This document shows positions 1-43,897 of a DNA stretch of 43,897 nucleotides, piece by piece. The notes under the pieces were generated by a model. It had not been told where the DNA came from, searched no databases, and saw only the letters and a list, made by a program, of their open reading frames with translations. Position 1 is the first letter of the stretch. The number at the start of each line of letters is the position of its first letter. The position numbers and the translations under genes were made by a program. The DNA is from Bacillota bacterium (GTDB lineage: Bacteria; Bacillota; SHA-98; UBA4971): contig JAAYRV010000254.1 in NCBI GenBank assembly GCA_012518595.1, positions 1 to 43,897 of the forward strand, written 5' to 3'.

Positions 1-2286
1 GACGCAGAGTGGATGGGCACAATCTATAAGTTCCTCGGACTCAAGGTGGGTGTAATAATTCACGGTCTTGATTACGCTGAGCGAAGGGCGGCGTACGCGG
101 CAGACATTACGTATGGAACTAATAACGAGTTCGGCTTCGATTTCCTTCGCGATAACATGGTCACCTCCGAAGACGAAATGGTGCAGCGTGAACTTAGCTA
201 CGCCATCGTCGATGAGGTGGACAGTATTCTGATAGATGAGGCCAGAACTCCCTTGATTATTTCCGGCCAGGCAGAGGAATCTACTGATCTCTACCGCCAA
301 TTCGCCAGGCTTATCCCAAGGTTAAAGCGGGATGAGGATTATGCAGTGGACGAAAAGGCCAACGCGGTAGCTCTTACCGACGAAGGCGTGGAGAAGGCTG
401 AACGCATGCTAGGTCTGGAGAACCTTTCAGATGAGTCTAACATAGAGCTAATGCATCACTTGAACCAGGCTCTTCGAGCCCATGCTCTCATGCGTCGCGA
501 CAGAGACTATATCGTGAAAGAGGGCCAAGCAATCATAGTTGACGAGTTTACCGGCAGGCTCATGTTCGGGAGGCGGTACAGCAACGGACTCCACCAGGCT
601 ATTGAGGCGAAAGAAGGCATTACGGTAGAGCGGGAAAGCCTGACTTTGGCTACAGTCACTTTTCAGAATTACTTCCGTATGTACCACAAGCTGGCGGGTA
701 TGACAGGGACGGCAGCTACGGAAGAAGAGGAATTCCAGAAGATATATAGGCTTGATGTAGTAGTCCTTCCGACACACCTCCCTATGATCCGCACCGACAA
801 TCCGGATGTTGTTTTCAAGACGGAGAAGGCTAAGTTTGCTGCGATTGTTGATGAAATCGAGGAAATACACAAGGGGGGCCAGCCCGTTCTTGTCGGAACC
901 ATATCCATTGAGAAATCAGAGCTTCTCAGTGATATGCTGAAGCGAAAGGGCATCAAACATCAGGTTCTCAACGCGAAACATCATGAACGTGAAGCCGAGA
1001 TAGTGGCGCAGGCAGGCAGGTTAGGGGCAGTGACCATTGCCACTAATATGGCAGGCAGGGGCACTGATATCGTATTAGGAGGCAACCCTGAATACATCGC
1101 TAAGCAAAGGCTGCGCGAGAAGGGATATTCAGGTGAGGTAGTGGCTGAAGCTTCAGAGCATTTTCCTACGGAGGATCAGAAAGTGCTTGAAGCCAGGGAA
1201 GAATATCTGGAGCTTTTGGAGGAAGCGAAGACCGAATGTCAAGGAGAGCACGAAAAAGTTGTGGAACTCGGCGGGCTGTTTATTATGGGAACTGAACGCC
1301 ATGAAAGCCGTAGGATCGACAACCAGCTCAGAGGGCGTTCAGGAAGGCAAGGCGACCCTGGGGCGTCCAGGTTCTATGTCTCATTAGAAGACGATCTTAT
1401 GAGACTGTTCGGCGGTGAGCTGATAACGGGAATAATGGACCGTCTCGGATGGGAAGAGGATATGCCCATAGAGCATCCGCAAATAGCTCGCTCTATTGAA
1501 ACTGCGCAGAAGCGAGTTGAAGGACGCAACTTTGACATCAGAAAGCAAGTCCTCGAATATGATGACGTCATGAATAAGCAACGTGAGGTCATCTATGGCG
1601 ACAGGCGCAAAGTAGTTCAGGGAGAAGACCTGAAAGACAGGATTATGGAGATGATGTCTGAGGTCGTCACGGAGACCCTGGACATATATGCTAACGAGAA
1701 AACATTCCAGGAAGAGTGGGATCTCCGTGGGCTGGCAGACGGGTTGAACCAGACGTTTGCGTTAAGGCGCCCTGTTAAGCCGGCTGATTTGGAGGGAATG
1801 GCCCGCCCTGAACTTGACGAGTTCGTAATGAACCTTATCATCAAATCCTATGAAGCCCGCGAGGAAGAGATAGGACCGGAACGCATGAGGGTTCTGGAGA
1901 AGCTCGTGATGCTCAGGATTATCGATTGGAAGTGGATCGATCATCTCCAGGCTATGGATAATCTCAGGGAAGGGATTGGGCTTAGAGCATATGGGCAGAA
2001 GGATCCCCTTCTCGAGTATCAAATAGAGAGCTGGCAGATGTTTGAGGATTTGAAAGCAAATATTCGCGATGATGTTGTGGCATGGATGTCAAGAGTAGCC
2101 GTAAGTGACAAGCGCGGGACGACAGAGCCGAAAGCAAGACGGTTTACTATTACTACAACCTCAGGCAGTGATGATGACGCTCGTCCCAAAGTTGAGCAAC
2201 GGCGAATGAAAAAGATTGGGAGAAATGATCCCTGTCCATGCGGCAGCGGAAAGAAATACAAGAAGTGCTGTGGAAAGGGAGTGTAG
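1..2286 (+). CDS. secA: Protein translocase ATPase SecA (5' truncated by window edge)
   Basis: SecA is the ATPase motor that pushes preproteins through the SecYEG channel at the membrane. The frame is open from base 1, so the true start and the Walker A region lie upstream. Visible are the DEAD-like motif and its continuation ([18 protein letters not shown] near residues 65-85), the preprotein cross-linking and helical wing regions, the second nucleotide-binding fold ([12 protein letters not shown] and the arginine-rich [13 protein letters not shown]), and a C-terminal zinc-binding SEC-C tail ([16 protein letters not shown]) that in other bacteria contacts SecB or the ribosome. About 760 residues are present against roughly 840-900 for the family. 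The next gene, prfB, starts 5 nt after the stop, a secA-prfB pairing known in many Bacillota, and the two are probably co-transcribed. Identification is certain. Confidence 0.98.
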
Positions 2287-2291
2287 CTAAC

Positions 2292-3402
2292 GTGCTCAGT
2301 GAGATTAAGCCGGTTTTGGCGGAGCTTAAGAGCAAAGTTGAAGACATGAGGGGTTATCTTTGAGGTTGACGCGAAGTCAGAGCAACTCAAAGATCTTGAA
2401 AATGTAATGGCTGAACCCGGTTTTTGGGACGAACCGGATGATGCCAAGAAAGTACTCCAGCGAGCAACAAGACTCAAAGAGGATATTGAATCTTGGAAAG
2501 AAACCATGTCTCAAGCCGAGGATCTTTGGACCCTTTTGGAACTTGCAATAGAAGAGGGAGATGACTCAGTTAAGGACGAGATTGAAGAAGGTGTTGACTC
2601 ATTAGAGCGAGTTGTCTCAGAGCTCGAGGTTAATCACCTACTGAGCGGCGAGTATGATGATTCCAATGCTATTCTTTCGATACATCCCGGGGCAGGAGGG
2701 ACAGAGTCCCAGGATTGGGCGGAGATGCTTCTTCGCATGTACCTGAAGTGGGCTGAGAAGCGCGGATACGATACGGAACTCACTGATTGTCTGCCGGGGG
2801 AAGAAGCAGGAATCAAAAGCGCTACAGTGGTGGTCAGCGGAAAGAACGCTTTCGGGTACTTGAAGGCAGAGAAAGGGGTGCATCGCCTCGTCAGAATATC
2901 GCCTTTTGATGCTAACGCCAGGCGGCATACTTCATTTGTGTCTGTTGACGTGATCCCGGAGATTCCGGAGGATGTGGAGGTTGAGATAGATCCTGAGGAC
3001 TTGAGAATAGATACCTACAAGTCGGGCGGAGCAGGCGGGCAGCATGTGAACAAGACTGAATCAGCTGTGAGGATAACTCATATCCCTACCGGGATAATCG
3101 TGCAATGCCAGAACGAAAGGTCTCAGTACCAAAACAGGATCACTGCAATGCGGATCTTAAAGGCCAGGCTGTTTGAGCGCCTTGAAGCTGAGAAAGAGAA
3201 AAAACTCGGCGAGCTTCAAGGTGAACAGAGGGAAATTGCCTGGGGGAGTCAGATAAGGTCATACGTGTTTCAGCCCTACACTATGGTGAAAGACCACAGA
3301 ACCGAGGTTGAGACAGGTAATGTTCAGGCAGTCATGGACGGTGAGATCAACAAGTTTATCGAGACTTATCTTAGGGCTCAAGCGAAGATGAGTGAATTGT
3401 GA
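2292..3402 (+). CDS. prfB: Peptide chain release factor 2, with programmed +1 frameshift
   Basis: RF2 recognises UGA and UAA stop codons and triggers peptide release. The gene must be read in two frames. The GTG start at 2292 follows a ribosome binding site (AAAGGGAG) and encodes 23 codons ending ...MRGYL, then an in-frame TGA at 2361. After a +1 shift the frame continues L-EVDAKSEQLKDLE into the long open frame to 3402, giving about 369 residues, the normal RF2 length. The catalytic GGQ loop (GGAGGQHVNKTESAVR) and the stop-codon recognition SPF motif (VRISPFDANARRHTS) are intact; SPF rather than PxT marks RF2 and not RF1. Starting at the ATG at 2407 would lose the N-terminal helix. It lies directly after secA and before the DUF2993-like gene. 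RF2 levels are expected to autoregulate through the shift. Confidence 0.97.
2346..2364 (+). promoter_or_regulatory. RF2 programmed +1 ribosomal frameshift site
   Basis: The sequence ATGAGGGGTTATCTTTGAG holds the three classic elements: an internal Shine-Dalgarno-like AGGGG (2349-2353), the slippery CTT at 2358-2360, and the in-frame TGA at 2361-2363. It differs from the E. coli site AGGGGGTATCTTTGAC by G to T after AGGGG and by G instead of C after TGA, so the first shifted codon is GAG (Glu) rather than GAC (Asp). When RF2 is scarce, termination at this TGA is slow and the ribosome slips forward to make full-length RF2. Confidence 0.95.
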
Positions 3403-3415
3403 AAGGGGTTCGGGC

Positions 3416-4168
3416 ATGTCAGGATCAAGATGCCGGAGGAAGGAAGGCACCTCGCCTATTATGTTCATTCTTGTCGTCGTAATCTGCATAGTGTTGGTTC
3501 TTGAGTTGACGGTTCCGCGAATAATTGCATCTCAACTGGAAGATGCAATAGAGTCAAGCGTAGACAAGATTGAATCAGTTAGAGTTCGTTTGAGAGCATT
3601 TCCTGCAATCAATTTGCTTTCTTCCGGAGCGGTGAATTCTATCAGCATCGACTGCAGAGGTCTGTTTATTGAAGGCCTCAGAATTGAGTCTCTCATGATT
3701 GACGCAAGTGACATTCTCATCCAAAGGGAAGCCTTGGCCGAAAAGAGCAGTCTCGTTCTGTCCCACATAGGGCAAGGACAAGCTGAAGTAGTGCTTACCG
3801 AGGACGATCTCACTAGCTATGTACGTGGGCTGGATGGCGTGCCTGATTCTGTCCTGGTTGAGTTGAATCCCGGTCAAGTGACAGTCAGAGGTCATGTGAA
3901 TGTAGCAGGCATGGATATTCCTGTAGAGCTTGAAGGGGAGTTTGTCGCAGAACAAGGCGGCGCCTGTCTCAGTTATGCGATCAGTCATATTAGGATAGGC
4001 AATGCTATGCTTCCTTCTATTATTACCGACGGGTTTCTAAGTGGCCTTAGCTTTTCGCTGGACATGTCGAGTCTTCCTATTCCTGTGGTGATTAGTGACG
4101 TAAACATGGAAGATAAAATTGTGCGCATTATCGGGAGGACGCTAAGTGACAACAGAGAGAGCATGTAG
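3416..4168 (+). CDS. DUF2993/LmeA-like membrane-anchored lipid-binding protein
   Basis: A single N-terminal membrane segment (about residues 15-36, IMFILVVVICIVLVLELTVP) is followed by an extracytoplasmic beta-rich domain. The pattern 'a membrane anchor, then an amphipathic IASQLEDAIESSV helix, then alternating strands (VRVRLRAFPAINLLSSG..ISIDCRGLFIEGLRI)' matches DUF2993, the family of mycobacterial LmeA, whose members bind phospholipid. I chose ATG 3416 because AAAGGGG lies 7-8 nt upstream; an in-frame GTG at 3392 would overlap the prfB stop. It sits between prfB and DUF5693. The family call comes from pattern recognition and is moderately secure; the cellular role here is unknown. Confidence 0.68.
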   Translation: MSGSRCRRKEGTSPIMFILVVVICIVLVLELTVPRIIASQLEDAIESSVDKIESVRVRLRAFPAINLLSSGAVNSISIDCRGLFIEGLRIESLMIDASDILIQREALAEKSSLVLSHIGQGQAEVVLTEDDLTSYVRGLDGVPDSVLVELNPGQVTVRGHVNVAGMDIPVELEGEFVAEQGGACLSYAISHIRIGNAMLPSIITDGFLSGLSFSLDMSSLPIPVVISDVNMEDKIVRIIGRTLSDNRESM

Positions 4169-4218
4169 GAAAAGCGTTCTTTCAAGATAGGCGCCGCGAT
4201 AAAGTGGGGTGGGGATCT

Positions 4219-6264
4219 GTGACCGGATCCGGACGCGTCAAAAATCTTTGGGTATGGATACTAGTCGCGGCGGTCATCGCTGCTATTGCCATATTATGGG
4301 GAAGATGGCAGGTTGAGAAGTCCAATAATACCGTAGAGTTGGTTATGGATTATCGGGCAGCCAAGATATTGTGCCGGAACGCGGACTATCCGTTTGATGT
4401 CTTCCTTCAGCAGGCACGGGACAGGGGGCTCACGTCTGTCGCTCTTGGTGAGCGCACAATTAAGGATATTGCCGAGCGAGGACAGGTATATGTGTTCAGT
4501 GGTCGGCAAATTCTTGATTATGACAGATTGGCGCCTGTAACTGACCTTGCCCTTAGGCAGATGATAGATGAGTCACGTCTCTTGGCCGGTAACTCCTATA
4601 TATTTCCCAGAGATGATGAGGTCTTTCAGGACATAGTTGAGATCCTGCCTGTAAGGCTTGAAGGAGAGCGTATCTCCACGTTCTCATCTCAGCGCCTGGG
4701 GTTATTCCTTGAGACAGCCAGAGGCATTATCGACCTGGAAAAGGTTAATATCGGGTTGGATCCGGACGAGGCCCGTGAAATTGACGAAGCAGGGCTTCGC
4801 ATTGTGGCAAGGCTCAGAAACTACCCTGGAGTGACTCCTCATAAGATAGGTTTCTTTTTCAACTGCATTCCCTATAAGGACAGCATCAGTCTTATGATAT
4901 TTGAAGGCATGGAAGTCCTTGGGAATCCGGACCATTTAAGTGATGTCAGAGACCTGATGCTGTTAAACTCCATGAATTTCGGGCAAGTGGAATTTGCAGC
5001 ACAGGTAGGTGACAGCCGGTTTGCCCGGCTCATGGGCACCGGAGTGATAAGGGTGCATAGCATTACTGAACGGGAAATGGAGAAGATCCCTTTTGACAAG
5101 GCTGTAGAAAGGTTTGCCCGTGCAGCTCGCGAGCGTAACATGAGGGTCATGTATATTCGTCCTTTTCCTGCGACACGAGGAGACATGGAGGCTATTGACA
5201 AGAACCTCAGCTACGTTCAGGCTGTTCGGGAGGGACTTGAGGGATCAGGGTTTTCCATAGGACAAGCCCGGCCATTCCAGGAGTACACTCCCAGTAGGTA
5301 CCTTGTTACAATAGTCGGAATAGGTATTCTGGCATCTGTGTTCATTCTGCTTGACACTTTGTTTTCTTTCCCGCCCGCCATCGAGCTGGGTCTGTTCGTG
5401 CTGGGAATCATAGCTTATGCGGTTCTGCTGTCAACCGGATACGCGACCTTCGCAAGGCAGATGGCGGCGTTCGGCGGGTCAATAGTATTTCCTATCCTTG
5501 CAATCAGCACGGTGTACAGTAAATCCATATGGAAAAGCGGTACCGGCAAGACTCTACAGCTAAGGGACGCTATCTTACTGTGGATGGAGGCTTCAGGCAT
5601 TTCCATTGTAGGGGGGCTCCTTGTAGCAAGTACTCTGTCCGGCGGAAGCTTCATGTTATCACTTGACAAGTTCATCGGGGTAAAGGCTGCCCATGTCATA
5701 CCGATTCTCTTGGTCGCTGTCATATGCTGGCGCTATCTGGTGGGATGGGAGCAATACGGTGACGATTCAAGCAGCGGGGTTCTTGAACAACTCGGTAATT
5801 TGCTTACGGCGCCTCTGCGCATATGGCATGTGCTGGCCCTTGCTGTTGTAGCATTAGGCGGACTTATATATATTCTGCGAACAGGCAACGTGTATCTCGG
5901 TCTGCCAATTCCTCAGTTTGATGAGGGAATGAGGCGGTTTCTCGAGAACATGCTTGTATTCCGTCCAAGGACCAAGGAGTTTCTCATAGGGCACCCTGCG
6001 TTAATGCTTGCTGCTGCAGTGGCGCTTTCAGGTTATTGGAGAATCAGTCTGCCCCTTGTGCTTATAGGTTGCATAGGGCAGATATCCATGATAAATACGT
6101 TTTCACATATACACACCCCGATTATTGCTACTCTTTTGAGAACTCTCTACGGATTAATACTGGGTGGGGTAATCGGGATTGTAATCAGCGCAGCGTTCGT
6201 TTATTTTCCGAGAAAAACGGGAGCAGATAAAGAAGTCGTGGAGGAGGAATACTTCGTAGAATGA
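4219..6264 (+). CDS. DUF5693 family polytopic membrane protein
   Basis: About 680 residues. One N-terminal membrane segment is followed by a large soluble, presumably extracytoplasmic, domain (roughly residues 35-345) containing the phrases ALGERTIKDIAERG, NIGLDPDEAREI and RVHSITEREMEKI. The C-terminal half has about eight or nine hydrophobic segments (from YLVTIVGIGILASVFILL to LILGGVIGIVISAAFVYF). This layout and position immediately before csaB fit DUF5693, found beside csaB in many S-layer-bearing Bacillota. GTG 4219 has a G-rich binding site just upstream; GTG 4204 is the alternative. The stop overlaps the csaB start (ATGA), implying translational coupling and a shared role in making, moving or modifying a secondary cell-wall polymer. 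That role is inferred; no catalytic motif is recognised. Confidence 0.75.
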   Translation: MTGSGRVKNLWVWILVAAVIAAIAILWGRWQVEKSNNTVELVMDYRAAKILCRNADYPFDVFLQQARDRGLTSVALGERTIKDIAERGQVYVFSGRQILDYDRLAPVTDLALRQMIDESRLLAGNSYIFPRDDEVFQDIVEILPVRLEGERISTFSSQRLGLFLETARGIIDLEKVNIGLDPDEAREIDEAGLRIVARLRNYPGVTPHKIGFFFNCIPYKDSISLMIFEGMEVLGNPDHLSDVRDLMLLNSMNFGQVEFAAQVGDSRFARLMGTGVIRVHSITEREMEKIPFDKAVERFARAARERNMRVMYIRPFPATRGDMEAIDKNLSYVQAVREGLEGSGFSIGQARPFQEYTPSRYLVTIVGIGILASVFILLDTLFSFPPAIELGLFVLGIIAYAVLLSTGYATFARQMAAFGGSIVFPILAISTVYSKSIWKSGTGKTLQLRDAILLWMEASGISIVGGLLVASTLSGGSFMLSLDKFIGVKAAHVIPILLVAVICWRYLVGWEQYGDDSSSGVLEQLGNLLTAPLRIWHVLALAVVALGGLIYILRTGNVYLGLPIPQFDEGMRRFLENMLVFRPRTKEFLIGHPALMLAAAVALSGYWRISLPLVLIGCIGQISMINTFSHIHTPIIATLLRTLYGLILGGVIGIVISAAFVYFPRKTGADKEVVEEEYFVE

Positions 6265-7367
6265 AGTTTGTTATCTCGGGCTACTTCGGGTTTCAGAACA
6301 CGGGTGATGAAGCTATTCTGGCAGCCATGATTGACCACCTAAGGGAGGTGTCTCGTGGTTCTGAGATAGTAGTCCTGTCACAGAATCCCGTTCTGACAAG
6401 GAAGATTCACAACGTTTCTTCCGTCAGTAGGACGGATGTCTTAGGAATATCCAGGGAACTTGCAGACGCTGATCTGTTCATCAGCGGCGGCGGAAGCCTT
6501 CTCCAGGACGTCACAAGTCCTCGGTCAGTTCCATATTATCTGGGCCTGGTAACCCTGGCGAAGGTCATGAGGAAACCTGTCTTCTTCTATGCCCAAGGGA
6601 TTGGGCCTCTAAACCTGAAGTTCAGTAAATTCCTGGTGAAGACTATAGGTAATCGCGTCGAGGCTATTACTGTCAGGGATGAACCATCACTGGAACTCCT
6701 GAAATCGTTGGGCGTCACTAAGCCCAAGATGCATGTGGCAGCTGACCCGGTTTTCGGACTCAAACCCCGCCACGGGGCAGGGAAGGGCAGTGACCTACTT
6801 GAGGCTTGCGGGATTCCCACACAGGGGGGCCCGTTGGTGATAGTCTCTGTGCGTCCTTGGCGTGCGGTTCCGGGGTATATCCAAGCTGTAGCTCAAGCCT
6901 GCGATGACCTGGTGAAGACACATGGCGCAGTTGTTGTGTATGTTCCGTTTTATAAGGTGCAAGATGCTCCTATATGCCAGGCGTGCATTGAATTGATGCA
7001 GGAGCGCGCATATATATTGGATGGTGATGCTTCGCCTGGGGAAATCCTGTCTATTATGGATGAGGCAGATTTTGCTATCGGTATGAGATATCATGCGCTT
7101 GTATTTGCCGTAGCTACTGCCACTCCTTTTGCTGCTTTATCATACGATCCAAAAGTGGACGGACTCCTTTCAATCGTAGGCGAGAGGCCCGGACTTTCCG
7201 GAGACAGTCGCGATGTGAATTCCTTTTCGGGCCATGTTAAGGATGCTTGGCGCAGGCGCGATGAGATGAAAGCAAGGTTTTCCGCGCTTGCTCCGAAGCT
7301 GGCGGAGGCTGCAAGACACGTGGCTTGCCTCGCAGTTGACACAGGAAAGAAGGAATCAAGGCCATGA
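6261..7367 (+). CDS. csaB: Polysaccharide pyruvyl transferase CsaB
   Basis: CsaB adds pyruvyl ketals to the secondary cell-wall polysaccharide so that SLH-domain S-layer proteins can bind it. The protein (368 residues) opens with the family signature ISGYFGFQNTGDEAILAAM, followed by LFISGGGSLLQDVTSPRS, VFFYAQGIGPL and a late IGMRYHALVFAVA, all typical of the GT-B-like pyruvyl transferase fold. The start ATG overlaps the DUF5693 stop by 4 nt, and the gene overlaps the following glycosyltransferase by 4 nt, so the three are one translational unit. It predicts an SLH-type S-layer in this organism; no SLH protein lies in the window. Confidence 0.94.
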   Translation: MKFVISGYFGFQNTGDEAILAAMIDHLREVSRGSEIVVLSQNPVLTRKIHNVSSVSRTDVLGISRELADADLFISGGGSLLQDVTSPRSVPYYLGLVTLAKVMRKPVFFYAQGIGPLNLKFSKFLVKTIGNRVEAITVRDEPSLELLKSLGVTKPKMHVAADPVFGLKPRHGAGKGSDLLEACGIPTQGGPLVIVSVRPWRAVPGYIQAVAQACDDLVKTHGAVVVYVPFYKVQDAPICQACIELMQERAYILDGDASPGEILSIMDEADFAIGMRYHALVFAVATATPFAALSYDPKVDGLLSIVGERPGLSGDSRDVNSFSGHVKDAWRRRDEMKARFSALAPKLAEAARHVACLAVDTGKKESRP

Positions 7368-8107
7368 CAGGAGGTGCGGCTGTGGAGAGAATCAACATTC
7401 TCGGCCTTCCGGTGGACAAGGTAGACATGGCCGGGGCTGTGGCACGTGTCAGGGGGCTTGTGTCAGAGAACAGGACATGTCAGGTAGTGACCCTGAACTC
7501 GGAGATTGCCATGACAGCCCAGGAGGATTCAGAGCTTGCACGCGTTATTTGCGAGGCTGACCTGGTGGTCCCTGACGGTGCCGGTGTTGTGTGGGCTTCC
7601 CGCGTCCTCGGGGTTTCACTGCCCGAAAGGGTAGCCGGGTTTGACCTGATGCAGGAATTACTTGCATGTGCAGCAGACCATCATTGGCCTGTGTTTTTCC
7701 TAGGAGCGGAGCCCGGTGTCGCCGAGGAGGCAGTAGAATGCGTAAGAAGAAGATTGCCCGGATTGATTGTAGCAGGAACCCATCATGGATTTTTTGATAA
7801 GCAAGAAGAAGCTGCAGTTATCGAGAAGGTCAATTCAGGAGGCGCCCGTCTTGTCTTTGTCGGAATGGGTGCGCCCAGGCAGGATTTTTGGATTGCAAGC
7901 AACAAAACACACATAAAAGAGGCCATATGCATAGGTGTGGGAGGCAGCTTTAACGTCTTGGCAGGCAAGGTGAAGCGGGCACCGGATTGGATGGGACGGT
8001 GCGGTTTGGAGTGGCTGTTTCGCCTCATATGTCAGCCAAGCAGATTTGTCCGCATGCTGGCCCTGCCCCGGTTTGTTGTAAGAGTGCTTCGAGAAAAGCT
8101 GGCTTAG
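7364..8107 (+). CDS. WecG/TagA/CpsF family N-acetylmannosaminyl-type glycosyltransferase
   Basis: This family (GT26) transfers ManNAc or a related sugar to undecaprenyl-linked GlcNAc, an early step in teichoic acid or other wall polymer synthesis on the cytoplasmic membrane face. The 247-residue protein shows the family motifs TLNSEIAMTAQED, DLVVPDGAGVVWASR (the DGxG active-site region), ERVAGFDLMQELL, PVFFLGAEPGVAEEA, FVGMGAPRQDFWI and GVGGSFNVLAGKVKRAPDWM, and the C-terminal EWLFRLICQPSRFVRM membrane-association segment. It overlaps csaB by 4 nt; together they suggest one pathway building and pyruvylating a secondary wall polymer. Exact donor and acceptor sugars cannot be read from the sequence. 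Confidence 0.93.
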   Translation: MTGGAAVERINILGLPVDKVDMAGAVARVRGLVSENRTCQVVTLNSEIAMTAQEDSELARVICEADLVVPDGAGVVWASRVLGVSLPERVAGFDLMQELLACAADHHWPVFFLGAEPGVAEEAVECVRRRLPGLIVAGTHHGFFDKQEEAAVIEKVNSGGARLVFVGMGAPRQDFWIASNKTHIKEAICIGVGGSFNVLAGKVKRAPDWMGRCGLEWLFRLICQPSRFVRMLALPRFVVRVLREKLA

Positions 8108-8156
8108 CGCCTGTAGGGCCTTACAAAGATATACTTAGCATCAGGGAGTGAGGTAA

Positions 8157-8987
8157 TTGACGAAAGAAGAAACGAGGGAATTACAACGTATCGCTCAGCA
8201 TATCAGATTAGGTATTGTGAAGTCGATAGCAGCTGCAGGGTCCGGACACCCCGGCGGATCCCTTTCAGTCGCCGATATTATGGCCACTCTTTATTTCAAA
8301 GTAATGAGGATTGACTCAAAGAACCCAAAATGGCCTGACAGAGATAGATTCGTTATGTCAAAAGGTCATGCAGCTCCTGCGCTGTATGCGACTTTGGCCG
8401 AGGCAGGCTTCATTCCCAAGGAAGAGCTGCTCACGCTCAGACAATTCAACAGCAGATTACAAGGCCATCCCAGTATGAGGCATGTTCCAGGCGTGGAGAT
8501 GTCCACAGGATCCTTGGGCCAAGGATTATCTGCAGCCAACGGTATGGCGATTGCTGCGAAGCTTGATAAGAGGCCTACGAGAGTGTACGTGATTATCGGG
8601 GACGGAGAGGTGCAAGAAGGTCAGATATGGGAGGCATCCATGACTTCCGTCCATCAGAAACTCGATAATCTAATGGTGTTTCTTGATCATAACGGCTTGC
8701 AGATTGACGGCAAGATAGTTGATGTAAAGTCATTTACGGATCCTGCTGCAAGGTGGCGGGCTTTCGGTTGGCATGTCCTTGAGATAGACGGCCATGATGT
8801 CCAGGCCATCTACTCCGCGTGTGAGGAAGGGAAAGCAACCTCGGGAAGGCCGACGTTGGTAGTCGCTCACACAGTTAAGGGCAAGGGCGTTCCCTTTATG
8901 GAGAATGCCGTGGATTGGCATGGCAAGGCGCCATCCCAAGAGCAGGAAGAAGAAGCGATAAACCATATTAAGCGAAGCCTTGCTTAA
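8157..8987 (+). CDS. Transketolase, N-terminal (TPP-binding) subunit
   Basis: This is half of a split transketolase, which moves two-carbon units between sugar phosphates in the non-oxidative pentose phosphate pathway using thiamine diphosphate. The 276 residues hold the N-terminal TPP domain: GSGHPGGSLSVADIMATLY, RDRFVMSKGHAAPALYA, GSLGQGLSAANGMAIAAK and the metal-TPP motif IGDGEVQEGQIWEA continuing to VFLDHNGLQIDG. The TTG start is preceded by GGGAGTGAGG. Splitting into two about 30-kDa subunits is common in anaerobic Bacillota and Archaea. The partner gene follows after 57 nt. 1-deoxyxylulose-5-phosphate synthase is less likely because that enzyme is normally one chain. Confidence 0.95.
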   Translation: MTKEETRELQRIAQHIRLGIVKSIAAAGSGHPGGSLSVADIMATLYFKVMRIDSKNPKWPDRDRFVMSKGHAAPALYATLAEAGFIPKEELLTLRQFNSRLQGHPSMRHVPGVEMSTGSLGQGLSAANGMAIAAKLDKRPTRVYVIIGDGEVQEGQIWEASMTSVHQKLDNLMVFLDHNGLQIDGKIVDVKSFTDPAARWRAFGWHVLEIDGHDVQAIYSACEEGKATSGRPTLVVAHTVKGKGVPFMENAVDWHGKAPSQEQEEEAINHIKRSLA

Positions 8988-9044
8988 CTCAGTGTTAATC
9001 TACGACGGATTTGCATCAACATATAGACAGGGGGACAAGACAGC

Positions 9045-9998
9045 ATGACAGATACTCCACGGAAGATAGCGACTCGCGATGCGTACGGGAAAGCCTTGGT
9101 GAGACTGGGCGAGGTCAACCCTGATGTGGTAGTCCTTGACGCAGACCTTTCCAAATCCACGAGAACGCACTGGTTTGCTGAAAAGTTTCCTGAGAGATTT
9201 TTTCAAATGGGTGTAGCGGAAGCTGATATGATGGGGACTGCTGCGGGCCTTGCAGCCTCAGGGAAGATTCCTTTTGCAAGCTCGTTTGCGATATTTGCAT
9301 CGGGCCGAGCCTATGATCAGGTGAGACAGACAGCGGGATATGGAAAGCTGAATATGAAGATAGGGGCAAGTCACGGAGGGATTACCGTAGGTGAGGACGG
9401 GGCATCCCATCAGTCTATTGAGGATGTGGCTCTTATGAGAGTGATCCCAGGAATGACAGTGATTGTCCCGGCGGATGCCGCTGAGACGGAACAGGCGGTA
9501 TTCGCTGCAGCCCGTCATGAAGGGCCGGTGTACATTCGTACAGGTAGAAGCGCTGTGCCGGTGCTATTTGATGACGGGTACGAGTTTGAGATAGGAAAAG
9601 CCGTACCTATCCGTGACGGCAAAGACGTCACGATAATTGCATGCGGTGTAATGATATCCGCAAGCCTCGAGGCAGCAGAGATCTTGTCGGAAAGAGGCGT
9701 TCTGGCCAGGGTGCTCAACATGGCTACTATTAAGCCTATTGATGCCGATGCAGTGGTTGCGGCAGCCAAAGAAACCGGAGCTATAGTGACTGCGGAAGAA
9801 CATAGCATTATCGGAGGTTTGGGAAGCGCAGTATGTGAGGTTACAAGTGAGCTGTGTCCGGTTCCTGTAGAGAGAATCGGCATACGCGACGTTTTTGGAC
9901 AATCAGGCAAGCCGGACGAGCTGATGAAAGCGTATTGCATGACCGGAGAGGACATTGCCCAGGCTGCCCTCAGGGCAATAGAACGAATTGGAACATAG
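9045..9998 (+). CDS. Transketolase, C-terminal subunit
   Basis: This is the second half of the split transketolase, supplying the pyrimidine-binding and C-terminal domains that complete the active site with the upstream subunit. The 317 residues begin TRDAYGKALVRLGEVNPDVVVLDADLSKSTRT and include RFFQMGVAEADMMGTAAGLA (with the Glu that activates TPP), the ASFAIFASGRAYDQVR region, SHGGITVGEDGASHQSIEDVALMR, and a C-terminal Rossmann-like domain ending in the GLGSAVCEV and DVFGQSGKPDELM segments. Length is usual for the family. A GGGGGA ribosome binding site precedes the ATG. About 85 nt follow before ftsE, with no evident terminator. Confidence 0.95.
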   Translation: MTDTPRKIATRDAYGKALVRLGEVNPDVVVLDADLSKSTRTHWFAEKFPERFFQMGVAEADMMGTAAGLAASGKIPFASSFAIFASGRAYDQVRQTAGYGKLNMKIGASHGGITVGEDGASHQSIEDVALMRVIPGMTVIVPADAAETEQAVFAAARHEGPVYIRTGRSAVPVLFDDGYEFEIGKAVPIRDGKDVTIIACGVMISASLEAAEILSERGVLARVLNMATIKPIDADAVVAAAKETGAIVTAEEHSIIGGLGSAVCEVTSELCPVPVERIGIRDVFGQSGKPDELMKAYCMTGEDIAQAALRAIERIGT

Positions 9999-10084
9999 TT
10001 CATGGTACGTGTAGGAGGGATTTAGCTCTATATTATCGAATTAAGAAAGATAAAGTCGTTATCCAGTAATCGCAGGAAGTGATT

Positions 10085-10798
10085 GTGTTGATTCGCTTCT
10101 ACAACGTAACCAAGGTTTACCCCAGCGGTGCAACTGGACTTGTTTCGGTCAATACCGCTATTAGGAAGGGAGAGTTTTTATTTCTGGTGGGTCCCAGCGG
10201 CGCCGGAAAGACTACTTTCTTGAAGCTCTTGACAAGAGAGATTGTGTCCACACGTGGTCAGGTGCTTTTGAACGGGCGTAATATCACTAGATTAAGGCCT
10301 GGGGAAGTGCCTTATTTGCGAAGAATGGTCAGAATGATATTTCAGGACTATAAGCTTCTTCCCAATAAGACTGTCTATGATAATGTGGCTTTTGCTTTGA
10401 TGGTGACGGAGAAGCCAAGGAGACGGATTAGGCCTCTCGCCAATGAAGCTTTGAAGCTCGTAGGCTTAGAGAGTAAGGCTGAGGCATATCCTGATGAGCT
10501 TTCCGGCGGTGAGCAGCAAAGGGTATCAATTGCCAGGGCGATTGTGGGGGATCCCACTGTTCTACTGGCTGACGAGCCTACAGGCAACCTTGATATGGAA
10601 ACATCATGGGATGTTATGGAGGTTCTTTTGCGCGTTAACAGGAGAGGCACTACAGTTATCATGTCTACGCACAATGCTGCAATAGTAGACGGACTGAGAC
10701 AACGGGTAATCGAGTTAGATAGCGGTAGAATTGTTCGCGATGATGAGAAGGGAGTTTATGAGGGTGAGGCTGAGTATAATGGGATACTTCCTGGCTGA
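10085..10798 (+). CDS. ftsE: Cell division ATP-binding protein FtsE
   Basis: FtsE is the ABC-type ATPase that with FtsX relays a cytoplasmic division signal to peptidoglycan hydrolases outside the membrane. The protein has a Walker A (VGPSGAGKTTFLKLL), a Q-loop (IFQDYKLLPNKTVYDNVAFAL, strongly FtsE-like), an ABC signature (LSGGEQQRVSIARAI), a Walker B (VLLADEPTGNLD) and an H-loop (MSTHN). I chose GTG 10085, five nt after an AGGAAG; TTG 10088 would give the canonical MIRFYNV start, and GTG 10079 lies too close to the binding site. It overlaps ftsX by about 40 nt, so the two are coupled. Confidence 0.96.
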   Translation: MLIRFYNVTKVYPSGATGLVSVNTAIRKGEFLFLVGPSGAGKTTFLKLLTREIVSTRGQVLLNGRNITRLRPGEVPYLRRMVRMIFQDYKLLPNKTVYDNVAFALMVTEKPRRRIRPLANEALKLVGLESKAEAYPDELSGGEQQRVSIARAIVGDPTVLLADEPTGNLDMETSWDVMEVLLRVNRRGTTVIMSTHNAAIVDGLRQRVIELDSGRIVRDDEKGVYEGEAEYNGILPG

Positions 10799-11642
10799 GG
10801 GCTGGGAATCAGCGAAACGCAATGTAAGCCTTATCTCCCTTGGGACAATGGCTGTGTCCATTTTTGTCCTGGGCGTATTCGCGCTCATCCTGATGAACTT
10901 GAGCAATGTCAACAATCATCTGAGATCCAGCATTGAGATAAGGGTTTACGTAGAAGATAACCTCACCCGTCAAGGCCTGGAGGCGTTGAAGCAGCAAATT
11001 GAGGGCATCGACGGTGTTGACGGGGTAACATATGTCAGCAAAGATGAAGGCCTGAACCGTCTGGTAAAGCAACTTGGAGAGAAAGCCGGACTCGTGGATA
11101 TCCTGGGCGAAAATCCGCTTCCCGATGCTTTTGATGTGCGTGTGTTTAATGCAGACAGTACAGGGGATATCGCGTCGAGGATTTCTGACCTGCCTCATAT
11201 CATCGGTGTCAATTACGGACAGGGGTTTACTGAGAAATTACTGGCGACCACCCGGTTCATTGCCATAGCTGCATTGGCACTGGCAGTCATACTTCTTGGC
11301 GCAACCGTATTCATTGTTGGGAATACTGTGCGACTCTCTTTGCATTCCCGCGCTCAGGAGATCGAAGTAATGAAACTGGTAGGGGCAACTGACTGGTTTA
11401 TCATGTGGCCGTTTATGATAGAGGGAATGATTTTGGGCTTCATGGGGTCTTCTATATCGGGAGTATTGCTCTATGCCGGCTATCGGGTGTGCATCGGCAG
11501 ACTCGGACCGGTAGCGCCCTTTCTTCCGGTAATTGCAGAGGCGGCGCCTGTCGCAAGGCTCTGTGTCAGTCTTGTTATACTTGGTGTGTTAATGGGGGTT
11601 CTTGCAGGTGGAGTTTTCACCAAGAAACACCTGGAAATCTAA
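10758..11642 (+). CDS. ftsX: Cell division protein FtsX
   Basis: FtsX is the membrane partner of FtsE; its extracellular loop binds and activates a coiled-coil peptidoglycan hydrolase. The sequence shows the usual FtsX layout: a cytoplasmic start (GYFLAEGWESAKRNV), TM1 (MAVSIFVLGVFALILMNL), an extracellular loop with IEIRVYVEDNLTRQGLEAL and GVDGVTYVSKDEGL, then three further TM segments with the conserved EIEVMKLVGATDWFI. Length (about 295) is normal. ATG 10758 is preferred because MRVRLSIMGYFL resembles FtsX starts, though its GGGAG is only 3 nt away; GTG 10764 or ATG 10743 are possible. The next gene, the LytM hydrolase, begins inside its 3' end. Confidence 0.95.
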   Translation: MRVRLSIMGYFLAEGWESAKRNVSLISLGTMAVSIFVLGVFALILMNLSNVNNHLRSSIEIRVYVEDNLTRQGLEALKQQIEGIDGVDGVTYVSKDEGLNRLVKQLGEKAGLVDILGENPLPDAFDVRVFNADSTGDIASRISDLPHIIGVNYGQGFTEKLLATTRFIAIAALALAVILLGATVFIVGNTVRLSLHSRAQEIEVMKLVGATDWFIMWPFMIEGMILGFMGSSISGVLLYAGYRVCIGRLGPVAPFLPVIAEAAPVARLCVSLVILGVLMGVLAGGVFTKKHLEI

Positions 11643-12825
11643 ACTGATTGTTTTTTTTCTTGTCGGAAGCTTCATATGCGGCGCAGCATCTCTGTCTGTC
11701 TGCGGCGAGACATCACCGGAGCTTACAGCGAAACGCGACCAATTACAGGAAGTTTCCGGCCAAGTTGATCAGACTAAGCAACAGCTTCTGACAATCAAGA
11801 GGAAAGAAAAGGGAGTCTTGAGCGAGCTCGAAGCGACTGAAATGAGATTGGAAAAGGCCAAGTCGCGTCTTACTTCTCTCGAAAAGCAAGTCAAGGATGT
11901 TGAGAAGCGCATTAGAGAGGCTGAACAGGATTTAGTGATTTCCGAAAAAGAACTGGCTCTTGCAGAGAAACGCCTCGAGGAGAGGCTCAGCGTGCTAAAG
12001 AACAGATTGAGAGCCATGTACATGTGGGGTCCCGGTAATTACATGGAAGCTCTTTTTGCAGCTTCGAGTTTCACGGAATTTTTGGGGAGATACGATTATC
12101 TAAGGATGATTGCAGAAAATGACGCCGAGTGCCTGAATGAGATTGAGCTTGAAATTCAGGGGCTTTCTGATCGCATGGAAGAGGTAGAAAAGAAGAAGGT
12201 CGCACTTGAGAACCAGCGTGTGAAGCTTGCTTCTACAAAGGTTGAGTTTACGGAGCAAGAAATACAGTTGGGAGTCCAAGTAAAAGAGAGAGAGACGCAG
12301 CTTACTAAATTGCAGACGGAAAGAGTCAGGTACGAAAAGGCTTTAGATGAGCTGGAAGAGATCAGTAGAGAACTGGAGAGGGTCATACGAGAGCAACAAG
12401 CCCGCGATATCCGAGAGGGAAAGGGTATTCCCAGATGGACCGGGAAGTTTATCATGCCTGTCCAGGGGCGGATAACTTCGGAATTTGGAAACAGGTATCA
12501 CCCCATTCTCAAGAGGTACAGGTTACATTCAGGTATCGATATAGGGGTTCCCACCGGGACTCCGGTGCGTGCAGCGGCTGATGGCGTCATTATCCACAGT
12601 GGATGGATAACCGGATATGGTTATACTGTTATCATTGACCATGGAGGCGGGCTCTCCACTCTTTATGGCCACAATTCTTCGCTTGTTGTGAAAGCAGGCC
12701 AGACTGTGCTTCAAGGCGATGCAGTAGCAAAGGCCGGAAGCACAGGAGTCTCTACAGGCCCTCACGTTCACTTTGAAGTACGGGATCAAGGCGCTCCGGT
12801 GAATCCATGGCAATGGTTGAAATAG
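11608..12825 (+). CDS. EnvC/PcsB-like coiled-coil M23 (LytM) murein hydrolase
   Basis: This is a secreted peptidoglycan hydrolase or activator, expected to be switched on by FtsEX. An N-terminal hydrophobic signal segment (LIVFFLVGSFICGAASLSV) is followed by a long coiled coil (about residues 30-265, rich in E, K, Q and L), then a C-terminal LytM domain. Zinc ligands are all present: HSGIDIG (His and Asp), LYGH, and PHVHFEV. E. coli EnvC lacks these ligands and only activates amidases, so this protein may cut peptidoglycan itself. Its start lies within ftsX: GTG 11608 is 9 nt after GGGGG, and TTG 11602 is an alternative. The ftsE-ftsX-hydrolase order predicts a direct partnership. Confidence 0.93.
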   Translation: MEFSPRNTWKSKLIVFFLVGSFICGAASLSVCGETSPELTAKRDQLQEVSGQVDQTKQQLLTIKRKEKGVLSELEATEMRLEKAKSRLTSLEKQVKDVEKRIREAEQDLVISEKELALAEKRLEERLSVLKNRLRAMYMWGPGNYMEALFAASSFTEFLGRYDYLRMIAENDAECLNEIELEIQGLSDRMEEVEKKKVALENQRVKLASTKVEFTEQEIQLGVQVKERETQLTKLQTERVRYEKALDELEEISRELERVIREQQARDIREGKGIPRWTGKFIMPVQGRITSEFGNRYHPILKRYRLHSGIDIGVPTGTPVRAAADGVIIHSGWITGYGYTVIIDHGGGLSTLYGHNSSLVVKAGQTVLQGDAVAKAGSTGVSTGPHVHFEVRDQGAPVNPWQWLK

Positions 12826-12868
12826 TGGTATGCTTTTGGAATTATAAGATGGAAACTGGTGAAGAAGT

Positions 12869-14128
12869 ATGAGAAAGTGTCTTCGTTGGATTTGCTTAGT
12901 CGTCGCACTCACGGCAGTTGCCGGGGTGCTGTTTTTAGAATATAGCCCCCTTGTGAGGGCCGCGGATAGTGCGTCTGAAGCGTCTCGGAGTTCTCAGGCA
13001 GAACGTGCTCAAGCTGCTCTGGAAACGCTCTACATATTGAAGAACTTCTACTTCTATCCTGCTGACGAGACAGTGTTGCTTGAGGCATATAGCCATGAGC
13101 AGAGTGTAGAAGATATGATTAAGGCTTTGGATGATCCATTTGCGCGGTTCATGAACGAATCGGAGTTTCGCACTTTTATGGAAGACATGAAAGGATCCTT
13201 TGACGGAATAGGCATAGTGGTAGGAATCCTTGAGGGAGAACTGACCATTGTGGCCCCGATCAAAGGCACTCCCGGGGAACGCGCAGGCTTGCTGCCTTTA
13301 GACAAGATCAAGCATATCGACGGCAGAACCACCCAGGATATGGCTTTGGAATATGCTGTTTCATTGATGAAAGGCAAGAAAGGGACTACCGTTGTTCTGG
13401 GAATAGAACGAACGGAGAATGAGGAGACCGGTTCTTTCGACGTAAGTATTGTTCGCGACACAATAGTGGTTCCGCGTACTTCCTGTGAAATGTTGGAGGG
13501 CAACATAGGATATGTCCATCTGGCTTCGTTTTTCGGCGAGAATACGGCTGAAGAAATGATGGAGGAGATTAGAAGTCTCCTTGATCAAGAAATGAAAGGC
13601 TTTATCCTTGACCTTCGGCTAAATCCCGGAGGCTCCGTGGATTTGGCAGTGCAAGTGGCAACTAAGTTTTTGCCTACAGGAACCCCTGTTGTTCACATGG
13701 TAGATAAGAACGGGAAACGGGTTACATACCATGCTGGTCCCGGAGATAAATTGGATATTCCCATGGTTGTGTTGGTTAACGAAGTAAGCGCAAGCTCGTC
13801 CGAAATTGTGGCAGGCGCGCTAAGGGATACCAGGCGTGCCACCATAGTTGGGGTCAAAACATTCGGTAAGGGGTCCGTTCAGACTATCTATCCATTGTCT
13901 GACGGTTCTGCGATTTCCATAACAACTCACAAATACCTGACTGCGGGTGAGCATTCAATTGACAAAAAAGGCATAGAGCCTGATGTCGTAATGGAGCTTC
14001 CCAAAGTGTCTGAGGACTCTTCGGAGAGTGTCACCGATACGCAGCTCGAGGCCGCGATCAAGATTCTAAGAGAGCAGTTGGAAAACGAACAGTTGGAAAA
14101 CGAACAGTCAAACAAAGTTGCAGGGTGA
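12869..14128 (+). CDS. S41 family C-terminal processing peptidase (CtpA/CtpB-like)
   Basis: This is a secreted serine protease with a PDZ domain that trims exported proteins; relatives process sporulation signalling and envelope proteins. Order of parts: signal or anchor segment (about residues 5-30, LRWICLVVALTAVAGVLFL), an N-terminal helical region, a PDZ domain (GSFDGIGIVVGI..APIKGTPGERAGLLPLDKI), then the S41 core with GFILDLRLNPGG, the catalytic Ser in VSASSSEIVAGALRD and the catalytic Lys in KTFGKGSVQT. Length of 419 is usual. The last residues contain a tandem LENEQ LENEQ encoded by a 15-bp duplication. B. subtilis also has ctpB next to ftsEX and upstream of minJ, the same context as here. 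Confidence 0.95.
   Translation: MRKCLRWICLVVALTAVAGVLFLEYSPLVRAADSASEASRSSQAERAQAALETLYILKNFYFYPADETVLLEAYSHEQSVEDMIKALDDPFARFMNESEFRTFMEDMKGSFDGIGIVVGILEGELTIVAPIKGTPGERAGLLPLDKIKHIDGRTTQDMALEYAVSLMKGKKGTTVVLGIERTENEETGSFDVSIVRDTIVVPRTSCEMLEGNIGYVHLASFFGENTAEEMMEEIRSLLDQEMKGFILDLRLNPGGSVDLAVQVATKFLPTGTPVVHMVDKNGKRVTYHAGPGDKLDIPMVVLVNEVSASSSEIVAGALRDTRRATIVGVKTFGKGSVQTIYPLSDGSAISITTHKYLTAGEHSIDKKGIEPDVVMELPKVSEDSSESVTDTQLEAAIKILREQLENEQLENEQSNKVAG
14075..14104 (+). repeat. 15-bp in-frame tandem duplication at the ctpA 3' end
   Basis: The unit CAGTTGGAAAACGAA occurs twice without a gap and is followed by another CAG. It adds five residues (QLENE) per copy to the hydrophilic tail of the S41 peptidase. 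Copy number may vary between strains by replication slippage. Confidence 0.9.
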
Positions 14129-14172
14129 CGTATAATGAATAGTAGTCTGCTGACTAAATGGGAGTGGCCTTG

Positions 14173-15432
14173 ATGTTTCCATTCGGAAAGATACTTGTCA
14201 CTATCCTTATGTTGATCCCACAAGCAGTGCTTCATCCTGTTTTTTGGGTGGTCATTGCGCTCATTACCGCCCAGTATTCTCGTGCTGCAAGGGTCGAAGC
14301 TAATCTATACGGGCAGGCTGTTGAGTCGCCGATTTCACGTCTTCTTACATCTGTCTTGCTTGGCGTCATAGCAGGATTTGTCGCCAGTCTCATTTTGATT
14401 TTTGTAGGTGTTACCGTAACCAGGGCAGGAGTCTCGTTCATCCTTCCGCTGGCCGTCTTTCTTATGCTTATTGACCAGCGGTTTTTGTGTTTCTCATACG
14501 CCGGCGGACTCGTGGCTTTATCCAGCCTGATATTTGGCTGGCCGGAAGTGGGAGTTACGGATATCATGATTCTCGTTGCAGTGCTCCACTTGATTGAGGG
14601 GCTGTTGATCCGCATGACGGGGAGTAAGGGAGCGCTTCCCCTTTACATGCGAACGCAGGAAGGACGGGTAGTGGGCGGCTTCGTATTGCAGAAGTTCTGG
14701 CCTCTACCTATCGTAAGCATGATGCTGTTGACTCCTCAGGCAAGTGAACTGGACAGTTTGGCAGGTGGCTTAATATCAATGCCGGAATGGTGGCCGCTGA
14801 TAAGGCCGGGAATATTACCACCTGAAGGGCATGAGCTTCTATTCGCTATGTTCGTGCTCCCTGCGGCTTTAGGTTACGGGGATTTTGCCCTTGCCAGAAG
14901 TCCGGAAGAGAGAGCCTCACGTACTGCCCGAGACCTCCTAATCTTCAGCCTGGCTCTCCTGGCATTGGCTTTGCTCTCCATACCGTTTCCGTGGGTTCAG
15001 TGGGTGGCCGCGATTGTTTCGCCTGTAGGGCATGAATTCGTGATTGCGTCAGGAAGACGCGGAGAGACTATGGAACCTGCGCTTTTCTCGGAGAATCCCA
15101 GGGGGTTGGTTATTCTTGATGTTGTGCCTAATTCGCCTGCAGCTGAGGCAGGTTTCAGAAGCCGGGATATTATTACTTCTGTAAATGGCCAACTGATAAA
15201 GAGCCCGCAAGACCTTAGGATGGCGTTTAGCGCGTATGTCCCCTGGTATTATATTGAGGCTGAGCGGCCCGGCACTGACGTCGCGGGAAAGCGCTTCTCA
15301 CGGTCTATCGCAGGCACAGTGGAGAGGGTTGGCATTATCCCAGCTCCTGCGCCGGGTGATAGTGCGCATGCAAAGGTGCCGGTGGCGTCTTTAGAAGGGC
15401 CGTTGGCCAGATGGATTAGGCGGATCCGGTAG
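14173..15432 (+). CDS. MinJ-like polytopic membrane protein with C-terminal PDZ domain
   Basis: The N-terminal two thirds carry about seven or eight hydrophobic segments (for example ILVTILMLIPQAVLHPVFWV, LLTSVLLGVIAGFVASLILI, VSFILPLAVFLMLI and LLIFSLALLALALLSIPF). A PDZ domain follows (about residues 305-395: GLVILDVVPNSPAAEAGFRSRDIITSVNGQLI). This architecture, the length of about 420, and a place downstream of ftsEX and ctp match B. subtilis MinJ (YvjD), which bridges DivIVA and MinCD to position division. No MinC/D or DivIVA gene is in view, so the role is inferred. ATG 14173 is preferred over ATG 14158 because GGGAGTGG then lies 5-8 nt upstream. An intergenic region of about 300 nt follows. 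Confidence 0.72.
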   Translation: MFPFGKILVTILMLIPQAVLHPVFWVVIALITAQYSRAARVEANLYGQAVESPISRLLTSVLLGVIAGFVASLILIFVGVTVTRAGVSFILPLAVFLMLIDQRFLCFSYAGGLVALSSLIFGWPEVGVTDIMILVAVLHLIEGLLIRMTGSKGALPLYMRTQEGRVVGGFVLQKFWPLPIVSMMLLTPQASELDSLAGGLISMPEWWPLIRPGILPPEGHELLFAMFVLPAALGYGDFALARSPEERASRTARDLLIFSLALLALALLSIPFPWVQWVAAIVSPVGHEFVIASGRRGETMEPALFSENPRGLVILDVVPNSPAAEAGFRSRDIITSVNGQLIKSPQDLRMAFSAYVPWYYIEAERPGTDVAGKRFSRSIAGTVERVGIIPAPAPGDSAHAKVPVASLEGPLARWIRRIR

Positions 15433-15516
15433 AGTCCGGAACAGGATGATTAATCCCCGGAATAATCCCTCCTCTTGATACGGAGCTCTTCCTTTATCAA
15501 ACCCCTCATTTACTTA

Positions 15517-15545
15517 TTGTTTCCCTACGAAAGGGAGGAAATATT
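15517..15545 (+). promoter_or_regulatory. Possible sigma-A promoter for uvrBAC
   Basis: TTGTTT at 15517-15522 and AATATT at 15540-15545 are 17 nt apart, each with about four of six consensus bases. Transcription from here would start just before the LexA-like box, so a bound repressor would block it. On its own the match is weak; the box next to it is the main support. Confidence 0.3.
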
Positions 15546-15555
15546 ACATTGGTGC

Positions 15556-15569
15556 CGAATGTATGTTCG
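15556..15569 (+). promoter_or_regulatory. LexA (SOS) box upstream of uvrB
   Basis: CGAATGTATGTTCG matches the Gram-positive LexA/DinR operator CGAAC-N4-GTTCG at all but one position of the core (T for C in the left arm). It lies about 165 nt upstream of uvrB, the first gene of the uvrB-uvrA-uvrC cluster, and uvrBA is a known LexA target in Bacillus. This supports DNA-damage induction of excision repair here. Confidence 0.72.
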
Positions 15570-15661
15570 TAGCGGTTTCTGTATTGCCCACCTACGCCGG
15601 CATGGCATGGCATTTGTCGATTGCAGGCAGGCCATTTATGAAAGATGAGGTTATAAGGATA

Positions 15662-15679
15662 CATTGCAGTACTGCAATG
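15662..15679. promoter_or_regulatory. Perfect 18-bp palindrome in the uvrB leader
   Basis: CATTGCAGTACTGCAATG is its own reverse complement across all 18 bases. It lies 54 nt upstream of the uvrB start and 93 nt after the LexA-like box. The zero-length loop favours a binding site for a dimeric protein over an RNA hairpin. It does not resemble the LexA consensus, and the protein that would bind it is unknown. Confidence 0.6.
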
Positions 15680-15733
15680 GGTGTTTTAGAATGATCATAA
15701 ACGCGGTCTAATGTTAGGCAGGAGGCTTGTCGG

Positions 15734-17704
15734 TTGAGTGAATTCCAGCTAAAGACAGATTTGACACCTAAAGGCGACCAAGCTGAGGCCGCCCGAAAGC
15801 TCCAGGAAGGCATTATTGCGGGACAGAGGTTTCAGACACTGCTCGGGGCTACCGGGACAGGCAAAACCTTTACTGACGCCTTGGTGGTCCAGGAGGTGCA
15901 AAAACCTACTCTCGTTATTGCCCATAACAAGACATTAGCAGCTCAACTCTGCAGTGAGTTTCGCGCGCTGTTTTCGGACAACGCTGTAGAGTATTTTGTC
16001 AGCTACTACGATTACTACCAGCCTGAAGCCTATGTTCCGCAATCTGACACTTACATTGAGAAGGACGCATCCATAAACGATGAAATTGACAGGTTGCGGC
16101 ACAGGGCTACAAGTGCTCTTTTGGAACGAAGCGATGTCCTGATTGTGGCAAGTGTGTCATGTATCTACGGACTCGGTTCTCCTGAAGATTATAAGGAAAT
16201 GACAGTGGCGCTGAAACTCGGGCAGGAGACGGATAGAGACGGCATTTTGAGAGATCTTGTAAGGATTCAGTATGTGCGAAATGACATTGGATTTACAAGA
16301 GGGACGTTTCGGGTGCGCGGAGATGTTGTTGAGATAATTCCTGCGTATGAGGAAAATGTAATTCGGATCGAGTTTTTCGGGGATGAAGTCGACCGTATTC
16401 TGCAGGTAGATGCAATCACCGGGGAAATACTTGAGGAGCGAGAGTCCATAACAGTTTTCCCTGCGACCCATTTCATCACCAATGAGGAGAAACTAAAACG
16501 TGCCATTGTCAGTATCGAGGAAGAACTCGAGGAGAGACTCGCCTTTTTGCGTGAAAGAGGAAAGCTTTTGGAAGCTCAACGACTTGAGCAAAGGACCAGG
16601 TACGATCTGGAGATGCTTCGTGAAGTCGGATACTGTCAGGGAATTGAAAACTACTCTCGTCACTTGACAGGGAGACAACCCGGAGAGCCGCCTGCAACGC
16701 TCCTGGATTATTTCCCCGCTGATTTCCTGATAATCATTGACGAATCCCACGTGACGCTTCCCCAGTTACATGCTATGCACGCAGGGGACAGATCACGTAA
16801 GCAGAATCTTGTCGAATACGGGTTTAGATTGCCCTCGGCCTATGATAATCGACCGCTCACGTTTGATGAGTTTGAGGCCCGTGTGAACCAGGCGATCTTT
16901 GCTTCCGCGACACCGGGACGATATGAGTTTGAAGTAAGCAATCAGGTGGTGGAGCAAATTATCAGGCCTACAGGGCTTATCGATCCCGAAATCATAGTGC
17001 GTCCTACGCGGAATCAAATTGATGACCTTTTGGCTGAGATCCAAGATCGGGTAAAGGCTGATGAAAGGGTCTTAGTGACCACACTTACTAAGAAGATGGC
17101 AGAGGATCTCACTGATTACCTATTGGAAGTGGGAGTGAAAGCCAGATACCTACATTCAGAAGTGCAGACCCTGGAGAGGGTTGAGATTCTGAGAGACTTG
17201 CGTCTCGGCGAATTTGATGTCTTAGTGGGGATTAACCTTCTCAGGGAAGGTCTGGACCTTCCTGAGGTCTCACTTGTAGCGATTCTGGATGCGGACAAAG
17301 AGGGTTTCCTGCGCTCGGAAACATCGCTTATCCAGACTATTGGCCGTGCTGCGCGTAATGTTAACGGCAAAGTTATAATGTACGCTGACACTATTACCCA
17401 ATCCATGAAAAAAGCTATTGACGAAACTTACAGGCGTCGCAAGATCCAAATGGAGTATAATAGACGCCATGGTATTACTCCTGAATCCGTGAAAAAGGCA
17501 ATTCATGACATAACTGAAATGTTGAGAGTCGCGGAAGATAAGCCGGTTTACGGATTGGATGAGACTGCCATGTCCCATAAAGAAGCCGCAAAACTCATAC
17601 GGACATTGGAAGACGAGATGTATAAGGCAGCCCAGGCTTTAGAGTTTGAGCGCGCTGCAGAAATTCGTGACAGGATACGAGACCTTCGCACGCAGTTTGT
17701 ATGA
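15734..17704 (+). CDS. uvrB: Excinuclease ABC subunit B
   Basis: UvrB is the DNA-loading helicase-like subunit of nucleotide excision repair: it receives damaged DNA from UvrA and recruits UvrC. The 656 residues contain Walker A ([15 protein letters not shown]), the damage-probing beta-hairpin segment ([20 protein letters not shown]), the DEAD-like IIDESH, helicase motifs through [19 protein letters not shown], and a C-terminal UVR helix pair ([20 protein letters not shown]) that contacts UvrC. The TTG start lies 9 nt after AGGAGG. The Walker A has GATGTGKT where many UvrB proteins have GVTGSGKT, a conservative change. It heads the uvrB-uvrA-uvrC cluster; its leader carries a LexA-like box. 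Confidence 0.98.
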
Positions 17705-17729
17705 TGCGGAGGTTTCCGGAGGAGATATT

Positions 17730-20561
17730 GTGAGTAAAGACTTCATAGTGGTTAGGGGTGCCAGACAGCACAACCTGAAAAACATAAGTGTCAAGATACC
17801 CAGAGACAAGCTTGTAGTCATCACCGGGATTAGCGGTTCCGGGAAATCGTCCTTGGCATTCGACACAATCTATGCTGAAGGCCAGAGGCGTTATGTGGAA
17901 TCTCTATCAGCTTATGCCCGGCAATTCCTTGGTCAAATGGACAAGCCGGACGTGGACTACATTGAAGGTCTTTCCCCTGCTATAGCCATTGATCAGAAGA
18001 GCGGGAGCAGAAATCCCAGATCTACGGTAGGGACGGTAACGGAAATATACGACTACTTAAGGCTGCTATTTGCAAGAATAGGCAAACCTCATTGCCCAAA
18101 ATGCGGATTGCCCATTACTCAGCAGACAGTGGAGCAAGTTGTAGATCAAGTAATGGCCCTTGATGAAGGTACAAGGGTTCAGGTGCTGGCCCCTGTCATT
18201 CGAGGCAAGAAAGGCGAGCATAAGAAAGTCCTTGAGGATATCAGAAAAGACGGATTTGTCAGGGTCAGGGTCAATGGCGAGGTTCGTCGGGTTGATGAAG
18301 ATATATCCTTAGACAGGTACAAAATTCACACTGTCGAGATAGTCGTTGATCGTCTGGTAATCCGCGAAGGAATAGAACAACGTTTGGCTGACTCAATAGA
18401 GCTGGCTATGAGGCAGAGCGGCGGGATTACCGTAATCAACGTGCTGGACAAGGAAGACCTGGTCTTCAGCGAGAAGTTTGCTTGCGTCGAATGTGGAATC
18501 AGTTTTGAGGAACTTACTCCGAGGATGTTTTCTTTTAACAGTCCGTACGGCGCATGTCCCGAATGTGCCGGACTGGGAACAAAAGAGGAGATTGACCCTG
18601 AGCTTATCCTGGATGCTAACAGAAGTATTGTTGAAGGCGCACTTGTGCCTTGGCGAAGATCCTTTGAAGGGACACGAAGTGATTTCTTTGCAAACAGAGT
18701 CATGACAGTATGTAAGCGCTTTGGAATTGATCCAACCGTGCCCGTAAATAGACTGTCCTCGGAGCATCAGAGAATATTGCTTTACGGCGCAGGAAAAGAA
18801 AGATTCAGATTCAAATACCATGATTTCTCCGGCAATGTTGTATCACGGGAGACTAGATACGAAGGAGTAGTGCCGTATCTGGAGCGCAGGTACAGAGAGG
18901 TTCGCTCACAAGGAGTACGCAAGGAAGTCGAAGATTTCATAACAGCAAGGACTTGTCCTGCATGCGGCGGTGCAAGACTTAGGCCGGAAAGCCTTGCAGT
19001 AACGATCGGAGGCAAGTCAATAATGGAGGTCACAGCCCTGTCATGCCAAGATGCTTGCAATTTCTTCGAAAACCTGGAACTGACTGATCGAGAACGCCTC
19101 ATTGCCGGACAGGTTCTAAAAGAAATACGGGAGCGTTTGGGGTTCTTGGTCAACGTAGGACTGGATTACCTTACTCTTGACAGGCCTGCCGGTACTCTGG
19201 CAGGAGGAGAAGCGCAACGTATACGTCTGGCCACTCAGATCGGATCCAGTCTCGTCGGAGTTCTCTATATACTCGATGAACCCAGTATAGGACTTCACCA
19301 ACGCGATAACAAGCGCCTAATAAGCACCTTGAAGAGCCTGCGTGATTTAGGTAATACCGTTATTGTGGTCGAGCATGATGAAGAGACTATCAGATCCGCG
19401 GATCATATCATTGACGTGGGGCCCGGCGCAGGCGCTGAAGGCGGACACGTAGTGGCGGAAGGAACCATTGATGAGATAGTCTCCTGTGAAGACTCATTAA
19501 CCGGGGTTTACCTTTGCGGAAAAGAGAAGATTCCTGTTCCGCTTAATCGTCGCTCCCCCAACGGAAAATCCCTGTTGATTAAAGGGGCAAAAGAACATAA
19601 TCTCAAGGGAATCGATGTAGAGATTCCCCTTGGGATATTCTTATGTGTAACCGGTGTTTCGGGTTCCGGGAAAAGCACGCTGATAAATGAGATCCTATAC
19701 AAGAGGCTTTCACATGATTTGAACAGGGCATCTGTAAAGCCCGGGGCTCACGACGGAATCCTCGGGCTTGAACACGTGGATCGTGTTATCAATGTGGATC
19801 AATCACCTATCGGGAGGACTCCGAGGTCTAATCCTGCCACATACACCGGCACTTTTGATATCATTAGGCAAACCTTTGCCCTGACCCCGGAAGCCAGGGC
19901 TCGCGGGTACCGTCCCGGGAGGTTCAGCTTTAATGTAAAGGGCGGCAGGTGCGAAGCTTGCCGCGGTGACGGAATCATTAAGATCGAGATGCATTTCCTT
20001 CCTGATGTCTATGTGCCTTGTGAGGTGTGCAGAGGGAAACGATATAACAGGGAAACGTTGGAGATCAAGTACAAAGGAAAGACTATAGCGGACGTATTGG
20101 ACATGAGAGTGGACGAAGCCCTTGAATTCTTTTGGAATATTCCTCGTATCAAGCGCAGGCTGGAGACACTGTATGATGTAGGGCTGGGTTATATAAAGCT
20201 AGGACAGCCTGCTACAACCCTATCCGGCGGCGAAGCGCAGAGAGTCAAGCTTGCTACGGAGCTCAGCCGGCGCAGCAATGGCAGAACCCTTTATATACTG
20301 GACGAACCCACAACCGGGCTCCATTTCGCTGATATTCACAGGTTGCTTGATGTTCTGGGCCGCCTTGTGGACGAAGGCGACACTGTCATTGTCATTGAGC
20401 ACAACCTCGACGTGATAAAGACTGCTGATTACATTATTGACCTGGGTCCTGAAGGCGGAGAAAGAGGCGGGGAAGTTGTGGCATGCGGAACTCCTGAAGA
20501 AGTCGCAGGAGCAGAAACGTCCTACACAGGACATTTTCTCAAGAAGGTGCTTTATGGATGA
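17730..20561 (+). CDS. uvrA: Excinuclease ABC subunit A
   Basis: UvrA is the dimeric ABC-type ATPase that scans DNA for bulky lesions and loads UvrB. The 943-residue protein has two ABC modules: first Walker [15 protein letters not shown], signature [16 protein letters not shown] and Walker [16 protein letters not shown]; second Walker [15 protein letters not shown], signature [16 protein letters not shown] and Walker [16 protein letters not shown]. Three cysteine clusters (CPKCG with CVECG and CPECAG, CPACGG, and CEACRG with CEVCRG) fit its zinc modules. I start at GTG 17730 ([18 protein letters not shown]), 4-5 nt after GGAGGAGA; upstream codons would overlap uvrB and are not UvrA-like. The stop overlaps the uvrC start by 4 nt. 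Confidence 0.98.
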
Positions 20562-22420
20562 GCCTTGATTTGAAAGCCAGCCTGACGGAAAGAGTAAAAG
20601 ACCTCCCTGACAGGCCAGGAGTCTACGTAATGAAAGATTCCTCCGGTCAGGTAATATATGTGGGAAAGGCTTCATCCCTCCGAAACAGGGTTCGTTCTTA
20701 CTTTCAGTCGCCTGCGGGACTGCCTAAGCGGACTCAGATACTTGTGGATCGTATCTGTGATTTTGAGTACATTGTCACTGATTCTGAGGTCGAAGCGTTA
20801 ATCCTTGAGAACAATCTGATAAAGAAACACCGTCCTTGGTTCAACGTGCAATTGAGGGATGACAAGACCTATCCCTTCATCAAGATTACGTTGGAAGATG
20901 AGTTCCCCAGGGTTGTCGTGACCAGAAGGGTTGAGCAAGACGGCAGCCGTTACTTTGGGCCGTATGCCGATGCAGGCGCAATGCGTGATACACTTCGTTT
21001 CTTAAGAGGTTCATTCCCTATACGGAGCTGCTCGAAGAAAATAAGTGAAGATCAGCCGCAAGAGGCGCGCCCATGCCTCAATTACCACATAAAGAAGTGC
21101 CTTTCTCCGTGCACAGGAAGGATATCTAAGGAAGCATACATGGAGCTGGTAAACCAGATCATTCTTTGTCTCGAGGGCCGTCATGATCAGGTAGTGCGTG
21201 CGATGAAAAGAGAGATGCAAGCAGCCTCAGACTCACTTGATTTTGAGCGGGCAGCATGTATTCGGGATGCTATCCGAGCTATCGAACGTGTGACTGAACG
21301 GCAGAAGATAGTCCTTGACTCAGGCAGCGATATTGATGTAGTCGGCTACTTTCGGGAAGAGGCAGATGCATGTGTCCAGGTATTCTTTGTTCGTTCCGGG
21401 AAACTCATGGGACGCGAACGCTTTTTCATAACTAATATCCATGATGTCCCTGACACAGAGATCCTTACTGCTTTTGTTAAGCAGTACTACTATGAGGCTA
21501 CTTTCATTCCGGATGAGGTATTGCTTTCTTTTAAGCCGGATGACAAAGAAGCGATCAGTATGTGGTTGAGGGAGAAAAAAGGTCGTAAAGTCAGTATTCG
21601 TGTTCCGCAGAGAGGCGATAAAAAGCATCTTCACAGTATGGCAACGGATAATGCAAAACTCAGTTTAGAGGAAGCAAGAACACGTGCCATGCAAGAGGCA
21701 GTGCTGAAAGACGCTGCATTGCTTGAGCTTAAGGAAGCGTTGGACCTTCCCGGACTCCCAAGGAGAATCGAAGCCTTTGACATATCAACCATCCAGGGGA
21801 CTGACGCTGTCGGCAGTATGGTAGTATTTGAACGAGGACGGCCTGACAAGTCGTCGTACCGGCGCTTCAAAATTAGGACAGTGGAAGGTCAAGACGATTA
21901 TGCCATGATGCATGAGATCATTTCCAGGCGCTACAGGAGGCTTCTAAAGCAGGATCAGAAAGAGAAGCAGTTGCCAGATTTGATTATTATTGACGGGGGC
22001 AAGGGCCAGCTCAATGCCGGACTTAAAGCCCTTTCCCAACTGGGCGCCGGAGATATTCCGGTTATCAGTCTTGCAGAATCCCACGAGCTGGTATTCATTG
22101 AAGGTCAAGACCAACCCATTGCTCTGCCCAAGGATTCAAAAGCCCTCCTCCTTCTCAGGCATATTCGTGATGAGGCGCATAGATTCGCTGTTTCATACCA
22201 TAGGAAGCTGAGGACGAAAAGATCTACACTGTCAGCCCTTGAAGAAATCCCCGGTATCGGCAAGAAACGACTTCACGCTCTTCTCACGACGTTTGGATCA
22301 GTGAAAGGTATACGCGAGGCAAGCACAGACGAAATTGCGAGTGTTCCGGGAATAAATCATAAACTGGCGGAACGGCTGAAAGAGGCCCTGACACCCGACA
22401 GAGACGCTACGCCTTTCTAG
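20558..22420 (+). CDS. uvrC: Excinuclease ABC subunit C
   Basis: UvrC makes the two incisions flanking a lesion marked by UvrB. The 620 residues contain the N-terminal GIY-YIG nuclease domain ([19 protein letters not shown], about 20-95) for the 3' cut, a cysteine cluster ([13 protein letters not shown], about 170-190), a UVR UvrB-binding helix (about 195-235), the RNase H-like nuclease ([20 protein letters not shown] and [14 protein letters not shown]) for the 5' cut, and C-terminal helix-hairpin-helix motifs ([16 protein letters not shown]). It overlaps uvrA by ATGA. All three uvrABC genes adjoining is uncommon compared with the usual uvrB-uvrA pair and distant uvrC. Confidence 0.98.
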
Positions 22421-22679
22421 GCCATAGAGGACCTGCTTCTATACTCCAGTTGAGTGCCTCGGCCATTCACAAAGTCTTGTACATCCCATGCAACGTACTT
22501 CCGTGGTTGAATTCCGTTTCTTGACTAGAGAGAAAAAACGTGAGAATGAAAAGTAGTGCATGTCTTGCTTTACAGTCACGCATCCCGATCTCAACGGCAG
22601 TACCATTCAGACATTACCGTGAAAACTGCTTATCAAAAACGAGGATCAAGTCTTCTGGGAAAAGGGGGTAGATGATGCT
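22421..22679 (+). other. Non-coding spacer between uvrC and the PfkB kinase gene
   Basis: About 260 nt. I see no gene, strong hairpin or good promoter. A TTGACT at 22521 has no fitting -10 element at the right distance. The only clear signal is the AAAAGGGGG ribosome binding site just before the kinase start. Confidence 0.5.
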
Positions 22680-23762
22680 TTGGCTAGAATTGACGTAGTC
22701 ACGATGGGAGAACTCCTAATAGACTTCGTATCAAGCACAGCTGGCATTTCGATTAGGAACTCGCACGAATTCATAAAGGCCGCCGGGGGCGCACCAGCCA
22801 ACGTTGCAGTGGGAGTCAGGCGGTTCGATCGTTCATCCGCCTTTATTGGAAAAGTCGGCAACGATGAGTTCGGCAGTTTTCTCGTGGATATGCTTACCAG
22901 GGAGGGCGTTGATACGCGTGGCATTCGCTATGAAAATCAAGCCAGAACCGCGTTGGCTTTTGTTTCTCTTGGTGAAAAAGGAGAGAGGGAGTTCATGTTC
23001 TATAGGCATCCAAGCGCAGATATGCTACTCGACCCAGGCGAGGTCGATCTAAGCATTATTGCTCAATCTCGCGTTTTTCATCACGGATCGATATCACTCA
23101 TTAATGAACCTGTTCGATCCGCCACTCGAGCCGCAATAACAGCTGCCAGGGATGCGGGGGCACTCGTTAGCTATGATCCTAATCTGAGATTATCTCTTTG
23201 GAAGAGTCCTCACGAAGCACGCAAAGTTATCCTATCAGCGTTTCATACTGCCGATCTCATAAAACTCAGCCATGATGAGATGAGCTTTCTTACCGGTGCA
23301 GCTACGGTTGACGAAGGTAAAAGTAGGCTCCGGTCTATTGCTGAGGACCATTGCCTAATCATTGTGACCAGAGGTAAGCAAGGGTGCACGTTTGTTAGGG
23401 GTGAGACTTGTTTTGACGTCCCTGGGTTTAATGTTCGTGTTGTTGATACCACCGGAGCAGGTGATGCGTTTATTGCAGGGCTTCTCGTCGGGCTCATTAC
23501 CAAGTGGGAGATTTTGATGCCTTCGGTTTGCCTTCGTCAAGCTGTGAGGGAGTTGGAAGAGAAAGACTGGCGAGATATTTTGTTGCTTGCCAACGCTACG
23601 GGAGCACTATGTACACGAAAGAAAGGTGCGATACCGGCACTACCAACACGTGATGAGACACTGGAGTTTCTTCGGGAGCACGGGTCAACGAGTAAAGCCG
23701 ATGCTTTTGGATGTGTATGTCAATGTCACCATTCTGAGTTTCTCTCCAGTCCTCGAAGCTAA
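22680..23762 (+). CDS. PfkB family carbohydrate kinase (fructokinase-like)
   Basis: This is a cytosolic ribokinase-fold sugar kinase that phosphorylates a sugar with ATP; fructose is the best guess. The N-terminal GELLIDFV, the substrate-side AAGGAPANVAVGVRRF, KVGNDEFG and YRHPSADMLL, and the catalytic DTTGAGDAFIAGLL (Asp base plus anion hole) are intact and resemble fructokinases. The family usually ends near 320 residues; this one runs to 360, with an odd tail (about 335-360) containing CVCQCHH that may be read-through into spacer DNA. The TTG start is about 11 nt after a GGGGG. It is flanked on both sides by 260-310 nt of non-coding DNA and has no sugar transport or catabolic neighbours. 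Confidence 0.9.
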   Translation: MARIDVVTMGELLIDFVSSTAGISIRNSHEFIKAAGGAPANVAVGVRRFDRSSAFIGKVGNDEFGSFLVDMLTREGVDTRGIRYENQARTALAFVSLGEKGEREFMFYRHPSADMLLDPGEVDLSIIAQSRVFHHGSISLINEPVRSATRAAITAARDAGALVSYDPNLRLSLWKSPHEARKVILSAFHTADLIKLSHDEMSFLTGAATVDEGKSRLRSIAEDHCLIIVTRGKQGCTFVRGETCFDVPGFNVRVVDTTGAGDAFIAGLLVGLITKWEILMPSVCLRQAVRELEEKDWRDILLLANATGALCTRKKGAIPALPTRDETLEFLREHGSTSKADAFGCVCQCHHSEFLSSPRS

Positions 23763-23984
23763 GACAGGCTGCACCCAGGCTATGCAGAATGCGAAGTGCA
23801 CTCCCGCGGGGCGAGGAGAGTGGGATTACGTTCTCTCGCATTGCTTACGGGTACCGCTATTAGAGATGTGTTACGGGTAACCTTACCACCAGCGACAGTC
23901 TCCATGAAAACAACAGGATGCACGAGAGCGAAAGGAAATTGGGCAAATTGGTTAGGACTAATGAGAAAATTACATCAAGATCTA

Positions 23985-24013
23985 TTGACATTCATTTGCT
24001 TGGGTTTTATAAT
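23985..24013 (+). promoter_or_regulatory. Perfect consensus sigma-A promoter for the DUF2089 operon
   Basis: TTGACA (23985-23990) and TATAAT (24008-24013) match the -35 and -10 consensus at all 12 positions with the ideal 17-nt spacer. Transcription should start near 24020, about 50 nt before the DUF2089 ATG. It is the best promoter in the window. So strong a promoter before a regulator-like gene suggests it is normally repressed. Confidence 0.9.
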
Positions 24014-24018
24014 GTCAA
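23985..24018. promoter_or_regulatory. Inverted repeat embracing the promoter (candidate operator)
   Basis: TTGACAT at 23985-23991 is repeated inverted as ATGTCAA at 24012-24018, 20 nt between arms. One arm is the -35 box itself and the other covers the end of the -10 box, so a dimer bound here would exclude RNA polymerase. Seven-base arms could occur by chance, but the placement is suggestive. Confidence 0.45.
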
Positions 24019-24025
24019 TACAGGG

Positions 24026-24040
24026 ATTAATAATATTAAT
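24026..24040. promoter_or_regulatory. 15-bp AT-rich palindrome at the start of the DUF2089 leader
   Basis: ATTAATA-A-TATTAAT is a perfect palindrome around a central A. It lies just after the predicted transcription start. It is a candidate operator for the HTH-containing DUF2089 protein encoded next. AT-rich palindromes are less specific, so confidence is moderate. Confidence 0.45.
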
Positions 24041-24072
24041 ATAGATATCAAGAAGTTAAAGGGGGCAGCAAT

Positions 24073-24456
24073 ATGAAGCGCAGGGCTCTTGGCAGATGTC
24101 CTGTCTGCGGAGAATCGCTTGAAGTCACGAAACTTTCTTGCTCCAGGTGCGATACTTCTATCAGCGGACACTTTGAAACATGCAAGTTCTGTCAGATGAC
24201 TGATGAGCAAAGAAATTTTGTGGCGACGTTCATCAGATGTCGCGGGAATATAAAAGAAGTTGAGAGAGAACTCGGGATCTCTTACCCTACAGTCCGAGGG
24301 CGTCTTGATACAGTAATCCAGGCGCTTGGTTTCCCGATAGAAAGTGATAAGGAAGATGAGGCGGAAGCTGCTGCCAGGCGCAAGGAAATCCTGGATTCCC
24401 TTGCTACGGGAGAGCTTGGCGCCGAGGAAGCCGTGAAGCTTCTGAAACAGAAGTGA
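24073..24456 (+). CDS. DUF2089 family zinc-ribbon/HTH protein (probable regulator)
   Basis: The 127-residue protein starts with a cysteine-rich ribbon (CPVC at 9-12, CSRC at 23-26, CKFC at 37-40), consistent with zinc binding. A helix-turn-helix-like part follows (about 48-85: FIRCRGNIKEVERELGISYPTVRGRLDTVI), then an acidic linker and a C-terminal helical module (ILDSLATGELGAEEAVKLL). This matches DUF2089, found beside DUF4097 genes in many Bacillota. The same C-terminal module occurs at the N-terminus of the next two proteins. It heads the operon directly behind the consensus promoter and palindromes, so it is probably an autoregulated transcription factor; that is inference. AAAGGGGG precedes the ATG. 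Confidence 0.85.
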   Translation: MKRRALGRCPVCGESLEVTKLSCSRCDTSISGHFETCKFCQMTDEQRNFVATFIRCRGNIKEVERELGISYPTVRGRLDTVIQALGFPIESDKEDEAEAAARRKEILDSLATGELGAEEAVKLLKQK

Positions 24457-24486
24457 GTGGACATAGATTGCTAGGAGGGGCGCATT

Positions 24487-25740
24487 ATGCGTGAAGAAGT
24501 CATGATGATCCTGAAGATGCTTGAAGAAGGCAAAATCACTTCAGAGCAGGCTTCGTCGTTGATTGAGGCTATTGATGATGCTGTGGGATTCCGCGCTTCC
24601 GGAGAATCCTTCGAGACTCCCGAGGGTGACGGTGAGAAATCTGAGGAATCAAAGCCAACGCCTTCTTCAAAAGGGCCTGGCATGACAGAAGTCAAAGGGC
24701 TTGTTGATAAGCTTTCAGGCCTTGTTGATGTAGTGGATAAAGAGGCCCTTGATAACTTGGCGGAGACGATCCGCGAGACTGTGGAGAGTGCGGTAAAGAG
24801 CACAGATCAAGTTATTGACCGTGTACAGCAGGAAGTAGATCGTAGACTGCGTGTTGAGTCTGATGACGAAGATGATTCACTGGCACGCTGGTCAAAAGCT
24901 ATTCTTGAGCCGTTCCAACGCATGTTTTCGCCTAGCATCAGGGTGGAGAAGGTTGTAGAGGGGGGTTTTAAGGGGGAAGCCGGCAAGAAGATTGACATAG
25001 CGCTCATCACGCGGAATGGAAGCATTGTGGTTGAGCCATGGGACGAATCCGGTTTCCGTGTCATTATGACAGCTAATGTGATCCCCGCTGTAGAAGGGCG
25101 GACAAATGATTATGAAGCAGCCAATGCTCTTGTAGAAGAATTCCTCAAATGCGGTGTGACTGATGATTCTCTCAAGATCAAGGCCGGTCATGAGAGGGCT
25201 CTGGCAGGCGCGTCTTTCGATGTGAAATTGCCGAGAGAGTTTCTCTACGACATGGATCTCAAGACGCAAAACGGCAGGGTGAGCCTGGGTGAGTTTGAGT
25301 GCAGAATGATTAAGGTAGAGACCTCAAACGGTCGTATAGAATTGGACAATACTCACGGTGTCATAACTGAGTTGGAAAGCTCTAACGGCAGAATTAATGT
25401 CAGTGGAATTACCCGGAGGCTCAGCGCAAGGACTTCAAACGGAGGGATAGCAGTTATACCCCGAAGGATAACCGGGGAGTCCGAATACGAGCTCAAGACC
25501 TCCAACGGAGCAATAGAAGTACAGCTTGCAGACGCTGACAGGGTAGGCTATCATATAGACGCCAAAACAAGCCGGGGGTGCATTGTGCTTGATCTTCCGG
25601 GCTTAGCCTATCTGGCAAGGGATGAAGGGACTGCACGGAGAGAATTGATTACTGAGACATCAGGGTTTTCTGAGAGCACTGACAGGTTGACAATTAAGGC
25701 GCGGACATCCAACGGCCAGGTGCGTATTGTGCATAGTTAA
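24487..25740 (+). CDS. DUF4097 (YvlB/LiaX-like) beta-solenoid protein
   Basis: The 417-residue protein begins with a short helical module (ILKMLEEGKITSEQASSLI) shared with its neighbours, has an acidic or low-complexity linker and a helical stretch (about 35-135), then a repetitive domain with recurring TSNG turns (TRNGSIVV, TQNGRVSL, TSNGRIEL, SSNGRINV, TSNGGIAV, TSNGAIEV and TSNGQVRIV), the hallmark of DUF4097 adhesin-like beta-solenoids. Relatives include B. subtilis YvlB and enterococcal LiaX, which report cell-envelope and antimicrobial peptide stress. There is no signal peptide or membrane segment, so its location is uncertain (LiaX also reaches the surface without a classic signal). 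AGGAGGGG precedes the ATG by 6-7 nt. Confidence 0.88.
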   Translation: MREEVMMILKMLEEGKITSEQASSLIEAIDDAVGFRASGESFETPEGDGEKSEESKPTPSSKGPGMTEVKGLVDKLSGLVDVVDKEALDNLAETIRETVESAVKSTDQVIDRVQQEVDRRLRVESDDEDDSLARWSKAILEPFQRMFSPSIRVEKVVEGGFKGEAGKKIDIALITRNGSIVVEPWDESGFRVIMTANVIPAVEGRTNDYEAANALVEEFLKCGVTDDSLKIKAGHERALAGASFDVKLPREFLYDMDLKTQNGRVSLGEFECRMIKVETSNGRIELDNTHGVITELESSNGRINVSGITRRLSARTSNGGIAVIPRRITGESEYELKTSNGAIEVQLADADRVGYHIDAKTSRGCIVLDLPGLAYLARDEGTARRELITETSGFSESTDRLTIKARTSNGQVRIVHS

Positions 25741-25794
25741 TATGTCCCGAAATGTCTCGAAGTTTCAAGTACATTAAATGGGAGGGAAATTCTG

Positions 25795-26172
25795 ATGTCA
25801 GAAGAGAAGAAGAAAGTCCTCGAGCTTGTTCAGGGCGGGAAGGTCTCAGTGGATGAAGGACTGGAGCTGTTGCAGGCTTTAGACAGTTCAAGCCACGAAG
25901 GCGCATCAGGTCCTGCGCGCGTTGGTGGCAGCCATGGAAGAATGCTACGGATACGCGTCTTCGATGCCGGAGACGATACGCGGGTCAACGTTAATATACC
26001 TCTTGCCCTAGCCAAAGTCGCAATGAAATTCATTCCAAAAGATGTGTCCAAGCAGCTTGAGAATGAGAATATTGACCTTGACGAGCTTTTGTCCAGTATT
26101 ACTGAAGTGAATTCAGGGAAAATCGTCGACGTAGACAGTGAGGACACAAAAGTAGAAATATATGTTGAGTAG
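25795..26172 (+). CDS. Small SHOCT-like domain protein of the YvlB/LiaX neighbourhood
   Basis: The 125-residue protein has the helical module VLELVQGGKVSVDEGLELL near its start, then a linker, a strand (MLRIRVFDAGDDTRVNVNIPLALAKVAMKFIP) and a C-terminal segment (IDLDELLSSI..GKIVDVDSEDTKVEIYVE). The 'I.I...D...V.VN.PL.LA' pattern is common in small proteins encoded next to DUF4097 genes. No catalytic motif and no membrane segment are visible. GGGAGGG precedes the ATG by about 8 nt. It probably binds its DUF4097 neighbour through the shared module. A terminator-like hairpin begins about 50 nt after its stop. Confidence 0.75.
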   Translation: MSEEKKKVLELVQGGKVSVDEGLELLQALDSSSHEGASGPARVGGSHGRMLRIRVFDAGDDTRVNVNIPLALAKVAMKFIPKDVSKQLENENIDLDELLSSITEVNSGKIVDVDSEDTKVEIYVE

Positions 26173-26599
26173 GGACGTGGTAGCATTGCTGACCGGGCTG
26201 ACACTTATGGGTGATTCGGTGACTCCGGCCGGGCCCAGGAGACGGACGAGACGGGCGCCCGGAGTCCCTTCGTTTTTCCTCTTGTTCACGTTGAAGTTGC
26301 CTGATATGCGATTTCGCGTTCCTATTTTGGTCCCGCTATTCGTGTTGGAAGACCTTTTGGAGTCAGCTGCCATTATCATTAGTGTCTTTGGCTTTTTGTT
26401 TCCTTCAGCAAGACGGAAAATACGACTGGACACAGAGCAATTCAAAAGCTCGTTCCGCTTTAGTGAAGAGTTGGATATGATAACAGCGTTGGATCTAGGA
26501 TCTGAACTGGTGAAGGAATTGCGGTCCTACGGAAGATTTACGTTATTGGAGGTATCAGAAGGGTCTCAAGGTATGAACCTTACTCTGCGTTTCATTTAG
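26162..26599 (+). CDS. Small hypothetical protein of the envelope-stress cluster (start uncertain)
   Basis: I do not recognise this family with confidence. The most protein-like part is from about 26306 (MRFRVPILVPLFVLEDLLESA, then a hydrophobic IIISVFGFLFP), followed by a polar helix and a C-terminal strand (LLEVSEGSQGMNLTLRFI). The arrangement 'strand with RVP..VPL, hydrophobic helix, FP, acidic helix, E/DV..V.L' echoes the second half of the preceding SHOCT-like protein, so it may be a diverged copy without the module. The ATG at 26162 has no ribosome binding site and the first 45 residues (proline- and arginine-rich) coincide with a strong GC hairpin, so translation may start later, at ATG 26306 or a TTG just before it. 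It may also depend on coupling to the upstream gene. Confidence 0.5.
   Translation: MLSRDVVALLTGLTLMGDSVTPAGPRRRTRRAPGVPSFFLLFTLKLPDMRFRVPILVPLFVLEDLLESAAIIISVFGFLFPSARRKIRLDTEQFKSSFRFSEELDMITALDLGSELVKELRSYGRFTLLEVSEGSQGMNLTLRFI
26221..26277 (+). terminator. Intrinsic terminator-like hairpin inside the operon
   Basis: GACTCCGG (26221-26228) pairs perfectly with CCGGAGTC (26259-26266); GCCC (233-236 of the same block) can pair with GGGC (253-256) to extend the stem. A T-rich stretch with five consecutive T follows (26273-26277). This looks like a rho-independent terminator after the SHOCT-like gene, allowing partial read-through to the downstream membrane-protein genes. The T tract begins 6 nt after the stem, which weakens the case. 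Confidence 0.55.
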
Positions 26600-26616
26600 G
26601 TTGACCGGTGGTAGGG

Positions 26617-26657
26617 ATTAACGAGGCGCCCCGCCTGCTAAGGGTGTCCTCGTTAAT
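26617..26657 (+). repeat. 10-bp perfect inverted repeat before the YvlD-like gene
   Basis: ATTAACGAGG (26617-26626) is matched by CCTCGTTAAT (26648-26657) with 21 nt between, and CCC/GGG inside can extend the stem. It starts 18 nt after the preceding stop and ends 60 nt before the next start. No T tract follows, only GTGTGTTG, so it may be an RNA processing or pausing element or a protein site rather than a standard terminator. Confidence 0.6.
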
Positions 26658-26717
26658 GTGTGTTGTAATGAGCTTCTTTATGTACGAGTAGACATGTTGA
26701 CGGAGAGGGTGATAGTA

Positions 26718-27071
26718 TTGAGAAGGCGCGCATTTGTCATCAGATGGTTAGCAAATGCTATTGTTCTTTTCATCATTCCTTACCTTATGGGTCCGGCAGT
26801 CCAAATAACCGGGGTTGCCCCTGCACTTTTGGCTGCCTTCATACTGGGAATTGTGAACGCGCTTATACGGCCTATTCTGATTGTCTTGTCTCTTCCTATA
26901 CAATTACTTACGTTAGGCTTGTTTACGTTCATGATTAACGGCTTCATGTTGTGGATAGTATCCAGGGTCGTGCAGGGTTTTTACATATCGGGGTTTTGGC
27001 CGGCTGTGCTGGCGTCAATACTCCTCTCAATAGGAAGTAGTATCATAAGTTGGGTGGTGGGAGATCAGTGA
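26718..27071 (+). CDS. YvlD-like four-helix membrane protein (phage-holin superfamily IV type)
   Basis: The protein has about 117 residues and four membrane segments: FVIRWLANAIVLFIIPYL, ALLAAFILGIVNALIRPILI, LLTLGLFTFMINGFMLWIVS and PAVLASILLSIGSSIISWVV. The ALIRPIL and LTLGLFTFMINGFMLW phrases are typical of the family annotated as phage holin IV, which includes B. subtilis YvlD, encoded in the yvlABCD operon with a DUF4097 protein. It is a chromosomal envelope protein, not part of a prophage. The TTG start (MRRRAFVIRWL) lies 8 nt after GAGAGGG; longer upstream starts lack a binding site. The stop overlaps the HAD gene start by 4 nt (GTGA). Confidence 0.85.
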   Translation: MRRRAFVIRWLANAIVLFIIPYLMGPAVQITGVAPALLAAFILGIVNALIRPILIVLSLPIQLLTLGLFTFMINGFMLWIVSRVVQGFYISGFWPAVLASILLSIGSSIISWVVGDQ

Positions 27072-27886
27072 CAGTTTCAGGATCCGAAAAAGCAAGGTTG
27101 GTAGCTATCGACATAGACTACACGTTAATTGGCAGCGATCTTAAGATAAGCGACAGAACAAAGCAAGCTATACATGCTGCCACAGATGCCGGAAGCACGG
27201 TGACATTGGCGACCGGACGAATGTTCCGGGCGGCAGTGCCTTTCGCTGAAGAATTAGGTCTTGATGCTCCGCTCATAACTTACGACGGCGCTTTGGTGAA
27301 AACCGCCAAGACCGAGGAGTTGTACTGGCATAAGCCAATACCCATTGAAGACGCAAGAGAGATCTTAGCTCATCTGCAGAGTCTTGGTTTTCATATTAAT
27401 GTTTACATAGACGATGAAGTCTATGTTGAACGCCTGAATGAAGAATCCCGCAGTTATACGGCCCATGTTAACGTGGCTGCCAGAGCTGTAGGGGACTTGC
27501 TGGAGTTTCTCAACGAACCTCCGACGAAAATCTTAATGATGACGGAGCCGGACGTCATTGATAATCTTCTGCCTGAGTTGGAACGAAAGTTCAGAGACAT
27601 ATCTCATGTGGTACGGTCTTTACCTCAATATGTCGAGTTTACTGCTAAAGATGTCACTAAAGGAGCAGCGCTCGCTGAGTTAGCAAAACGCATGGGCATT
27701 CCACAGGCTCAGGTTATGGCTATAGGTGACAGCGAAAATGATGTAACTATGCTGTCGTATGCCGGGATTGGCGTGGCTGTATGCAATGCAGTTGACAGGG
27801 CAAAAGAGGCAGCGGACTACGTTACCGAGGGAATAAACGGAGACGGGGTTCGAGAAGCGATATATAGGTTCGTTTTGAGCAGTTAA
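27068..27886 (+). CDS. Cof-type HAD-superfamily IIB hydrolase
   Basis: This is a cytosolic HAD phosphatase, probably acting on sugar phosphates or nucleotide metabolites; the substrate cannot be told. Motif I is AIDIDYTL (nucleophile Asp about residue 15, acid Asp 17), motif II is in TLATGRMF, motif III Lys in DVTKGAAL, and motif IV is GDSENDVTML. Between them lies a type IIB cap (about 85-190). Motif I has Tyr where most relatives have Gly (DLDGTL). GTG 27068 overlaps the YvlD-like stop and follows GGTGGGAGA. Coupling to the envelope-stress genes suggests co-expression, but a functional link is unproven. Confidence 0.9.
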   Translation: MTVSGSEKARLVAIDIDYTLIGSDLKISDRTKQAIHAATDAGSTVTLATGRMFRAAVPFAEELGLDAPLITYDGALVKTAKTEELYWHKPIPIEDAREILAHLQSLGFHINVYIDDEVYVERLNEESRSYTAHVNVAARAVGDLLEFLNEPPTKILMMTEPDVIDNLLPELERKFRDISHVVRSLPQYVEFTAKDVTKGAALAELAKRMGIPQAQVMAIGDSENDVTMLSYAGIGVAVCNAVDRAKEAADYVTEGINGDGVREAIYRFVLSS

Positions 27887-27951
27887 GTCCACTACTGCCG
27901 GATTTGCAGGACTCTCCTGATATTTTATGTGTGTTAGGGGTTGGATGAGTT

Positions 27952-28920
27952 ATGTCAAATGAAGATACAGAATGCAAGGGGCAGCGAGTAGTCGATCTTG
28001 AAATAGGACAGGCGGTAAGAAGCATCTTCATGGCCAAATCCAAGCAGCTTTCAGGTTTTGTGTCAAAGCCCGGTTGCTACTTGTCGTTTATGCTTTTTGA
28101 CAGAACAGGTGAGATAAAAGCTATTGTGTGGGACGATAGTGAGGAGGTATATAATTCATTTGAAAACGGGGATGTAGTGTATGTGGAAGGACATGTCACA
28201 GAGTATAGAGGCCTTCCTCAAATCACAGTCGAGACCGTACATAAATGCAGGCGAGATGACTACGATTTATCTCTCTTTCTTCCCCGCACCAGGCAGGATG
28301 TGGACAGATTACTCCAGCGATTGACGGGAAAGACGAAAGCCTTCACAAACGCTTATCTTAAAGAGCTGATTCTAGGATTCCTCGAAGACCCGAAATTCGC
28401 TGCAGCATATGTCCAAGCCCCCGCTGCAAAATCCATTCACCATGCTGTTATCGGAGGACTAATAGAGCATACCGCGAATGTGGTAGCTCTATGTGAGACT
28501 GTGCCCCGGCTTTACCCGTTAATTGACAATGAACTGTTGATCGCAGGGGCGATACTCCATGATATCGGCAAGGTGGTAGAGTATACCTATGACGGGCCTT
28601 TTGACTTGAGTGATGAAGGCAAACTCATCGGCCATGTTGTTATTGGAGAACGCATGGTTGCTCAAGCTATAGAACAAATCCCCGGCTTCCCGCAAACCCT
28701 GGCTCTTAAGCTGCGTCACATGATTTTAAGCCACCACGGGAAGCTCGAGTGGGGTTCCCCGAAGCGTCCGAAGACTCTGGAAGCAGTGGCCCTCCACTTG
28801 GCGGACTACTTGGACGCGTCTATTGCCCAATTTGCTGAAATCGTAGAAGTCAGCGCAGATGTTGAAGGTAACTGGAGCTCTTACAACAAGAGACTGGAGC
28901 GCCAGATTTACCTCGAATAG
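27952..28920 (+). CDS. YhaM-like 3'-5' exoribonuclease (OB-fold plus HD domain)
   Basis: YhaM-type enzymes are metal-dependent 3'-5' exonucleases active on RNA and DNA in Bacillota. The 322 residues start with an OB-fold nucleic-acid-binding domain (about 10-100: SFMLFDRTGEIKAIVWD and VVYVEGHVTEYRGLPQITVE). An HD domain follows: the first His in LIEHTANV, then AGAILHDIGKVVEY (HD pair), GHVVIGERM, LSHHGKLEWGSPKRPKTLEA and HLADYLDA supply the metal ligands. Domain order and length match YhaM/CbfA. It is the last plus-strand gene before the convergent penicillin-binding protein, with only 34 nt between stops. Confidence 0.92.
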   Translation: MSNEDTECKGQRVVDLEIGQAVRSIFMAKSKQLSGFVSKPGCYLSFMLFDRTGEIKAIVWDDSEEVYNSFENGDVVYVEGHVTEYRGLPQITVETVHKCRRDDYDLSLFLPRTRQDVDRLLQRLTGKTKAFTNAYLKELILGFLEDPKFAAAYVQAPAAKSIHHAVIGGLIEHTANVVALCETVPRLYPLIDNELLIAGAILHDIGKVVEYTYDGPFDLSDEGKLIGHVVIGERMVAQAIEQIPGFPQTLALKLRHMILSHHGKLEWGSPKRPKTLEAVALHLADYLDASIAQFAEIVEVSADVEGNWSSYNKRLERQIYLE

Positions 28921-28938
28921 GATTAACAGGGAGATTGT

Positions 28939-28958
28939 CACGGATTAGCACGGGTTAG
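28939..28958. repeat. Near-perfect 10-bp tandem repeat at the convergent gene ends
   Basis: CACGGATTAG is followed at once by CACGGGTTAG, one mismatch in ten. The second copy overlaps the stop codon of the minus-strand penicillin-binding protein gene. Similar CACGGATTA-type units occur as dispersed intergenic repeats in other genomes, so this could be a remnant, but two copies are too few to prove it. Confidence 0.5.
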
Positions 28959-31048
28959 GGCAAGTGGACGGGAAATGCTCCATGCCAAGGACACTCATCA
29001 ACCGGTTGAGTGCCACTCTTAAACAGCTCCCAACGAGTGCCGGGGCAGGCAGGTGAAGCCAGATACCCTGTCTCATGGCATATTTCCACCCGAACTATTC
29101 CACGAGGTGTTTGAAAGGATAACGCCGGCATGTCCCGAAGCGCGTTTTCAATGAAATCTGCAAATATCGGTCCTGCGGCAGTCCCTCCTGATTTTCCTAA
29201 AGGGATGCCCGGGTCGTCGTTGCCGATGTACACTCCACATACCAGATCCGGAGTGTATCCAATAAACCACGCGTCCGTGTAGTTCTGTGTGGATCCTGTT
29301 TTCGCAGCCACCGGCCGTGTAATCCGGGACGAGACGGCGCCTGCAGTACCCCATTGGCTGACGACTTGCCTTAGCATGTCCGTGATAATAAAGGCTGTTC
29401 GAGGGTCAAGAACTTGCCTGGCCACGACTCGGGCACGATACAGTTCCCGTCCCCACCTGTCTTCGATGGAGGTTATGAATATCGGTTGAACCCGCTTTCC
29501 TCCATTTGCGAAAGGCGCAAAAGCCAATGCCATCTCAAACGGAGTGACTTCTGAGGTTCCAAGGACAAGTGATAAATTAGGTCCCAGCGGGCTTGCTATG
29601 CCAAGTTGTTTTGCCAATTCTATTCCCTTTTCAGGACCAAGGATATTCGCAAGGGACACTGATATTACATTGCACGAAACCACTAAAGCTTCTCTCAGAG
29701 TCAGCCACCTGAAATGATACTGAAATTCGCCGTAATCAGTGGGAGTGTAAGGCAGTCTCTGCCTGTAGAATGTTATAGGCTCACAAGGTAGCACAGATGC
29801 GGCAGTAAACCCGTTATCTAAGGCTGCCGCATAGAAGAAGGGCTTGAATGAAGACCCGGGTTGCCTGAGGGCTTGCATTGCGCGGTTAAACTGGGTTTCA
29901 GCATAGCTTCTTCCGCCTATGAGGGCTTTGACATGCCCGTTCCTTGGGTCCAGCGCCACGAGCGCGCCTTGGGGTTGAATCGGTCGTCTCGCTTCAGCAT
30001 CAGAACCTTCTGTACCCGAAGAGGGCGTAAGAGCGTCAAGCCCCTTTGCGAAAGCTTGTTCAGCAGCCCTTTGAAAGTCCATGTCCAATGATGTGTGAAT
30101 CTTCAGGTTCCCTGAATAAAGCAACATACCTTCGTCTCCCAGAAGCTTTAGGGCTTCGTCAGTGACATAATCCATGAAATACGGGGCAGCTCTGATTTCG
30201 CGTCTCCCGATTCCAACAACGTGAACTGCTTCTTCTGCGGCTCGATCAGCTTCATCTTGGGAAACATAGTTTATCGCTACCATCCGATCAAGGACGGTCT
30301 TTCTTCGTCTGATGGCAGCATCCACATCTCTGTAAGGCGAGTAGTAGAACGGCGCCCTTGTGACGCCTGCCAACATAGAGGCTTCTGCAAGGGAAAGATT
30401 GGATGCTTGCTTTCCAAAGTAGAGTCTTGCGCCTGCTTCAACACCGTACGCCCCATGCCCCAGATACACCAGGTTCAAGTAGCGCTCCAGGATTTCGTCT
30501 TTGGAAAACCTGACTTCCAGGTATAGGGCGAGGATTGCTTCAGCAAGCTTCCTCCCGATAGTCCGTTTTGTAGTCAGGTACATGTTTTTCGCCAATTGCT
30601 GAGTAATTGTGCTGCCTCCTTCAACGATCCGCCCTGCGCGGGCATTACGTATGAAAGCCCTTGCTATCCCAATAGGATCGAGCCCCGGATGCTGATAAAA
30701 GCGGGAGTCTTCCACTGCGATAAACGCATGCGGAAGGTCACGAGCCATGTCAGAGAGGGACACTTCGATTCTACCGGGGGCTGCAGCTCTTTCTATGACG
30801 TTGCCGTGAACATCATAGAAAGTGCTTCCCCCTCTTATGGCAGGGATAGGACCTATGGAGACAATAAGCGAAATCACAAGGACGATGAAGACAAAGAAGA
30901 CCACTATCCAACGCCACCACAAGGCAGCGCCAAGCTTTTCTTTGTACTTGTGCAGTCCTTCCCAGTTCCCCTTCAGCGCGTATACCACCTTCCGCCATGT
31001 GTGGCAGGCGTCGGGATTTCCAAGTTGGAATGCGCTTGTGCCCGGCAC
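28955..31048 (-). CDS. Class A penicillin-binding protein (PBP1A-type transglycosylase/transpeptidase)
   Basis: This enzyme polymerises lipid II into glycan strands and cross-links the peptides, outside the membrane. After a cytoplasmic tail and one membrane anchor (about residues 46-65, WIVVFFVFIVLVISLIVSIG) comes a GT51 domain with catalytic Glu in AVEDSRFYQHPG (about 112), GGSTITQQLAKN and the RKLAEAILALYLE motif. The transpeptidase domain has SSFK (about 400), SCN (about 457) and KTG (AAKTGSTQNY, about 583). A short Cys-containing tail ends it. No good ribosome binding site precedes GTG 31048; a GTG about 60 nt downstream is an alternative. It is the only convincing minus-strand gene, convergent with the YhaM-like gene and divergent from apgM. 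Confidence 0.95.
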   Translation of the reverse strand: MPGTSAFQLGNPDACHTWRKVVYALKGNWEGLHKYKEKLGAALWWRWIVVFFVFIVLVISLIVSIGPIPAIRGGSTFYDVHGNVIERAAAPGRIEVSLSDMARDLPHAFIAVEDSRFYQHPGLDPIGIARAFIRNARAGRIVEGGSTITQQLAKNMYLTTKRTIGRKLAEAILALYLEVRFSKDEILERYLNLVYLGHGAYGVEAGARLYFGKQASNLSLAEASMLAGVTRAPFYYSPYRDVDAAIRRRKTVLDRMVAINYVSQDEADRAAEEAVHVVGIGRREIRAAPYFMDYVTDEALKLLGDEGMLLYSGNLKIHTSLDMDFQRAAEQAFAKGLDALTPSSGTEGSDAEARRPIQPQGALVALDPRNGHVKALIGGRSYAETQFNRAMQALRQPGSSFKPFFYAAALDNGFTAASVLPCEPITFYRQRLPYTPTDYGEFQYHFRWLTLREALVVSCNVISVSLANILGPEKGIELAKQLGIASPLGPNLSLVLGTSEVTPFEMALAFAPFANGGKRVQPIFITSIEDRWGRELYRARVVARQVLDPRTAFIITDMLRQVVSQWGTAGAVSSRITRPVAAKTGSTQNYTDAWFIGYTPDLVCGVYIGNDDPGIPLGKSGGTAAGPIFADFIENALRDMPALSFQTPRGIVRVEICHETGYLASPACPGTRWELFKSGTQPVDECPWHGAFPVHLP

Positions 31049-31165
31049 ACACGCTTATACGATTGTAGTATGTCCTAATGAGGCCTTTGGGGAGGATAAT
31101 ATGAAGACGTAGCGAATATGAGTTAGGTTAAGAGTTAGATGGCAGTCAGAGGAGGAGACAACAAC

Positions 31166-32371
31166 GTGGTAAATATTGAACTCGTAAAGGATCTCTGCCA
31201 GAAGACAGAATCGAAAATCGTCATGGTAGTTGTAGATGGCATAGGAGGGCTGCCTTATCCCGGCATCGGGCGCAGCGCTCTGGAAGAGGCAAATACCCCA
31301 AACCTGGATAGCCTGGCAGCTATCTCCAGCTGCGGTTTGACAGAGCCGGTGGCTCTCGGCATTACACCTGGAAGCGGGCCTTCGCATCTGGCTTTGTTTG
31401 GATATGACCCACTGAAGTACGAGATAGGCAGAGGGGTTCTTGAGGCTCTTGGGGTGGGGATAACGTTGGGGCCTTCTGATGTCGCAGCCAGGGGGAATTT
31501 CTGTACAGTGGATGAATCCGGCATCATTACCGACAGACGAGCAGGTAGGATTCCTACTGAAGAGAATCAGCGGCTTATTGAATCCCTTCGTTCAATCTCC
31601 GTGGAAGGCATTGAAATCATTCTTGAACCCGGGTCCTTCCACCGTTTTGTTGTGGTATTCCGAGGGCAGGGACTATCCGGCGACATAGAGGACACAGATC
31701 CTCAGCATGTCGGCGAAAGGCCGAAGGACGCACTCTCGCGTAGTCCTGAAGCGGCTTACACTGCAGGTCTTGTAAACCGGTGGATTGCAGAAGTTAAGAA
31801 AGCACTCAAGAATGAGCGTCCCGCGAATATGATATTGTTGCGTGGTTTTGCCGGGCTTCCCGAAATACCCACCATGTCCCAGGCATTTAAATTGACCCCT
31901 GCCGCCATAGCCGGTTATCCTATGTACCGTGGCTTAGCCAGGCTTGTAGGTATGGAAATTCTGGAAACCGGAGTCAGTATCAAAGATGAAGTGGAAACAC
32001 TCACGACCCACTTTGATGACTATGATTTCTTCTATGTCCATGTGAAAGACACCGACAGTTCCGGCGAAGACGGCAATTTCACGGGTAAGGTCCAAGTGAT
32101 CGAGGAGTTTGACAGCCTCGTTCCCTCAATCCTTGACCTTGAGCCTGATGTGCTCATAGTGACCGGGGATCATTCCACTCCGGCTAAGATGAAAGGACAT
32201 AGTTGGCACCCGGTGCCATTCCTCATTCATTCTCAATGGGTGCGGACTGAAGAGGTCGAAGGATTCGGCGAGTCAATGTGCGCCAAGGGTAATCTCGGTG
32301 TGTTCCCGGCGCTGGGCGCCTTGCCTCTGGCTCTTGCCAATGCATTGAAGCTGGGCAAATTTGGGGCTTAG
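31166..32371 (+). CDS. apgM: Cofactor-independent phosphoglycerate mutase, archaeal type (ApgM)
   Basis: This enzyme interconverts 3- and 2-phosphoglycerate in glycolysis and belongs to the alkaline phosphatase superfamily with two metal ions. The 401 residues show VMVVVDGIGGLP (metal-binding Asp), EEANTPNLDSLA, GITPGSGPSHLALFGYDPL (with the phosphorylated Ser), GRGVLEALGVGI, VHVKDTDSSGEDGNF and VTGDHSTPAKMKGHSWHPVPF. These match ApgM rather than the longer bacterial GpmI. GTG 31166 is chosen because AGAGGAGGAGA lies about 8 nt upstream; an ATG at 31139 has no such site. It is divergent from the penicillin-binding protein and upstream of cdaA. ApgM occurs in Archaea and in scattered anaerobic bacteria. 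Confidence 0.93.
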   Translation: MVNIELVKDLCQKTESKIVMVVVDGIGGLPYPGIGRSALEEANTPNLDSLAAISSCGLTEPVALGITPGSGPSHLALFGYDPLKYEIGRGVLEALGVGITLGPSDVAARGNFCTVDESGIITDRRAGRIPTEENQRLIESLRSISVEGIEIILEPGSFHRFVVVFRGQGLSGDIEDTDPQHVGERPKDALSRSPEAAYTAGLVNRWIAEVKKALKNERPANMILLRGFAGLPEIPTMSQAFKLTPAAIAGYPMYRGLARLVGMEILETGVSIKDEVETLTTHFDDYDFFYVHVKDTDSSGEDGNFTGKVQVIEEFDSLVPSILDLEPDVLIVTGDHSTPAKMKGHSWHPVPFLIHSQWVRTEEVEGFGESMCAKGNLGVFPALGALPLALANALKLGKFGA

Positions 32372-32421
32372 AAGCTTGCCTCAAAGATGGCGTTTGTCTC
32401 CGTAATAATGATTTATCAGCC

Positions 32422-32450
32422 TTGCATCGGATCCCATTAATGTATAGTAT
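32422..32450 (+). promoter_or_regulatory. Possible promoter for the cdaA operon
   Basis: TTGCAT (32422-32427) and TAGTAT (32445-32450) are 17 nt apart in an AT-rich stretch of the apgM-cdaA gap; an overlapping TATAGT at 32443 is a better -10 but with a 15-nt spacer. The match is imperfect, but the position, about 50 nt before cdaA, is right. Confidence 0.35.
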
Positions 32451-32497
32451 ATATTTGTGATAGAGGCTGCGTTCGGATGGATCCAAGGGGGAGGTAT

Positions 32498-33349
32498 ATG
32501 CTGTTTAATTTCAGCATGGAGAGGCTTACCGAGAGCCTGGCAAAAGTAAATGCGTTGAATGCAATTCGCTCCGGAGTCGATATTCTCATTGTTGCCTATG
32601 TTATCTATAAGCTCTTGGTTATTATCAGGGGAACAAGAGCCGTGTCGCTTCTCAAAGGCATTGCTGTCATTTTTATCGTTACCATGCTCAGTGATTTGCT
32701 TGAACTACGCACAGTGAATTGGCTTTTGCAAAAGACAATTACCATGCTTTTTGTCGCTCTGCCCATTGTGTTTTTGCCTGAACTCAGAAGAGCTTTGGAG
32801 CAAATCGGCCGCGGCGGTATATTTACGGGCCCGTTAGGACTTCTGGAGAAAGAGGACACAATGATACTGATTTCTGACATTACCAAGGCAGCGACAGTCA
32901 TGGCCAGAGACAAAATAGGCGCCCTTATTGTGGTTGAACGGGACACCGGTATCGCAGAGCTAATGGAGACAGGCACTAAGATTGACGCTGTGGTTTCAGC
33001 AGAGCTCCTTATCAACATATTCATTCCCAACTCGCCATTGCATGACGGCGCCGCGATAATTCGAGGCAGCAGAATAATGGCTGCAGGCTGCTATTTGCCT
33101 CTGTCGGAGAATCCTAATATAAGCAAGAGACTTGGTACCAGGCATCGTGCTGCCCTAGGCTTGTCAGAGCAGTCTGATGCCGTGTCTATAGTTGTTTCCG
33201 AAGAAACCGGGGTTATTTCAATAGCATACAGCGGGAAGCTAATGCGTTATCTTGATGAAAGCGCGTTGCAAGAGAGACTCATAGAGTTGCTTCACGGAAG
33301 CAAACTTCGTCAAGGGATTCCTGCCTGGCTAAGGGGGCATGTGATGTGA
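32498..33349 (+). CDS. cdaA: Diadenylate cyclase CdaA
   Basis: CdaA makes the second messenger c-di-AMP from two ATP; in Bacillota it controls potassium and osmolyte balance and wall homeostasis. Three N-terminal membrane segments (ILIVAYVIYKLLVII, LLKGIAVIFIVTML, ITMLFVALPIVFL) precede the DAC domain with the catalytic DGA (NSPLHDGAAIIRG, about residue 182) and GTRHRAALG (about 214). Length of about 283 is normal. ATG 32498 is directly behind AAGGGGGAGG; ATG 32477 is an upstream alternative. It is followed by cdaR and glmM, the conserved c-di-AMP regulatory cluster, and overlaps cdaR by 4 nt. Confidence 0.96.
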   Translation: MLFNFSMERLTESLAKVNALNAIRSGVDILIVAYVIYKLLVIIRGTRAVSLLKGIAVIFIVTMLSDLLELRTVNWLLQKTITMLFVALPIVFLPELRRALEQIGRGGIFTGPLGLLEKEDTMILISDITKAATVMARDKIGALIVVERDTGIAELMETGTKIDAVVSAELLINIFIPNSPLHDGAAIIRGSRIMAAGCYLPLSENPNISKRLGTRHRAALGLSEQSDAVSIVVSEETGVISIAYSGKLMRYLDESALQERLIELLHGSKLRQGIPAWLRGHVM

Positions 33350-34095
33350 AGCTGCAAGTGCCTCGGGAAACCTACCTTAGAATAGCAGCTGTCCTCTTGG
33401 CAATCGTCATATGGTTTGTGGCAGGCGCAGACATGAATAAGACCAAGGCTGATATTGCGGAGCGGTTTATTACCACAGGTCTGGAGGTGGAGGGTGCACC
33501 TCCTGAATGCATTGTCGAGACCAGGCCAAGGGACGTGGAGGTTCGAGTGCGGGGGCCGAAGTATCTTGTAGAACCGTTAGATGGCGGAAGAGTGAAGGCA
33601 TTGGTATCTGTAGCCGGTCGCGGTGAAGGTGAATACGCTGCAAGGGTTCACGCATCAGCCCCCGAGGGCGTCCAGGTAATTGAGGTTATTCCGGCTTCAG
33701 TAGGTGTGAAGATGGACGCTATTGTCAGCGAAGAGTTTCCGGTTCGGGCAGGGATAATAGGATATCCGGGGGAGATGTGCGTTCCTCTGGAGCCGGAGTT
33801 ATCGCCTAGGTTCGTCACGATTATCGGCCCTAAGAGCCAGGTGGAATCTGTAGCGGAAGTCGTGGCTCAAATTGATGTGTCAGGTATCACCTCTGCCATC
33901 TCCAGGAACGTGAAGGCGAATCCGATAGATGCAGGAGGCAATCTTGTAGCGGACTTGAATACTCAGCCGCAAACCGTTCGCGTATTTGTGCCTGTTGGCA
34001 AGATACCTACCGCCCCGCCGGATGACGAAGAGACGGATGAGGCGCCAGAGGAGCAAGATGAAGATGCTAACGGATTGGGGCCTTTGCTTGAGTAG
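33346..34095 (+). CDS. cdaR: YbbR-domain protein CdaR, regulator of CdaA
   Basis: CdaR is a membrane-anchored protein that binds and modulates CdaA from outside the cell. The 249 residues have one N-terminal membrane segment (LRIAAVLLAIVIWFVAG) followed by two YbbR-like beta domains (about 35-125 and 126-215; VEVRVRGPKYLVEPL and VTIIGPKSQVESVAEV are the matching strands) and a very acidic C-terminal tail (DDEETDEAPEEQDEDANG). B. subtilis CdaR has more repeats, so this is a short form. The GTG start overlaps the cdaA stop by 4 nt and is translationally coupled to it. Confidence 0.93.
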   Translation: MKLQVPRETYLRIAAVLLAIVIWFVAGADMNKTKADIAERFITTGLEVEGAPPECIVETRPRDVEVRVRGPKYLVEPLDGGRVKALVSVAGRGEGEYAARVHASAPEGVQVIEVIPASVGVKMDAIVSEEFPVRAGIIGYPGEMCVPLEPELSPRFVTIIGPKSQVESVAEVVAQIDVSGITSAISRNVKANPIDAGGNLVADLNTQPQTVRVFVPVGKIPTAPPDDEETDEAPEEQDEDANGLGPLLE

Positions 34096-34151
34096 CCCCG
34101 CGGTTTGCTGAGGCGGTCATAGATTGTCATATTGATCAGGAGGAACCGGAT

Positions 34152-35522
34152 ATGGCGAGATTGTTTGGGACTGACGGGGTACGAGAGATTGCCAACACAC
34201 GCCTCTCGCCGGAGCTGGCGTTTGTTTTGGGTAGAGTCGGAACCGGAATTATCGCAAGGAGACTGGGGACGAGACCTACGGTTATTGTGGGACGCGATAC
34301 GAGACTCTCCGGGGATATGCTGGAGGCTGCGGTGGTTGCAGGGATAGCGTCAGTTGGGGGATATGCAGTGAATACCGGTATAATCCCCACTCCCGGAGTG
34401 GCGTTCCTGGTGAGGGATCTTCAAGCTGATGCAGGCATCATCATTTCAGCTTCTCATAATCCCATGGAGTATAATGGAATTAAGTTCATATCAGGTGACG
34501 GATTTAAGCTGTCAGATAAAGAAGAGCTGGAAATAGAGAAACATGTGATCTCTCATGAAAAAGGCAGGTTGTGTTTTGATACTTCTGATGTCTTCCCCAG
34601 GCCGTCAGGGAATGACGTAGGAAGGGTGTTTCAGCTTGAAGACGCCGGAGAGAGATATATACGGCATGCCAAAAGCACTGTCAGTGTTACTATGGAGGGT
34701 TTGAAAGTAGTCGTGGATTGCGCAAACGGCGCTGCGTCATCATATACGCCACGACTACTTCAAGATCTCGGCGCTGATGTCATAGCGATAAACGACAAGC
34801 CTGACGGAACTAATATTAATGTTAATTGTGGATCAACCTATCCCGGGATTGTATCGGAAGTTGTAGTTGAAACAGGGGCTGATGTCGGGCTTGCGCATGA
34901 CGGTGACGCTGACAGGTTGATTGCTGTTGATGAGAGGGGCTGTGTGGTTGACGGCGATCACATCATGGCTATTTGCGGTTTGGATCTTCTGCGAAAGGGA
35001 ATGCTGCCGCATAATACCATAGTTGCCACCGTATACAGCAATTTGGGGTTATCCAGGACCTTCGCGCGTGAAGGCGGTAAGGTTGTAATTACGCAAAACG
35101 GTGACAGATATGTCCTGGAACAAATGAGAAAACTAGGTGTTATTCTAGGCGGAGAACAATCAGGGCACATAATCTTCCTGGACCGCAATACCACAGGGGA
35201 TGGGATTATTACTGCACTTGCCCTTCTATCAGTTCTTCGTACAACAGGCGGGAGATTATCGGAGTTGGCTTCATGGATGGAAGTATACCCGCAAGTTCTT
35301 ATGAATGTCAGAGTCAGCAACAAACAAAAATTGTCTTCCAATTCTGCAATAGACCGGGCTATTGAGCGCGCTGAGGCATTGATAAGCAAAGAGGGACGAA
35401 TATTTGTGCGTCCTTCGGGAACAGAGCCCTTGGTTCGCATCTTGGGCGAGGGTCCGGAGGAGTCTGTGGTAAGAACTGCTGTATCTGAGGTAGCAAGAGT
35501 AATACAGGAAGAGTTAGGTTAG
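34152..35522 (+). CDS. glmM: Phosphoglucosamine mutase
   Basis: GlmM converts glucosamine-6-phosphate to glucosamine-1-phosphate for UDP-GlcNAc and peptidoglycan synthesis, and in several Bacillota it also binds and inhibits CdaA. The 456-residue protein has the N-terminal LFGTDGVREIAN, the phosphoserine loop IISASHNPMEYNGIKF (Ser about residue 100), the metal loop HDGDADRL (about 250), the sugar-binding GGEQSGHIIF and the phosphate-binding RPSGTEPLVRI. AGGAGG lies upstream of the ATG. Its position after cdaA-cdaR matches the conserved cluster linking wall precursor supply and c-di-AMP. No glmS ribozyme is present. Confidence 0.97.
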   Translation: MARLFGTDGVREIANTRLSPELAFVLGRVGTGIIARRLGTRPTVIVGRDTRLSGDMLEAAVVAGIASVGGYAVNTGIIPTPGVAFLVRDLQADAGIIISASHNPMEYNGIKFISGDGFKLSDKEELEIEKHVISHEKGRLCFDTSDVFPRPSGNDVGRVFQLEDAGERYIRHAKSTVSVTMEGLKVVVDCANGAASSYTPRLLQDLGADVIAINDKPDGTNINVNCGSTYPGIVSEVVVETGADVGLAHDGDADRLIAVDERGCVVDGDHIMAICGLDLLRKGMLPHNTIVATVYSNLGLSRTFAREGGKVVITQNGDRYVLEQMRKLGVILGGEQSGHIIFLDRNTTGDGIITALALLSVLRTTGGRLSELASWMEVYPQVLMNVRVSNKQKLSSNSAIDRAIERAEALISKEGRIFVRPSGTEPLVRILGEGPEESVVRTAVSEVARVIQEELG

Positions 35523-35536
35523 GTGTTATTGACTTG

Positions 35537-35947
35537 ATGGCTCCTATGTCGCATGTAATCGGTATCGGAGTAGACATTATCGAAATTAGCAGAATTCGCG
35601 AATTGATGGAGCGTAAAGGCGACAGGCTCCACGGGCGTGTGTTCACTGATATTGAGATGGATGCTTTTAAGGGAGGACACTATGAGAAACTAGCCGGCAG
35701 GTTTGCGGCTAAGGAGGCTGTATCTAAAGCGCTGGGCCGGGGAATGTCCGGAATCGGATGGAATGAAATCGAGATCGGGAACGAACCTTCCGGAAAGCCT
35801 TATGTGCGCTTATTAGGCCGGGCCGAAGAACTTGCCAAGGCGCGGGGCGCGAAAGATATTCTTATCAGCATATCCCACACGGACACTCTTGCCATGGCTT
35901 TTGCCGTTGCAGTCGGAGGTGGAAATCTTGAAGGTCGTAACCGCTGA
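35537..35947 (+). CDS. acpS: Holo-[acyl-carrier-protein] synthase
   Basis: AcpS attaches the 4'-phosphopantetheine arm of CoA to acyl carrier protein for fatty acid synthesis. The small protein (about 136 residues) has the metal-binding IGIGVDIIEISRI near its start and the GRFAAKEAVSKALG motif with Glu and Lys, then ISISHTDTLAMAFAV. ATG 35537 or ATG 35546 (MSHVIGIGVD) are both possible; an AGGTTAGGTG lies slightly far upstream. It overlaps the start of nnrD by 20 nt. The acpS-nnrD-alr order is common in Bacillota. Confidence 0.95.
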   Translation: MAPMSHVIGIGVDIIEISRIRELMERKGDRLHGRVFTDIEMDAFKGGHYEKLAGRFAAKEAVSKALGRGMSGIGWNEIEIGNEPSGKPYVRLLGRAEELAKARGAKDILISISHTDTLAMAFAVAVGGGNLEGRNR

Positions 35948-37511
35948 CGAGATGCGCGAGATAGACAGACGCGCTATTGAAGTAATAGGTATTCCCGGTG
36001 TCGTCCTGATGGAGAATGCAGGGCGAGCTGTGGCTGATACTGTAAAGACGATTCTCCGGGATGTGACAAACCCGCGTGTATGCATATTTGCCGGCAGGGG
36101 TAACAATGGAGGGGATGGATTCGTAGTCGCCAGGCACCTGGCAAACTCCGGAGTGAGAGTAAAAACCTTCCTCCTGGGAGATATCAGCCAAGTTCAAGGT
36201 GATGCCAGAATTAACTTGGATATTCTTCGAGGCATGGGCATGACAGTGGATGAGCTATATGCAGATGGGCTTCCCACTGCCAGGGTAGCAATGTCCATGT
36301 CGGATTTGGTAATAGACGCCATATTCGGGACGGGGTTTAAGGGAGAAACAGAGGGATACATCAGTCATGTCATTGATACTGTCAATGAGTCAGGGAGGCC
36401 TGTTGTTGCGGTTGACGTTCCTTCAGGACTGGATTCCACAACCGGCAGGGCAAGTTCCAGCTGTATCAGGGCGAATCATACAGTGACTTTCGGCCTTCCC
36501 AAGGTGGGGCTGGTTCTTTACCCGGGCGCAGCTTATGCCGGTGAGTTGGTTATCGCTGATATCGGCCTTCCCGAATCCCTTTTGGTCGATGAAAATCTTA
36601 AGTTGAACCTTTCCATGGGTGATAGCATTAGGCATTGGCTCCCCCGGCGGGACAAAGACTCTCACAAGGGGACGTTCGGGAGAGCGATAGTGATTGCCGG
36701 CTCGCCTAATATGGCCGGCGCTGCCGCGCTTACAAGCACTGCAGCCTTAAGAGCAGGCGCAGGCCTTGTAACCCTTGCTGTTCCCACCGGTTTACAGGGA
36801 GTCATGAACTCAAAGCTAACTGAGGTCATGACTCGGGGGCTTCCGGAGACTGAATCAGGTAGCATAAGCCTACAAGCTCAACCTCTTTTGGACGGCGTCA
36901 GTCGCGGCGCTGCTGCACTGGCTATCGGGCCCGGCTTATCAACTCATAGTGAAACTGCTCAACTAGTAAGGAATATGGTGATGACGACCTCTGTTCCAAC
37001 GGTTGTAGACGCTGATGGGATAAACGCGATTGCTCAGGATCCCGGTACTTTGAAAGCAGCGAAGGCGCCGATTATACTTACTCCTCATCCCGGAGAAATG
37101 GCGAGATTAACAGGTCTCTCTATACTAGAGGTCAAGCGTGACAGACTCAACGTGGCACTTCGGGCAGTGTCCCAGTGGGGAAAGATTGTAGTTCTAAAAG
37201 GCGCTCGCACAATAATTGCTGACCCATCGGGGACAGCTTATATTAATCCAACAGGCAATCCGGGAATGGCGACTGCAGGTAGCGGGGATGTGCTTACCGG
37301 CATTATCGTAGGGCTCTTGGCCCAAGGTATGAGAGCTTTGGAAGCAGCTGTGTTAGGCGTTTATGTACATGGACTCGCCGGTGATATCGCGTGTTTGAGA
37401 CTGGGTGAGATGGGTGTTACCGCCACGGACATTCTGGAGAGTGTGCCTGAGGCCTTACGTAGATTGGTAGAGGAGAGAGGCGAGAAACATGTGGGATGGC
37501 CGTCGGGATAG
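35928..37511 (+). CDS. nnrD: Bifunctional NAD(P)H-hydrate epimerase / ADP-dependent dehydratase
   Basis: This enzyme repairs NAD(P)H damaged by hydration: the N-terminal half epimerises R- and S-NAD(P)HX, and the C-terminal half dehydrates S-NAD(P)HX back to NAD(P)H. The first domain (about 1-215) has MENAGRAVAD, FAGRGNNGGDGFVVARHL and AVDVPSGLDSTTG; the second (about 225-520) has DSHKGTFGRAIVIAGSPNMAGAA, ILTPHPGEMARL, VVLKGARTIIAD and NPGMATAGSGDVLTGII. The start is TTG 35928 (MKVVTADEMREID), 7 nt after GGAGGTGG and inside acpS. Longer upstream reading has no NnrE-like residues. It overlaps alr by 23 nt. The fused form is typical; some genomes name it nnrE/nnrD. Confidence 0.95.
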   Translation: MKVVTADEMREIDRRAIEVIGIPGVVLMENAGRAVADTVKTILRDVTNPRVCIFAGRGNNGGDGFVVARHLANSGVRVKTFLLGDISQVQGDARINLDILRGMGMTVDELYADGLPTARVAMSMSDLVIDAIFGTGFKGETEGYISHVIDTVNESGRPVVAVDVPSGLDSTTGRASSSCIRANHTVTFGLPKVGLVLYPGAAYAGELVIADIGLPESLLVDENLKLNLSMGDSIRHWLPRRDKDSHKGTFGRAIVIAGSPNMAGAAALTSTAALRAGAGLVTLAVPTGLQGVMNSKLTEVMTRGLPETESGSISLQAQPLLDGVSRGAAALAIGPGLSTHSETAQLVRNMVMTTSVPTVVDADGINAIAQDPGTLKAAKAPIILTPHPGEMARLTGLSILEVKRDRLNVALRAVSQWGKIVVLKGARTIIADPSGTAYINPTGNPGMATAGSGDVLTGIIVGLLAQGMRALEAAVLGVYVHGLAGDIACLRLGEMGVTATDILESVPEALRRLVEERGEKHVGWPSG

Positions 37512-38637
37512 GCCTACCATAGCTGAAATCGATCTTACGTGTATAGCCCGCAACATACAGGGCATTCGTAAGATAGTGGGATCCGATTGTGAAATCCTCG
37601 CAGTTGTAAAAGCCGACGCGTATGGCCATGGAGCGATACCTGCAGCGCGTACAGCCTTGAATAACGGAGCAAATTGGCTGGGAGTTGCGTTGGTTGAAGA
37701 AGGCATAGCTCTCAGGAGATCCGGAATTATCGCTCCAATACTAGTTCTTGCCCAGCTATTCCCCACTCAAGCACAGGCAGCCTTGCGTTATAACCTATCA
37801 TGCGCGGTGGCTACGTATGAGTTTGCTGAGGCTTTGTCCAATGCTGCCGTCAAGGAGGGAAAAAAGGCTAAGTGCCACGTGAAGATCGATACCGGTATGG
37901 GGCGTATCGGCTTATATCCGAACCAGGCAGTGAGTTTCGTGAAGCGCATTGCCATGCTGCCAAATATTGAAATTGAAGGCGTTTTTACGCACCTGGCCAC
38001 TGCTGAGGCCGAGGACAGGTCCTTTCTTTATCGTCAACTCTCCTTGTTTAATGATGCGACTGAGGCTCTCAAGAGCAACGGTATTCAAGCGCAATACTAC
38101 CATGCAGCCAACAGTGTAGCTGCAGTGACTGTCCCTGAGGCCAGGTTTGATATTGTAAGGCCGGGGATTTTCATATATGGGGTGACTCCGCTCTCAGGCG
38201 AGGAAGCCAGAGGGATTAGGTCAGAATTGGACATTACGCCTGCTCTGTCTCTCAAGACCAGAGTGGGTTTTGTGAAGAGGTGTCCTAAAGGCGCTTCCAT
38301 AGGTTACGGGGCTACGTACACTACAGATAGGGATTGCACCATTGTAACTCTGCCAATCGGATATGCGGACGGTTTCCCCAGAGCCCTTTCCAACCGCGGA
38401 CAAGTGCTTATCAGGGGGAATAGGCTTCCGGTAGTAGGCAGAGTATGTATGGATGAGTTCATGGTATGCGCAGGCGACTTAGAAGTCGATATGGAAGATG
38501 AGGTTATTATCATAGGCAGGCAAGGAAAGGAAGAGATCACTGCAGAGGAAGTGGCAGAGAAAGCCCACACAATAAGCCACGAAGTCCTTTGCGGAATAAG
38601 CAGGAGGGTTCCGCGAGTCTACCAAAACAGGCCGTGA
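37489..38637 (+). CDS. alr: Alanine racemase
   Basis: Alr is a pyridoxal-phosphate enzyme that makes D-alanine for peptidoglycan. The 382 residues begin RPTIAEIDLTCIARNI and carry the PLP lysine in AVVKADAYGHG (about residue 41), the KIDTGMGRIG strand, ANSVAAV, RPGIFIYGVTP, the catalytic Tyr in GYGATYTT (about 271) and the C-terminal VGRVCMDEFMV. Length is normal. The start overlaps the nnrD 3' end by 23 nt. In B. subtilis an alr gene is followed by the EndoA toxin-antitoxin pair; here a dehydrogenase gene follows instead. Confidence 0.97.
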   Translation: MWDGRRDRPTIAEIDLTCIARNIQGIRKIVGSDCEILAVVKADAYGHGAIPAARTALNNGANWLGVALVEEGIALRRSGIIAPILVLAQLFPTQAQAALRYNLSCAVATYEFAEALSNAAVKEGKKAKCHVKIDTGMGRIGLYPNQAVSFVKRIAMLPNIEIEGVFTHLATAEAEDRSFLYRQLSLFNDATEALKSNGIQAQYYHAANSVAAVTVPEARFDIVRPGIFIYGVTPLSGEEARGIRSELDITPALSLKTRVGFVKRCPKGASIGYGATYTTDRDCTIVTLPIGYADGFPRALSNRGQVLIRGNRLPVVGRVCMDEFMVCAGDLEVDMEDEVIIIGRQGKEEITAEEVAEKAHTISHEVLCGISRRVPRVYQNRP

Positions 38638-38728
38638 AGTCTCAGCTTCAGCTTGGTGATGTAAGGCCCATTTGTAGGTTGACTGTCCGGAGCAAAACGG
38701 TAATAAATGCGAGAAGGAGCGTGTCTTT

Positions 38729-40108
38729 GTGTTTGAATATGACGTTGCAGTACTTGGAGGAGGCCCCGGAGGATACGTTGCAGCTATCAGAGCCGCTCAG
38801 TTGGGACAGAGCGTGTGCCTTGTTGAGAAGGATCAGGTTGGCGGAACATGCTTGAATAGAGGCTGTATCCCAACCAAATCTCTGATTGCAGGCATGGAAG
38901 CATTTCAGATGGCCAAGCGGCTGGGAGAGTATGGCGTCGAGGCCAAGGATGTGTCTGTGGATTTCGGCAAGATGATCACCAGAAAAAACAAGATAGTCGC
39001 CCGTCTCAGAGCAGGTGTGGGTTTTCTCCTTAAGAGGGGCAAGGTCAAGGTTATGAAGGGGACAGGCAGGCTTGTGGCGCCCGGAAGAATTGCCGTGGAT
39101 TCAGATGACGGTTCCCAGGAGATAAAGGCCGGGAGCATAATAATTGCCACGGGTTCAAGGCCACTGGTATTTCCGTCTTTCGGTTACAACGGAAGAAGTG
39201 TTATTACCAGTGATGAGGCTTTGGATTTTTCGGAAGTGCCTGAAAGCCTCCTTGTTGTCGGCGGCGGTGTCATTGGATGTGAGCTGGCTTTCATATTCGC
39301 CGGTCTCGGTAGTAAGGTGACTGTTGTTGATATTATGCCTACTGTGCTTCCTATGGAAGATCCTGATGTTTCCCGCGTGATTCAGATGTCTTTGAAGAAG
39401 CATGGAGTTGACGTGATGTGTGGCGTGAAGATTGAGAATATTACAGAAGGTGACAAAGGGGTTAAAGCGCTTCTTGACTCAGGCCGGCAACTTGACGCTG
39501 AGAAGGCCCTACTGTCAGTAGGACGGAGACCAAACTCTGAAGGAATCGGCTTGGAGGAGTTGGGGGTTGAAGTCAATAAGCGCGGCGAGATAACGGTGAA
39601 CGAGGAAATGGCGACAAATGTCCCGGGAATATACGCTATCGGTGACGTAGTAGGGAATATTATGCTTGCGCATGTGGCGTCTCATGAAGGGATAGTAGCT
39701 GCTCATAATATTGCAGGTGACAAGAAGTGTATGGCTTATAATGCCGTGCCTGGCGCTATCTTCACCAGGCCCGAGGTAGCGAGTGTCGGGCTGAATGAGA
39801 GTCAGGCGAAAGAGCAGGGCCTTGATGTGAAGGTAGGTAAGTTCCCCTTCATGGCAAGTGGCAAGGCCTTGGCTATGGGTGAGACTGACGGGTTTGTCAA
39901 GGTCATGGCTGACGCAGGCACTGATGTGATACTTGGGGTCCATATTGTGGGGCCGGGCGCGACTGACCTTATCCCTGAACCGACACTGGCAGTACGAACT
40001 CAGATGACTGTACATGAGTTCACAGACACAATACATGCCCATCCTACGCTTGCCGAAGCGTTGGTTGAAGCAGCCCAAGCTGTCCATGGCATGGCAATAC
40101 ATATATGA
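38729..40108 (+). CDS. lpdA: Dihydrolipoyl dehydrogenase (E3)
   Basis: This flavoenzyme reoxidises the dihydrolipoyl arms of 2-oxoacid dehydrogenase or glycine cleavage complexes, reducing NAD+. The 459 residues have the FAD motif AVLGGGPGGYVAAIRAAQLG, the redox CX4C disulfide (GGTCLNRGCIPTKSL, about 41-46), the NAD-binding VVGGGVIGCELAFIFAGLG, the second FAD motif GIYAIGDVVGNIMLAHVA, and the C-terminal catalytic HAHPTLAEALVEAA. The GTG start follows AAGGAG by about 11 nt. No lipoyl-carrying or dehydrogenase partner is in the window, so the complex it serves is unknown. Its stop is followed by several hairpins and about 420 nt of non-coding DNA. Confidence 0.95.
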   Translation: MFEYDVAVLGGGPGGYVAAIRAAQLGQSVCLVEKDQVGGTCLNRGCIPTKSLIAGMEAFQMAKRLGEYGVEAKDVSVDFGKMITRKNKIVARLRAGVGFLLKRGKVKVMKGTGRLVAPGRIAVDSDDGSQEIKAGSIIIATGSRPLVFPSFGYNGRSVITSDEALDFSEVPESLLVVGGGVIGCELAFIFAGLGSKVTVVDIMPTVLPMEDPDVSRVIQMSLKKHGVDVMCGVKIENITEGDKGVKALLDSGRQLDAEKALLSVGRRPNSEGIGLEELGVEVNKRGEITVNEEMATNVPGIYAIGDVVGNIMLAHVASHEGIVAAHNIAGDKKCMAYNAVPGAIFTRPEVASVGLNESQAKEQGLDVKVGKFPFMASGKALAMGETDGFVKVMADAGTDVILGVHIVGPGATDLIPEPTLAVRTQMTVHEFTDTIHAHPTLAEALVEAAQAVHGMAIHI

Positions 40109-40125
40109 GAAGAGCCATATCTTCT
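40108..40125 (+). terminator. Small hairpin at the lpdA stop
   Basis: AGAAGA (40108-40113) pairs with TCTTCT (40120-40125), loop of six, followed by ATGTTT. It is a weak candidate terminator: the stem is short and AT-rich, and the T run is poor. Confidence 0.3.
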
Positions 40126-40137
40126 ATGTTTGAGAAC

Positions 40138-40152
40138 TCATATGGCATATGA
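40138..40152. promoter_or_regulatory. 15-bp palindrome after lpdA
   Basis: TCATATG-G-CATATGA is a perfect palindrome around a central G. It lies 30 nt after the lpdA stop. Such a site could bind a dimeric regulator; the protein is unknown. Confidence 0.4.
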
Positions 40153-40181
40153 CAATTAGTTTTATGTTACTGCGAATTAGG

Positions 40182-40222
40182 GCTGTGAGGCATATACCTT
40201 AATCGGGTATATGTCTCACAGC
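40182..40222 (+). terminator. Strong 17-bp hairpin after lpdA (no T tract)
   Basis: GCTGTGAGGCATATACC (40182-40198) and GGTATATGTCTCACAGC (40206-40222) are complementary over 17 positions with one G-T pair, allowed in plus-strand RNA but a mismatch in minus-strand RNA, and a 7-nt loop. It is the longest stem in the window. The absence of a T run means it may be a Rho-assisted terminator, an RNA 3' end stabiliser, or an operator for the molybdenum hydroxylase genes. Confidence 0.6.
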
Positions 40223-40428
40223 AATGACGGATCTCTTAAACCACACTGTCTTCATGAAATCAGGCAATGTTCGTCAGATTGTAAGAAATTCTAACTCATA
40301 TCATCACTTCCTCGGAACTACAAGGGTCAAAGACTGCTGAACCCCACTCTTTGCCTGAAAAAACCATTAATTGTGACGATTATCTACTTTGAAATGGCAT
40401 ATTTTGTGTAATATTACGAAGGTTATTC

Positions 40429-40458
40429 TTGGTAGGTTAGAGAAATCGGAAGTATAAA
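40429..40458 (+). promoter_or_regulatory. Candidate promoter for the molybdenum hydroxylase operon
   Basis: TTGGTA (40429-40434) and TATAAA (40453-40458) are 18 nt apart, with four and five of six consensus bases. It lies about 70 nt before the first gene of the operon. I looked for a sigma-54 site nearby and found none that fits. Confidence 0.4.
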
Positions 40459-40530
40459 GTAGGCCCACTATGACGTTTGCTTGAAGCATGAAGCTGCAAA
40501 AGCAGAGACGCGTGGAAGGGAGGGCGACCG

Positions 40531-41397
40531 GTGCTGTTACCTTTTGATTATGTACGTGCGCAAAGCAAGGAGGATGCGGTGAGCTTCGCTATTGAGGCAG
40601 GCCCCAATGGCAGGTTTCTCGCAGGCGGAACGGATCTATTTGTGCGTATGTATGACAGACAGCAGAGACCTAAGACATTAATAGATGTGAAGGAAATTGA
40701 AGGAATCGAAGGAGTAGAGTGTCGGAACGGACAAGGTTTATCCATAGGCGCAGCATCACCTTTAAACATGCTCGTAGGGAATACGACTATTCGCTCAGAA
40801 TACGGGTTGTTGGCGCAGGCAGCCCATTCCGTAGGATCTCTTCAAGTCAGAAATCGGGCGTCAATCGGCGGAAACATATGCAATGCTTCTCCGGCAGCTG
40901 ATACTGCACCTGCTCTATTAGTATATGAAGCTGAGATTGAGACTTGGGGGCCGAGAAAACCCCGGCTGATTCCTATTAGTGAGTTTTTTACGGGGCCCGG
41001 CAGCACCATCCTGGAGCACGGGGAATTTGTCTATAAGATTAGAATTCCTCAGCCGGATACGAAATCATACGGGGTATATCTGAAATTGGGAAGGACCAAC
41101 TCAGTCGATTTGTCTATTGTCAGTGTGGCTTGCTTGGCGTTGGCCGGCGGAGAGGTCCGGATTGCCCTGGGTGCAGTGGCGCCAACTCCAATAAGAGTAA
41201 GAGAAGCTGAGTCTATCTTGTTAAGCAGGAAGGATGAAGAAGCAATAGCCCTTGCTGCGGCGGCAGCAAAGGAGACGGCTGTTCCTATCAGTGATGTCAG
41301 AGCCAGTGACAGGTATCGTCTTGATATGGTCGAGGTATTGACTAAGAACGCGATTGAGCAAGCTCTTGCAGGCCTTGCAGCAACCGGGGAGGTGTAG
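40531..41397 (+). CDS. Molybdenum hydroxylase FAD-binding subunit (XdhB/CoxM-like)
   Basis: This subunit carries FAD and passes electrons from the iron-sulfur subunit to an acceptor such as NAD+. The 288 residues have the two FAD contacts of the family: FLAGGTDLFVRM (about 30-42) and SIGGNICNASPAADTAPALL (about 110-130), followed by EFFTGPGSTIL, and a C-terminal domain (VRIALGAVAPTPIRVREAE). The GTG start follows GGAAGGGAGGG. The order FAD, 2Fe-2S, Mo subunit is common for xanthine dehydrogenase-like and nicotinate or purine hydroxylases. The substrate cannot be told from this subunit. Confidence 0.93.
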   Translation: MLLPFDYVRAQSKEDAVSFAIEAGPNGRFLAGGTDLFVRMYDRQQRPKTLIDVKEIEGIEGVECRNGQGLSIGAASPLNMLVGNTTIRSEYGLLAQAAHSVGSLQVRNRASIGGNICNASPAADTAPALLVYEAEIETWGPRKPRLIPISEFFTGPGSTILEHGEFVYKIRIPQPDTKSYGVYLKLGRTNSVDLSIVSVACLALAGGEVRIALGAVAPTPIRVREAESILLSRKDEEAIALAAAAAKETAVPISDVRASDRYRLDMVEVLTKNAIEQALAGLAATGEV

Positions 41398-41403
41398 TGA
41401 GCC

Positions 41404-41895
41404 GTGCTTCATAACATAGAGATAACAGTTAACGGTAAGTTGGTCAAGGCGAGAGTATCCTCTCATATGAGGCTTTTAGACTTTCTCCGCGAGGAACTGG
41501 ACTTAATTGGCGCCAAAGAGGGTTGCGGCAAAGGAGAATGCGGAGCATGCACAGTCCTGGTAGACAGCAAGCCGGTTAACTCCTGCCTCATGCTGGCAGT
41601 GGAAGCGAATGGCCGGGAAGTGCTTACTGTAGAAGGTCTTAGCGAAGGAGACTCGCTTGACCCGATACAGCAAAGCATAGTGGATAACAGTGCGCTTCAA
41701 TGTGGATACTGTACCCCTGGCATCGTAATGTCAGCCAAGGGGTTGCTTCTTAGAAACCCAAGTCCTACTCGGGATGAGGTTGTTGAAGCTATAAGCGGGA
41801 ACCTCTGCAGATGCACAGGATATGCTCGTGTCATTGATGCGATAATGCAGGTTTCAGTGAGCTCCGAGTCCCAAGACAAGGGGAGTGAGCGATAG
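41404..41895 (+). CDS. Molybdenum hydroxylase [2Fe-2S] subunit (XdhC/CoxS-like)
   Basis: This small subunit carries two [2Fe-2S] clusters between the molybdenum site and FAD. The 163 residues have the plant-ferredoxin cluster cysteines in EGCGKGECGACTVLV followed by NSCLML, and the second cluster in the helical domain in QCGYCTPGIVM and GNLCRCTGYARV. All eight cysteines are present. It starts (GTG) 6 nt after the FAD subunit stop, and its stop overlaps the GTG of the molybdenum subunit by 1 nt, so the three are translated together. Confidence 0.96.
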   Translation: MLHNIEITVNGKLVKARVSSHMRLLDFLREELDLIGAKEGCGKGECGACTVLVDSKPVNSCLMLAVEANGREVLTVEGLSEGDSLDPIQQSIVDNSALQCGYCTPGIVMSAKGLLLRNPSPTRDEVVEAISGNLCRCTGYARVIDAIMQVSVSSESQDKGSER

Positions 41896-43897
41896 TGGCA
41901 CGGAAAGACTATATAGGTGTAGGTGTTATACGGAATGATGCTCTGGAGAAGGTGACCGGGGCAGCACGTTATGCAGGAGACCTGAAGTTCTCAGGGATGC
42001 TGTACGCGAAACTGCTGCGAAGCGAGCATGCGCATGCTCGCATTGTGCGCATTGATACAAGGAAAGCGCAGGATATGCCTGGAGTGAAGGCTGTTGTCAC
42101 AGGTAAGGATTTCCCGCATAGGATGGGACTCTATCTAAAAGATCGCACTCCTTATGCAATAGATAAAGTACGCTATTTCGGTGAGCCGGTAGCGGGTGTA
42201 GCAGCTGAATCCCCTGAAATTGCTGAAGAAGCCTTGAAGTTGATAGGTGTGGAATATGAAGAGCTTCCTCCTGTGCTTGATCTTCGTGAAGCAATAAAGC
42301 CCGGCGCTGAACTGGTGCATCCTGATCTCCATGAATATGAGATTGGACCTGCTTTCTTCCCCATGCCTCATACGAATATCAGCAACCACTTCAGAATACG
42401 CAAAGGAGATGTGGAAAAGGGTTTTGCCGAGGCTGACTTGATATTTGAAGACGAGTATTATGTGCCTCATATTCAACATTCGCCCATAGAGCCTCACGCT
42501 GCGATTGCTCTATATGATCGTCAAGGCAGACTGACCATATGGGCAAGTTCGCAGTCGCCCTTTGCAATGCGTAACATTCTGGCTAACAGTCTCAACTGGC
42601 CTATGAATAGGGTGCGGGTCATCGGGCCGTATGTGGGCGGAGGTTTTGGCGGCAAGGCCGGGCTCAATGTTGAGGCGACTCTGGTACCTCTTGCGCTGAA
42701 GTGCAGGAATTCCCCGATTAAGCTGGTCTGTACGAGAGAAGAAGAGTTCAGAGATACTTTTGTCAGACAGGGTATGTTATGCCGCCTTAAGACCGGAGTC
42801 AGAGAGGACGGCAGGATTATTGCCCAGGAATTTGAAATGTACTGGGATGGCGGCGCATTTACCGAGTATGGCGTGAACGTGACAAGAGCCGCAGGATACA
42901 GCTCATCCGGTGTGTATGACATTCCTAATATGAAGACAGATTCATATTGTGTGTATACTAACAAACCTGTTGGAGGACCGCTGCGTGGTTTCGGTCACAG
43001 CGAGAATCACTGGGCGATGGAGCAACAGATAGACCAAATTGCCCACAAAATGGGCATCGATCCTCTGGAATTCCGCAGGATTAATCTGCAGAGGGATGGC
43101 TCTACAAACGCTACAGGGCAGGTGCTTCGTAACCCTGGCATAGGCCAGTGCCTTGAAAAGACTGCGGAACTCATCGGTTGGGAAGGGGTAAGCGGACCCG
43201 GAGTCATTGAACCCGGTACGAAGAAAATGCGGGCAAAGGGAATCGCGTGTATGACCAAGGCCCCTGCCATGCCTAATGATGCAGCGTCGTCAGCTATTGT
43301 GAAGCTGAACGACGACGGGACTGCCGAGCTGAGCATTGGCGCTCAAGAACTGGGACAAGGCTCATTTACCGTTCTGGCTCAGATACTTGCGCATGAGCTT
43401 GGAATTCGTTACGAAGATGTCAGAATACGACCTATTGACACTGATTATAGCGCATATGAGTGGCAGACTGTAGCCAGCAGAATCACTTATTCATGTGGCA
43501 GAGCGGTTAAGGCCGCTGCCAAGGATGCCAGGCGTCAGGTTTTGGCCCATGCGTCCCGGTATTTCCGCGTTCCTGTTGAGGATATAGAAATCTCTGATAG
43601 TCAGGTCTTTGTGAAGAATGATCCGAAACGATCAGTTCCCATAGGTACGTTTTCACTGGGAGTCACTCTTCCGGATTTCAGTGGTTACGGAGGCCCTGTA
43701 ATAGGAAGAGGGACGTTTATCCCGGAAGGAATTACCGCTATGAATGAAGAAACCGGTCAGAGTGAAAAGCCGGTAGCGAACTGGACTTACGGAGCTCAAG
43801 CTGTGGAAATCGAGCTTGACGTCGAGACAGGGAAAATACGTGTCTTGAAAGTAGCTGCAGTGTATGACGCAGGGCGAGTCCTGAACCCCGTTACTGC
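41895..43897 (+). CDS. Molybdenum hydroxylase large (molybdopterin) subunit, 3' truncated by window edge
   Basis: This is the catalytic subunit that binds molybdopterin and hydroxylates the substrate. The frame is open from GTG 41895 to the window end, giving about 667 residues of a usual 750-800. Visible are the N-terminal a/b hammerhead (EKVTGAARYAGDL..LLRSEHAHARI), the VGGGFGGKAG cofactor loop (about 248-257), the VGGPLRGFGHSENHWAMEQ region that holds the substrate-side Arg of xanthine dehydrogenases, GAQELGQGSFTVLAQI (Q-loop contacting the cofactor) and the beginning of the C-terminal part (VYDAGRVLNP). The catalytic Glu lies beyond the window. It lacks the CoxL AYRCSFR active-site loop in what is visible, so CO dehydrogenase is unlikely. 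Substrate unknown. Confidence 0.95.
   Translation, partial: MARKDYIGVGVIRNDALEKVTGAARYAGDLKFSGMLYAKLLRSEHAHARIVRIDTRKAQDMPGVKAVVTGKDFPHRMGLYLKDRTPYAIDKVRYFGEPVAGVAAESPEIAEEALKLIGVEYEELPPVLDLREAIKPGAELVHPDLHEYEIGPAFFPMPHTNISNHFRIRKGDVEKGFAEADLIFEDEYYVPHIQHSPIEPHAAIALYDRQGRLTIWASSQSPFAMRNILANSLNWPMNRVRVIGPYVGGGFGGKAGLNVEATLVPLALKCRNSPIKLVCTREEEFRDTFVRQGMLCRLKTGVREDGRIIAQEFEMYWDGGAFTEYGVNVTRAAGYSSSGVYDIPNMKTDSYCVYTNKPVGGPLRGFGHSENHWAMEQQIDQIAHKMGIDPLEFRRINLQRDGSTNATGQVLRNPGIGQCLEKTAELIGWEGVSGPGVIEPGTKKMRAKGIACMTKAPAMPNDAASSAIVKLNDDGTAELSIGAQELGQGSFTVLAQILAHELGIRYEDVRIRPIDTDYSAYEWQTVASRITYSCGRAVKAAAKDARRQVLAHASRYFRVPVEDIEISDSQVFVKNDPKRSVPIGTFSLGVTLPDFSGYGGPVIGRGTFIPEGITAMNEETGQSEKPVANWTYGAQAVEIELDVETGKIRVLKVAAVYDAGRVLNPVT

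Follow-up and report, generated by a model that had tools for sequence, protein, structure and literature searches.

An operator-like array at DUF2089 promoters suggests a one-component repressor of an envelope-protection operon

In Bacillus subtilis the yvlABCD operon, part of the sigma-W regulon, carries YvlB-type and YvlD-type genes together. Closer to the locus considered here is the gene context described by Ravi et al. 2024 (mSystems, PMC11237479), in which DUF2089, divided into zinc-ribbon (ZnR), HTH and SHOCT portions, accompanies Toastrack proteins, and for which Lia-like signalling, a route leading from the membrane to transcription, was predicted. As a domain of unknown function, DUF2089 has so far had its role predicted from context only; the paper names ADE70705.1 of Bacillus megaterium among its homologues. 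The window, by which we mean the whole 43,897-nt stretch of Bacillota DNA that was analysed, contains an operon of this kind, with a ZnR/HTH/SHOCT-like DUF2089 protein beside a Toastrack gene. A first-pass annotation took the regulator and its partners to be apparently uncharacterised as a single system, which does not hold, as this context is already in Ravi et al. 2024 and is not new. The text of that paper names no operator, promoter array, or ABC-2 or ~55-aa targets (PMC11237479), and no DUF2089 operator came up in a literature search, which covered open-licence papers only and could have overlooked earlier work. What is novel appears to lie in the DNA around the promoter.

The operon and its gene families

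Six ORFs, as had been claimed, run in one direction on the + strand between 24073 and 27886:

24073..24456, + strand: gene 1, DUF2089 protein with zinc ribbon, HTH and C-terminal SHOCT-like region; proposed repressor
24487..25740, + strand: gene 2, SHOCT-like N-terminus (PF22746, 1.7e-9) and Toastrack domain (DUF4097; PF13349, 2.7e-10), LiaX/YvlB-like
25795..26172, + strand: gene 3, SHOCT-like domain (PF22746, 4.6e-10) and then a beta-beta-alpha-alpha-alpha-beta-beta domain
26162..26599, + strand: gene 4, member of a small family without a Pfam model; no Pfam match
26718..27071 from the likely start (26658-27071 as ORF), + strand: gene 5, four-TM PF04020 protein, YvlD/LiaZ-like (1.1e-32)
27068..27886 from the likely start (27050-27886 as ORF), + strand: gene 6, Cof-type HAD phosphatase (5.9e-65)

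Gene 1 matches the zinc ribbon (PF22747, 1.2e-14) and the DUF2089 HTH (PF09862, 1.4e-24) clearly, and its C-terminus gives a weak SHOCT-like match (PF22746, 0.009) that lies under the Pfam cut-off and is supported by an iterative profile. With gene 2 combining PF13349 and PF22746 in the same operon, the locus belongs to the DUF2089-Toastrack context. By Pfam and the iterative profile, a single SHOCT-like domain family is common to the C-terminus of gene 1 and the N-termini of genes 2 and 3. The structure model of gene 1 has a pLDDT of 84.6, the SYPTVR recognition helix is almost invariant among 44 sequences, and by Pfam DUF2089 is the sole predicted DNA-binding protein of the operon.

Genes 3 and 4 overlap, as do genes 5 and 6. 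The AlphaFold2 model of gene 3 has a pLDDT of 71.9, and a fold search with it found nothing; searches against solved structures gave no convincing relative. Gene 4 is not an orphan, with related ORFs at 37 collected loci, the outermost of which may be gene-3-like, and it is possibly a divergent relative of the C-terminal domain of gene 3, a suggestive homology (hhalign P 9e-4, yet a probability of 23%). Judged by lengths in relatives, the likelier starts are TTG at 26718 for gene 5 and GTG at 27068, overlapping the gene 5 stop, for gene 6.

The linkage of DUF2089 to Toastrack and SHOCT-like proteins, which had been expected to recur, does so: one or both kinds of gene follow DUF2089 at 69 of 73 distinct loci. 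The families of gene 3 (57/73), gene 5 (PF04020; 31/73) and gene 4 (23/73) are found less widely, and the HAD enzyme of gene 6, proposed as a member of the system, is present in the operon but is only an occasional partner (14/73).

A periodic array in register with the promoter

The DNA ahead of gene 1 contains the following features:

23985..24013, + strand: sigma-A promoter TTGACA-N17-TATAAT, matching the consensus at 12/12 positions with a 17-bp spacer
23983..24020, no strand: 10-nt perfect inverted repeat TATTGACATT / AATGTCAATA, which frames the promoter and is a particular instance of two sites of the array
23985..24059, no strand: operator-like array with TYRA sites at 23985, 24015, 24027, 24036, 24048 and 24056
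24026..24040, no strand: core palindromic pair ATTAATAATATTAAT inside the array

The first-pass annotation was right to place a consensus promoter before the operon; the inverted repeat and the periodic array, absent there, are additions to it. A TYRA site is TTAA, TCAA or TTGA, and the spacing of sites alternates between 9 and 12 bp, with a period of 21 bp. In the window the TTGA of the -35 (23985-23988) doubles as an array site, and offsets from it are 0, 30, 42, 51, 63 and 71, the last falling one base short of the 72 of the family register; an extra site with one mismatch, TTTA, is found at 24006. The array continues downstream of the -10, past the transcription start, as far as about +40. 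Model R1, whose training set was without the window's genus, picks it out as its top and sole locus in the window's genome (E 2.8e-6); a scan of the same genome with a strict 4-site pattern allowing one mismatch returned mostly matches resembling coding DNA.

Most homologous loci have a near-consensus promoter 50-120 bp ahead of DUF2089, and the register of the array is usually matched to the -35 hexamer. Of 102 regions upstream of DUF2089, 40 hold a chain of at least four sites, where dinucleotide-keeping shuffles would give 0.02, and pair distances in these regions peak at 9, 12, 21, 30, 42, 51 and 63 bp. Within the same loci, the 67 kb before DUF2089 contain 47 chains and the other 976 kb contain 5, a ~136x difference in density. 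In an 11-member family alignment, the columns that stay invariant past the -10 are those holding the T and A of the TYRA sites. The pattern recurs across bacterial phyla, with the array either upstream of the -35 (for example in Clostridia-like lineages) or downstream of the -10 as in the window; one Halanaerobiales group has it shifted by 12 bp from the usual register, and 25 of the 102 upstream regions, a number of which are GC-rich or have doubtful start assignments, show no chain beyond one site.

Among genomes without a training row, 12 of the 13 with R1 matches at E<=1e-3 have DUF2089, as compared with 69 of 200 overall (p 4.6e-6), and the array adjoins DUF2089 in most genomes having both. 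A general 5-site pattern run over the 200 genomes gave matches beside DUF2089 and many heptad-like matches. R1 matches in G176 and G180 were rejected as promoter arrays, as they lie inside ORFs, and G039:C108 was rejected as a trans target, its DUF2089 promoter being split by a contig end.

Other genes also lie behind arrays. Similar arrays precede ABC-2 exporter operons in genomes G154, G007 and G008, with a decayed copy in G010, and, at looser spacing, in G005 and the window's own genome. An unannotated ~55-aa protein is likewise preceded by the array, and 6/6 further homologues, found by protein similarity alone, carry array promoters. In G001 (96% complete), the genes for DUF2089, the Toastrack protein and the ABC protein are absent together. 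These comparisons demonstrate the array itself, its register with the promoter, its association with DUF2089 and the fact that it recurs ahead of the other genes.

A proposed repressor and its alternatives

We consider it probable, from sequence, that DUF2089 acts as a one-component transcriptional repressor, controlling the envelope-protection operon in which it is encoded together with a small regulon. Because the array surrounds the promoter, recurs across phyla and is found before drug-exporter-like genes, DUF2089 probably silences the operon and a few other genes until stress. Its dimers would bind palindromic pairs close to ATTRAYAWTATTAAT, each made of two TYRA half-sites at a distance of 9 bp, and as the pairs would repeat every 21 bp, or two helical turns, successive dimers would share the same DNA face. 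The -35 hexamer would contribute its TTGA as one half-site and, since the window array also extends over the start, bound protein would keep RNA polymerase away from the near-perfect sigma-A promoter. Damage to membrane or wall would be picked up by the Toastrack/SHOCT proteins of genes 2 and 3, which may pull DUF2089 off the DNA via a SHOCT-like contact, and its release would switch on the operon and the ABC-2 exporter operon as well as, in certain relatives, the ~55-aa protein. We infer four elements of this model: that the array is bound by DUF2089, that DUF2089 represses, that SHOCT-like domains make the contact, and that stress is the signal.

The conserved operator-like array overlaps the promoter of the DUF2089 gene itself, in register with the -35, as would be the case for an autoregulated repressor, and an array tied to DUF2089 fits the expectation for a one-component regulator, lending partial support to the earlier suggestion of one. 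Counting against this reading are the sub-threshold SHOCT-like match in gene 1, the roughly one in four upstream regions that show at most a single site, the shifted Halanaerobiales arrays, and the arrays upstream of the -35, the last of which would also allow activation; nor does it account for every array, the one at G206:C75 preceding a 474-aa ORF.

It is unlikely that another regulator binds the array and controls the operon while DUF2089 serves in signalling or as an adaptor, contacting that regulator through its SHOCT-like domain. DUF2089 does have a zinc ribbon and a SHOCT-like end besides its HTH, but the co-occurrence of array and DUF2089 in genomes outside the training set, their usual adjacency, and the presence of a single predicted DNA-binding protein in the operon all point back to DUF2089. 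Similarly doubtful is that DUF2089 binds the array yet activates, sitting beside or over the -35 and recruiting RNA polymerase under stress. Clostridia-like lineages place the array in the usual activator position, and the predicted HTH resembles LuxR/GerE-type activators, although not significantly: it superposes on LuxR/GerE, PucR and sigma region 4 HTH folds at 1.3-2.7 A over 44-54 columns, with Foldseek E of 0.08 or worse, a likeness that is generic only. However, the promoters are near consensus, so that no activator should be needed, the -35 is itself a site, and the window's family has sites over the start region.

That the pattern is no operator, but reflects a heptad-repeat leader that is translated, an UP element or chance in AT-rich DNA, is highly improbable, even if 9 and 12 are multiples of three, one frame in the window is open (a 52-aa ORF, 23918-24076) and many array-like matches elsewhere resemble heptad-coding DNA. 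Arrays stand upstream of the -35 in other lineages, the shuffles fall far short of the chains observed, and an UP element would not sit downstream of the -10. The translated heptad leader was rejected on in-frame stops at loci L109 (at the end), L111, L112 and L116, where the sites are kept.

With DUF2089 as the proposed repressor, the array provides a concrete DNA-binding hypothesis for this domain and a regulon that is searchable in any genome. It links Toastrack/SHOCT proteins to transcription without a two-component system, and makes it directly testable how PspA-free Toastrack systems reach a promoter. We would entertain, more tentatively, the possibility that DUF2089 is the founder of a widespread family of one-component envelope-stress repressors, marked by a one-face 21-bp array, the -35 as a half-site, SHOCT signal transfer shared with Toastrack, and a regulon including ABC-2 exporters and the ~55-aa protein.

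Comparison with described envelope-stress systems

The pairing of YvlB-type and YvlD-type genes is common to yvlABCD and the window operon, but the former has an ECF promoter whereas the latter has a sigma-A-type promoter with the array. With the LiaFSR-LiaXYZ system of Enterococcus (YvlB-PspC-YvlD; PMC10269926) the window operon shares gene 2, related to LiaX, and gene 5, which with its clear PF04020 match is like LiaZ/YvlD, and to this extent the annotation of the operon as Lia/Yvl-type stands. It is nevertheless not a Lia system proper, because no PspC/LiaY is encoded in the operon (no PF04024 match in the six genes; two PspC genes lie elsewhere in the genome), gene 2 scores 47.1 bits against the NCBI LiaX model NF038025, far below its cut-off of 350, and PspA (PF04012) has no match in the genome, which is about 92% complete. 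The enterococcal system includes PspC/LiaY and a two-component system; the window operon has neither, its six genes containing no LiaFSR domains by Pfam and, as had been noted, no kinase or response regulator domain, and its regulator is a zinc-ribbon HTH protein. The variants described by Ravi et al. 2024, with LiaI-LiaF-TM, B-box or PspC, or a linked sigma factor, likewise have no counterpart in the window operon. The HAAS-PadR systems with Toastrack/PspC (PMC11237479) also link a one-component HTH regulator to Toastrack proteins, but do so with HTH and sensor domains unrelated to those of DUF2089.

The operon and its neighbourhood in relatives

The first-pass annotation had placed six genes on one strand behind a strong promoter of their own, and in the window these do follow a perfect sigma-A promoter, which lies between the arms of a 10-nt perfect inverted repeat. 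Pfam identifies gene 1 as DUF2089 (zinc ribbon and HTH), gene 2 as SHOCT-like with Toastrack (DUF4097), gene 3 as SHOCT-like, gene 5 as PF04020 and gene 6 as a Cof-type HAD, and gives no family for gene 4. Judging by homologue lengths, the likelier start codons are TTG 26718 for gene 5 and GTG 27068 for gene 6. The pairs 3/4 and 5/6 overlap, which is compatible with one transcript, and the single terminator-like site beyond gene 6, at 27907, is one of a set whose size does not exceed chance expectation.

Between genes 4 and 5, a stem-loop at 26621-26657 (TTAACGAGG ... CCTCGTTAA) is kept in four congeners; both sides are changed in only one of its 12 predicted pairs, so that covariation is weak, and no T run follows. 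Judged by eye, the genes downstream of the operon (28955-38637) appear to be cell-wall ones: a class A penicillin-binding protein on the - strand, a diadenylate cyclase of the CdaA type accompanied by YbbR and GlmM, AcpS and alanine racemase.

DUF2089 loci were gathered from relatives, in a set later enlarged, and from named genomes. Among 73 distinct loci that extend 3.5 kb or more downstream, selected for their similarity to the window's DUF2089 and hence not a random sample, a Toastrack or gene-3-type gene lies in the same direction in 69, in line with the expected recurrent association; Toastrack is present in 48, gene 3 type in 57, gene 5 type in 31, gene 4 type in 23 and HAD in 14. The idea that the regulator and its partners had not been described together does not hold, as a four-gene DUF2089-Toastrack context, with DUF2089 comprising ZnR, HTH and SHOCT-like parts, has already been reported (Ravi et al., 2024; PMC11237479). 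One congener (G001, 96% complete) lacks DUF2089, Toastrack and the ABC genes alike, a joint absence that would fit, on the thin evidence of one genome, their loss as one unit.

A site array in register with the promoter

Alignment of homologous upstream regions at the -35 revealed an array of TTAA, TCAA or TTGA (TYRA) sites with spacings alternating between 9 and 12 bp. Chains of at least four sites occur in 40 of 102 DUF2089 upstream regions versus 0.02 in dinucleotide-preserving shuffles, a ratio that does not amount to a probability because the statistic was devised once the pattern had been noticed and the sequences share ancestry. Among pair distances, 9 bp is enriched 11.7-fold, 12 bp 8.7-fold and 21 bp 14-fold, with more peaks at 30, 42, 51 and 63 bp. 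As a separate control, the other DNA of the same loci was scanned: 47 chains lie in the 67 kb before DUF2089, and the remaining 976 kb holds 5, of which one (L041) is a promoter within such an operon.

Most arrays keep register with the -35, from which offsets are counted. Upstream-type arrays have sites at -42, -33, -21, -12, 0 and 9, downstream-type arrays (the window's family) at 30, 42, 51, 63 and 72, and one Halanaerobiales group at 33, 42, 54 and 63 instead. An 18-bp spacer shifts the downstream sites by one base, so these follow the -10. The 9-bp pair reads as a palindrome close to ATTRAYAWTATTAAT, and across the 11 aligned members of the window's family, each site's T and A make up the invariant columns downstream of the -10.

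TYRA sites of the window array
23985: site at the -35
24015: site
24027: site
24036: site
24048: site
24056: last site, one base off register

Both 9 and 12 being divisible by three, the array could also be read as coding heptads, and many array-like matches elsewhere do resemble heptad-coding DNA; we rejected this reading, as within the window's family stop codons interrupt the frame in L111, L112, L116 and, at its end, L109, yet the sites are retained, and the position of the array upstream of the -35 in other lineages likewise counts against it.

The array as a promoter feature was also followed with R1, a sequence-only model of 31 upstream-type promoters, run over 200 genomes with strict filters that lose weaker sites. 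In the window's genome, whose array family has no member in the model, the window's array is the only place at E<=0.01 (E 2.8e-6). Matches at E<=1e-3 fall in 21 of the 200 genomes, 8 of which hold a training row; DUF2089 is present in 12 of the other 13 versus 69 of 200 overall (p 4.6e-6).

In some Bacillota (L041:4593-4644, L191, L200, L212) an extra array promoter lies inside the operon, directly 5' of a gene-3-type SHOCT gene. Where a gene-4/gene-3-like ORF precedes DUF2089 (L040, L048 and L051, ~5400-5460), the array promoter sits before that ORF, at the operon head, whichever gene comes first.

Arrays away from DUF2089

Arrays also precede a protein without annotation, of 56 aa in G007 and 53 aa in G124, with the motif M-I/M-hydrophobic-G-N/D-V-R/K-I/V-E-I/V-T/S-R... 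and no Pfam match. Used as queries, the two proteins led to six more loci (G008, G009, G010, G011 and two in G198), not all independent since G009-G011 are closely related; every one of the six carries an array promoter. Sites lie at 0, 30, 42 and 51 in five of them and, with an 18-bp spacer, at -21, -12, 0, 9, 31 and 43 in G008; three set sites would be expected by chance at ~1e-6 to 3e-6 per locus. In the window's genome no copy of the protein came up at E<=0.001.

Copies of the ~55-aa protein, each behind an array promoter
L193:1259-1426 (-)
L145:1608-1766 (+)
L224-L229

ABC-2 exporter ATPase genes are preceded by arrays in G154, G008 and G007, and a decayed copy in G010. The homologous operon of the window's genome and of G005 has a TTGACA promoter with looser site spacing (-20, -11, 0, 10, 22 and 31 in the former). 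Pfam identifies the ATPase and the ABC-2 permeases.

ABC-2 exporter operon of the window's genome (L216)
contig 282, ~2473-5127: operon, with a palindromic pair on either side of its TTGACA promoter, the two separated by 42 bp
contig 282, 2473-2487: palindromic pair
contig 282, 2515-2529: palindromic pair

At L190 (G206:C75:7990-8029), an array and a TTGACA promoter precede a 474-aa ORF, again away from DUF2089.

Possible action of DUF2089 and relation to the Lia system

The HTH protein found together with the array is DUF2089. Its SYPTVR helix hardly varies among 44 sequences, its zinc ribbon and HTH are confidently predicted (AlphaFold2, pLDDT 84.6), and the model shows a generic fold resemblance only, to LuxR/GerE, PucR and sigma region 4 domains. 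The array overlaps the consensus -35 as well as, in the window, the start region, which suggests that DUF2089 would act by repression. Membership of one SHOCT-like family suggests control of DUF2089 by genes 2 and 3, perhaps at the membrane.

The operon had been taken for a Lia/Yvl-type system lacking kinase and response regulator. The latter point is confirmed, as Pfam detects no two-component genes among the six. In terms of membership, the operon is not a LiaFSR-LiaXYZ system: its LiaX model score is below cut-off, PspC is likewise missing from the six genes and PspA is absent from the window's genome. Two PspC genes lie elsewhere in that genome, on contigs 236 and 211, where a pattern scan did not find the palindromic pair. 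By analogy, the operon may work like LiaFSR-LiaXYZ.
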